64,000 bases of DNA. Origin: Polytrichum commune. Lineage: Eukaryota > Streptophyta > Polytrichopsida > Polytrichales > Polytrichaceae. This document shows positions 1 through 64,000 of this stretch, in pieces. How positions within the stretch are numbered: position 1 is the stretch's first letter; each line of letters opens with the position of its first letter. Both the position numbers and the translations under genes were made by a program. The DNA lies in the NCBI GenBank assembly GCA_950295325.1, contig OX485806.1, positions 17,980,001-18,044,000 of the forward strand. The letters are read 5' to 3'. The notes beneath the pieces are model-generated. The model ran no database searches, was not told where the DNA came from, and saw only the letters and a program-made list of their open reading frames with translations.

Positions 1-3000
1 TTCCAGTTGTTCCACACTCCATGTGCTCTCTGACTGCATGAGTTTTCCCCTTCCCAACTAATACCACCCTGGTATAATTTTGCACCCTCTGAGATGATTG
101 AGAGCATGTCGTTGAAGAGTCAGGTGAAATTGATGTGATTGACGCAAATTGGGGTTCAAACCCAGTTTTAATTTGCGGCTTTGTAGGATCATATCTATCT
201 GTTGCATACAGCAACTCTGACTGATCATCTACATAATCCTTTGATTGATCTCTGTACGATGCAGCAGTCAACGTAGGATTCTGTTTCTTGACAGGAAATT
301 CCGGTGCAGTCCTCCTAGGACTTAATTTCTCGCTATCAATTTCTCGCAATAATGTCTTCAGTTCATCCATGTACATTCCTGCTGTGGGATTTCCAACTGT
401 TGTAAATGTAGGATGATTATTGCTCTGTTTCTGATGATATGCATAGGCACCTGTAAATTTTCTTCCTGCTGTTGGACTACTGTGGTTGCTTTCTTGATAT
501 CGTCGTTCAGGAGACGACCCAACAGATGATGATAGGCTATTGTAATCCTACATTCCACATATAACTCTTGTCAGTGTCATATCAATTACTCAAAATCACA
601 TAGTCCTCACATTGCAATTAAGAATTCAACCCTAAACCCTTGTGCACGACAATGGCAACAACATCAACCTTCAAAGACATTTATTTTCTTTCTTTACTTC
701 AGGTTGAAGTGTAGAATGAAACCATTTCCTTTTGAAGCTCCAGAGTGATTTAGCACTTATCCATTCCCCCAATGAGATTGATAACAGCATAGGAGCATTG
801 CCTCATAGTAATCTCTGTCTATGAAGGAATACCTTGCAGTGGGCTGCCTTGGAGAAATTATAGTGCAAATTGCTCATGAAGGATGACCGGTTTGGTATCT
901 GTATGGCTCCCCTAGGAGGGCTTCCCCTTAGGCTTGGAGAGCTCAAAGTGGGTGAAGATGCTGTGGCACTGCGGAGCCGTTCGTCCAGCTCTCTTACCTG
1001 AATTTCCATCACATTCAGGCTCATGCATGACATCCCAAGGTATGTCTCAAATTATGTTGCCAAACACATCGCTATTACAATTGATCATGCAAGGAAGTCG
1101 GCAGGTAGCAGAGTCTTACATAGGTTAGCGAGGGAACTCTAGTGCTTATAAAGATGAAAACAAATGAATTGGGTCCACAGATAATCTTCAAGATATGTAA
1201 CTAATCACCTGGTCTGCGAGGGACCCAAGAACAAAGTCCAAAGATTGTGCCTCCCAAGGATCCCTTGTTGAAGGAATTCTTGCGCTTCTTACACCGTTTT
1301 TCATCCTCGGCGACTTGTTGATCACCTTCACCTGGCCCATCGGCGACTTGTTTGCCAACGTCCTACATTTCTGTGATAATGTGCAATACACTGGGGAGGG
1401 GCTAATTGCAGTTTTGTCACACATCTCAGATGCAAAACTAATCCTTTCCTTTGGTACGCCATCGTTCCGATTTCCATAACTGGTGACAAGATCAGGATCT
1501 CTCCTTGATGGAGAACTACACAGCCAGGGCTTCATGTACCTCCGCTCTGGATTGATTTTTGAGCTCCGTGAAGAACCGAACTCCCCAGGTAATTCTTTTG
1601 CTCGTTTCAGGGTATTTGTATAATCATCATCAAAGTTTCCAGTTTTCCATGCATTCAGAATTTTCTCAGCAATGTTACAGGCAGACCTTGACCTGGTATC
1701 GTTCTTCGAACTCTCTTCCTTATTTGCCAAAGGTTTAAAAGGAGATGGTACAACTTCATTAGACCGTTTCGGAGACTTGATGTAATCTTCTAGTTTCCTT
1801 GCATGATCTTTTTGTGACGAGCTGAGGGTTGGCAGACAGTATGTGTCATTGGGGCAGAACTCCTTTTGGCTCCTCCATAGTACTGTCTCTGGAGAAACCT
1901 GCAAATTGCAGGGCGTAATAAGAAACCACTCCTACTTGTCTTGGAAAACCTCTATATCATAAATTTGGTATGAGGTATGATAGATTGTAATCCGCATGTT
2001 ATTGTAAATTTAATCAAGACTCAACACTCCAATAAATCCAGGCTGCAAGAAAAGTCAAACCATCCCTCCTGTCCTGCATGACTATGATAACAATCACAAG
2101 GAATCCAGACATGAAAGAGACCGGACCTGTTTCACTGGTGAATGGAATCGTTCAGAAAGTGTTTTTATCCTTGTGGTGATATTCTCCAGTGCGTCGACTT
2201 GAATCCCCAACCGACTCAAACTTGGGTCCTTTTGAGACACGCCACCAACCTTATGCCTCCTTGGACGCTTTGCACTCAAGTTTGGTAAGCTTTTCATACT
2301 AGTTGCTGGCGTGTCAGAATTCCTTCCTTGTGAGACCTTTGGTAACTGCTCTAGTCTGGCTTCGGATTGGCAGTCTCCCTGATGAGAGCAAGTGGGACTA
2401 GACCTCTTACGTCTAAAAGGTGGGAGTGAAAACTCTGATTTGACAGAGTGAGAAGGTTTAGGAGCATCGTCAATCTTCTCCATGACATTGCTTTGTTTCT
2501 TCAATACACTAGGTCCGTCTATATAGCTTTTCCATGCTGCTCTTTGCCTAACCATTTTTGGTTCCTGAATCCTTTCTTTACACTCACTTTTCGTCAAGGG
2601 ATCTTCTCTTGACCTTGAGCTGTCATAAAACATCTGCGATGGCCCATTCCAGGAATACATCTATTCCATTTGAGTTACCATCTCTTGGAGAAGTGTAGAC
2701 ATCAATGTAGCCGTTGTTTTTCACTCACAAAATAGAATCTGGACCTCTTATTTGCAGTACGAGAATTTTGCCCAGAAACCTAGAAGTTTGATAACTTTCA
2801 AAGAAAAACCAATCTCTATGTAAACTCATAAACATATTATCTGCTGATGGGTATCACTAGGAGGTATTCAATTTCCCTTCTTTTCTTACTTTACATGTGT
2901 ATCATGCAGAAACAACACAAAGATTCAGATACCAGGAAAGCAATGGCAGGTTCTTTCATTCAGACCATCACCCTATGCAAATTAACTATTCTTCAAGGAA

Positions 3001-4293
3001 GCCAAGAGGAAGGCACCTCACTGAAGCAGGCACCAGACATGTCATTGCGCATACCACCATTGCACCTGAGACGGCTGTCCCAACTCTTTGGAGACCCCAA
3101 ACTCTTTCGTATCCACTTCAAAACAGATTCTGCATGAGGTTGCTGTTGTCTGTTCCCATTATCCCATACCCCGTGTTGGTTTTGCCTTCCATGTCCATAG
3201 ATTTTGCCTTCCATTTGAAGGTTCTCCAGACAAGCATGAGGATTTCCAGGAGAAGGCCAGCTCCTACTCGTCTCCATCACATGCTTTTTCGCTTTAGAGC
3301 AAGCACCCATATGTGTAACTGGCGACAATCGGAAAGTACTCCTGGGAGGACAAACGTTTGACCTGTGCACATCCTCTTTGCCATTTTCCTTCACAATTTC
3401 AAGATTTGAGCGCCTAACAGCACTGGCACCTCCTCTGCCACTCCCATTGAAGCTTTGGACGGATGAAGCTCTCTCTGCAATTGCGTTGTCAGCTGCTTTG
3501 CCCCAATCAGTTGCAGGTATCAGCCGAGAAGAATGAGAAGACAATAGTGGCTCAGTACATATCTTCTTGTATCCTTGTGACCCAGAGGATATGAAGGGCG
3601 GTTTCTGATGTTTTTTCTGTGATTGAGATCTCTGCCTGTCACCCGCATCAATTATATGGTTATGGCTCTGGGTTCCTCTCTGGCTCTGGATCTCTCTGTG
3701 ATAGAGGCCCACCACCTCTTTAGAAAATTCCATTGCACCCTCTTGGGATTTCGCAAGCCTCCCACTCCCAACAGATTCTACAGGTGGCAGTCTTGGCATG
3801 TTTCCGTCAATTCCAACAGGCAAAAACTCCTCAACACGCTCATATGAAACTCGACCAGGGGAGTTGCTGCAGCTCTTTGGATGGTGGACACCTGCTGCAC
3901 TTTGGTGTGAAGATTTAGAGGACAAAGGTCCAGTTTTCACGTCTGTCTTGTCTGCACCATCATCAGGAACACTTTGCTGAATAGGATTATTCACCAGAAT
4001 ATCAGCATCAGTTGAACGAACCTCCATATTCACGTCCTCCAAGGTGATGCATGCAAAGTCAGGTTTTTTATGAAAAATCGAACCTTGTTCTTGCGGCATG
4101 TCGACCATAGATTCCAAATTTCGATAACCACTTCCCTCTACAGGAGATTTTGTGGAGCTCCGTTCCGGAAGTTTTTCAAGGATAGCAACAGAGTGCCCTT
4201 GAACTGGTTCGAGTCTTCTTTCACTCTTAACAGCCATACTGTGTTTACTGGATGACGCTACCTTCTCAATTGTCCTTTCTTCGATCATTGAAC
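1..4293 (-). CDS. Ser/Lys/Pro-rich protein of unknown function (3' part, cut by the window edge)
   Basis: Exons on the minus strand: 4293-3017, about 2660-2127, 1898-1209, 1045-833 and 547-1, the last still open at position 1. Junction phases are 0 from 3017 onward. The first exon begins in phase 1 after a TGTGCAG acceptor, so coding sequence probably precedes it; an ATG at 4288 is the fallback start if the upstream exon is leader. About 1,085 residues are visible. They are low in hydrophobics, rich in Ser, Lys, Arg and Pro, with many SP and RSP motifs (FHSPVKQ, KSPKRSNE, NKSPRMKNG), which suggests a disordered, phosphorylated, possibly microtubule- or centrosome-associated protein. Short helical segments occur (NVMEIQVRELDERLRSA; MYMDELKTLLREIDSEKL). 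I do not recognise the family. Animal CEP295 also has a long disordered tail, so this may be the tail of the gene to its right. Confidence 0.55.
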
Positions 4294-4989
4294 CTGCACA
4301 TAATAAGGAGATAATGATTGCATCAAGGATGAAATTATGTATTACCCACTTTCAAAAGCGACCACTCAGGCAACACATGACAAAAAGACAGGCTGAGATA
4401 TCGGTGGTCTCTCAAGCAGCATTACTGTGTACCAAGGTGACACTCTGGCCACTCAGAAGCGATGACCATAACTGCCTCAGTAAGCAACTCCAACTTTGTA
4501 CTTATCTCTAGTGTCTCAGACAAGCTCTTACCTTGAGCAGCACAAACACATGCAATGTTAAATAATCATTGCCTTGACCCTGTACCTTCAAGCATTGAAA
4601 CGTGATACACCAATCAAGTAGCCAATCTGAAGGAGTAAATATATCAAACAGAACCCTACAGATTCAAAACCCCGCAAAAATTAAGGTCGGAATGAATGTT
4701 CAGGAGAAACAGCAATTGTAGGAGATAAGAAGGTTCCTATTCACTCACGTAATACGTGTCCATCGAAACTAAAAGATGTGCTAAAATTTGTTATGCTAGA
4801 GTAACAAGTTCTCAACAACAACGAAGCTGTCACACTAGTGGTGAAGAGCTCCAGAGAAACAGCAAAATTCAAGGTGTCATTGGGAATGCAATATTTGGAC
4901 GGTTAGGGTGGACTAATTTGGATTAGAGCGATCCTTCCCATTTCAGTATGTAAGTAGATCTACACTGGTTGAGAACAATCAGTGAGTTT

Positions 4990-6479
4990 TGGACAGGTCA
5001 ACTCAATCTGTCAAAGGGGATAATAAAAGCTTGGACAGCAAGATCTGCAAACTGTGTAGCCCTGAAGAAATTGTAGGCAGGATCACTAGTTCTTTGACCA
5101 CCTTCTTGTACCATGACGTTCGAGGTGCAAATATAATAGAGAGAGACCGGTTATCAGATAGCCTACTACGGCCAATCAACTCTTCAAGTTTATGGGATTG
5201 TTGTTCAGCGCCTACAATTTGTAAAAATTCTAGTTACGCTTTGCTCCACTGTCCCATAACCCATATGGTAATGGGACGCCATTATATTTGTTTATCATTA
5301 TTATTTCCTCTGACATACCAGGATGGTCAAATCTCCATCAGGTACGCAATTGATAGATATGTCAGTGGTTCCTTCTTTTTCTGACTTGGGCACAGGCAAT
5401 TCTATTCTCCTACATCTTGAGCATGTGAGGCTGCTGTGTGGCAAACCTGCACAAAGCACCCCACAAACAACCCCACAGACTGGTTATCGGTGAAGGCTTG
5501 GTAGCTCAGCTAATTTTGTAATGTGGCAAGCATAGGCCAGATTTTGAGCAGATGATGTCTTCCAATCTCGTATAAGGTTTTGCAGCTGTTGATGGTACAA
5601 AACAACAAATTGAAATCACTAGAACCATCCCTGATGTTTCGGGTGTCACAGAAGTCCTTCAATAAGCGTGAGCACCTCAGTGTGTATATGGACTTCATCG
5701 TCCATATTGCAATCCGGGAAGCAGTATTCCTGGAATGCAATATATCAACTTCCCTAAATATTATCGGCTGAACAACAATCCCATATTGAAGAACAATATA
5801 GATAAAGTCCAATTTTAACTACTTCTAAAGAGTGCTAGAAGTCGAGTTGTGTCAGCTGCTGTGGTGCTAGACATGCAGGAATGCAAATTATATTGTCACT
5901 GCAAGAAGATGAATCGATCATCAACGCCTCAGAACATCTATTTCAGTAATCTGGATTACTATCAACTCACTGAACTCTTTTTGTACAACATCCTTGAAAC
6001 ATATACATCATGTTCTGTAAAACATGAAAACAAATTGTCCACGATGACTCAAGGCACGCAAAGTTCAGAAACTGCAAACATAGAGTATATTCACAACAGG
6101 ATAACGATGCTTTAAGGTCCCTTGAAAGATACCTCTCAGAATCAGGGCCAATCACTGGCCCCCCTACCTCCAGAATAAAGTGACCAGTATTTCAACTAAA
6201 ACTTGAGGTACGTTGAAAAGCATATTTAGACAGCCTCAGAAAGCAGACTCTCAAATTAGGGATTAGAAAGTGAGTATCATGAAGTTGAGGATCACCCTCT
6301 TTCATCTTGTGCACGCACTAAATCACTACATGTAACATTGTTTCTATGACATCTTGACCACCTTCCAGATATTGCATTCTGATGCTAACTTCATTGATTA
6401 TCTCGTTTCTGGATAATGTCCCTTTACTAGATTTGTTCAGCAGTTGGTTTCTGTTGAGCCATTTTCTTAGAGTGGGTTT
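4990..6479 (-). other. Exon-like blocks between the coiled-coil gene and the Ser-rich exons
   Basis: Minus-strand open blocks bounded by plausible splice sites. 6479-6330 (50 codons, phase 0 to 0) contains LRKWLNRNQLL and SRNEIINEVSIRMQYLEGG. 6167-6133 (phase 0 to 2) encodes GGPVIGPDSE. A block from 5898 (phase 2) encodes SDNIICIPACLAPQ. A block near 5734-5681 encodes EYCFPDCNMDDEVHIHTE. 5446-5319 encodes LTCSRCRRIELPVPKSEKE and ends VPDGDLTIL at phase 0. 5211-5181 (31 nt, phase 0 to 1) encodes ALNNNPINLK and joins in phase to the exon starting at 4293. The links between 5898 and 5446 are not resolved. The blocks could be the middle of one long gene or a separate small gene. Confidence 0.4.
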
Positions 6480-9400
6480 CTTTTAGTTGTTTGCGCATCT
6501 GAAAATAAAGAACACTGTTTGCTTGATAAATGGAATCAGACATGAACTAAGTGCCATGGAAGGACCACACAATGCAAAATTAAATTCCATAGAATTAACA
6601 ACTGCTTTAATAAACTAGTTAGCTACAAAATCCATTTCACAAGAGAATCTATGATAATCTATTTGATGCTGTAAGAGACAACACTGCGTTCTGGACAACT
6701 CTCTCAGATATCTTCCACTCTAACCAGATTACATTCAGTGGTGACCTCAGGAATTGATATCTCCAGCAACTGACCATAGCCATACTCTAAGAGAAGGACA
6801 GGTTCTCATCACGGATATAATGGCAACATGCTGAATACCCACATATAGTTTGATTTAACCATATTTTCAAGTGACCACAAAGTTGGCATGTTCCTTTTTG
6901 CCCACAGTAGATTCGCTGATCTGGAAAATAACATACCTGGGCACGAGAGAGGATAAGATATCTTGTGCTTTGTATAAAGAGGACGTTTGTCATGGTCAGC
7001 ACTGATTGGCCTACGACACAGGAGTTGTGCAGCATGTATTCTGTCTTTCTGCCGCTCTTCTTCCTTGAGGGCTTCCTCCACTTCTTGCTCGAGTAGGGCA
7101 ATTCTCTGGAGATTACTCCTCGTTAGTGATTTGGATCTTTGTTGGAGCCATTCGGAAATCCTATCTATCAAATCAGACTCAGAGGACCACATGAAGCCAG
7201 GACATGCCATGAGGAGGGAAAAGTAGAGGGCCAAGAGCCACAACCACGATGTAGGGCTTTCTTCACTTTCAGTAAACCTTAGCACTTATCTTCAACATGG
7301 AGTTAAACATGACGCATATTCACCAAGAGAATTAGGTGCATTCCTATAACTTCTCCGTATTAGAAAGAATGTTGCAAATGCCTAAAGACAAATAGTCTAC
7401 AACAGTGTCATAGCTGTGAACTCTTCAAGGCCTCCGCTCAGAATGACTAAAACTTCGGAATGTTCTCAGGACATACTGAACTGTAAATACCTGATCATTT
7501 AACAGCTTTGCAGCAGCAGCATTCCCCCTTTCAAGTTTTCGCTCATTGTATAGTCTGTCAAGCTCAGCTTGGCGTTCTCTTTTACGTCTAGTGCTCTCCC
7601 TCTCTGCATCTGCAGCGCGCCAGGCATCAACCTCGTCCCGATGGGGGCAGTTGACAACTGCTGATGAAGGTCGATTCGTGCGATCCCGCAAGACAGAGTA
7701 ACGACAGTGCAGAAACGTATCTTTAAAATCAGTGGGATATCCCGCAAGTCTGTTATAGATGTTATCTTGTTCAACGTCATGGCTTACAGGAGGATACACC
7801 GATTGGCAGGCAGCTGGACAAAATGTTGCACATCCTTCAGCGTCAATAGACAAACGTGAAGTATTCACAACCCCTAGAAAAGAGTGAACGAAAATCTGCA
7901 TCTCATTTCTACAAATAGTGCAAATTGACCAAATGACAGTCCTACCTGTGAATATACAGTTCTTTGCAAGAAATCTGCCCTGTCAATAGTTGTTTTGCTC
8001 AATGCTTTGAAAGACAATCGGATCTGGTTGAAGAGACAAATATCAAAAAAATAATAATTCTAATGTGTGAAATGTCCTTAAAATGTGACTGGCGTAATAA
8101 ATTGTACGAATAGGACTTCCATTTACTATTATTATCAGCTAGATAGATTTTTATTACCAATTTTTTCCAGCGTTCTTGGCTTGGACCCGGGGGTGTAGCG
8201 GCGGGCAAGACTCCTCTCGATATTAGATACACTTTCCACAATTCTTCTCCGAACTGTGGGTGCCTTGTCCACTGTCTCTCTCATCTCTTTTAGCTCACGT
8301 TCCTTGTGACACAGTTTCGAGGTACCCCATCAGTGTGAGATCCTGAAGTACGAGTGCAAGATATTTCTTTTCACTAGAACTTTTAAGGAATGAGCACCTT
8401 AGAAATCATGAATATCTGCAGTAGCTGACAACGGACAAATATAGAGAAACACCAAATACTGTTCATTTCTCAAGGATAATCCCTCGTGAGTTTATTGATA
8501 CAATTACGTGTAGAGAATGCACCTTTTGCATGGCCTCCTCAAATCGAAGAATATCCCAACACCTGCTCTCCTCTGCCTGCCTTCCAAGAAGTTTTTCCTT
8601 TGCAGCCTGATATCACACGATATCCTCTGCTTAAGAAGAATAAAATCTAGATATCTATGTCATTCTCCAGATGCAGGTCTTTGATGCACCATCAATATAA
8701 AGAACTACTTCTTTGGGCTGACGACTATGGACAACACACGAAATGTGGACCCTACTGGCTAGATTCACAAACGTTATTGAGTTTCAGACCATCAGTGACC
8801 TCAAGTTAAGCCAAGAAGTATGCATAGAGCGTGCATTTGTAGGTTCACAAACGCAGTTCCAGGAAGTTCAATGCAGTTTCAGATGATTTTGGGGAATTTG
8901 AACCAGCTCCATACTTAGTCCCTTTGAACAACCCACCCTAAGTGCTTCCAGTACTAGGTAATTTGATGACTTCCCAAACTCCCCTTACAGATAATGTTAT
9001 CAAATAGATGAGATAATGACCCTGTTGCGCTCGACCAGCACGGCAGCATCATGGCTGAGACCAATGCTCTGACATGCATTTGCAAATTCATCCTCTAAAC
9101 TTGCAATGCGCCGGCGCTGGTCCTCCCTCCACACCTCCTACACCCTTGCACAAGACTGAGGTCAGCCATTCTTAACCAGAAGAATCAAAGCATAATAATC
9201 TCAGTCTCGGGATGGGACTCTAGTATCTATTCATTCTGGACCTCAATAGCAGATAAGAGGACGAAAAGCGGCATCATTGTTCCTGTTTCACATAAAGGGA
9301 TCCAGGATGAAGCAATGGAAATTCCATCTAGTACGACACCAAGATGTAAATATAGTAGCATTGCAATATGTGAGCGACTGAAAACCGCACGAAATCAAGC

Positions 9401-11038
9401 TCTCAAACAAGTCAAACATAGTTCTCAAACTAAGCATCGAAGGATTTCTGTTGTTAGTACTGAAATCAGGGTCCTTGGTTTAGTCTGATTTGTGGCAATT
9501 AAATGAAGGAGTGAAAAATACAAACTAAGCACACATGTACCACTAGAGGTTGAGATTTGCACTTTGTTACCTTGAGATGGTTAAGCAGCTTCTTGTTGCC
9601 TTTCACTTTCCGGTCCCGAAACTCCTCCACTTGTCGTGATGCAAAAAGCATCTCTTGAGCTCGAACCTGTGCACATGCAATGTACACAACCTCATGATAT
9701 CCCACATCCTGATTGTCTATCAGACATGGATAAGCCCTCCATTAATACAATTCACATTCGTCATGGAACCACCCAGAAAGAACTTTGAACACCAAATAAA
9801 TGACATGTTTGTGAACTGCAAGTAGCATACATTCTGATATTTTTGAATCCTGGAGCATCTCATTAAATAGGATGTCAAAGACATGAGCGTTTTCCTGATA
9901 TAGTATTTCATTCTGAATAGTAGATGCCCAATACTGAGGATGAGTCTGGCACAAAATACACACTGTTCAAGAGAGAAATTGCAAGGAATGGCCACCAGCT
10001 ACCTATCACTGGCAACTACTTCTGATACTTCAAATGGATCTGGAACAATTACAACATTTACTACATCTACAAAAACATTTGTGGTAACGTGACTGTCACT
10101 TAGATCAAACCTGCAATATGCGATTTAGTCGAAGTTTCTCCTGATATTGTCGTACAGACGCTTTCTCCTCCTCCGCACTTAGCGGATATGTTGCATTCTG
10201 AAAAGGCTGCAAATAGCACTGGAGAAATCACAGACCTGACCTTGACTATACGTCGAAGGGAAAGCAGCAACTCCCAAGTCAGTTCTTCAAATGTATTCGC
10301 CCTTGCAGACTTTTGACTCGATGGAGGAATAAATGTTGACTGGTTTCTAAGAGATTAATTCACCAGCTACTTCAAAATCAATACCCTCCCTATCTACATG
10401 ATTAGTGATTTGCTGTACATGCATGCACCTAAATTGTGCAAGACTTATTCTCAAAAAAATGTATTCAAGATGCACAACACTGATCTTTGCGAATTTCCCC
10501 TGTGTGAACCCTGTGTCAGGCATCCACCTCTACATGGATGGCAGCTTTCCCCATCATCCGGACCTAAGTTGCCAGGTACGTCATCCTAGATACGTCAAAT
10601 CAAGGATGCAATAATCACATCAACAATTCACAAAGACAACCCAAGCTTATGACAAAGACTACAACCAAAGCACATTGGAAGCATGAAGAGAGACACCGAC
10701 TTCTTGTTAGTGCAATAGAGACATGCTCAAACAACTGAATAAGAAAACAGCGGCCAGACCTAGACTATCCATATCAAATACTACGCAATAGACATTTCTT
10801 AACATCCTCTGAATTGTGTTGGCTTCGAAAATCAGTACATTCATGGTTAGGTCTATTCATAGATAAGACAAAGAAATGTGAATATGCAACATTGAATGGT
10901 GCAAATGAATATTGAGAAATGAATTACCTTCAGTAGTGCAGGTTGATCAGGGGGTGCCAGAGCAAGTGTCTCATGCACCTTCTGCTGCAGGTACTTGTTC
11001 CGTTTCTGTCTATCCTCTGCTAACCTTGCTGTCGGCAT
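6427..11038 (-). CDS. Coiled-coil protein, candidate CEP295/Ana1-like centriole protein (5' part)
   Basis: Exons read on the minus strand with matching phases: 11038-10928 (ATG), 10197-10111, 9666-9571, 9137-9021, 8606-8523, 8302-8158, 7974-7946, 7873-7491, 7177-6937, 6786-6725, then either 6498-6427 (ends in TAG) or 6479-6330 (stays open). The first five exons alone give 165 residues. The protein is charged and helical. Residues from about 43 (LSAEEE) through LNRILQVRAQEM and EVWREDQRRRIASLE to GLSHDAA align without gaps, from my recollection, to the N-terminus of animal CEP295, which converts centrioles to centrosomes. Later exons carry a Cys-rich stretch (CATFCPAAC) and coiled coil (QRIALLEQEVEEALKEEER). 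The 8158 donor and 7974 acceptor disagree in phase; a donor 5' of it (CCGG/GTCC) restores the frame. An acceptor lies just upstream of the ATG, so the leader is spliced. Family call is probable, not proven. Confidence 0.6.
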
Positions 11039-11457
11039 GATTGCCTGATAACTCAGCAGTCAACACACTGATGATGCATTTACAAAACCCCCACGCAACT
11101 TATCATATCGATCCATCCATCCGTCATGATGTTTCTTGATGATTTTCTTTAGCAAATCACAAATATATGCCCTCCAAGAGTTGCAGCTACTCTCCATTGG
11201 CTATGTATGTGCACTAGTCATCTCACAATTTTCCGAGAGAATGTCCACGCATGTCCATGCCATGTCTCTACCATGGCTTTGGAGATTCTTCATATCATAA
11301 AATTTAATCAAGACTCGTGCGCTTTTCACTTTTCCTCAGGCGCAAACACAATCACCCATTGGTAGTCGTCCAAGGTTACATGCACTTCCCACAAAGGTTA
11401 CTGAACTCACTAACCTAACTAATGCTCCTGCTGATGCATCAACGAAGGAGTCACTGA

Positions 11458-11700
11458 AACAACACGCTTGATCTCAAAATTGGAAACATCTCACATCCTC
11501 AATCATAGCTTTGCACGAGAGTGGAACTTCAATCTCACATTATCCTCAAACAAAAGAAAACTCCTGGGAATCCTCTGCTACAAACAACACACTTGATCTC
11601 AAAATTGGAAACACCTCACGTCCTCAATCATAGCTTTGGACGACATTGGAACTTCAATCTCACATTATCTTCAAACAAAAACAAAACCAAAAAAAAAAAA
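11458..11700. repeat. Tandem duplication, period about 125 bp
   Basis: Two adjacent units each read AACAACAC(G/A)CTTGATCTC, then CTCAATCATAGCTTTG and TGGAACTTCAATCTCACATT, starting at 11458 and 11583. They differ at few positions, so the duplication is recent. It lies in the presumed leader intron of the coiled-coil gene. Confidence 0.85.
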
Positions 11701-12391
11701 AAAAAACTTCTGAGAATCCTCCCCTCTTCTGCTGCAACAACAGATGGAGAAACTGCAACCGTCTAGATTCCCCTACCAAAATTGATCTGTAGTTCATAGT
11801 CTCCAAAAGTCCATCCCTCACAAGCTTTGGGCAAGGATCATTTATACCCACGTCTTCTTCTTCTTCTTGGATTCTTCTTCTTCAACTCATCCCTGAAGCA
11901 TTCATCTGTTGACAGGTAGTCCAACATCCTCAATGTCCATCTCTTAGGAATTCAGCGAAATAATTAATTATACTAGTGAATTCTTCTTCAATGTCATCCT
12001 CTGAACCCTCCTTGCGCATTGTAAGTATAGATGGAGCCCAAATTTAGCCTTGCCCATCAGAGTAGATGAACAACCAAGTTATCTGTGTTCTATGTGCTTG
12101 ACAGAAACCTGCACACCCAATCACATAACGAAATTATAGAATCCATGACCTCAAACCATCTGCAAACCCTACCAAACTCCTAATCATCATGTCTTCGGAA
12201 AGAAACTACATATCTACATCCTGCTAATATTAATCAATGCTAATTCCATTTTGACATCTCACTGTCCAATACTCAGAAGCACTCCATGCAAAAATCAGAA
12301 ACTACGAATAGATACTCTCCCAAACCCTTCCATGTGGCTAAAGTCATACGAAGTGAAACGAAATCCTAAGAAAAAATCTGTGGGGAACAGG

Positions 12392-12397
<6 letters not shown>

Positions 12398-12422
<25 letters not shown>

Positions 12423-12423
12423 G
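12398..12423. repeat. AAAAC microsatellite
   Basis: About five consecutive copies of the pentamer AAAAC, no coding context. Confidence 0.9.
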
Positions 12424-13259
12424 CATGCAAAACTCGTCACCAAGAGACAGAAGTCATAGAAAATCCACAAGAAAACCCAACATTTCAAGATTAAAAATTC
12501 TCGTGATTGACCTGAAATTCGGCACGGGTACTAATGTGCTTGGGAGATCTTATTTTTTGCAGCTTCTGGGAGTTTGAGATTGCTGTGAATGATAGCGTTT
12601 TGGTGTGTGATTGCGAAATCCTGGTTACAGGAGCCAGGCCAGCCCTTTTTCTCGAGCAAGAAGCTGAAGGGGGCCACGTGGAAGTCTTTGAATGGAGGGA
12701 GGGTAAGTTAGTTAGAAGGGCCAAGAAAACAGTTAGGAATACGTGGACACGATTTTTTATATTTAGTCTAGGTGGCATCGGTGACCCCTTCTGACTGTGT
12801 AGTCCGGGGAGGGCATTAATAAGGGTTTGTGGGTGTTGTTATTCGATTCATTTTAAAGATTTGAATTGCACAACGAAACTTGTGTTGCAATAGCAAATCT
12901 ATGATGAAGCATCACCAAAATCCAGATTGAAATCTGGACTTCCTTTTACCCAGTTATGGTAATGGAAGTGCATGTTTGTTGATTCCTTAACTAAAATACA
13001 AAGGCCTTCCGATTTGTTATCGCTATTGAGTGGAATAGTTAATGACATTTTAAAGCGTAGTTCAATATCTTTTCAACATGTGTCTTTATGGTGTTTGTTT
13101 TATGTTCCTCACCAAACCACACACCAATCAATAGGTTTCTGATCAAGAAAAGGAACCAAATTCTGAGTCACGAGGTTGAAATTTATGTATGTCCACAAGT
13201 GTAGTTGAAGAAGCTAAGATCAATCCCATAGAGGTTGGAGGTAACCTCAATTTGTTATG

Positions 13260-13840
13260 AATTATCAAAGGTCATTGATAATGAGTCATAAGAAGGCCAT
13301 ATAGATCCCCCTCCCCCCCCCCCCCTCCCCTTTATGTTGACTATTGAATCCAGAATAGTTAATTGATTTTGAGCACATAGCCTAATCTTTGTTAAAGCAC
13401 AGGGTGTCTTTTTGTTGTCTGTTCTTAGATATGCACGTAACCACCCACCACTCAGAATATAGGAGTCTACTTAAATAAGTAACTAAATTAGGCCCACTTA
13501 CCTTATGCAAGCCTTCTAGGGTCATTTTCCAGAATTGGACAACGATGTTTGAGTGATTTGTGGTTAGTTTTGGATATGAGAATGGATACCAAAAAGGCAT
13601 CATGTGTCCATAGAGATTGGGCTACGTGTTCAAAGTTTGCTAAGCATTCTAGTTTTGATACCTAGTCAACATAATTGGGGAAAGGTCAGTATGACCAATT
13701 AATGAGCTCAAGAAACTTCACTTTGATAATGAATAAGATATTAGGAAGGTGAAAACATACCAAGCTATATCACAACATGTAAATGATTAATTATAGATTA
13801 TTGAACTCCAAAAATGGCATTAGAAACCATGAATTAGTCG
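13260..13840. repeat. Fold-back copy of a dispersed repeat (family R3)
   Basis: The left half (about 13290-13520) is the reverse complement of the family unit seen at 29040-29440; the right half (about 13545-13830) is in the direct orientation, so the two halves face each other. Diagnostic words are TTTGAGTGGTGTGTGGTTA-like, GATTGGACTACGTG-like and ACATAATTGGGG. A 15-18 bp C tract lies at about 13305-13325. No coding capacity is seen. Confidence 0.65.
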
Positions 13841-14503
13841 GTGGGGATGTTTGCTATTCCTCATGAATTAGCAGTTGAATTTTTTATTTTAGCACTTCTT
13901 GGGAATATTAACGTCATAGTCCATCAAGTTAGGATTATACAACCTTCAACCTAATAGGGTCACTTATATTTTAACCCTTTATCCATGATGAATGAAATCT
14001 TATGCAATTGCCACAAAACCCAAGCCAAAGATACCATGGAGTCTACACTACTCCTAAAGGACCGGGGTGTACATTGGATACATGTATATTGGATACATGA
14101 TGATTTGTACAAACTCCCAACAAGAGCTAAAAACAATATTTTCATTCGTCTAAGATTTTGATCCATATTAGCACAACCTACTAGAAAGAGGAAGTGACAA
14201 TGATGATCAGATATAAGTGGTAAGAATTAAGTCTAGATTATTTATACAAGCTCAAACATTCCTATAATTTGTTCTACATATACATTTGCTTCCAATTGGA
14301 ATAAAGTACATATGATACGTGGCCTTATTTTTCACTTTTAGCTAAATATATCAAGAAGCCACCTTGGAACCCCTTTGTATGACATCTTGATGCTCATAAT
14401 GGGCCTCACAAAACCTTGAAGGTTTAAGTCATCCATTAGGAACATGAAAGCATCGTGAGCTATTTTATAGCTTGAAAATGGTAGTTTCTATGTTGACAAC
14501 AGC

Positions 14504-15064
14504 CACAGGTAGGTCACTCTAAGGCATTTTTGTGCACCACGTGCGGCTGGGGGTTTTTTGTTTTGGGGCTATTTACCTTCAAGGGTTGAATTAAAGCCTC
14601 CCTATAATTACTTAAATTTCAAAAATGGCCCATTTGTTTGCACCCTTCCATTACTTATATTGTCCAAGTCACTGCAATTTTTTGTACTCTATATTCCTTT
14701 TAAGTAATAAAAGCTAATCTACTTCCTAATGCATTGACGAATGTTAAGGGAAACCATGGAAACAAAGAAGGGTGCAAACAGTAATATCATTGCAAACAAA
14801 GTTATGAAGAAAACACATAGGAGACCATAGCAAACATACTAAACATACCTTCTAGGATCCTTATCTTCAGCCCCTATATTAATTTTACAAAAAAATAATG
14901 GCCCACATTTTATGTCCATCTAACTTACTTATAATGGGATTGTCTACATTTAATGGCCCCTTCATTATTTGGAATTCCTTTATAATTTTTATTTCAAATG
15001 ATTTTAATCCTCTCTATATTATGCCGCACGTCGTTTTTAAAATGCACTAAGTGACCTACCCGTG
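14504..15064. mobile_element. hAT-type MITE, copy A (561 bp)
   Basis: Starts CACAGGTAGGTCACT and ends AGTGACCTACCCGTG; the ends are imperfect inverted repeats that continue through GTGCATTTT-like and ACGTGCGGC words for about 40 bp. It is flanked by a perfect 8-bp duplication ACAACAGC at 14496-14503 and 15065-15072, as expected for hAT insertion. There is no transposase ORF, so it is non-autonomous. It is in opposite orientation to copy B at 18530. Confidence 0.93.
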
Positions 15065-15679
15065 ACAACAGCAACGGCACTAGAGACCTTGACTTGTCTA
15101 TGGGACCAAATTGAAATGAATCGGCCCTCAATTTGTAAGAAGTTCATCTTTACAAAGGCCCTTTCATGCATGATGGATAAGTTTGCATAAACAACATGAA
15201 CCCAAGCCATTTTTTTCAGCCCAAGATGAATTTACAATTATTTAAAATTTATTAATTTTTTTTAAAAAAGTTCATTGCCATTTCACCTTGCTAATGGATG
15301 AGTCTACATAGACACCACAAAGCCCAAGCCCTCATTTTTGCCCAAAGATTCATGTCATTCATGTAAGCCAAAAGGTATTGCTCGCAAGTTTCTTCCTTTG
15401 TTAAAGTTGACTCATGAATTAGCTTCAGTGGACCCTACATTAGTTTTATGAGATTAGATTGAGATGAATGAACCACATGCATAATTCTAGAGAGGGTAGG
15501 GTTTTCTTGATCCCTTGATGTGATTTGTAAAAATCCTATTTCCACATAGAGTAGTCTTGATATTTGTGTAGGGGTTGAGTTTGTTGGTGTTGATTTGGTC
15601 CATTTATTTTGGTGTTTTAGATGACTCTTGGTAGAGTTTGGTGGTATTTTTACAAGCTCGGGCCTTCGTATCTTTCTTT

Positions 15680-15853
15680 TTTTTTCTTTTTTTTTCTTTT
15701 TTTTTTTGGAACACATGAGGCGCTTGACCACCTGACTAGTTTTTTCGTCAAAGTAGAGAGACAATTTCATGGCCATGAATCGAACTGCCAATCATTCTGT
15801 TCAGTTTGGGTACCTCTCCACCATCATCCGGTAGTTTACGGTCATCTTGGACC
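15680..15853 (-). mobile_element. tRNA-derived SINE-like copy 1 (truncated)
   Basis: Minus-strand element sharing the words CTGACTAGTTTTTTC, GAATCGAACTGCCAA and TAGTTTACGGTCATCTTGG (plus-strand spelling) with copies near 56.3 and 58.7 kb. On its own strand it carries a box-B-like AGTTCGATTC. A 30-base T-rich run on the plus strand at 15679-15708 sits at its 3' side, that is a poly(A) tail, which supports retroposition. Confidence 0.65.
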
Positions 15854-18239
15854 AAGCCTTCGTATTTTTGATGAGCTAGCTTAACATATATTGCTTGAGT
15901 CTCTTAAAAGAAACCCCATCAAACTTTCTCCTCACCAAAAGCATGATGATATGTAGCCTAGATGAGCTCTTTGATCTATTGGAAGCAAATGTATTTTTCT
16001 TCAATAGTAACATATTGTTCTTGTTTTGCATTTAAATGGTTCTACCATTGTTGGACAAGTATCGTTTCTTTTTAACACCATTCAAAATGAGGATATCTTA
16101 TTTTTTTCATACTCATAGGATATGGGTATTTGAGGATGTTTCCTTTTTTTTATACCATTCATAACTATATATCATGTAGCAAGAACCTTCAAGGTAAACT
16201 GCCCTAGCATACATATGGTTTACAGCGATACTGATCCAAATAATAACTTAACTACCAATATTTGACTAGTACCATATCATAATGTTGATACTCATGGGTA
16301 AGTTCTTTGATACCACTACAATGTTTATAGTATTTAGTGTTGCATGCACAATAGTGTCACTTACCCTATGTTGAGTTGTAATATGCTAAGTTACAATAAT
16401 GATCAACAACTTGATCATTAGTGTCACCTCATGACACTTGGTGTTCAGGTAAGCTTACTAATATCTTTGCATGAGTATGTTCAATAATGTCATGAGGTGT
16501 ATGCCTATGTTACACAATAATCTACAAGTTGACTAAAAATGTATACAAATGACATTTGGCATCAGTATGCTCAAGAATATCGCCTTGCATACTAAAATGT
16601 AAACACATGACACTAAGTCTTGCCATTAGTATCCTCAATTATATATTCCCTTGCATACTAAGTAGTATCATCTCAAGTATCCAACTATGTTATGCTCAAT
16701 GTCTTAATGTCACTAATATTTCACTAAAAAAATTACTTTTTTGGCAAATAATATCATATTGGCAAATTCGCGAACATGACACTTTAAGACTTCTAAGGAT
16801 CTAGTTTAGGCCCTTTACAAATAGCGTACGTGGCACTAAATACCATAAATAGTGCAATAACATTCAAATTTTCTAAAAGACAAAGTAAACGTACCTAATT
16901 AAAATATACCCGTGAACAACATCACAGTAGGTATAAAGGGAGTCATTCATTAACACTCATTTCAAGCACTAGAACATATTCAAACACCCCCAATTGAGAC
17001 AAAATAGTTTATGAAAAATCATACATCGAATAACCATCAAATACCTCACGTACCTAATGCTAAACAAATGGAAATTGGAGAATAAACAAGCCCTTGTGGA
17101 CCCACCATAGACAACCCCTAGTTACAACCGCCCACCTTTCAGAGGAAAAAATGAGTCCTACTTGGAAACTTGATAAAACATGATCAAGGCAAGGAATAAT
17201 CAGGCTCCCATTCACTTTCAAATACAAAAACACCAATGTTCTTTTATTATATTTTATTTATATACCTAATTGAAATATGAGTGAGATTGATTCATTTAAA
17301 TAAATGATACCAAACACCCATTCTACGAGATCACACACTTCCTTCATGACCAATTCATTTAAGCTATAAATACATATCCGACTAAATCTTCACGTAGGAG
17401 GTGGCAAAGACTTTTTCACGCGCATGCAACCAAGTATACTACTAGAAATAACATGATGTCCTCAAAAAACAATAGATTAAACTACAAGTGCTCAATCTCC
17501 TCACCTCAATCTTACATGTGTCACATATTCTCCACAACTTTTGGCAATGGTTGCGTATGTTACTCAACCATACCCCCACCACCTAAAGCTACATTGCCTA
17601 GGCATCTAATTTAATGTGGACCACACTATTTGTCATCAACTATGTAAACAATCTCTTAATTAGTGGGACCACACTATTTGTCATTGATCATGTAAACAAT
17701 CTCATAATCACTGCGTGACAACCAATGAATGTGGCATGTGACACTTGTTGCTATAAGACAAAGTTATGAAAGCCACTCTAAGGTAAGTGGACCCAATGCA
17801 GTCCTATCTTAATCGAAGTTTCATGTTTCATAGGCATGTGGTTAGGTGTGGCACTGTGGATCTAAGAATGACCACCAAAATAACGTAAGTTTAAAGGGCA
17901 TTGAACTACATGCTAAAGGCATATTAATTATTTTAGGTTTAGTGGTCAACATAATTAGGGGAACATCTATGCCAATCGAAGAAAACAAACTTTCACTTTG
18001 AGAATGAAGAAGGTATTCATACACCCTCCAAAATTAGGAGGATAATGGCTAATAGTTAGGGTAAGTGGGTCTTAAGACATACACTTTGAGCTCTAGATCC
18101 ATATCTCAAAGGATGTGAAACACACAATTAGTTCAAGGTGATTAGCAAATCCAAATCATGCAAGCATGTAGCCACTTTCCTCACGACTTTTGGAGCTTAT
18201 AGGCTTGTCTTATTCATTTATCAAAGTTAACATTGTCTT
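15854..18239. other. AT-rich spacer without a recognisable gene
   Basis: No exon-like blocks seen on either strand. A diverged half-copy of repeat R3 lies near 17815-18060. A segment at 16330-16400 with GTGTCACTTACCCTA recurs at about 40530 in the last DCL4 intron, so it is repetitive too. Confidence 0.5.
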
Positions 18240-19220
18240 TCTAATTAAACGATCATATAGGTCCCCCCCCCCCCACACACACACACAATTATGTTAAGTA
18301 TTGAGCCTAGAATGAGTTAAAAAAAAAATTGAGCATGTAGTCTTATCTCTCTTAATGACATGTCTTTTTTATGTCCATTCTTAGATCCACACCTATCCAC
18401 ACACCACTCAAATATAGGTGTCAATTAAGATAAGTGACCAAATCACACCACCACTTTCATTCATTCACTTTTATCTACCAAATCCAAAAACATACATGAA
18501 AAAGACATGGGTTCAAAAGAGATTGGACTCACGGGTAGATCACTTAGTGCATTTTAAAAACGACGTGCGGCGTAATATAGAGAGGATTAAAATCATTTGA
18601 AATAAAAATTATAAAGGAATTCCAAATAATGAAGGGGCCATTAAATGTAGACAATCCCATTATAAGTAAGTTAGATGGACATAAAACATGGGCCATTATT
18701 TTTTTGTAAAATTAATATAGGGGCTGAAGATAAGGATCCTAGAAGGTATGTTTAGTATGGTATGTAAATGGGTTTAGGACTCACGGGGATGGATGATAAT
18801 TGGGATTTTCGTCTATCCAAAAATGGATTAAAAGGAATATAGAGTACAAAAATTTACAGTGACTTGGACAATATAAGTAACGGAAGGGTGCAAACAAATG
18901 GGCCATTTTTGAAATTTAAGTAATTATAGGGAGGCTTTAATTCAACCCTTGAAGGTAAATAGCCCCAAAACAAAAAAACCCCCAACCGCACGTGGTGCAC
19001 AAAAATGCCTTAGAGTGATCTACCCGTGATTGGACTATGTGTTCAAAATTTGCTAACCATTATAGGCTTAGTCGTAAACATGATTGAGAGGACCTATATG
19101 AACACTTAATGAACACAAGAACCTTCACTTTGATAATAGATAAAATATTCATCTGACCTCCAAAAATAATGAGGCAAATGGGTAGGGACACAATTTGGAT
19201 TTGCTACATTGATTATCCCA
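18240..19220. repeat. Fold-back R3 copy interrupted by hAT MITE copy B
   Basis: The left arm (about 18250-18521) is in reverse and the right arm (19037-19200) in direct orientation, as in the copy at 13260-13840. The hAT MITE at 18530-19028 lies exactly within the word GATTGGACT of the right arm, so the MITE arrived later. A C tract (about 18262-18275) followed by an AC run occurs at the same place as in the first fold-back copy. Confidence 0.65.
18530..19028. mobile_element. hAT-type MITE, copy B (499 bp)
   Basis: Begins CACGGGTAGATCACTTAG and ends GAGTGATCTACCCGTG. It has a perfect 8-bp target duplication ATTGGACT at 18522-18529 and 19029-19036. Its sequence is the reverse complement of copy A apart from a replaced central segment, so the two 4-kb-apart copies could pair in a long transcript. 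No coding capacity. Confidence 0.93.
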
Positions 19221-19625
19221 ATGGGTGCGTGTGGCATTAATTCCCAAAAAAGGCTTTGTTTTGCCAAGTCTCAAAATTAGTGTGGGCTGAATTTTTATTG
19301 AATGGTACTAAGTTTATGAAAATTAGTGCATGTTCATAAGGTGCTTGTAGAGCGATATGAAAAATTAAATGCAAACACATGCTTGTCAATGAATAATGCT
19401 AGGATGAATAATGTTCAATACTTTAGCAAATTGTTGCTATGAATAGTGTTTTTAGTAAATTAATGGCGAGATGTATAATGCTTCCTATATCCTTTTGTTG
19501 ACACTAATTTCATAGCGTAAAGAAATTTAGCATCACCTTCACTAAAATCCCGCACGCACTATAAGGTCTCCCTCACTAATTGGGATAATTAGTGTAATCA
19601 TCTCGTACTAATTATGTCTTTCATA
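19205..19625. repeat. Dispersed repeat rich in ACTAATT words, copy 1
   Basis: Shares CAAGTCTCAAAATTAGTG, GACACTAATTTCATA and CCCTCACTAATT-type words, in the same order, with 54120-54590. The inner words are partly inverted (CACTAATT and AATTAGTG), suggesting a degraded fold-back DNA element. Confidence 0.5.
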
Positions 19626-20212
19626 CCATTCAAGAAGTGGTTTGGAGTTTTAAATGTATGTTAAAGGCCCACCTACCTTATGATACATCTACCTTAATTA
19701 ACATTATTATGGCACATCAATTCTAACGCCACACAAAATCAAATATATGTTACAATGTAACTTTTGCAGTTACATAGTGATAGGAATTACTACACTAAAC
19801 ATTGTATTTAGTATCACTTACTAGTTGGAATTACAAAATGCTATAACTGTTTATTGTATATCTCATCTTTTGCCAACAAAGGTCACATTGGTTGTTTGGA
19901 CATTATAGAACATTAACATCTTTACTAGGTAGCAAATTGCATTACTAGTACAAAGATATAGCAATGCGTAAGTCCAACTAGTAAGTCACACTAAATACAT
20001 TACTAGTATGTACTGTACCTACCTTCTCCTCCTAACAAGTTACTACTACCCAGCCTCCACTATTTAAAATTAATTGTTGTCGGTACCTAGAGACTCATCC
20101 AAATATCTCGTAGCCTCATTTTCAATTTCAACTTTCATCTACTAACTGTCATCTAACTTACTAAACTTTCATCCACTCTCGAATTGCTTCGAGGCTCGCG
20201 ACGGCTTGCTCT

Positions 20213-20509
20213 TCACGCACATGGATGTCGAACCGCCGATTCCTCTTGATGAATTCTCACATAAAACGGTGTACTTATGTAAGCTTCAATTTCGTCGATC
20301 TTCTCATTAACGAGATCCTTGAATTTATTAGGTGGGAAGCTGATGAAATTCTGAAACTTGTGAGCTTCGAAGCTTAAAGTGCGAGCGTTGCATTCGATCA
20401 ATCGATCACACACTCGGATTATCATCTGCAAGTTTCCTCTTTGCACAAGTGAGTTTTGGGACTTTCTTTTGAGCTGGAAGCTGAAATTTTCAATGCGAAA
20501 TGTGTACAT
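20213..20509 (-). CDS. Small unassigned ORF (98 aa), divergent from DCL4
   Basis: A single open frame of 98 codons starting MYTFRIENFSFQL and containing CDRLIECNARTLSFEAHKFQ and KFKDLVNEKIDEIEAYIS. I do not recognise it. In favour of a gene: a TATA-like GCTATATAACC on the minus strand at about 20609-20618, roughly 100 bases before the ATG, and a balanced, helical composition unlike the surrounding AT-rich spacer. Against it: no homologue known to me, short length and a repeat-rich neighbourhood. It starts 288 bases from the DCL4 ATG on the opposite strand, so the two would share a bidirectional promoter. It could also be a decayed exon of a captured gene. Confidence 0.35.
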   Translation of the reverse strand: MYTFRIENFSFQLKRKSQNSLVQRGNLQMIIRVCDRLIECNARTLSFEAHKFQNFISFPPNKFKDLVNEKIDEIEAYISTPFYVRIHQEESAVRHPCA

Positions 20510-20797
20510 GAAATGGGAGATGTGAGATGTGAGATGTGAAATGTGAACTTTGCAATTTACAATGTGGGAAGGTTGAGGGTTGGAAGAACTTGAGCGTTGA
20601 GCTTGAAGGTTATATAGCAGGGCAAAAGGATTAAGCTTAAGTCCTAAATTTTTTGTGTGAGGATTTCTTCACTCCCTTAGTGCCCTCAGGCTTCTCGCAA
20701 TTTTTGTACTCTTAAAGGCACTTGCGAACCATCATAAATTTCAACATAATCTTAACATAAATTTCAACTGTGTCAGAACTTCCAGCAGCGGGTCTTG
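20510..20797. promoter_or_regulatory. Divergent spacer: candidate shared promoter of the small ORF and DCL4
   Basis: 288 bp between opposed start codons. It holds a TATA-like box for the minus direction (about 20609-20618) and a short direct repeat of GAGATGT units (about 20517-20545). No clear TATA box is seen for the plus direction. DCL4 may have further leader or coding sequence upstream, since the frame before its ATG stays open for at least ten codons. Confidence 0.35.
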
Positions 20798-23700
20798 ATG
20801 AATTCTGGGAGCTCGGGAGAATGGAGCGAGGAAATCGAAACTATGAGTCCAGCAACGGAACCTGAAATCATGATTCCTCGCAGGTATGTGACGAAATGCT
20901 TTTCTTGCCGAGGTTTGAATCTCAGGTTTTGTTTCTTTTTGGTTTTTTTGGCGCCATTCGGTTCGCTCACATCGGTGATATGAATTGGATAGCGCAGTTT
21001 GCTAATTTGGAGCGAGTGTTTGTGGATTTTGGAAGTTTATGAAATTGCTGCATGGGTTATGCAAAATAATGGCATACCAGGTCACAATTGTTGGGTTGGA
21101 ATTGTGATCAAGGATTTTAGGGTTCTGGGGTCACAGAAAGTTCTGGTGATGAATGAGCATGTTCTAGGTGCATGTGAGAAAACAAAAGTGGCTCTTTACT
21201 CTCATTTTCATGTCAACAAAATATATTTAGCTGTGATGCTTGGTAGCATGTGTAGTCATCATAGATGATGCATTGATGGAGCTTCACGAATGCAAGCGTA
21301 ATTGAGGTGATTACCCTGTTTGTCTTCGATGTTCTCAAGCAAAGTTAAAAAGTTCTGGTAACATAAGAGGTCAAAGTTCTTGTTGTAGCAGGTCATGTAA
21401 GTGAGCAATTAATTAAAGTCGATACTTGAAGATTTTAAATTGCTGAGTCAGGTTTTAAGAGAAAAGCCCCTTCTGGTAAATATGTGACCTGTAAGATTTG
21501 AGAGAGAGTGTAGGTATCAGCTGGAGTTCCTGGAGCAAGCAAAAAAGGAGAATACAATTGTGTACTTGGAGACAGGATGTGGGAAAACGCATATTGCAGT
21601 GATGCTGCTACAACATTTTTCCCATCTCATTCGCAAGCCAAAAAAAGGCATTGCGGTCTTCCTGTGCCCAACTGTGTTCCTTGTTCACCAGGTATTTCAC
21701 ACGGATTTGGATGTTTTATGGATAAGGTGTGAATGAATCCATTCTTTCAAGTTTTACAGGTGCTACTAATTTGGGGTCTTTTTGTTGGTCCTCAGCACTT
21801 TTGCCAGTGGTAAGTGATGTAGAGTTTAGTGTATGAAAAAGTGTCCAATCATCAGCAAGACCTGAATTGTACTCTTAATTTTCTCATCCTTAATTTGTGA
21901 AATTTTGTTGCAATTAAACTTCTGGGCGTACAGCAAGCAAAAGTTGTTGGAAAGCACACTGATCTGAAAGTGGGCAGCTATACTGGTGACATGAATGTTG
22001 ATGCCTGGAAGCTCCAGACATGGGAGCAAGAAATGGAAAAATGCGAGGTTTGCCTCTTCTCTCTGCATTAATTGCTGAAAGCAAAATGTCTCAAATGGTC
22101 ATATATTGATGCTTGTGTGAAGTTTTGACCAAAGAACCTGGAATGAGGTGTTCGTCTTAATCCATTTATGCGCTGTTTTTCTAAGCAATGCTTTGGTTGA
22201 CCCATTTTAAGTTCACTTTAACAGAAGCTATTGCTTTGTTTGCTTTAATGATGGCGTTTTCATACTACTTGTCTTTCAACTTTTTGGTGCTGGAAATTCT
22301 GGGGGAAAAAAACCTATTCTTTTGCACAAAATATAGATGTATTACTTCCTAAAATGGGCACCTTAGGGGTGAACGATTCTTTTCTGTGGACTTTCATTTG
22401 AGAGTGAGGTATGGGAAAAAAGAGCCCTGCATTTTGCATGGAACTGGGGCATGCAGCAAACCAACAAAACATTAAAGGACACAAAAGATGTCCTGAGATT
22501 CAGCCATGTGACGTAGCGGTAGCTAGTTTGTGCTATATTTCAGAGCAAGCACTTTCTTTCTAGATAATAACCTTGCATTTTTTTAAGGTTGTATGAGCTG
22601 GCTTGAGGTTTGCATTCTTTGTTTTCTGAGAAATTATGATTGATTGATCTCCATACTTGTACTTCTTGTGCTTTGAAGCCTTCAATCAACCTTTTTCTCC
22701 TTTCTGGAGGTTGAGAGGACATTGTCCTTTTTACGCAGGTCTTTGTGATGACACCGCAAATAATGCTCCAGAATCTACACCATTGCTTCATGCGAATGGA
22801 CTGTATAGAAGTTTTGATTTTCGACGAGTGTCACCATACAGGAGGGCGTCATCCATATGCCTGCATTATGCGGGTATGGTTTCTAAAGTGCCATTGTGTA
22901 TACTGTGTTTACGCAACTTGCAGTTATCAATCTCACAAAGTTCTCTGAAAATAAGATCAATAAGCCTGATCCTTCCTTGCATTGGATTTGTTGAGAATAC
23001 TTGTTCATAATCCCTGTCATGATCAAAGCTCATCCATGATAGGGCTGTGGATGCTTTAAATAGGAATTCTACCATACACGCACTCAAGACACATCCTACA
23101 AGCTCCCTAGAATACTCGGAATGACTGCCTCTCCAATCGATGGGAAAGGTGAGCCTCTTCTAGACTCTGTGAAACCACTTGAAATTCCTCTCAACCCTGA
23201 AAGTTTCAAGGGGCTCGATGTATGGCCTATATACACAATTTTTACGAATCTCACCAAGTCTTAAAATCAGATTCCTTCTATCAATGGTTTTGAAACTTTA
23301 TTTAGTGCATTACCTTATGTGAAGGGGGAAAATATACTCACATGTGACATTGATGATCAAAATATTAAGTATATATTTGCATTCAAGTGCACCCAAGTTG
23401 TGTATTCAAATCCCAAAATTTCAATCACGTTAAAATCGTCAAATGATCTGAAAAGTGCACTTGATCAGTCGTGTCAAAGTTCAGATAGGGTCACCTTTGA
23501 CACGATTAGCTACAAATGGAAGCATGTAGTTCAAATAAACATATATGTAGCTAAATTATGAAATGCCCATATCTCCCTTGATATTGGTCGTTTTCTCATC
23601 AGACCAGCACTATTAAATTATCTTGGAAAATTTGAGTAGGGTCGTATTACAGGTGTGTGTGTGTTGTTTTATCTATTATATAGTAGATATATGTTGAAGA

Positions 23701-26700
23701 AGAATTGTTTGCAGCAAGAAATATCAATTGTAATACATATTTGATTGTGCAGTCGATCCTTACGGAAACAACATTGACAGAGAATTGGATAAAATTGAGA
23801 GCTTGCTGCATGCTAAGGTACTGCTTATCTTTGTACCCTTATAAATAAGCTCAGGTAAACAAGTATGTTTTTTTTAGCAAGATGATTATTTATGGGATTT
23901 TCTGGGTATTTTATCTGCAGTTGTATATCGTGAAGGAGCGGTCCGAGCTTGATTCTGTGGTGCATCATCCAAAAGAGAAAATTGAATACTATGAATCGTC
24001 ATATGGGACCCATAATACAACTCAGCTATTTGTAATTGCTCTTTTGGAGCTCAAAAACGAAGTAAGAACAACACTAGATGTGTTTTGTAAATTTGTGGTC
24101 AGATTTAGACTTGCTTTTGTCATCTTGTCACAAAGTTGACCATGGGTGTCCACATTTGAAGGCTTTTGTGCTTTTTGAGACGAACTCCAGGTAATAGAGT
24201 TATCCTCGAATGCAACAGGACTTCTTGTTGGGAGTTAGTCCCCTATGCTTTCTTATTGGTGGTTTTGCATAAAATATCAATGATTTCTTTCCACTTGTGG
24301 TGCATGCTTGGAGGTAGTGTTCGAATTAGAATGAAGTAGAGCAATCTATTTCGGTTCAGTGAATGCCAAACTCATTTTAGCACCTCTTGGCATGCCAAAA
24401 TGAGTATGGCCCTCAATGAAGTGATATATAATGTTTCTTGCTCAAACCTCCACACTACCTCCACGCATGCACTGTAAAGTTACCAAAAATGGGAGGTGTT
24501 ATATGCAAAACAACAACTTCCCGACCAGGAGTAATGTTGTGTCAGAGGGTAACCCTAATCCTTCAAAATTTATAGCTACTTTGAGTAGTTAAGGTCTTCT
24601 AGTGCTTGTTTTGGTGCATTTAATTATTAGGTCTTGCTTTTCGTGTATTTAGCATCTAATGAGTTTTATTTGTTCAGTATATAGGGAAGTTGTTGGGTGC
24701 CTTAAACAATAAAGTGGACGCTAAGGTGGACAAGAAGATGGTGAAACATATTGAGAAGCTTCACAACTCACTGAGTTACTGTGCATGGGAGCTTGGCCTT
24801 AAGTGTGTCCAGGAAGTAATTATCTAAAAACTCTTTTGTCATATATTCTGAGGTTTAGTTCCATGTCAAGTTTGTAATAAATAGAAGTCATCAAAACAAT
24901 GGTTGCCATTGTTATGGTTATTAAATTCTTGGATAGAAATCTACAGTTTCATCCAGTTCATTTTGTTATACCCAGTCAATACTTTTTTCTTCTGTGCACT
25001 ACAAGCATCACTTTTCTGATGTCCACACTGTTTTGCATTTTCAAGCTGTAAAATTGGTAGTGCATGTGCAGGCACTGAAGATTTCTGTGGCCAAATATAA
25101 TAGCAACGGGGAAATCAAATCAAATAAAAAAACAGAAGGAAAGATGGATTTTTTGCGTCAAGCACACAGTAGGCTTGAAGTGTTGCTTTCTGAAGGTTCA
25201 TATATCACACCTCCTGATATGTTAATGGTATCTTACAAAGTATACAGGTTATATCATAGAATGCAATCATAAGAGCAGTTTTACTTATTTAACTTTCATC
25301 CTAGTTGGAACCCGCCAAAGCTCAAATACAGAGGAATCTTGTACCTTGAATCCACAGGAAATATAAATTTTTTGAGAACAACTGAGAAACAGGAAGCTTT
25401 TTCTGTAATCTGAAACATATTAAAATTTGTTTGGATTTTGAGGAGCTTCAACTGAGATGGACGAAACCAAATGTTGTGTTAATTGCAGAGAAGAGTTCAA
25501 GCTCCGAAGCTTCGCTTAATGAAGGTTCTGGCTCTCTGCATTTGTCTTCAAAGGTCCACACTTTGATCAGCATACTTCAACGCTACAGGTTACATTTTGG
25601 CACATTTTTTGCAGTAGTAAATTTAACCCATATTAAGAATTGTGCAAGTTCTTAGATTAATGCAATGTACTCCAAATAAAGTGATACTGATGTCAGATGC
25701 GTCCAAATATGGAAACTTAACATCAAACTTAATCATGTGTTTGATGTTGTGTCTTACTTGAAATCGAGCATTGCTTGTAATAGAGTAACATACTAGATGA
25801 TGTTTGACATATGGTCACAAATTGGCACAAACGGTACAAATATCCATTATGGTTCAATTTGGTAACTTGTAGAGCCCAGATTGGGTTTTATTAAATATCA
25901 GAGTATAGGGATTGGATGAATTCTATGATGCCTTCTATCTCTGCACATTTCACGAATTCCAACTTTTTTGTCCCACTGTATTTGAGGAGGCATTAGCCTT
26001 CTGTGATAGCTACATAGAAAGAAAAGAAAAAATTATATATGTATGTATATATTGATTGTGTGTGTGTTTGTGCGCGCATGTGTTTTTTTATGTCACTGTT
26101 GAACACTAATAAAATGATTTGAACTGCAGGAATGATTTGAAGGACATGAGATGCATTATATTTGTAGAGAGAAAAATAACGACACGCGTTCTCGCGAGCC
26201 TCTTGGGAGACATAGATTTTCTATCTCAGCTGCGTTTTAAACCACTTGCGGGGAAAAGTGCAGGCTTGAATGAGATGAATCGAAAGAATCAACAGCTCAT
26301 CGTTGATTCCTTTCGAAATGGCGAGGTGGGTGTCAATAATGCCAGCCTGTCAAACATTTCCTAGTAAATTGACAATGTGCCCGAAAGGCAATGTTGGAAA
26401 GCAATCATTATTATACTGCCCTTGACAAGTCCTGCATTTTATAGGTTTCAAGAAATTGTTTACGATGTGTAACATAGAAAATTGGTTTCCAGAATCTTGA
26501 ATCCGCTAAGTGTTTGCAGGAACTAAATAGGCTTCTCACCTTCTCTTTTGGCCAAAACGAAGAAGGCACTGCCAATTGCCAAAACACTAGGAGGCTCATA
26601 TTGCAGAACCAAAAACTAATGTCATTAACCATGGAAATGACATATCAGGTCTAGTGTAAATTTACATGTCGATTCAAGAATGTAAGGAAACATGAGGAAT

Positions 26701-26905
26701 AGTGCAATTTTCTGATGAAGGGGAGGGTGGTGAAATATTTATAGGTGAATGTTCTGGTGTCAACAAATGTGGCAGAAGAAGGCCTTGATATCCAAAGTTG
26801 CCACCTCGTAATTCGTTTTGATCTTCCAAAGACACCCTGCAGTTTAATTCAGTCTCGGGGCCGAGCTCGTTGCCTTAACTCCACTTACATATACCTTGTA
26901 AAGAA
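20798..26905 (+). other. DCL4 helicase domain, exons 1-12
   Basis: Exons: 20798-20883, 21514-21691, 21934-22047, 22739-22873, 23064-23148, 23753-23817, 23921-24061, 24678-24815, 25072-25227, 25491-25588, 26130-26325, 26745-26905. Motif I TGCGKT has its Lys at residue 53. Motif II is DECH at residues 155-158, in exon 4. Motif III is MTASP (exon 5). Motif IV region is CIIFVERK (exon 11). Motifs V and VI are [12 protein letters not shown] and QSRGRAR (exon 12). All ATPase motifs are intact, so the helicase looks functional. Exon 10 uses the acceptor TTGCAGAG, the second of two overlapping AGs, to keep phase. Confidence 0.92.
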
Positions 26906-29900
26906 GTAAGTAAAACTACGACCTGAAAAGGTTGCTTCGTAATCCTGACATTCTACCTTTGCAAGTGTCTTTATTCATTTTAATTGTAGATGCGGCCTGA
27001 TGAAGATCTTTGTAAACTAATAATCTTGCAGTTTATAGGAGATTTAGATCATGTATAAATGACAGCTGTTTGATTTGGTTCTCATGTGTTTCAGGCATGA
27101 CAACAAACAGACAGAGCTTTTACAGCAGTTTAAGATGAATGAAGTATCAATGAAGGGGAAAGCATCAAGCAGGACTGCGCCGGTTGAAGAATTAGAAGCA
27201 CTTGAACCTACACTACTTGAAACGTTTCAAGTGAAAAGTACAGGAGCGTCAATTAGTACAGACTGCAGTATACCATTACTTTATCGCTATTGCGAGGTGC
27301 TGGCTTATGACAGGTGTGTACTTTTGGGATTATTTAATGCATTCCAAACCTTGGCTATGGTCCTTCTTCAGAAAGAATGAATCAGGGCACTTAAGGTAAT
27401 GTGTCCAGATCTGGGTGAGTTGGCTATAAGGTGAGTTTGAGAGTTTGAGAGTTTAACCCAGATTTTCTTAAGGCTTAAATTAACATGGTATGAGAGTGGG
27501 GCTGGGCTATATAAAACTGGCTTACCAACTTCTCGTGCTAGGATTGCTGGGCTAAGCTAGCCTTTCATAGGCCAGGCAGGGATTTAGGGTGGCAGATTCC
27601 ATGGGTCAGATCTCAATTGAGATCCTAGAGTGGACTCAAATTTTTTTGGACTGAAAGAGGAGATCTAAAGGTTTCACCCAACATTCAAAATATGGCTCTG
27701 ACACAAGTTGCTCTACTGAGTTGTTGACAGAAAAGTCCCTCAAAGAGGGACCAGACTTTGGTCCGTCTTTGAGGGACTTTGTGGATAACTCATTTGCAAA
27801 CCATTACGGGTTGCATTGTGCTTGTGAAGTAGGTTTCTCATGTACTCAAGGAACTACACTTTTTGGATGCAGTTTCCGCACTTCAACACTTTCATTTGAA
27901 TACTCCGATGGTGGCAGTGGAGATGTAAAATGCGAAGTATTCTTCACTACAGGTGAAGTTTTACAGCGAGTCGAAGGGCGGGCGGCTTCTTCACCATCAG
28001 ATGCAAAGCGAATTGCTTGCTTGGATGCGTGCAAGCGTTTATACGAGTGTGGAATGCTTACAGATCTCCTCTTACCCAAAATTCAGGAGGATGAACATCC
28101 TCTTGTAAATGTTGCTCGAGGAAATAATCATGTTGCAGGTACAAGATTTCACTTTTATGTCTGACTTTGTACGCTTGCTTGTACAAGAATACTTGTCAAG
28201 TTGATGATGTCCCTTGTCAATTTGGCAAGTATACATTTTCTTTGTGATTTAAAGTTCCTACTACACTGATTATGGTAAATAGTGTGAGCAGATGTGTACT
28301 GTGACTTACCCTAGGCAATCCTATAGTGTTGCCATGCTCCCGCGATATACCCACCTCCTTCCTCGTAGGTTGGAATTCTTTCAAATGCACACTATTTTCT
28401 ATCCAACAGAATTGTTGCATCCTACAACATGGACCTCTGATGTTAAATATTGTGGGCTGGTAAATAGTGTGCACTAATAGTATTACCCCCAATGTTCTCG
28501 CATGGAAATATGCTCCATAGTGTGGTCCACTAGTATATTGTGTTGTTGAGCACATTGTGACAATTCAAGGGCCAATCTTAAAGGCGAGAGGGAAGTGTTG
28601 CATGCAAGCGCACCTGTCATCCATCCATGTTAAAGACTATGCTCCCTATAGGTTTGTGCTTAATTTATCTCTGTCTGTGTTCCATTAGAGTAATTCAGCA
28701 TCCATGAAGGTACTTCCGGTGTCAAATCAACTATTAGACCACTCTACAGGTTCCATACTATTTCAGGACTTTTTTGTTGGATGAACGAGGGGTACACTCA
28801 CATGCAACTCTAGACCAACTCTAGACCAAAAAGTCTCCTAGGATTGTCTGTTTGTTATTACTAACAAGTAAAGGCCAGAAACAATCTGAGAAACATAAAC
28901 AGTTTCTTGTGACAAATATTCCTCAAGTTTTCAGTAGCTCCATACCATTTGATGCAAATTTTGATAAAGCCATATCACTAATAAAGCCATTTGATTACTA
29001 ATAAAGGACTTTTCAATGGTAACCAAGAGCATAGACATAAGGTAAGAGGGCTTGATTTGGTTACTTATCTTTATAAAACACCTATATTTGAGTGGTGTGT
29101 GGTTAAATATGGATGTAAGAGCAGATACCATAAGACATCTGTCTAGAAGAGATTGGACTACGTGCTCAAAATTTATTAAGAATCCTAGCTTCAATAGTCA
29201 ATATAATTGGGGGACCTATATGATCCTTTAATAAGAGAATTTCACTTTGATAATGATAAAGAGATTATATATATATATAGATAGATAGACAGATAGATGA
29301 GCTCTGAAAATCATGAGGACAATGGCTACGGCCTCAGTTTGCATTTGCTAATTATCTCTGACTAATCACATGTTTAATTTCATAAGAGATGTGTGTTCAG
29401 AGCTAAAAATGTCCGTTTTAGGACCCCTTACCTTGTAGGTATCTAGCAGTAAATGTTAGTATGGAGTTAGGCTTATGCTTGCAAATCAAATCTAACCTAA
29501 ACCTTAATCCATGTTGCAGAAAAGCTTCCATCACAAGTGCACTCGACAATTGTTCCAGAAGCTTTTAGTGGGACATGGGCGATGGCAGAATCTGGGGTGA
29601 CATTGTATGCTTACACAGTGAGCTTTGTTCCAACACCCAATGATAGGGCGTATGTCAATTTTGGATTGTTTTTAGAATCTGACTTGGGACCAGAGGCGGG
29701 AACCATGGAGGTTGAACTCCAGCTTAGAAACAGAAGGCTTGTGAACACCAAGTGCTTGCCTTCTGGAAGACTACATTTTGAACAGCATCAGGTGATTGAT
29801 CTTTTTACTTCAGCCACTTTTCACCTTTCAATTATTTTGCGACCTTTAAAAAAACAATATATCTGTTTCCAGCCCTACATCATTGATTGTATAATGATGA

Positions 29901-32900
29901 ATTCTTATGTTTGTCATGCATATTTTTATAATGCAGCTGCATGATGCAAAATTGTTCCAAGAACGACTCATTAGCTCCATTTTGGATCAAACACTTGGTC
30001 ATAATATCACCGGGGAGTGGAATTCGAATCGGCTTTACCTCCTCCTACCTCTAAAAGAAAACGTCAGGGCAACGTCACATTTGTCAATCGACTGGGAATG
30101 CATCGCAAAAGTGATCTCAGATGTTGAGTACAAGCCTCAAAAGTACATATCTCGAGACGACGAGTCTGGAGATGATCATCATCTTGTAAAAATATGGGAC
30201 GGTGATGTTCCTGTCAATTTCGTTATAGATTCGGTGGTTCAAACAGTTCACAATGGCTTTATCTATTTTGCAAGGGAGTTGATTCATGACCTTACTGCAA
30301 TGAGCCCCATGGTCACTAAGCCCAATGATACCTACTTTGAGTTCTTCAAACAGAAGTAATACCCTAAACCTACATGATCTTTTTTCTATAAACTATATGA
30401 TAAGTTGCTTGCATATTAGAGTTATCCTTTAACTCAATGGGTCTTTCATCGGGAGTTGGTCCCCTATGATTTTGCATTGGTTGCTTTGCTTACAAAGTCA
30501 ATAATGTCTTTCCACTTGTGGTCCATGATCGGAGGTAGTGAATGACTTTGATTGGAGAGCAACCTATTTTGGTTCATTGAGGGCCAAACTCATTTTAGCA
30601 CATCTTTGAATGTCAAATTGAGTTTGACCTCAATGATCCAACATAGAATTTTCTTTGTTCAAACCTCCACTCTACCACGGAACAAGCACTAAACTTACCG
30701 AACATGGAATGTATTGTATGCTTAACAACTAATCCCTCGCCAAAAGTCTTGTTGAGTGAAAGGATAACTCTATTGTCAAAGTTTTCAAATTTTATCTTCT
30801 TAAGTACAAGGATAGCATGAATGAGGTTGAAGAAACTGTTCCCTTCTCTTTGAAATGTGTACACCAGGCATAAGACAACCCTACAGCATTTACAGCAACC
30901 AATGTTGAAGGCCAAAAAATTCATCCAAGTCCACAGCCTTTTAACCGTTCATAATAATAATGAACGCCCAGGTTAACTTTCTATCTCTTTTTCTCCTCCT
31001 TCTGGCTTCATGAGTCACCTTCCCCGTTCTGCAAATGTTTTGGTCGTTATTTCCATCTTGTATTAGAGATATCCTTCAATTCAATGGTATTTTCCGTCGG
31101 AAGTTGGTCACCTATGATTTTCATTGGCTGTTTTGCACGCAATATCAATAATTTCTTCTTTCCACTTGTGGTGCATGCTCGGAGGTGGTGTTCAAATTTG
31201 AATGAAGAGTTAGCTATTTCGGCTCATTGAGGGTCAAGCTCATTTAGCACCTCTTAGCATGCCAATTTGAGTTTGATCCTCAGTGAACTGATACAGAATG
31301 TTCTCTGTTCCAACCTGCACACTACCTCCAAGCATGCAACTCAAACTAACCGACCATGGAAGGTATTCTTTGCAGAACAACCAACTCACGACCAAAAGTC
31401 ATACTGAGCTAGAGGATGACTCTGTTTATTTAGTACTTCAGAGGAGGCAATTTGTTGGGCATTATACTTTTAACAAAGAAAGTGCATAGCAGTAGTTTTA
31501 ATGAGGTAATAACTCTGTGAAATTCTACAGCTGCGGATGAATTGAAAGCTGAGCAATTGGTTGAGTTGCCTCTAGAGTTGTGCAAAATAATGGTGAGGGG
31601 GATATCCTGTGGCCTTGCAAATGGAGCTTCCCTTTTGCCGTCATTTATGCATCGTCTTGAAGGACTTCTTCTGGCAATACAACTTCGGAAGACTCTTTCT
31701 CAGTCTTATCCTGAAGCCTCTCAAGTGTCTGCAAACGTGGTAAACTTAAAATACAAAAACCTTGTTGCCTCTTGTTATTACGTGTGTTGAGTGACCATAG
31801 TGTAAAGTGACCTCAGTGCTGACAACATAATTGGTGCTTACCATGTTGAGCAGATGCTGGAGGCAATAACAACGAGCAAGTGCCAAGAGAGCTTCAGCCT
31901 TGAAGGTCTGGAACTTCTGGGGGATGCTTTTCTTGAGGTTGCAGTTAGTGAGAATCTCTTTCTGGTCAACAGTAACTTTCAAGAGGGTAAATTATCACAG
32001 CTGCGAACATCCATTATATGCAATTCAGCTCTAGAGAAGCTTGGCAAAGAGTGTGGCATAATGGTGAGTACTTTATCCAGATCTCGCCATGAAACAAAAT
32101 TTTCTACGTTTGATTGCAATTTCCTTGAGTTGTTGATGCTTTTTGATGCCGATTGTCTTTTCTGAAACATTAAAATTTGCACATTCTTAAAATACTTACC
32201 AATCATCCAATCAACAATTATATAAACTTGGTCCAGCACAGCCGATCTAGTGCAGTTTGAAATTGATTCATGAGCAGTTTATAAAGAGAAAGAGAAGCAC
32301 GCACAAGCCAAAGCAATCACCAGATTAATCGATTCATGATGACTGAAGTAGATCAGGTTCGCTATTGTGTGAAGTTGCAGTAAAAAATGACTGTTCTTGT
32401 TACACTCACATCTGAGTTCAGGTCACCACACAACCTAAGACAATTGAACTTAAATCTACATACTTTGACAGATAGAGATGAAACAAAGCATCGTCTTGTG
32501 TTTCCCAGTGTACGAGAATATTGGCTCCCTATTTGTCTTTCAATGAAAGTTGGATGTGTTTCGCACTTATTAAACATGAAGGCTTCTTCTAAATCCTAGT
32601 GTTTGAGGCAATAGAGAAATCGGCAAAGTCTCTCAAAGAGAGACCAAACTAGGAGTTTGGCGCTTCTTTGCGGACTTTCTATAAAAGCTCATTAGAGCTT
32701 CTTGTGTTGGAGCCCAATCTTGAAAATTGGGTGAAACTCCTTAGACCTCCTCTTTCGAGGCAAAGAATGTGAGAACTTCAGGATCTAAAGCACGGTCTGA
32801 CCCATGAGCCCTGCCACCCTAAATGGCAGGTTGGCCTATGCAAGGCTAGCTTGGCCCACGATCCTAGTATGACAAGCTAGTAAGCCAATTATTTATATCC

Positions 32901-35900
32901 TGACCCCACTCTTTTACCAAGCCTTCAGAAAACTTGGGTGACTTCATACAGAAACTCTCAAACTCACCTTCTAGCCAACTCACTTGGAGTTTCACCTGGA
33001 GACTTTATGGAAAACTTTATTACAGCAAGAAACTCTTGAACTGTCACATATCCTTCTATCTAGCTTGTTCTTGTGAGATGTAATGCAGTGAGACGCTAAT
33101 GGTTCTCAATTGAAATCAATAAGATCCTTATGAAATATTTTTCTGCTCATTATCTCACATCCTTTGGTTGCTCTTGGATGCAGAATTACATTCGCGACAT
33201 CCGATTCTGTCCAAATGACTGGGCAGCACCAGGGCGTGCTGTAGAGTGTGAGAAGGAAAACATCCATGTAAACAAAAATAGAACAAGAAGGCAGGAAACT
33301 GTCTTACATGGGAAGACAATCGCAGACGTGGTTGAGGCCCTCATAGGTAATAACTGTAGACATTGAAGAAAATTTGTTAGAATTGTATTTTTCCCAATTA
33401 CCATTTCTATTTAGGTGCTAAGGTGTTCAGAGTATAAGTTCCGCATATGGTCAAATTCGGAGTGGTTATTCAACAAATCAACAGATATTCTATATTTCTT
33501 CTTTACTCATTTGATTCAATCAACAAATGCATCTAAAATCTGCACCTTTACGTGCAGGGGCACATTATGATCAGGGTGGTGAGAATGCCGCACAGTCTAT
33601 GATGCGATGGTTTGGACGTGACGTTGGAGTTGACCCTCAAAAGAGGCATGAGGCTCGCACACGAAAGAACGGGCAACAAGGACTCTTGCCTGCTAGTAAA
33701 ATTGTTCAACTCGAAGGTCTGCTGACTTACAAATTTGAAAACAAGGACCTACTCGTGGAAGCACTAACACATGCCTCTTATGGACCCTCCAGTCGCGATT
33801 CTTATCAGGTACAATAATCCCATGTTTCTCTAATACAAAAGGTCCCTAGACTGGTCATGATTGTATACTAATCTCAGCTATGGTTTGAGGTTTAGGGTTT
33901 AGGGTTTAGGGTTTGCATAACTTCACCTACATGGCCAGAATAGATTTATCCTTTAACTCAATGGGCCTTGTCGTCAGGAATTGGGCCCTCATGATTTCCA
34001 TTGGTTGTTGTGCATACAAAATCAATAATTTCTTTCCACCTGTGGTGCATGCTCAGAGGTAGTGTTTGAATTTGAATAATGAGCAATCTAATACCTACCG
34101 AACATGGAAGACAACCAATTCCCGACCAAAGCCATGTTGAGTTAGAGGAAAACTCTAATGCGCCATTTACAGGCAAAGAAAGAGAGTGATATGTAATGAA
34201 AAGTTTTGGGGTCATGAAGCACATGAAGGAGAATATACTGGAAACTCTTTTGCTTTCCTTCAGCTACCTCTAAATATTTGTGTGGAGTATGGTTGACATA
34301 GAGATAGATGTGGAATCCCAAGTTGATGTTTGAATGTCTTGTTGTATAGATAGCATGATCATTCCGTAGTTATTTGCTCCATTCCATGAACGGGCTGAAT
34401 ACCTTGATTTCCACTCAGCTTTGGAATTTCAAAAACTCCTTTCAAAAGGAGTTTACAATATTATTATTTCTTTGTACAGAGGTTGGAGTTTTTGGGAGAT
34501 GCTGTGCTTGATTTTCTGATCACGAAACACTTCTATAAGCACTTGGCACCGTTGAAACGGGACCCTGGATTGCTCACAGACTTAAGGTCAGCTGCAGTGA
34601 ACAATGAGTGCTTTGCGCGCGTGGCAGTCCGCCATAGTCTACACCAGTACCTCCTGTACAATTCTCAAGATCTCGCCAAAAGCATCAACTCTTATGTTAA
34701 GTTTGTACAAGATTCCACATCTGATGCTGAGTCATCCTGTCATGGCTGGGCAGGGGATGACGGTCCCAAAGTAAGACTTCTGTACTCTTATCAATTCCTC
34801 TGTGCCTGACAAAGCATTATGGACTAGGTAATGGATTCGAGGACCCTGCCACAGGCTGTAGTCGGCACCCAATACCCAACTCAATGAGGTAAGTATTGGG
34901 TGCCTACTACAACTGATGGCAAGGTGACACATGTCCATTCTTGAATGTAATGCTCAGGCCATTCAGCAAGGTCATCAATTATGGGGTGATAATTTGTATC
35001 CTTGTATCCAATCAAGAATAGACTCATTAGCACAATCACTTGGTTTGACCACTGCAAACTAGGTAATGGATGTGAAGAGCCCTGCCATGGGCTGTAGTAG
35101 GCACCCAACCTACTGAGCAGCGAGGCTAGTATTGGGTGCCTAAATCAACCCACTAAAGGGTGACACAAGTCCATCATCGGATGTAGTGGTTAGGCCACAA
35201 TAAGCTCATCAATTATGGGTGATAATGTGCCTCCTTGTATCAATCAGGAATAGGCACATCAACAGAATCACTTGGCCTGACCAGTAGTATTGTCGCTTTT
35301 CATCCCTAGGTGCATAACTTTGTTCAACTGAGTTGTACTGTCACGGGTGTGCTATACTAGCCATTCTTCTTTGCCTGTTCAGGGTATTCCAGGACGGTAA
35401 TTGTTTCTCCAATCCTATCAACTAAACTATAGCTATAGTTATAAAGTTCAAAAGTTAAAGCTCATGGCGGGAAGTTCTTTTCTAGATCAATAATGTTTTT
35501 CCATTATGCACCACCAAATGATCACAACTTTGGCTGTGTACCTATGGACAACAATTTGACACGACATCTTACCATTCTCCCAGGTGTTGAGTGACTTGGT
35601 GGAATCGTTAGCCGGCGCAGTATTTGTAGACTCAAATTTTGATCTTGATACTGTTTGGCGTATTTTCAAAGAAATCCTGCGGCCTTTGGTTACACCTGGA
35701 ACCTTACGGCTAGAACCTACTCGGGAACTACGGGAGCTTTGTCAGTCATTGAAGTTCAATGACCCAGAATTTAAAAAGACACATGGAGCCAAGGGAGATT
35801 TTGAAGTCGCTGTCACAGTCTATATGAATGACACGCAGTTTACAGAAGTTGCTCGCAAGGCGGACAACAAAAGTGCTAAGAAAGCTGCTGCAATCCAGGC

Positions 35901-38900
35901 ATTGGCGAAGCTCAAGGTAAAGCACGAATCCCCATATCTCCTATAAGGTTTACCAGATTGTCATCTGCCTAATCAATCATAATGTCTTGGTTTCTTGACT
36001 TTCCCATTCTGAACTTTGATGGCATTCTGTACTCTGCAGCAACACAAACTACTGCCTGTTGTTTGTATTGCCCTCCCACTTTAAATTTAATGAAAGATTT
36101 GAAGTTGCAAATTTCACTGCAACAGACTTGCTTAAAGAATGGTGTTGAGGTATGGAGCCTTAAGGTAGGTGAGCCTAATTCTGTTACTAACCTTGATCAG
36201 ACACCTATATTTGAGTGGTGTGTGGTTATATGTACATCTAAAAGCAGACAACAAAAAGATATGTCTTTAAAAGAGATTAGACTACATGCTCAAACTTTGT
36301 TAACTATTCTAGCCTCAATAGTGAACATAAATGAGGGTGCCTATATGACCATTTTATAAGAAAGAGAATCTTCAGTCTAATGAATAAGATATTCCTAGGA
36401 GCTCCAACAAATATGAGGAAAATGGATACCACCTCAATTTGGATTTGCTAATCATCTTGCACTAACCATGTGTGTCATATCCTTAGAGAAAGGGGGTGCA
36501 GAGCTAAAAGTGTCCATTTCAGGTCCACTGAAGTGAAAGGTGGTCCATTTTGAGTTACACAACTTGCAGATTAGTTGTGGAATAGAGATCTTGTTGCACG
36601 ACACAAGTTGCATCCGTCGCTTTCAAATGACATGGAAATTAATATGTTCTATTGGCACAGTCCTCCATGATGTGTTCTGATATGTTCTGTATCTCAAACT
36701 TTGTGGGTTATCTTGTTTCCAGACTCTTGATAAAGAACATTTCAAGAGCCGTTTGCTGAAGCGAGAAGCACTGTCCACAAGATCGTTTTCACCTCTCGTG
36801 GATGTTCCGGAGGATGCAGAATCTACAAATACTAATGCAGATACTAGTATTACAAACGCTAGTCACTGCAATGACCTTGGAGTCGTTGGCCACTCCTTCA
36901 CTCCATCCACGAAAAATAAGACTGGTGAGTTGAACTAGTTCAATTGGAAGTTGCTTTCAATCGGCTCGATACTTTCAAGAAAAGATAAACGTCATCATCC
37001 CGTCAGGTTTTGCTTCGATTTGAAGGAGAAGGTGGCTCCAACTTGAATTTGATCCTCGTAGAAGGTCACTAAGACTTGAGTGCAGAGGCAAACTTTTTTG
37101 CCCATGGGTGTTGGCAACTGAGGCATAACTAGCTTTAATAGTTTGGGCAACACTCCAAAGCAAACATGCTCCAAAGATGGCATTAATTCAATATGATAGA
37201 CACCCATCAATGAACTTTGACCACCTCCAGAACATGGCAGTTCAAATTCTCACATTAATGTATTCCAATTTTGTACATGTGTGTCTAGTTTAATCAAGGA
37301 TCCACATCCATCATGTCATTCACTTTGACATAAAACAAGATTTTGACTAGCTGCCCCAATTTAGAAACTTTAACTTTGCGACCGTTGGATCTTCTCAAAA
37401 TTTTGTGGAATGAAGACATTTTTGTCTCCACGCTTTCATTATGGAATTGGCTTCTACGTACAAGTGGATGTTTGAAATAAATGTTGGTCATAGTGGACTC
37501 AAATACCCTCAACATCAAGGATCGTATAAAAATTCTAGTACATTAAGGGTTAACTACACGCCTAGTCATGTTCCACTTAAACATAGGTGTCCAATTCCTT
37601 AGAGTGATCACATAATGCCCACATACATATTGCCAATTAGAAAAAAGTTAGCCATGTTCTGTGAACAACGGTTGCATGCAGTTGTGAGTTTGAATTTGCT
37701 ACTAACATAGTAGTGGAACGGTCTAACTTGGTATTTCCTTCAGGCGTCGCATAAAAATTGGTGTGCTATGTTATTAGAGTGATTGCAAGACCTGATGATG
37801 ATTAGTGATGTGAGCCACACTAAATTAGATATTTAGTGTTTAATGTTCACAACAGACATGTTTCGTTTTGATCAAGGCAGACAGCTGAGGGTTCAAATTC
37901 ATGCTGCAGGTTCGAATAATGCTGAGTCTGCACAAAATTCCCAAAGCAGGAAAGCGGAGTATGTGAACGAAATAAAGTCTTTTATCTCATATTCTGGCCA
38001 CGGAACAGATGTTGTGCACCTATCAAGGGAAAGTGTGTGCTCCAGAGAGGAATCCTTGAACCAAGTGGATAGTGGAGATGATATATTTTACGATGCCCAA
38101 TCAACAGTGGAATACTGTGAAATCATAACACCTCCAGATGTGATGGAGACTGCCACATCATCATTCTGGGAAACAGGGCTCAATACTGGGGGTCTAAATT
38201 CAGAAGTCCAAAACCCTATCCATAGAGAGGATTCAGCAACATTTAAATCACCGAAGAATACTACGTTCCCAGACACTGCCACATTTCCTCTTTCTGGACA
38301 TGATTATGTTCCACAAAGAGATCAGGAACTCCCAAATCTTGTGGACACATTGCAGTCAGGAGGCAACATCCCAGCATACCAATCCGAGGTTTATTCCATC
38401 GTGGACTTCCTTCGCAGATCCAAAATCGGTGATTTGCGGGATGCTCCTATGTCAAACACCACACCTAAATCTGGCAAATCTACTCATTTGAACGGAAGCT
38501 CAAGCTATTTATTTTCAGGAGAAGCAGCTACTGATTACTTCAATTCATCGCATCATCGAACAAGCCAATTCATTCCACCCGCAGCTCCTCCTCCAACAGA
38601 AGAACCAGGTTCGAACTTTGACATCTAGAAGTTTCAATTTTGTGTCATAACATTCTTGAGTACCGTGTAGTCTCCCAGGACAAGTGGAAATATCTAAGAA
38701 TTGTTCGGATAACATAAGAATTGTTCCAATTGGGGCACACGCCTTCAATTGGATCTTGAGAAGTGGAATCTGAGTAGAGTCACACAATCTCTCATCTTTG
38801 TGTGACCAGACCATGTCAAGTTTGAATGAATTTTTGCCTTCAACGCTTCTATAGCATGTTAGCAAGTTACAGTAAAATCAAAACTTTTCTTCTTCTGAAG

Positions 38901-41257
38901 GGCTTGGACAAAGAAAGTTCACGTGACGTTCATCTATTCTGGTACTTCAATTTGAAATGCATGCAAGGACTTCAACCTTGAACACTATTTACAAGGCTTG
39001 AAATCTTAATGTACATATATACCAGAGTCAAATCAAGCGTGTGAGTCCGGCGCTTTTGTTGACCAATATCTGAGCCTAAACCACCATCTGTTTCAGGCCC
39101 TACAATGAGGTGTTCACTAATCAAAGCTTGCCCCTTGACTGTGCTAGGCATTCAAGCATGCACACAAGGACTTTGATTCTTAAAAATTAATTCTTGAAAC
39201 TACACTAAACATCTGATTAATTGTCACATTAAAATTAGTGTACCATGTTAATCAGAGTGGTTTTCATGCCTCGTCATGTAGCATCAAGTGTCGCCAACCA
39301 GTGATTGCACTAGCTCAATGATGAAGAGTGTGGGCCACACTAAATCGATGTTTAGTGTAGCAAAGAAAGGGAACATCCTTACAAGGTTTAAAAGTTGTTA
39401 TGCTAGTATGTATGACAGCGTCAATGTCAATTCATGTGCTTGAGTTAGGCTTCAATTTTGTTGCCCAATATCTGGGTCTAAAAGCTCCTTATGTTCCAGG
39501 GCCTAGAAGGCAGTTGGCGAAAGGCGAGGCGAGGTCCAAGCTCAATGAGCTCTGCATGAAGCAGAGGTGGAAAGACCCAGAATACAAGCGTGTTTCAATA
39601 GGAGGTGTCACCCATGCCCCTGTGTGAGTACCAGACATTAACCTTTACCTCAACTTTGTCAATGTGTTGGATTTTGTCATAATTAAAGAATTTGTCTTTT
39701 TTTTTGTAAAGAGGAAACAGGGCAGCTTCGCTCTTATCCCTGCAATCAAAAATCTTGGAATGGTTTGACCAAGGCACTGACAATATTTATTGTTATAAGG
39801 TGCTAAAACCGTCACTTTAAGCACCAAGTATATCCACTATTATTAGATTGACAAATCTCAAATGAAACGCATGAGTAAATGAAAGGGTATTCCAATGCAC
39901 GAAAGTATGGCTTCTCTGAAGTTTGTATGCACAAACAATTACAAAAGTTTTACAAAGTTTATTGGTGGATTAAAGATAACTGTAAACTCACCAAAAGTGG
40001 GGAGCAAATCCCCAATTTTGAAGGAATCTCCCCTATTTGCCAATTCCAACACTCATGTCAGTGACCTTAAGAAAAACAAGGGACCAAAAATCCTTTGATT
40101 CTATTCATAGGCTACAAAGCTTTGAGAAACTTTTAAGTTCTTTTCTTGAGCTTTGATTCTATTTGAGTACACAAGTGGTGGGAGGACAAAAGAGTGCTTA
40201 GATATGCATATGGATATAGATGGCAAAGAAAATGAATCTTCTTTGTTTTTAGTTATATTAAGATAAACAATTTCAATACCTAAGACTCAAAGAAGCCCTC
40301 CAAAACTTTCCGGTTTCACTTAAATAAAAGAAAGCATCAAGGGATTTCAACCTCAATTCATCCCCATACATTCCGATTAAGTATATTCCCCAAAATTGTT
40401 TGGGAGCCTAATGTTAAGGTGGTCGACATTCTTAGAAATGATATGTACTTGTTCTGCAAGATTTTAGGGTGTTGGTTTCAGTACCCTCCCCCTCAGTCGA
40501 TATTTAGTGTCGATTGTCCAACAGTGTCACTTACCCTACATTGAAGCTTACATATAAGTTGCAATAATTTGCCAAGATGGTTCCAATAAATCGCATGAAA
40601 GATCAAAGTAAAACTCGACTCAAAGTGATTTAAGAAATTCTATCAAACTCAGTTGTATTAGTGAAACTCGTAATAAAGATGTGCGTCTTGCCTGTGATTC
40701 TAATATTTTTACATTTATTTTCTAATAAGCAGCCAAGAAAATCATTAGTACATATATAATACAGTACTTCAATATACAATCAAAGTTATGATATTATACA
40801 TAAATTTTAAGAGGTATCCCACATATGGTGGATCAACCACAACTTGCCATCCTCACGCCTTCACTCCTAAGTTCCCACTGTTTACACAATATGTCAAGAT
40901 GCAAAGAATTATTGGTGTCCAAAAATTACTTATATTAGGGGACTTGACATGCTTGATATTTCTAGGGTTGCAGATAATTGAGTGGATCCTTTCGCCATTA
41001 GTGTATGCAACACTAAATACCATAAACAGTGTCTGACCGCTTTAGATATCCAGTCAGTAAGGCATTGTCTAATAATGGCTCATATGTCACTCATATGCAG
41101 ATATACATACATGGTGATGACCACTTTCTCTATGGACGGAAAGCAATACAATATCGAAGTGGAAGGAGAACCAATGAAAGATATTAAGGGAGCCAAAGAC
41201 TCGGCAGCCATGCAGGCCATTATCTGGTTTGAAGACTATGGTTTCGTCTGTCAGTAA
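20798..41257 (+). CDS. DCL4: Dicer-like 4 ribonuclease (DCL4 class), 27 exons
   Basis: Processes long dsRNA, normally made by RDR6, into 21-nt siRNAs in the nucleus. About 1,840 residues can be read, near or slightly above the usual 1,600-1,700 of DCL4. Domain order: DExH helicase, DUF283, PAZ, RNase IIIa, RNase IIIb, dsRBD-a, long linker, dsRBD-b. The class call rests on [46 protein letters not shown] and the C-terminal [14 protein letters not shown], all matching plant DCL4 more closely than DCL1, DCL2 or DCL3 as I recall them. Two dsRBDs are present, as in DCL1 and DCL4. Every junction joins in phase with GT-AG sites except exon 16 to 17. Start chosen at the first ATG of the frame leading into the helicase; the N-terminus is short (29 residues before YQLEF), so an upstream exon is possible. 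Introns range from about 80 bp to 3 kb and carry transposons. Confidence 0.93.
24195..24557. mobile_element. MITE family M1, copy 1 (363 bp), in the DCL4 intron 7
   Basis: Starts TAGAGTTATCC and ends GGTAACCCTA, imperfect inverted ends. Internal words GGGAGTTAGTCCCCTATG, TTTCCACTTGTGGTGCATG and CTCATTTTAGCACCTCTTGG are shared with the copies at 30417, 31064 and 33941. All four copies have the same orientation. The flanks fit a TA target duplication. Confidence 0.88.
27095..28138 (+). other. DCL4 DUF283 (dimerisation) region, exons 13-14
   Basis: Exon 13 is 27095-27313; exon 14 ends at 28138. The DUF283 core reads [15 protein letters not shown], then [20 protein letters not shown] and [19 protein letters not shown]. 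In the family this segment binds dsRNA-binding partners (DRB4 for DCL4). The 5' boundary of exon 14 is uncertain: the only phase-2 acceptor I find is TTTGAG at 27768-27773, inside the right arm of a perfect inverted repeat (27732-27780). The first 20-30 residues of exon 14 therefore have weak family support. Confidence 0.75.
27400..27785 (+). repeat. Repeat family R4, copy 1, ending in a perfect hairpin
   Basis: Contains GGTGAGTTTGAGAGTTT, AACATGGTATGAGAGTGGGG and GGTGGCAGATTCCATGGGTC, then ends in nested inverted repeats: AAAGTCCCTCAAAGA (27732-27746) with TCTTTGAGGGACTTT (27766-27780), and inside them GGACCA with TGGTCC. The copy at 32625-32990 is in the opposite orientation. The GGTATGAGAG word resembles the primer-binding neighbourhood of plant LTR elements, but no LTR pair is seen. 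Confidence 0.8.
29040..29440 (+). repeat. Dispersed repeat R3, single-armed copy in the DCL4 intron 14
   Basis: Reads TATTTGAGTGGTGTGTGGTT, GATTGGACTACGTGCTC, ATAATTGGGGGACCTATATG, TTTCACTTTGATAATGA and CTAATCACATG-type words. A (TA)n(GATA)n microsatellite lies inside it at about 29265-29297. Confidence 0.7.
29520..30355 (+). other. DCL4 platform/PAZ region, exons 15-16
   Basis: Exon 15 is 29520-29791 and exon 16 is 29937-30355. Readable blocks include [42 protein letters not shown] and [16 protein letters not shown], in the order seen in DCL4 PAZ regions, where the 3' end of the dsRNA is anchored. Exon 16 ends TYFEFFKQ(K). The donor AA/GTAATA leaves phase 2, which does not match the next exon (see the connector entry). 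Confidence 0.8.
30417..30772. mobile_element. MITE family M1, copy 2 (356 bp), in the DCL4 intron 16
   Basis: Best-preserved ends of the family: TAGAGTTATCCTTTAACTC at the left and the near-perfect reverse complement GAGTGAAAGGATAACTCTA at the right, consistent with TA target duplication (Tc1/mariner- or Harbinger-like). It fills most of the 449-bp gap between exons 16 and 17. Confidence 0.92.
30805..30856 (+). other. Candidate DCL4 connector exon 17 with a non-canonical or frame-shifting junction
   Basis: The block [17 protein letters not shown] follows naturally on FEFFKQK and sits where DCL4s have their YK.KY...QPLL connector. Its 3' donor (AAAT/GTGTAC) is phase 1 and fits exon 18. Its 5' side does not fit: with the AG acceptor at 30803-30804 the frame shifts and stops. 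An in-frame join would need a GT-AA intron (AA/GTAATA ... TTCTTAA/GTACAAG). A MITE ends 32 bp upstream at 30772. Confidence 0.5.
31064..31424. mobile_element. MITE family M1, copy 3 (361 bp), in the DCL4 intron 17
   Basis: Left end TAGAGATATCCTTCAATTC, right end GCTAGAGGATGACTCTG. About 290 bp from copy 2, same orientation, collinear throughout. Confidence 0.9.
31531..33346 (+). other. DCL4 RNase IIIa domain, exons 18-20
   Basis: Exons: 31531-31739, 31854-32063, 33184-33346. The signature [20 protein letters not shown] supplies the first catalytic Glu/Asp pair, and [12 protein letters not shown] the second Asp/Glu pair. All four metal-binding acidic residues are present, so this half should cut. 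The 1.1-kb intron between exons 19 and 20 holds the inverted copy of the repeat seen at 27400-27785. Confidence 0.92.
32625..32990 (-). repeat. Repeat family R4, copy 2, inverted
   Basis: Starts with a decayed form of the same hairpin (AAAGTCTCTCAAAGAGAGACC) and continues as the reverse complement of copy 1: GACCCATGAGCCCTGCCACC, AAACTCTCAAACTCACCTTC. It lies in the DCL4 intron 19. Together with copy 1 it could form an intramolecular duplex of roughly 300 bp in the pre-mRNA. Confidence 0.8.
33891..33914. repeat. Short interstitial telomere-like array, TTTAGGG x3
   Basis: Three exact TTTAGGG units plus TTT in a DCL4 intron. A two-unit CCCTAAA copy lies at 41268-41285 just after the DCL4 stop. 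TTTAGGG is the usual plant telomere unit; arrays this short are common as telo-boxes and do not mark a chromosome end. Confidence 0.9.
33941..34157. mobile_element. MITE family M1, copy 4 (217 bp, internally deleted), in the DCL4 intron 21
   Basis: Left end TAGATTTATCCTTTAACTC, right end GTTAGAGGAAAACTCTA. The middle (from about the GAGCAATCTA word to CCGAACATGG) is missing relative to the other copies. It lies 26 bp after a telomere-like array. Confidence 0.88.
35701..38608 (+). other. DCL4 dsRBD-a and the long inter-dsRBD linker, exons 23 (3' part)-25
   Basis: Exon 23 (35584-35916) ends with a full ds[18 protein letters not shown], then [18 protein letters not shown] and [16 protein letters not shown]. 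Exon 24 (36723-36924) and exon 25 (37910-38608, 699 nt) code for about 300 residues of Ser/Thr/Asn/Asp-rich sequence with no domain I recognise. Segments such as [20 protein letters not shown] and [18 protein letters not shown] look less random and could be binding motifs. The same linker in Arabidopsis DCL4 is roughly 90 residues by my recollection. Both exons are in phase (1 to 1), so exon 25 could be skipped without a frameshift. Confidence 0.8.
36160..36540 (+). repeat. Dispersed repeat R3, single-armed copy in the DCL4 intron 23
   Basis: Same word order as 29040-29440: TATATTTGAGTGGTGTGTGG, GATTAGACTACATGCTC, GGAGCTCCAAC, CAATTTGGATTTGCTAATC and GAGCTAAAAGTGTCCATTT. Same strand as the first single-armed copy. 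Confidence 0.7.
39500..41257 (+). other. DCL4 C-terminal dsRBD-b, exons 26-27
   Basis: Exon 26 is 39500-39623 and exon 27 is 41101-41257 (TAA at 41255-41257). Together they read [58 protein letters not shown]: helix 1, beta strands and the Lys/Ala helix 2 of a dsRBD. A good donor (AAG/GTGAGT) begins two bases after the stop, so a 3' UTR intron is possible. Confidence 0.88.
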
Positions 41258-42284
41258 GGTGAGTAGAAACCCTAAACCCTAAACTCCAATCTGGAAAGTG
41301 AACTTAAAGGTACATATCCAAATTTGGAATGTATATATCTGAAAGAGAACTATTACATGTCATCTACGAGTTTTCATAAGGAATTTCACATGGATTCCAA
41401 GTACAACAAGCTTCACTTTCATGTTCCTCATTTGGATTTGCGAATGTGCTCATGGAACTACTGTTTTGTTATCAATCTCCCTACAAATTCTTACATTCTC
41501 ATCATTGTTGCAAATTGGGTGTTGATTTTATAAAGCAAACATGCATAACACGACCACCAACTCTAGAAGCCATTCGGAGGTCGAATCATGGATGAAGGGG
41601 CTCCAGTGAAAACAAGCTCCGACTCATACCAATTGGAGCACACTAGACTATTTTAGAATCCTTGATGCCATTTTTGGAGCCAAATCAACTTACAACCAAA
41701 ATATCATTTTATAGAACAGGTATATTTACCACTGTGTATTTACTAGTGGTGGACCGGTATCATCTTTTTGTGATACCAATCAGGTATATATAATGATTAT
41801 TCTACATTTTTTATTTTTTTCACCAGAGAGGATACCTACTTGAGAATACGTTTTTTATACCATTTGGGTCTGTATACCATGTCAGAATTTAGATACCTGG
41901 ATAAAATATCCCCCATATCAATATGCATTAGAATGGTGAAAGCCGCAAGCAAGGATCAATGGATCAAAATACAACTGTGTCATGGAAGAGAGTGAAGAGT
42001 GCATCTTTTGTTGAAAAATGTATGAATGTATATCTTCATGGTGGTCTCCGCAAAGCTTTGTGCTTAACTTAATGGATGCAGGATGGTGAGGAGTTCTTTT
42101 CTGAGCAGGATAGATGCGTGCACTGAAGCATTAAGCTCTTCAGACCTTCAATTTTTATTTTTTATTTTTTCTTGGGACTTTTAATCGAGAATGAGCTATG
42201 GAAAGAAGTGGAGGATCACTCAGATTGGAATAAATTGGAGCTAAAAGTTAGAACATAAATGACATTACTGTGGATTGGGCAGCT

Positions 42285-42560
42285 ATATTTGAATGGTTTG
42301 TGGTTAGATGTGGGCGTGAGAACGCACTCTAGAAATACTTGTGGTAAATGAAGACTACGTGCAAAATGTCGTGACCATTCAATAGTGAACAGAATGTGAG
42401 GAGTACTGTATATCGCAATTTCACCACACCAGGAAATTTCTCTCTGACCATGAATAAGATATTCACATCAGCTCCGCAAATTATGAGTCAAATGGCTGCA
42501 TCCATGATTTGGGACCGGCTAATCCTACACTAATAGCGTGTTTCGCAGCCTACGAGATGC
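42285..42560 (+). repeat. Dispersed repeat R3, diverged copy downstream of DCL4
   Basis: Recognisable by CTATATTTGAATGGTTTGTG, GAAGACTACGTGCAAA, GAATAAGATATTCACATCAG and GGCTAATCCTACACTAAT. It is in the convergent spacer between DCL4 and the kinase gene. The rest of 41260-43340 shows no gene on either strand. Confidence 0.5.
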
Positions 42561-43346
42561 AGATGCTTGACATTAATTCAACTTGACTGAACCAACTTTA
42601 ACTTCCATAATCCATTCGCCCAGGAAGGGCCCTCATTTCGGTTGGTAATGGAGGTCATTGAAGGTGCTCAACTCTATTCAAAGACACTCAACACAAGATC
42701 AAGATCAAAGATTAAAGATCAAAATAATCAACACTCTCCACTCAAACATCAGAAAACGTTTTACATAACAACCTCATCATAATGTACACCTTCCAAAGAA
42801 TTCAGCATGAAACCAAGCCATATGAATATGAAGATCAACTACCAATGTAAAACAATGCCATATCCTTTATAAGTAGGAATAGTAAAGCCAGCCACAAACA
42901 GCTTGCCGACACTTAGATCTCTCAAAAAAGATCTGAACACACTCCTATATGATGATACTCGGATAAGGAAACCTGGAAAATCGAGACTACCAGCTATTCC
43001 TCTAAACAATATCTCTCAAATAAGGAGCGGAAATATGACAATAACAAAATGGACATTTGGAAGTCTCTAGGACAGACTATCTTTGGAAAACTTGCACACC
43101 TGCCACATAGAATAATGCTAAGCATAGAGTTCACTGGTTGAGACACCTCAACTGGAACCCAAATTCTCAGAGAAGTGCATCTAACTACAAACACGTCCCA
43201 CTATCACAACCTTGAACCCTCAAACCATTCGAGTCCATACTCAGCTTGGTGAAGATAAGCTGCAATAAAGTAATAACCATGGCATACAAAATACTCTGCT
43301 GCCAGATACTGATTGGCTTAGAAGCCCCTGATCCAATTCTCTCCTT

Positions 43347-46300
43347 TCAAGCAACTGTCATTTTTAAAGGATCCCTGGAATTGTAGTACCCACGTCCATA
43401 TTTCATTGTCGGCGAAGGTAATCCATGAAATGAGTGCTGGTAAGCATCTCCGGTGACAATTCGAGGTGTAACCCGAGTGGCAGTAGATGATAGAACGGGA
43501 GGATTGACAATGCACCTGCCAAAGGAAAACAGATTACCAAAAACTGATTACAAAAAACAGAAAAATCTTTGCAAAAACCTGGCAACTGCTGATAATTGAA
43601 AATCCAAAAATCAAGCTTGGTGCTAAGTATAGGAAATACTGACATGGCAGTATTCACAGGTGTGGCTGCTGCACCAGGGGCACGTGCAAGTGCTGGTAAG
43701 ACCGCTGCTGTCAAAAAACACATTAATAGAATGAAATTGCACATCAAGAAAACCCTGCATATATAGATTGTAAACACACAATAATCAAACGGCTGTGCAA
43801 ATGGCAATGCACTAGTGTGAAATAGGGCACACCTTGATTGGCAGGTGGTCGATTGAAAGCCGGCCTCACTTTCCCATACATGTATGGGGTTGGACTTACA
43901 TTCTGCAATACAAAAAAAATTGGAATGAAATCAGTATGCAGGAATACAAGCAAAGACTTATGAACCTAAGAAACAAACACAGTAATAAACGATGATAAAG
44001 CATTGAATGACATTTACCTGTTTGGTCCAGATTGGTTTTCCTTGCCTCAATCCTGTAGAGATTTGAGCAAATTCATAAATATATCCAAAAGAATTTTCAC
44101 TTGAAAGTCCTCAAAACCAATAACATGAAGACCATAAAAATGCAATTACATATTTATATACAGATAATTGATCAACCTACATAAGAAGCCTTCCCTCTAT
44201 TGAGCATCAAGGTAAACAACAAGATCACATGCTTGACATCAACATGTAAAAAAACAGCGCTTGTTGTTAGTGAACAACCTTCTTGACCTTAACATCAGGA
44301 CATTATGTTCCAAAAGAAACATGAAAGGAAGGGCAACATGCACAAGTCCCAACCTGTCTGACCATCACGCTCCTTATTCACCATCCCATTTGTCTTCAGT
44401 ACTGAAACATCAGAAGCAACAATCAGACATATACCCATGGACACCCAGCCATAAGCAATAACTACCCTGGCCGAAGAACGCTTAATCACAACAAAAACAT
44501 GACAAATTTGCAAGCTCAAATATGGATCATACGTCAAGAGCATGTCCACATTTAGGTAAAGCCGGCATGTTGAGAAACTAAACCTTGCCGATCATAAATC
44601 CATGTAAGAATGCTTTCAACTTAGACTGATTTTTCGACTGTTGACAATAGGATACAGATTATGAGTGTTCTTGTATCTAGAACAACTTCCATCCATAATA
44701 ACCTGGTTTATATATTGCCAAAAGTCATCAACTTTGCAATTACAAGCCATCCTTCGTCTTAAAGATTCTGCCACATATCAGAACATTGCATTTTCATGTC
44801 TCCAGCTATAGAGAGTTCACATGCACTTCGATATATTACTGTTATAGGTTCATAGTTAATTAATTATATCAATCTCAAATTAAAAGCATGCAATGCAGTA
44901 CAGAGGTCAAGTAAATGGAGCATGATATACTTACCAGAAGTAGAGTAAGACTTCGGCTGCAACAACTCACAAGCTGATATAGACTGTGGTATGCGCTTGT
45001 GCACCTGCAAGTTACCTGGACATTTAGCATTCTTGCAGTCCCCAAAAGCCAATCAAATTTTCAAGTATCGCCAACTATAGGCAAAGTGTAAGGCAACCTC
45101 ATACAGCAGGTACTGGAAAATACTGACCTGAATATTCTACATGACTAGAATTACTGGACAAATAGCATTCATGTTCTTTACCTGGAAAAAAGGATGCTGC
45201 AATGACTGCGCTGCAGTTGGCCGTTTACTAGGATCCCAGACACACATGGCCTGCAACAAACACAAGTTAGCCAACTACAATCACGTTCTTTTACCTTAAG
45301 AAGCTTACTTTCTCAAACATACTTGTACATTTTTTATGAATTCCATTGACTCTCATATGAAAGGAAACAGTTCACAGAACAGTTCAGAAGCTGAGAAGGA
45401 CATCACTTACAGAGATCAAATCAATGGCTTCACGGCTTGCAGTAGGGATCAAATGAGAAAGATGAGTTGATGACAACTGCAGGGATACAAAGAAAGACAA
45501 TGTTAGAGCTTGATATACAGGAATCACTAGAAATGATAAGGCACCATACTTCACATATGCCACATCTTCACGGCTCAACCAACTCATATGACCAGCCCAA
45601 TAAGGACAACCTCAAATCTCACAAAATCATTATGTGTCCATAAAGAATTATAAAAAATGGAGTAGCAATACTGAACATAACACAACAAAGATACAACATG
45701 AGACTAGAAGAACCAAATAATACCTGTGGAAACTGAAAGTTTAAAGAAGCTGCAAGCTTCATACCATCAGACCAGGACTGATGACTGGGTGATCCAATCA
45801 CAGAACAAATCCTGTATATCTCATCTGCCTCACTGTTCCAATAAAACATAAATATCAGTAACACTAGTTCCTTACAAAGGAAAATAACAGATAACAAAAA
45901 TTCTAGAAACAGCAAACAAAACCATCTCCTTAGACAGACCCTAAAGTCTTCAACACAAAACGTCACAGGTTGAAACCATGTCTGCACCTACCTTGAACCA
46001 GGAAAAAGAGGGCGCAGTGTAAACAGCTCTGCCATTATTGCTCCCACAGCCCATACATCTGAAAACAATCTCAATTTCACATGACATAAAGATAATAGTT
46101 AAGATTTTACACCTTTCTACAACATATCCAATGTCCAACAAAATAATTCTGAAAAGAACAAAAAACAGTAATACATGTGTAATGTAGAAATCACATTTCT
46201 CTTCATCAGTTTTAACATAGAAGTTGCCCTCATATTGAGGCAAGGATGCTGCCAGCACATGACAAGCTACTTACAGATGAAGTAGCTATTAAAACTAGGA

Positions 46301-47597
46301 CCTGGCAGAGAAGGAGGCATTATACAACCCAGAGAGATACAAACATAGTTTGGAAAGCAGTTGCATTACCTATAGCGGCACAGTAAGTCGGAGACTGTAG
46401 GAGCACTTCAGGCGCGCGATACCTAAGCAAACAACAAAACCCCACATCACTCACACAGGTCATGCAATAACACAGATGCCACTCTCACCATATACCAAGT
46501 AGATTGAAATGAACGAGAAAACATTATGAGAACAGATATGGCATCATACCAGCGTGTAGAGACATAATCTGTGTAAGGTGGACATGAGCGCACTTCTCTT
46601 GCAAGGCCAAAATCAGCAACCTTTATCACGTCCTTGGTAACCAATAAGTTCTCTGCGAAGAGCAAGAAGGTGTAAGATTTTACAACAGTCAAAGGCACTT
46701 AAACCACTCAGGTAAATCCATAGAAAGTCCAAAAAGTAGCAATGCCTGATCATACCTGGTTTCAAATCTCTGTGAAAATAACCATGCTTGTGCATGTACT
46801 CAAGAGCCTGTAAAATCTGGAAAGCCCAGTTTCGTACTTTGGCTTCAGAAAATGGCTTGTCCTTATCCTTCATTAACTGGTACAAATTGTATTCCTGCAG
46901 GACACAGATCAAGGCGTTCAATTACCACCAAATTCAAAGTCTACAACCTTCTGAAGCACATACATATTGAACTGCTTGCTTTCAGATTTCAAGACAAGAT
47001 AAGGGAAATAGAGGGAAAATTACCATATATTCAAATACAAAATAGAGCTCATCGTTCTCCCTGATGACCTCCTTCAGCTTCACAATATTAGGGTGATTCA
47101 GCTTCCGAAGAGACTGTCGAGTTACAAATCATAATTGTCAGAAACTTGACCAACAAAATCAATCGCAAGATTGCTGTTAATAAAGGCGTCACTCACTAAG
47201 ACGAAATTTAAGGTTCACCCAAATAAGGACTCTTCAGAAACTGACAAAAAGATTGACCAGTTCACAAAGAAAGTAGATACCTTGACTTCTCTCAGATTCA
47301 TACACTCATCCCACGAGTAAAACTTCCTCTTCATCTTCTTTATCGCAACAACCTCTTGTGTGTCATTGTTAATAGCTTTCCAGACACTCCCATAAGTACC
47401 GTCACCCAACTGCCTCATAACCTTGTACCTGCCAACAATAGACCATACAGCATGACGAAATTCCCCATTAGAATTTCACCACCAGAGAAGATGTTGACCA
47501 ACCAGCAATTATCAGGTGCATGAAACCAGAAAACATGTCCGTAAGAACTTGAAGGAAAGACCATAAGTAAGAGCTAGTAAGTGATATACCTCTCCAT
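43347..47597 (-). CDS. MHK: RCK/MAK-family serine/threonine kinase (plant MHK / CDKF;4 type), 419 aa
   Basis: Complete: 15 coding exons, 1,260 nt, every junction in phase. Exons: 47597-47590, 47428-47281, 47113-47024, 46894-46756, 46652-46550, 46422-46370, 46058-45992, 45832-45724, 45476-45411, 45250-45182, 45004-44935, 44052-44018, 43902-43833, 43707-43644, 43515-43347. Gly loop GDGTYGSV starts at residue 11; Lys33 in VAIKK; HRDLKPEN with catalytic Asp125; DFG 142-144; activation loop [16 protein letters not shown] with the dual-phosphorylation motif TDY at 156-158. TDY and the [14 protein letters not shown] block place it with MAK/ICK/MOK kinases, called MHK in plants. In algae the relative LF4 limits flagellar length; the role in land plants is little known. 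The first coding exon has only eight coding nucleotides. Exon 14 has tandem acceptors (CAGCAG), giving one optional residue. The tail is Pro/Ser-rich. Confidence 0.95.
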
Positions 47598-48064
47598 GAC
47601 CCCCTAGCAGTTTGAACAGGGCACCCTTCACAGAAAACACAATGTCTTAGGTAGCAATTCCTGATCTGTGACATGCACACAGCAGACTATGCTGCAGCAT
47701 CTTCCCTTCGTATAATTTGTAAAAACTGCCTCAATGCAGTACCCGCTTCGACAAGGAAACATTCCATACTCTATTTGAACTCCACTTGAAGAGCCGCCAT
47801 TCATCTCCACAGAGGCTGCTGCTTACTTCAAGGGTAGAAACTATGTACTCCAAGCAGCGGTGGGACCGCTGCAATCAACTCCATCACAGGAGCAAGTTGT
47901 TGCCTCGATTCACCTTCAAGTGCCACTAACTCTGTCGCCACATCGACTGCGAACCGGGTGCGCAGGGGTTGGAGCTCCATGGCTGTAGCCACTTGAACCA
48001 TCCTTTGAAATACAGAGTCTCAAGATTTGACGGTGTCAAGTAAATCAAGCGAGCAAATTCGTAG
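47598..48064 (-). promoter_or_regulatory. Kinase 5' leader with two upstream ORFs
   Basis: A TTGTGATTGCAG acceptor at 48065-48067 opens a block that runs without a clear intron to the kinase ATG. It contains an upstream ORF of 57 codons at 48001-47828 (starting MVQVATAMELQPL) and a second of 60 codons at 47810-47628 (starting MNGGSSSGVQIEYG). Both end before the main ATG, so they could limit kinase translation. The boundary of the leader is inferred. Confidence 0.5.
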
Positions 48065-48769
48065 CTGCAATCACAAATAAACACACGTTACACCACTCAT
48101 AACCCTCAAAAGATAATGACAGAACAAGTTTCTGTGGCATAAGATTTTAATTTCCATACTCTATAAACCTGAACCTGTTTGCTACAAGCACCTTCAACCA
48201 AGTTGCCTTGATCTTACTTCACGACAGAGTAGGATTACAAGATGGAGCTTCATACATGAATGAAGGAGACATTCCAATCCAACAACGAAGGGAGAAAAAA
48301 TAGAACCGTCAGTTGGCACAACAAAAAGAAAGGAATAGTTTATGTCCAACTCATCAACCACAATGTCCACCTATTCAGTAAGAACAGTTAAAATACAGTG
48401 ACAAAATATATAAATCCTGCTAACGTAATGGAAACTCTGGCAGGCAATTATACCGTTTCCACTTGAAAGCACATCACCATAACATCACCATCACCAAGTC
48501 AACTTCACCAGACCAGTTGTCATCATATCAAAGAAGAATGCTAGAAGTGTGAAGCAAGGTTAGAAGCCTGCTTTCTAGATCTGTCAGAAAAAAGATATCG
48601 CAGCAATCTGTGCAACATCGTAACCTACACATTTAACATGGAGCAAGAATGCCGTAATTCACAAAACACTCCACGACATGACGCACGAGTTCACTGCTGT
48701 AACCAGAGGCCGACCTCCGACAACCCCGCTCTCCACAAAACATAGATTAAATTAAGGAATTTTTATAAA

Positions 48770-49420
48770 GTACCTCTTAGTATCCACTTGACATTATCAA
48801 AGCGTGCGTTGCTCTGATGTTGCTGCAGACGAATCGTGCGCAGGCTTAAGAAAATCAACAACCTCTCCCCGACACACAAGACGAACGCCTCGAGAAACGC
48901 GCGCACGATCAAAAAGGCCTCCAAGCTCACCACGCCACAAAGAATTGGCCGGATTCTGCCAAACCAGGGCTCTACAACAAGATATTTCGACAGAGCTCGC
49001 GCTCCGACACTCGCACTGACAGCCACAACCAAAGAGATCCTTAAGGACCTCCTTTCTCAAGCTCCAAAACCAAATCCGCCGCAAGCCACCACGAGATCAG
49101 CCCCCGATTCACAGCCACGATACCACAAAGGCCTCCTTGTGCCGTCCGCCGCAAAACCTGGCCCCCTGCACGCGACGAGACCTCAATTCCGGACCGAAAC
49201 CTCGCCAGCACCAAGCGCCAGCGCACAGCACATCAACTCCTTCACTACAGCCACAAAGAAACACCGCGACACAACGCGAGACAAGCAGTGCGCTCTCTCT
49301 CTCTCCCTTTCCTAAGTAGCCACACTTGCGGTCAGTGCACGACGCGCATGAACATCTCCTCCTCCGCGGGCACGCAGAGAAGAGGAGAAAGGGAAGGGTA
49401 GGGTAACGTGGTAGGCGAGA
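48770..49420 (-). promoter_or_regulatory. GC-rich, CpG-rich 5' region of the kinase gene
   Basis: GC content and CpG density rise sharply compared with the spacers on both sides. A donor-like AAGAG/GTACTT at about 48773 would end a non-coding first exon lying here, spliced to the leader exon starting at 48064. A (CT)n tract at 49292-49310 is a GA-rich element on the kinase strand, common near plant transcription starts. The overlapping ORFs here are side effects of low stop-codon frequency. Confidence 0.45.
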
Positions 49421-49499
49421 GTGGGAGCAAGTGCGAGAGCCTGGAGCCTCCTTTGTTGCGGACTCCCTGACTTTTTCCTTCACCTGGACCCCAGCTTTC

Positions 49500-50330
49500 C
49501 ATTTCCACATTTTCCGTTTCCTTTCCGTTCTCTTTCCGTTCGTTAGCCTACCTTGGTCACCAAGTCTACATTTACCTCGCTACCCAACCCCCATCTTCCG
49601 CATCTACACCCCCGCTCCTTCCTATTCCACCGTGTATACACCCATGTATCAACCTATACATGAGCATAAATACAATCCTGTATATCTTCCAATGTAGTAT
49701 CCAGGCCTGACCTTTCCTTTCCATTTTCTTTCCGTGCACTACCCCAATTTGCCCTCTAACTGTACTGACCACCCTACCCTGCCCCCTGAGCTTCCGGTTC
49801 TAAACCATGGTTGTTATCCGCCTGTGTATAGATACGTGTAACATCGACCGTCCATCCCAGGTTATCAACCCCTTTCGTAGCCTGACCTTCGATTTCCTTT
49901 CCATTTTCTTTCCGACCCTTGGCCTACTTGGTCTCTAGTTTAGGTTTCCCCTTTCCACCCCACCCCCACCCTACCGCGAGCTTCCGGTTCTCACACACCT
50001 TCCGGGTATTGGACTGAGGACCACCCCTGTAGGATCCGGTATACGAGACGGTATATCGCCCGGCTACATTGCACGGTATATGGGCCACGTGGGCGACAGG
50101 GGTTGGCGAATACCCAGATATATATCCGAACGTGTTTCTGACATGGCAGGGTATCCAACTTGGCATTCAAGGTGTATCGGAAGGTGTAACGGAAAAGTCG
50201 GTTTAGTAGCGGGTATGTAGACCAGCGTAGGGCCCACGTGGCGGAAAGGGAATGGGGGAGGCGGGGGATATGGCAGCATGGGTGGGGAGCGAGGCGTGTG
50301 GAATTTCATTTCCTACGTGGGCCAGGGCGG
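49500..50330. other. Upstream kinase spacer with repeated CTTTCC words
   Basis: The word TTTCCATTTTCTTTCCG occurs at about 49718 and 49897, with a variant near 49510, each after a similar CCTGACCTT(C/T)-type word, so a unit of about 180 bp is repeated. ACGTGG and GCCCACGTGG words (G-box-like) occur near 50085-50240. No gene seen. Confidence 0.4.
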
Positions 50331-50368
50331 CGAGTCAGCTTTCCCCCTTTTGCAATGGAGATCTAAGG

Positions 50369-50416
50369 TGTATATATATATATATGTGTTTGTGTGTGTG
50401 TGTGTATATATATATC
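50369..50416. repeat. TA/TG compound microsatellite
   Basis: Runs of TA, then TG, then TA again. Confidence 0.9.
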
Positions 50417-52450
50417 TTTAGAATGGCCACCTTCATTGGTGGTATGACCGCCCAAACACACTACTTATTGACGGGTCCACCTTCGTTTCATTTGACGGGT
50501 TACTTTTGTTCAGGCTTTTTAGTGTGACGGACAACATTAAAATATGTTTTTCAAATGACAGGTTGTGAGAAACATAATCTTTCCCACAAAATTCAAGGTT
50601 AACCCACGTTCTTTCCATTATAAATGTAGAGAAGTTTGAACTTCTTAGAATAGGTAGTCCAAATTAAGAACTCTATGAGTCTTCATGTTATGCCATAACT
50701 CAAGTATTGACCTCCAATCCACATTCTCCAGCTTTATCCCACATAATGATACTCACATCAGAGCATCCAAAGTGTCTAGCTTTAACGAAGCTTGCAAATG
50801 GCTCTTGATGGCAGTTTCTTTTGGAAATTCCTTTTTCACAATTTGCAATACTTGAGGGACTAACAAGTATTTTTGGCCAAAGTTTCATGAGATGTGGCCT
50901 ATTGGTTAACCACTCGTTGATGCCTCAATAAAATCGCCATGCCTTGTACAATGATTTGTTTCACATTCATGTCTCAAAGTTTCTACGAATCCATCCTTGA
51001 TTGATTAAAATGTAAGAAAATGATAAATAAAAGTCTATAAAATAACATAAAGTGAAAGAACACTTTAAAATAACTTATATAGCAATATTATTAAGTTTAA
51101 TAATACAAAGTTCAATTATTCTTTGCATATTTTGAACAACACAATCATCCATGTACACAAATATACACAGCAAATGTCTTCAATTTTTGGCACAAATTAA
51201 GAAATCAATGACCCAAGATACAACCAACTCAGGCGAACTAGTGCAACCCGAGTGGAAATTAAGAAATAATGTTCATCTACAGTCTATCCAGATATCTTCA
51301 TATTTTACTTATCCTATAGAAAACAATTTAAAATATGTACCTCTTAAGAAGGTTCATGTTTATGTGAACCTTGAGAACCAAATAAAGGTGTTTTGGGTAG
51401 TTGGTGAGGATCCCTCCTTGGTTTGCCCAACCTTGAATTATTTTCAAATGTCATCTTGAGGTCGATCTGGTGATCTAGTTTGATAAAAATTAAACAATGA
51501 ATTGTTAATTATTAATAATTCATTTAATTTATAAAACACATTAAAAAACCAATTCAAATCAAACAAGATTATGCACATGTTTTTCTCGAGAGTGAACATT
51601 GGGAGGAAGCACCACGCTCTATGGCTTCAATTTGCCCTCCTTGGTTTCACATACGAGGATTTACATATCAACAAGTCACTAAATTAGACTGAATCACATT
51701 CTTGTCACCTTACATGACATCATGGCTCTCTTGGACACAACATCACACCATGCTCAAAAACCTAAAAAACACCTCACACTGAATTATCAAACCATATATG
51801 TATTTTACATTTGCCTTTGCATGCTTATTGTGGTTCTGTCTAGACACCCTCAGTGCACCTTGGAACATTTATCCCGGCACATATTACATAATTATCTATA
51901 AATGCCCAAGGAAACACCCAATTCCAAAAGCAATGAGAACTCTCTTTAGGGTTTCAATGATTTCACTTCTATATGTTAGTGCTTTGACACGACATAACAA
52001 GGGCAAACGCCATTCAAAGTCACATATTGAGCTCTACATAAAGATTCAAGCCATGATTCAAATACCAACATGGCCTTTCCTATGTTGATTGCACATGCTA
52101 CTCTATTGGTCCATACCTTATGCATATATTCATTGGTTTATAATTCATTTTAATGTTTGATACTACCTAGCAATTCACATGAAGTTAAAACTAGTATAAG
52201 ACATAAATGCATAGTTCTTAATACATATTACAACTTTTATTGTTATTATCAACTTATTGTGGAGCAATTGTCAAGGGTGCACTAAATTCAAGGACAAAAC
52301 TTCAAATATCTCAAGCATGGATGGGCAAGTAAAATCCAACAAATAAACGCTTTGTCAGGAAACAACAAGGGCAAATGTTATTTGAAATCGCATATTGAGC
52401 TTTGTGTAAATTCAAGGTAAGGTTTAGGAATTAATATGTTTTTCTTATTA
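50417..52450. other. AT-rich spacer, no gene seen
   Basis: No exon-like blocks on either strand. A 60-bp word pair, AACAAGGGCAAACGCCATTC at about 51988 and AACAAGGGCAAATGTTATTT at about 52363, shows an old duplication with a spacing of about 375 bp. Confidence 0.4.
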
Positions 52451-52453
52451 AGT

Positions 52454-52745
52454 GGTTGAAGTTCAAGACCTCGAGAACAAAACCCAACTTAATAAAGAAA
52501 AACTGGAATATCACCTCACACCAAAGTATCAATGCATGGGGTGAACCAACTCGTAATTACAAATAAACAAATTGAGTTTGAGGAATAACCAATTGAAGTT
52601 TAAGACTTTGGGAACAACCCACAATTCAATAAAGAAAACCCGGAAGATCACCTCACACCAAATTATCAATGCATGGGGAGAACTGACCGTCAATTACAAA
52701 TTAACTTGTTGAAGTTCAAGACTTCGTGAAAAACCCCTAATTCAA
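52454..52745. repeat. Tandem repeat, about 2.3 units of 117-137 bp
   Basis: Units begin GTTGAAGTTCAAGAC at 52454, AATTGAAGTTTAAGAC at 52591 and GTTGAAGTTCAAGAC at 52708. Each full unit includes TCACCTCACACCAAA and TATCAATGCATGGGG. Confidence 0.8.
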
Positions 52746-54119
52746 TCACTTCCAGCTATTCCATGTATACTCTCGAACTCTTCAATGATCACAATCGCAT
52801 TGAAAATTCAACACAAACTCAAATTAGGTTTAGGTAGGTGTCACTTACAATTGTATAAATTGCCCGTATCTCCTAAATCACTAAGAAATCGAAGCGTGAC
52901 TTATATATTACAAGATACAATATGTGTTTGCCCATAGTTATGGGATATGGTTGACAGGTAATGGTTGACGGGAATTTTATCTTGATACCCTAATAGTTTT
53001 TTTTAAATAAATTATTTATTAAATTTTAAGCGCGCCTTTCCATGTGACATGTATTTTTCATTTTCCGCTCTACTCTCAACGGGCAAGATTGATTTCCAAT
53101 TTCATATGCTTTTCTTTTGACTTGTGACAAGTGCAAAAGGAAGCCTTGATCTTCATCCCCACACCTGGCCCCTCACCTCCCTTCATCGTTGTTGTCAATG
53201 TGCTTGCTTGGAATTGTGTGTGTGTGTACACTTAGGGCCAATTTAGCCTACAATGAAGAAATGCATTGATCGGTCAGGAATACTAGCCCAGGGTTATTTG
53301 AGGCAACAATATAACAAACAAGATGGAAAAAAGAAAATGAAAACAAAGAAAGAAAATATCAAATTAGAGTTCTCCAGAAGGATGAATGAAAACGGAAGGA
53401 TGAAACATGGAATGTCAAATACAAAACCCCCACGGCAAATTTCCAAAACTTGAGGACCGGCCCTTAGGGTTGTGACAACAAAGCTCCACCGACTACATAC
53501 ACAACTTGGTTTGGTTCAAGGGCACTATTGGTGTGAAATATCTCGAGTCTTTGGTTGTGACTCCTATTTTGTCGTCTTATTTTCCTTTTGGAATATTGTC
53601 ATCTCCATTGCGTGGTTGTAGTTCTCTCTCACTCTCTCTCCTTTGTGTTCTTCCTTTGCCCCTACTTTGGGGACTATCCCATGGTTTTAGGACAACTACA
53701 TTGACTATGTCAATTGTTCTAGAGTAAAGGATATTCATGTCCATATCAAGGATCAACACCAAGGCAGGCATGTCTAAAATGGACACATTCTACACGAGTA
53801 CCTCGTTTCCTCTTGAGTAACTAAATGCATGCCATGATTAGTAAATGCAAACAAAAATTGTAGTTGTCAAAGCTCGTATGAATGTTTCTTTTTGTTGTGA
53901 GTTGTTTCTTCTTTAGAATATCACATGTGTTGATTAATGAGCATATACTAGGTAATAATTTACGACTATGTGGTCAATATCTTTTGAACACGAGGTTTGT
54001 GAGTGTGAGGGTACGTGCAAGGGTCCTTATTTAGTATGCAAGAATGCAAGTTGTTTCTTTTCTCTCTCCTAAAGAGTGTATTCCTCAACGAACCAAGATG
54101 CGCGTGGAGTTACATTGAT
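52746..54119. other. AT-rich spacer, no gene seen
   Basis: Open frames here are short and show no recognisable domain, splice context or codon bias. A (TG)n run lies at 53216-53226. Confidence 0.4.
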
Positions 54120-54590
54120 TGACCCATTTAGTGCATGTGGTACTAATTTTCAAAACATGCATTACTTTGTCAAATCTCAAAATTAGTGAGGGTTGAATTT
54201 CTTAACGAGTGATACTAAATTCATGAATACATGCTTGTTTACCATACATTCAAGTGTGTGCTATAAGATATTTTTAGAGTGCATAATTTGTTATGGTGGG
54301 CTCGAAGAGGCTTCTACTTCTTCTTCTTCTTTTATTCAAATGACGCCACTCAATCTTGAGGTGTCTCTCAACACATAGACTGAAGAGAGCTTGTATTGAG
54401 AGGTTTATGACACTTTGACACTATGGGCTCCCAAAACCCTAGGTTTCTTTGGTGGCACTAATTTCACAAGATAAACAAATTTAGTATCACATTCACTAAT
54501 TTCCCATACGCACTTTTAGCCCACCCTCACTAAATGAGACACCACGGTGCCTTTACCAATTCGGCACCAATTAAACTATTTTAAAAGAGA
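54120..54590. repeat. Dispersed repeat rich in ACTAATT words, copy 2
   Basis: Collinear in words with 19205-19625: CAAATCTCAAAATTAGTGA, GTGGCACTAATTTCACAAG and CCACCCTCACTAAATGAG. The two copies lie 35 kb apart. Too diverged for me to place the ends. Confidence 0.5.
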
Positions 54591-56170
54591 ACCATTTGTG
54601 AAATTTTATTTTAATTTATAAAAAAAAGTTAACATGGAAAATAGAGTTTCCTTTACATCCGAGATTGCTGAATTTCAAAATATACATATGAATAATATAT
54701 CCTATAAATAGCCAATGTGGTAAATGTGCTACTTTAATCAGTGTAGAATTTATGGAGTAAGTTGGTCCACGTCACATGGAGTAGTTTTTTTTTTCCTATA
54801 CAGCGTTGATTACCTTACAGGCACAGTCTTTTTCATTCGACATAAACATTTCCACCCTTCAATGACTTTAGGGTACGTAGATAGGTCTCATGTTCATTCA
54901 TCCATTAGACAATCTCATCCCATCCTTTTCTCTCTCTCTCTCTCTCTCTTCGCACCTTCTACCAAGTCCTCTCCTATTGCTCTACTTGGGAGCCACCCCT
55001 AACAATTGCATCAACTACATAACGTGATGTGCACCACATTGCTTACAAAAAATGTTTAGGGTTATCGTTGCCCAATAATTGCAACCTTGGGATCATCATA
55101 TTCATTCATCCTATTTTGTCTTCACATCACATCACACAACTCCTCGGTTGTGTACTGTGAACATTATTATCCTTTAATCCTTGGACCCCCCATTTATGGG
55201 AAGCATTCAAGCTATGTACTTTTCAACAAGAAGTTGTAAATCATCATAATATTTGACATCATTTTTCTTCCAAAAGACACCATCATATAGTCGTTGAATA
55301 ATGTTATGCATCTCCATCCCCATGTTGTTTTATATTGACTATATATGCTTATACTTCCCACTCACTCCCTATGTCCTCCTTTTCTCATGGCCCGATCACA
55401 CCAAACCGATTGTCCGGTTCCAACTGTGAAATTACTAGAGATTATGTTGAGATATAGATGTTGGCCCACCGTTTTCCACACTATTACAGTCGGAGATGAC
55501 GATGGATGGTGTCAGAACTGGTTGGTGTGATCAGCCCCTCACACTCAAGAGATATTCCACTCATGCCAAGGGTTTTGCACACAAAATTTCTCCTACCTAG
55601 GGTGGCTTTAGTGGAAATTGTACCATTTCATAACATACCAAATTTTATAGAAATTGTTAACTTTGATCAAATAAAATTTAACAAGGAATTTTATGAGAAA
55701 ACATTGGTTTTCATGTTTGTCGATGTTGGGAACAAACTAAATGTTCAATTTTTTTATTAATAATTTATTTTTCCGCTATGATTAATCATACACATTTCAA
55801 GTATGTGTATGATTCTGGCTTTATTGTTTTCCCTTGGACTAGAATGGCTCGGTGTTAAAGAAAAAGTAATAACTAACAAATTCAAAGTTATAGGTGAAAT
55901 GTAGCTTTATTGGTGTCTGCTTCATTGATTTGCTCCTATGCAAGAATTTCATGTGCATGCCCACCTCAACCACATCATCCATGGGCACACTTCATTGTCA
56001 ACCAACCTCATGGAACATTTTCCAAGTTTGTGAACTTTGAGCCCAATTTTGATTGTTTTCTTCCCAATTTGGCATTGGTGTACCAATCAATTACAACCTT
56101 GTTATATTATTTGTATTGTTCACATCCTCGAATCCTCGTAAATAAATAAATGAACTAATACTCAATGTAG
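54591..56170. other. Spacer with no gene seen
   Basis: Contains a (TC)n run at about 54929-54948. Nothing else recognised. Confidence 0.4.
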
Positions 56171-56386
56171 GGCAATCTGACGTGAATTTGAGTCCGTTGG
56201 CCCTACCTTGCTCAAGAATCCTCTTAGTGCAGGGTGGGGTGTACTGCTTACCTTGCGATGGGTGGGCTCTTGGCTTCCTACCCACCTGACTGGTTTTTTC
56301 CTGTCACGTAGAGAGAAGATTTCATACCAGGAATCGAACCGCCAACCACTCCACTATCACCTAGTAGTTTAGGGTCATCTTGGACC
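56171..56386 (-). mobile_element. tRNA-derived SINE-like copy 2
   Basis: On the minus strand it starts GGTCCAAGATGACCCTAAAC, continues TAGTGGAGTGG (box-A-like) and then GGTTCGATTCC, an exact match to the RNA polymerase III box B consensus, at 56340-56330. The body shares CCTACCTTGCTCAAGAATCC and GGTGGGCTCTTGGCTTC-like words (plus spelling) with the copy at 58631. The two boxes and the repeated body point to a SINE rather than a tRNA gene. Confidence 0.75.
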
Positions 56387-57476
56387 CTCATATCCTCACT
56401 TGTTCATATATGAAATATTTATTTTACTCCTTATGCAAACACTTGCGACAACTATGCATAGTTGACCATACCATTTGCATGGCATTCCCGCCTTCAATTA
56501 CATAATGTGTAATGTAAACTCATTTTGTGCAGCACAATACAAACTCAACTTCTTCAACCCCATGTTGCATCAATATATAGTTATTTTCATTATGGACATA
56601 ATATTAAGGGTGGGTCGAACATGCATTTCAATCATGCTGATCCCATAAGGGGTCAGCGTTTCTTCTCTCTCTTCTCTCTTATTTTCATTAAGATGCCGTT
56701 TGTTCATGATTTTTTCGTTGTCCCCATACCCACTCCCTCCTAGCCTACTAAAAGGCCACTTCTATTCAAATGCACATGTAGCTTCATGATGTATACACAC
56801 ATTGTGCAATTTGGTGTGACCCATTGTTTGGTATTGTATACATGTGAATGCATGATATCAATATATTCAACGTCCTAGTAGTGCTATTTGGAGACTTGAG
56901 TTAGTCCTTGGATCAATACCATTCAAAAGCATATTGATTCTAAGATGATTTGGCCTAGGTACGAAGGTTTTCTTGCATGGTATTTAGACCCGAAAAATGG
57001 TATAAAAAAGACAAGAATACCGTGAAATAACCATATACTATTGGTATCAAAAACTGTGAAGTCCTCGTTATGGGTAATTAAATAATATGAATTGTTTTTT
57101 CTTCGTCTGGCATGCCTCCTTGAAACCCAAGTGTACATTGATGTTAAGTTATTAGTGGGTTTTGGATAGTAAGAAACAATCAAGGGCTTTGTGCTACCAA
57201 GATCGCCCTGTAATCGTATATATGACATCAATTAATTTTAGCCTTTGGACGTCCACAAAACTCATGCTTGTTAGAAGACCATGTCACATGTAGATGGATT
57301 ATGTAGTTAGTCGTTAGGACTTACATAATTATTTTCTCGTATGAGTTAAATCACATCACGAGAGTATCGAGGTTGATTGGCCTACTCTAGCAAAACATGC
57401 AATAAATTGTTTTGTGTGTCTTTGTTAAATCGCACGAGAAGAGTTTGAAGGTCAATTGGTCTATGCATGCATAACA

Positions 57477-58068
57477 TACTTCCTCTGTCTCAAAATGATT
57501 GTCCGGTTTATCTACCCAGCTAGAAATTTGATGCTTGAAGTCAAATATATTCATGCCAAACTTTCATCTTCAAGAAGTCTTTCAAAACTGCAACTTCAGG
57601 GGGGCATATCGGAGTAGTTGTTATTTAATATTTTAAGAGTCATACTTACAACCACTAGTAGAAAACTATGCAAAAAAGAACCGCAATCGTTTTTCCATTG
57701 CGGTTCGTTTGACCACCCTGCTCTGCAGTTGTAAAACGACTGCAAACTTAATTTTTTTGGTTTACCAGCTGAATATTTGAAATTTTGGGGGCTTGTAATA
57801 TACCGTTGGAAAGGTCTTGAAAATAGCTTTCCAACCGTATATTACACACCCTATAATTAATAAAATTTCAGTCCAAAAAACGAGAAAGAAAAATTTGCAG
57901 TTGTTTAGCGACTGCAGGGCAGGGTGGTCAAAAGAACCGCAATGGGAAAACGACTGCGGTTCTTTTTCGCATACTTCCCTACTAGTGAACTACTTGGTCA
58001 ATGGTCAAACGGGTATTAATCTCGCCAAAGTTAGGAACATGAACAATCATTTTGGAATAGAGAGAGTA
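57477..58068. mobile_element. Stowaway-type MITE (interrupted)
   Basis: Left end TACTTCCTCTGTCTCAAAAT and right end ATTTTGGAATAGAGAGAGTA are inverted repeats of the familiar 'CTCCCTCCGTCCCAAAAT' Stowaway type with a TA target. A 335-bp CACTA element (57653-57987) and its 3-bp duplication lie inside. Without the insert the MITE is about 254 bp. Confidence 0.85.
57653..57987. mobile_element. Non-autonomous CACTA element, 335 bp, near-complete hairpin
   Basis: Starts CACTAGTAGAAAA, ends CCCTACTAGTG, flanked by AAC on both sides (57650-57652 and 57988-57990): 3-bp duplication and CACTA ends as in CACTA transposons. Arms of roughly 100 bp pair (AAGAACCGCAATCG with CGACTGCGGTTCTT; GACCACCCTGC with GCAGGGTGGTC). 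A second internal pair is ATACCGTTGGAAAG with CTTTCCAACCGTAT. No transposase. Confidence 0.92.
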
Positions 58069-58582
58069 CCATCTTTCTATATGTTAATCATATTGTTGGA
58101 GTTGGGTTTGAAAATTTTCACATTCACACACTCAAGTCATTTAAGTTGTTCTATGGTTTGGCTTTAAACAACTAAATTAAAGTTACAAATTTGATTGGCG
58201 TCGTTTAACAATGGTTGAGAAGCACTCACAACCCACATGTACATCAAAATGTAGCATTTAAGAAGTCGAAGCAATGAAGTGGATTATAGGTTGCAAATAT
58301 CTAAAGAGCCAAATACCATTATTTTTCAATCCTTAATGGCCACCGGGTTAGTTCCAATGAGCATGGGGTTTCTATATCACCTTCAATCTTGATGGCAATT
58401 CAATTCACTATCACCTACATATCTTATGATCAACCACTTGTATGTAGAAGCCAACCCCATTGATATAAGGATCTCGAAGAAAAAAAACCTAAAAAAACGG
58501 AGTAAATGAAATTATGATGCAGATGATAGTGATATCTTTCATCATTCGTTCACAAGAAGTTTTAAGAAATGTGATACCCCAC

Positions 58583-58618
58583 CATATATATATATATATA
58601 TATTTGTGTGTGTGTCAA
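58583..58618. repeat. TA/TG microsatellite
   Basis: (TA)n followed by (TG)n next to SINE-like copy 3. Confidence 0.9.
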
Positions 58619-58630
58619 CATCAATCAATC

Positions 58631-58865
58631 CGACATCGATTTGGGCCTATTGACCCTACCATGCTCAAGAATCCTCTTGATGCATGGTGGGGTGTATTGT
58701 CTACCTTGCAGGGAGTGGGCTCTTGGCTTCATACCTACCTACTGAGATTTTTTTTCCCGTCAAGTAGTCATAAGATTTCATTGTGGGAAATCAAACCGCC
58801 AACCACTCCATTTTGAAATGGGTACCTCTCCACTGTCACCCAGTAGTTTAGGGTCATCTCAGACC
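58631..58865 (-). mobile_element. tRNA-derived SINE-like copy 3
   Basis: Full-length relative of copy 2: TAGTTTAGGGTCATCT, AACCGCCAACCACTCCA and GACCCTACCATGCTCAAGAA in plus spelling. Box B has decayed (GGTTTGATTTCC on the minus strand). Same orientation as the other two copies. Confidence 0.75.
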
Positions 58866-61260
58866 TTTACCTGAACTTAAGCCTCCACCCATACATCATA
58901 CGTTTATTTGGACAACAAACCACACGGATGCTTGATAGCTAACGTTCTAGACTTCACTCTCCTTGCGTTTGTACACTTGCATTTCTCTATGATGCAATTG
59001 GACCTCCACAAAGCATCTCCACAAGATAGCCTCAACGGGCCAAGTTTTGGACCTCAATTATTTTGGTAGCACTTGGGCATCGAATGGATGCTTTCGATTA
59101 CCAAAAAAGAGAACTGTTGAACGTATAACATCTCCCTTTGTCATTGTTCTGATGTAGTGGGCCACAAAAGTGTTTTTTAAATGTTGAACTTTGCTTCATG
59201 TGCTAACGCGGATGCATTTGGTTGTCGTATTTTGAAATTTGATTTGGAAGTGTGCATGACTATGTATTTTTTGGGAATAGGTTGACATGCATAATGCAAT
59301 GCTGAAAGGCAAAATCCATTTCTATGTATACATATGTTCATAAAAGAAAGATAATAACTTTTTTTTTGTCCACACAAAAATGAAGTTGTTGCAATAAAAT
59401 AGTATATTCTCACATTACCTTTTAACTTGTTTATGATCAACCCCATCAGCTTGTCTCAATCACATGAAGCATCCCCGCTAATATTCTAGACAATCACAAA
59501 ATAAACAAGTCAATATTGTTAATGTGTCAACAACCAAAGAAAATTGTGTTGATGGTGATTTTTTTTTCTAAAATCGATACTTTCATAATTGTCATGGAGA
59601 ATATCCAAGTCATTATTTTCTCATATAATCCACATCATGATAGATAACAATTTCTATTTAAGTCATATTTTTATTTATGTTACTTTTCTTCAATAATTAA
59701 AAGACAATTTTAATGAAAAGCATTCCCCCATGCATCTATAAGTTGTATATGACGAGGATTTTAAGTAGAAGATATCAAGAGCCACAAACACCAATTGAAT
59801 AAATGATAAGTCTTTATTTTCATGTGATCATTTATTGAAATTGAGCACAAAGGACAAAAAAATATATGGAATTAAACAAATTCAATACAATTTTTTGTTC
59901 ACAAACGGGTAGTAGCATTGTTCTTAGCATATCAATATATATTAAACATTCTCTAAGTATAGGTATGTCATCTTCACATCCATAACGGAGGTTAGTTTCT
60001 ACACCTTTCACACCTATTGTCTCAGTGTATTTGTATTTGAGTTCAAAATTAGGGTGAGTCATCAAAGAATAGAGTAGTGGTGCTCAAATATGAATGATAA
60101 ACTTTAAACAAAGGATTGAGTTCCTTGTACAATATTGATCTTGTATTTGACAACTCATAGTAGTTCATGTTATGTGAATTAACAAAGCTATAAGTTGCAG
60201 TGATGTGTTTTCACCCTAGGTAAATTACATGGACAAGGAGGCAACCTAGTTGCACATGTCAATGTAGCTCTTCTTGCACCCATTTCCCAAGGGGGTGTTT
60301 TTCTTTATCTTTATCTTTATCTTTATCTTTTTTTCCCTTTGTCGGCAACGATACTTGCTAATAATACACACCAAACATTGGAAAAGGGGGTCACAAAATT
60401 CAAGCAAAGTGATCATTTGTATACTGTAGAGGCTCTCTATATCAACTTTACATGAATATGAATGTAGTTTCCACATGGGATTCAAGTGGTCTTTGCGAGT
60501 GTGAGCATGACATATGGCAAAGTTTAAGGAGAAATTGATTATTTTGTGACGGAATAGAGAGCCCTCTCTGGTATGGAGTCGTGCCCAACACATGTTACTT
60601 TACTCATTGACTATAAACTTATACACGGATGAAATAAGTTGCCATGACTTTCGTTGATTGTCCATCCATCCCATGATGCTTTTACTTCAAATCAAGCCAG
60701 TTATAATTTCATTTCTCAAGTCAAATGAACTTACTTCCTTGCGAGCTCACAATGACTCGACTTAAGTATTAAAATGAAATAAAACCCAAGTGATAAATTC
60801 TTGAATGGTTGATCGAAGTGGGTGCACACGAAAGTTGTTTACAAATGTTTCTATTATTATTTTCAAAATTGGGTCCGACACTACTTCAAGGCAATTGGTT
60901 GAATGCGCATTCCAATTTGGGGGTTTAACTGTTTACATGATCGCACACATGCCTTGATGCATGGTCTTGTATTTGATGCAACCGATTCTATTCTTGTTTT
61001 ACTTTATAATAACAACACCCAAATCCTTGTGCACATTTATGTGGGTCCGGAAAAATTAGCGGATTACACCCATGCCATTCTTTGAAGGCCCATCCGTTGC
61101 ATTTGATAAGTCCGACATTTAAAATTGGCACTTGTCTATAGTATTGCTAGTTGGGGTTGTCAACCTGCATGTAATTGCTTATTGGTGGACCCATTAATAG
61201 GACCCGTATAATAGTGTATTTAACATTGGGTTTTAGTAGTAGCTTGACCAATTGGCTTCA
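58866..61260. other. AT-rich spacer, no gene seen
   Basis: Contains a (TTTATC)n microsatellite at about 60301-60330. No exon-like block, RNA gene or conserved domain recognised on either strand. Confidence 0.4.
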
Positions 61261-61267
61261 CTACGAG

Positions 61268-61489
61268 GGCCGCTTCACACTATGGTCGTCCAAGTTAAGA
61301 GGGCGTGGGATTGAATGGCCAAACTTTGTCGAGAGTCCAAAGAAATGGGCTGAAAATAACCAATAAAATATAGGAATTGGAGCCTTCAGCCATGCACAGT
61401 GTGAAGCCTCCTAAGGCCAAGCCCAAAGTCCAAACCTTTGGCCATGAACTCCCACAACCTCTCGACTTGGACGGCCATAGTGTGAGCCT
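61268..61489. repeat. Fold-back element with TTCACACT ends
   Basis: The left arm GCTTCACACTATGGTCGTCC (61272-61291, continuing to about 61309) is the reverse complement of GGACGGCCATAGTGTGAGC (61469-61487, extending left to 61451). A second inner pair is ATGGCCAAA with TTTGGCCAT. Related TTCACACT-bordered words recur at 61755-61855, 62435-62560 and 63868-64000, so this is a local repeat family, the last copy being cut by the window end. Confidence 0.65.
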
Positions 61490-64000
61490 CCAAAGGTCAA
61501 GCCCAAAGTTTAAAGGAAGAAGGAGTGTGCCACTATATTCCCTGCTCAAAACAACCCCTCCAATCTAACGACCAAGATATGGTTAGTTTTTTTTTCTTTT
61601 TTCCTTTCTTAATAGTTTTGTTCTATATAAAAATAAATCGACCGTGGCTTGGGTTTCCATTCTTGTCTGACCCAAACTTTCCTTCGAGAGTTCGTTGTTT
61701 TGGTCACAAAGCACTACCACATAAGTATTTTAAATTGCGACAACCATTGGACTTTGACCTCTAGTGTGAAGAGTCGAGAAGCCGAATTCTTGATTTCTTG
61801 CAATATGATTGATGAGAATCGACGGCCTCTCGACCTTCGGCCAAAGTGTGAAGCGGCCTTGAGATCGACAATTGCCACCAACCGTAGCGGGACTTTTTAT
61901 TCAACGACATAGCATTTCTTTTTGACAACGTGAGTTCCAACATCGATTATATAATGTTGTGTTTCATTGTGTTGAGGAAACTATTGGCGTGAGAATGGTT
62001 TTATAGTAGGAGCAAGTCTTTGTACTATTGTTGTAATAGTCTTCGGAAATATCCAATGACCGGGCCGTTCGAAAGGAGCTTTGAAAACATAAGCCACTTA
62101 CTAAACTACAAATATCGGCAAGAGATATTTCCACATGGGAACCTACGCGGCCCTTTCCTTGCATAGAAGGAAGTTAATAATAAGGAGGGTCATGAAATTG
62201 ATGCACGCCCTTTACAACCAAGCTGGTTGAATTTGTGTGTGTGTTTTGGAGATTCAATGGTGACTTGGGAAACACAACCGCCATTTTTAGGAGAATGTCT
62301 ACAAATACCACCATGCTCCGAAAATCGAGATAAACGAAGCGGTTTCCGTGGAAATTCTTGGCTCCGTCTTGGGAGCGAGTTTGGGTTTTGTGACAATTCA
62401 TTTGTTTGTCATTAAGACACGTGACGGTAAGGGTCACTTCACACTAGAGAGCTTGAGGACGCTTGACCCATGATATACAAATTTTCCCATTGGTTGAAAA
62501 AGTTGGGGAAGGTCCACGTTCGTTTCACACTGGAGCTTCAAGGGCTGAGGGACCAAGGAAATTCTATTGGATGAAAAATCTACAAGGCCGTCCTACATGG
62601 CAACAAGTGTATGATGTTTCGTGGTGAGTCAAATAATGCGTGAGGCCCACCTCTTTGAGGTGGGTATGACACAAATGGTGGAGGACCATGGCTGAAAATT
62701 TAATTGACATTGGATTCAAATGATCTTTTAATGACCTTTATCAACAATAACGTTACTTTTTAGTGAAATTCTTTCAGGTGGAGGGTTTTTGATATCTTCT
62801 TACTACAAATTACCTTGTCCTTCCCATCGCACTCATTTTAGTAGGAGTTGCTACTACATTGATGCTCAAAACAAGCTTGGCATATACGTGCTCCTATTTT
62901 AATTTTAATTTTGCACAAAATTGTTGTTATCAAAATGCCAAGGTCCTCACAACTTGGGGATTGTTCAAAGACACAACATTGGAGCCAAAATCTTCACTGG
63001 ATGTGCTAGAATCAACCACACTTCAAAGAACTTGGACCCTCGCTAGCAACTAAATAATTATACATTTTTCAAAGTGTGGTGCCTTATATGCAACCTTTCT
63101 ATGATAGAGGTTCTTATAGTGACAGGGAGTGCAAAAAAGAGGATACAAGTTACCAAGTTAAGGCAATGTAGGTGAAAAACTGATCATGGAAGCAAAGAAA
63201 AAAAAGTTTGTTGGAAATGTGGAAATCTTGCTCCAAGAAAAAATGTTGAAGCCCAACAATACCGAAGATGGATCCAAAACCAAATGCATTGCAAAAGAAA
63301 AATAAAATAAAATAATGATACAAAAAATTTATAGCAAGCAAGACGAGGAATACTTAAATCGGAGGAGATGGATTTGGAAGAAGATACACATGTCCAATGA
63401 CGAGATTATGAGATTGAGATTCTCATTACAATTCACAAATAGATGGGACAAAGAATTTGCAAAATTAGCAAGGAAGCATAGGTTTTTTAGATTCTTATAT
63501 TCCCCCATATAGACCTAATTTGTCACAAATGAATTGGAAAAATCCAATGAGTTACACGGGTTATTTTCTTGTACATTTCTTCATGGTACAATACCACTCA
63601 CAATCTATCACTAAACCCTACCATTCTCTCGTATGCTCATACATTCTATTCTCTTGAATTGCTCATTGTCTTAAACGAATAAGACAAAATTCATGGCACT
63701 CTCCCACTCCCTGTTGGTAGCCAATGTTTGATATCAAGCACATGTGGCACTATCATGCGCATAAAACAAAGCCAACAACATAAGAATTCTCCCTCTTCCC
63801 TCGTGTTGATCCATGTTTGATCACAATGACTAGTCATAAATGGAGGAAGAAGAAGAAGAAACCCTAAGGGCCACTTCACACACGAGCCAAGAGCTGTGAT
63901 CATGAAATTGCGAGAGCCCAAAAGAAAAGTGTCCAAAGGCCGGCCCAAGACACTTCCAAAATCATGTAGTGTGGTCACGAACCCTCAAGTGTAGTGTGAA
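61490..64000. other. Spacer with further TTCACACT repeat fragments, no gene seen
   Basis: No coding block recognised. Fragments of the fold-back family lie at about 61755-61855 (CTCGACCTTCGGCCAAAGTG), 62435-62560 and 63868-64000. Confidence 0.4.

Follow-up and report, generated by a model that had tools for sequence, protein, structure and literature searches.

Our analysis indicates that the moss Polytrichum commune, a plant probably with swimming sperm, is likely to encode two members of the CEP295/Ana1 family, one on the minus strand of the window (the whole stretch of 64,000 nucleotides analysed here) and a second, colinear copy on contig C6. The two genes would then represent a known family with a new member in an unexpected lineage, again probably, as judged from sequence comparison. 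In animals, CEP295/Ana1 serves to build and stabilise the centriole wall, and it has been studied as a centriole-to-centrosome conversion factor.

The sequence-only reading had placed the gene at 6937 to 11038. The gene itself is borne out, with an ATG at 11038 and exons with GT-AG borders; position 6937 turned out to be a splice donor and not the gene's end, and predicted coding blocks run on beyond the left edge of the window (Table 1). Over this interval our hand model places eight exons on the minus strand, all bordered by GT-AG and joined in compatible phase, which keep 424 complete codons open, and one splice junction falls inside the conserved motif, between RILQ and VRAQEM. The joins of exons to the left of 6937 are provisional, none being fixed unambiguously between 6937 and 4293. 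An initial ab initio model, broken into many tiny exons, gave way to a stricter one, which departs from the hand model in exons 2, 3 and 8 and leaves out exon 9; part of the training material for its codon model came from the very downstream frames that it later predicted. For the two colinear copies, the transcript-free ab initio models predict proteins of 2013 and 1516 residues.

Table 1. Exons and putative coding blocks of the CEP295-like gene, in window coordinates.
Feature	Position	Strand	Basis or remark
Exon 1: ATG, 37-residue N-terminal extension	10928..11038	-	donor AAG/gtaatt; counterpart in C6 paralogue weak
Exon 2: LSAEEE...NRILQ, conserved N-terminal (CR1-like) domain begins	10111..10206	-	alternative acceptors 10197 or 10218
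Exon 3: VRAQEMLFASRQVEEFRDRK...NHLK	9571..9666	-	75% identical to C6 exon; ab initio favoured longer exon from 9708
Exon 4: EVWREDQRRRIASLEDEF...ERNR	9021..9137	-	hand model, C6 comparison, ab initio
Exon 5: AAKEKLLGRQAEESRCWDILRFEEAMQK, strongly conserved domain ends	8523..8606	-	hand model, C6 comparison, ab initio
Exon 6: charged stretch and linker	8158..8302	-	hand model, C6 comparison, ab initio
Exon 7: linker with VLRDRTNR (kept in C6 paralogue), then highly charged stretch	7491..7873	-	
Exon 8: ends ...SCPG at splice donor	6937..7177	-	start uncertain (7177, 7164 or 7105)
Likely exon 9: LPHSSLTCS..., phase-compatible continuation	5319..5446	-	conserved in C6; skipped by ab initio script
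Long coding block farther downstream, probably part of this gene	3066..4293	-	ab initio
Downstream coding block	2127..2619	-	colinear with C6 paralogue
Downstream block with second conserved motif IAEKILNAWKTG...RRYMKPWL	1209..1898	-	C6 comparison, ab initio
Predicted downstream coding block	833..997	-	ab initio only
Predicted coding block leaving the window; more blocks to about C4:17977180	1..547	-	ab initio only

Alternatively, two adjacent genes could lie here, the first encoding a short protein of about 430 residues with only the N-terminal part, the second following independently downstream in the same orientation. The ambiguous exon joins between 6937 and 4293 would allow such a division, and a stop is possible soon after an exon at 6498, which would yield a protein of 434 residues. 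However, the SCPG sequence also closes an exon in the C6 paralogue, and the donor at this point is kept in both copies together with the conserved, phase-compatible next exon. The downstream blocks are likewise colinear in the C6 paralogue, and the block with the second conserved motif is identical to its C6 counterpart at 20 of 67 positions (E = 6e-9 in a two-sequence comparison). We consider two separate genes unlikely and treat the blocks as parts of one long gene.

The human CEP295 N-terminus that served as reference in the comparisons with human CEP295 was a provisional, unconfirmed sequence, whose peptide did not turn up among 30 listed papers of 64. When BLASTP compared the window protein with this single sequence, 130 columns aligned at 32% identity (E = 2e-8). 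The first 165 residues had initially been described as aligning without gaps; the gapless part is in fact shorter, covering 88 columns at plant residues 46-133, with gaps thereafter. The accompanying observation that LS..EE, RILQVRAQEM and W.ED....IASLE occur at matching distances was reproduced, the spacing of LS..EE, RxLQVRxQE and W....Q...I..LE being equal in the window protein and the provisional human sequence. Provided that this reference is right, the likeness exceeds chance: the Smith-Waterman score against it was 146, three shuffle designs averaged 53-59, and 0 of 3000 shuffles in each design reached the observed value; that none did so in any of the three designs holds for both paralogues. 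The best ungapped diagonal scored 104 and the next best 21. A profile built from the two plant proteins without the human sequence gave 30.2 bits on the provisional human CEP295 sequence. Among 20,000 heptad-preserving shuffles the highest score was 14.6 bits, and no entry in a set of 177,635 PDB sequences exceeded 12.2 bits with the same profile.

Within the N-terminal domain, the window protein and the C6 paralogue share 59% identity over 158 columns, with dN of 0.275 and dS of 1.65 (dN/dS about 0.17). Behind this domain, the predicted coding sequence of both copies is long and shows little conservation. The columns that are identical between the window protein and the provisional human sequence (28 of 88) are preferentially those conserved between the paralogues: 25 of the 28 are so conserved, and among the remaining 60 columns the number is 32 (p = 0.0008).

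A different explanation would be a plant-specific helical protein, for instance one of cortical or phragmoplast microtubules, in which charged N-terminal helices have come to look like CEP295 through convergent coiled-coil composition. It would be consistent with the restriction of the likeness to one domain, with a Pfam scan in which no family exceeded its cut-off for the plant protein (best 8.6 bits, cut-off 25.1), and with PDB searches that returned no relative (best E-values of 0.44, 0.1 and 1.3, all for unrelated proteins). The provisional human N-terminus likewise had no match in the Pfam scan. As sole query against the unspliced whole genome, exon by exon, it returned neither locus, which also fits convergence, short exons making this a weak test; its sole match was on contig C7 with E = 0.645. 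Convergence is, however, difficult to reconcile with the failure of heptad-preserving shuffles and reversed sequences to give the observed score, with 88 gapless columns on a diagonal that far exceeds the next best, with the coincidence of human-identical columns and columns kept between the paralogues, and with the lack of any PDB sequence near the plant profile's human score. A convergent helical protein appears rather improbable to us, and we take membership in the CEP295/Ana1 family as probable. Among bacterial and archaeal genomes and viral contigs, 54 and 35 stretches fit the peptide patterns, none of which was confirmed by tblastn.

The proposed resemblance to CEP295/Ana1 is supported for the N-terminal domain by the alignment statistics, the conserved paralogue and the presence of SAS-6, Rotatin and CEP44; beyond this domain, comparison with provisional human residues 166-283 gave no significant likeness, the score being reached by 294 of 3000 shuffles and, with local shuffling, by 2100 of 3000. 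Like human CEP295 (KIAA1731), the plant protein is predicted to be long in addition to matching the N-terminal domain. It differs by having 45 residues before LS, compared with 12 in the provisional human sequence, and human CEP295 carries a C-terminal ALMS motif (PF15309), for which a frame-by-frame search of the moss genome without splicing gave no match at E <= 1. According to the available part of PMC5007451, deletion of ALMS from human CEP295 did not abolish centrosome formation, unlike deletion of the PICA motif, a stretch of 43 residues in the C-terminal part; the ALMS motif is therefore treated here as accessory. The same source places the conserved region of CEP295 inside a DDC8-like N-terminal domain that is required for centriolar localisation, and it is the region of this domain that is matched in moss. 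By description, the downstream blocks would set the moss protein apart from DDC8-like domain proteins, as they suggest a far longer protein than an N-terminal-only relative. Drosophila Ana1, with 1729 residues (fragment numbering, PMC13422256), falls between the two plant predictions and has its conserved domain near the N-terminus as well; this domain, CR1 (residues 19-134 in Ana1), is named as common to all homologues in the portion of that paper at hand, and the likeness is one of description, not of sequence. The same applies to C. elegans SAS-7, which a review gives as the worm counterpart of CEP295 (PMC6678760).

Of the centriole pathway partners, SAS-6_N, RTTN_N (Rotatin) and CEP44 are each present in the genome over the Pfam cut-off. 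Profile searches of the genome gave no match to PPP1R35_C anywhere and did not find Tcp10_C. For CEP192, the genome search gave Cep192_D4 only below the cut-off, the best match lying 0.9 bits under it, a divergent homologue being conceivable. One candidate was rejected since TMEM131-like fits better (65.4 versus 32.7 bits), another since its frame adjoins a CFAP65 domain. The genome search for a Polo box gave no convincing match, a divergent homologue again being conceivable; a candidate of 22.4 bits (cut-off 23) was passed by the tool only together with its neighbours (23.1) and was rejected because no kinase frame, judged by eye, adjoins it.

The conversion role that had been suggested for the gene is doubtful, as the genome searches gave no convincing CEP192 or Polo-box match, and for this reason wall building is likelier than centrosome conversion as the plant role. 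We lean towards the view that the plant gene encodes a CEP295/Ana1 homologue that may serve as a wall stabiliser and elongation factor for sperm basal bodies rather than recruiting pericentriolar material. In sperm-forming cells, new centrioles would arise de novo with a SAS-6 cartwheel, and Rotatin would help to recruit the CEP295-like protein to them. The N-terminal domain of that protein would dock on the centriole wall, its long tail might span the triplets and steady the microtubules during wall elongation, and CEP44 would load afterwards. As far as the accessible texts go, Ana3/RTTN lies upstream of Ana1 in flies (PMC11127918), and in human cells CEP44 lies downstream of CEP295, which stabilises centrioles independently of PCM (PMC7021698).

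A true CEP295 homologue could nevertheless still recruit pericentriolar or blepharoplast material, with plant-specific or undetected partners replacing CEP192 and Polo. Partner binding could fall to the conserved N-terminal domain and the second conserved block (INAW.TG...PWL), one borderline Polo-box match occurs in the genome, and blepharoplasts in ferns and cycads are described, in the part of PMC9014216 available, as a route to many centrioles. Since no Cep192_D4 match exceeds the cut-off and no Polo box is convincing, divergent homologues being still conceivable, we judge such a recruiter quite improbable and prefer the wall stabiliser.

If true, a plant homologue beside Rotatin and CEP44 would date the wall-building arm of this pathway to an early stage of eukaryote evolution. 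The pathway could then be studied in an organism whose centrioles arise solely de novo, in sperm, and whose phenotype is not obscured by a mitotic centrosome. We speculate, with somewhat less than even confidence, that CEP295 predates animals and originally stabilised and lengthened the wall. The plant would have kept SAS-6, Rotatin, the CEP295-like protein and CEP44 for de novo sperm centrioles without CEP192 and Polo, centrosome conversion would be a later animal use, and in flowering plants the gene would have disappeared together with sperm flagella. No CEP295 homologue is reported for Chlamydomonas in the available text of PMC5007451, and the portion of a BLAST survey at hand lists Ana1/CEP295 for neither Arabidopsis nor P. 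patens and, in its table, no plant Rotatin (PMC5371999). The RTTN_N match in the moss genome, a putative Rotatin, contradicts the latter entry as far as that table is available, and such BLAST negatives therefore need rechecking with profiles.

The minus-strand gene of Polytrichum commune that starts at 11038 probably belongs to the CEP295 family, judging from its conceptual protein. The human CEP295 N-terminus used as reference is a provisional sequence, and every human comparison depends on its being correct. In a two-sequence BLASTP comparison, plant residues 46-175 and human reference residues 13-138 were 32% identical (E = 2e-8), and no gap interrupts the first 88 columns (plant 46-133). 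The top ungapped diagonal held 29 identities in 95 columns (score 104; runner-up diagonal 21). The motifs named in the sequence-only reading are present in the translation, where an intron splits RILQVRAQEM after RILQ.

Given this provisional reference, the comparison above and the following tests argue against a generic coiled-coil resemblance. The gapped score was reached in 0 of 3000 shuffles under each of three designs (simple, heptad-preserving and 20-residue-window) for both plant paralogues. A profile built from the two plant proteins alone gave the human reference 30.2 bits, whereas 20,000 heptad shuffles reached at most 14.6 bits and 177,635 PDB sequences at most 12.2 bits. Among the 88 columns, those in which the window protein equals the human one were conserved between the paralogues in 25 of 28 cases versus 32 of 60 elsewhere (Fisher p = 0.0008). 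In Pfam, the plant proteins matched no family above cut-off and the human reference N-terminus matched none at E ≤ 1; no relative was found among PDB sequences. The human reference query returned neither plant locus from the unspliced genome, its sole match lying on contig C7 (E = 0.645); this negative comes from a weak test, since each exon encodes some 32 residues and identity is near 30%. Past the first domain, the plant protein showed no significant similarity to human reference residues 166-283, and the ALMS motif had no match in the genome. The PICA motif is the other published conserved element of CEP295 (PMC5007451, accessible part).

When residues 1-216 of the plant protein were searched against the whole assembly (407.8 Mb, 64 contigs; window at C4:17980001-18044000), six of the nine matches fell exon by exon on the window gene and three on contig C6. 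This one further locus, near 5.231 Mb, carries the exons of the window gene in unchanged order. Over four exons and 131 codons, the two copies differ by dN 0.275 and dS 1.65 (Nei-Gojobori), which indicates that purifying selection acts on the N-terminal domain and that this is no chance open frame. The four compared exon pairs are equal in length (96, 96, 117 and 84 bases); for exons 2 and 3 this equality rests on the acceptors that we picked, because the ab initio script favoured others.

Translation of the minus strand and reading of the splice borders gave eight exons, all GT-AG and compatible in phase, with an open frame of 424 complete codons. The end of the gene had been placed at 6937, which did not hold: this position is a splice donor, and the conserved, likely ninth exon is compatible with it in phase. 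Exon 8 closes with SCPG on a donor in the C6 copy as well, where the conserved exon that follows also fits in phase.

Exons of the CEP295-like gene (window positions)
Feature	Position	Strand	Basis
Exon 1	11038-10928	-	GT-AG borders, phase
Exon 2	10206-10111	-	GT-AG borders, phase; acceptor chosen among several possible
Exon 3	9666-9571	-	GT-AG borders, phase; acceptor chosen among several possible
Exon 4	9137-9021	-	GT-AG borders, phase
Exon 5	8606-8523	-	GT-AG borders, phase
Exon 6	8302-8158	-	GT-AG borders, phase
Exon 7	7873-7491	-	GT-AG borders, phase
Exon 8	7177-6937	-	GT-AG borders, phase; ends SCPG at donor
Exon 9 (next conserved exon)	5446-5319	-	phase-compatible with exon 8; conserved in C6 copy

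Downstream of exon 9, the order of blocks matches the C6 paralogue; the best match is IAEKILNAWKTG...RRYMKPWL (window 1898-1209; 20/67 identical, E = 6e-9). A home-made exon-chaining script predicted 2013 residues from the window gene, whose model ends about 2.8 kb past the left edge of the window, and 1516 residues from the C6 copy. These ab initio models are provisional: training of the codon model included part of the downstream frames, and the script leaves out exon 9. The locus could also be read as two genes instead of one long gene. The RRYMKPWL match marks a second conserved block, INAW.TG...RRYMKPWL, in the otherwise divergent tail of both paralogues (window 1209-1898, minus strand; C6:5224512-5224272, on to about 5223865).

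In the accessible part of their paper, Tsuchiya et al. 2016 did not find a Chlamydomonas homologue of CEP295 (PMC5007451), and in the survey table of Yamada and Goshima 2017 only human and fly are marked as having Ana1/CEP295, whereas P. patens and Arabidopsis are not (PMC5371999). Among the matches listed in our literature search (titles and abstract openings, most subscription journals lying outside its coverage), there was no report of a plant CEP295. We therefore call the gene a new member of the CEP295 family in an unexpected lineage, its membership being probable and not proved.

SAS-6 is encoded in the same genome (E = 2.1e-19; 80 bits in Pfam confirmation), so the plant should build centrioles; together with the Dicer-like and light-harvesting matches described below, its presence makes a moss or near ally with swimming sperm likely. 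CEP44 scored 36.9 bits (cut-off 27; 39.1 in confirmation) and the Rotatin N-terminal domain RTTN_N 39.4 bits (C2:8646376-8646552; cut-off 25; 40.6 in confirmation). In the parts of these papers available to us, the Ana3/RTTN-Rcd4 complex aids Ana1 recruitment in flies (PMC11127918), and in human cells CEP44 loading is downstream of CEP295, which also stabilises centrioles without depending on pericentriolar material (PMC7021698). Tcp10_C and PPP1R35_C gave nothing in the genome profile search, a weak test. RTTN_N exceeds the Pfam cut-off here, although no plant is marked for Rotatin in the 2017 survey table (PMC5371999, in part). The CEP44 domain falls on two adjoining stretches (C1:10427288-10427868), the first above and the second below cut-off, which possibly represent a plant CEP44.

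Cep192_D4 had no match above its cut-off of 35.5 in the genome. Of 14 control genomes, 3 likewise gave signals under the cut-off with this model. Two lower matches were rejected: Pfam assigns the first (34.6 bits) to a TMEM131-like protein (65.4 bits), and the second (24.6 bits) is in a frame adjoining a CFAP65 domain. One POLO_box match (C1:44881414-44881563; 22.4 bits), which passes the cut-off of 23 when its neighbours are counted in (23.1), contains an internal stop and was set aside, no kinase frame being seen around it by eye; this model rang below cut-off in 1 of 14 control genomes.

As far as the accessible text of these sources goes, CEP295 requires its DDC8-like N-terminal domain for localisation to the centriole (PMC5007451), its N- and C-terminal parts associate with microtubules, and centriole elongation depends on CEP295 (PMC4958302). 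Ana1 acts through Cep135 and microtubules, and deletion of CR1 abolishes neither Cep135 binding nor microtubule association (PMC13422256). The plant protein combines a conserved N-terminal domain with a predicted remainder that is long and divergent and in which serine and arginine are abundant (12.3% and 9.4% of the window model). We hypothesize that in spermatids the protein attaches to newly formed basal bodies, might steady and lengthen their walls, and would do so without using the animal pathway to pericentriolar material.

The window also contains a plant-type Dicer-like gene (about 27655-35943, plus strand) with Dicer_dimer, two RNase III and one dsRNA-binding match above cut-off; another dsRNA-binding match, at 39361-39624, falls short of it. 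Among PDB sequences, Dicer homolog 1 matches the gene best, and Dicer-like 4 and Dicer-like 3 come next. Elsewhere in the genome, 22 of 34 listed light-harvesting matches (E ≤ 1e-10) are strong (E ≤ 5.2e-35). A cluster spanning about 95 kb (C5:1751760-1846160) holds, on both strands, at least 14 light-harvesting chlorophyll-binding genes whose profile scores are identical. For one light-harvesting protein, the two-domain PDB chain 9vfj_2 ranked first (548 bits in two stretches), ahead of 8htu (482 bits) and 7xqp (480 bits), which we take to be Physcomitrium entries; other single-domain chains reached at most 447.3 bits.
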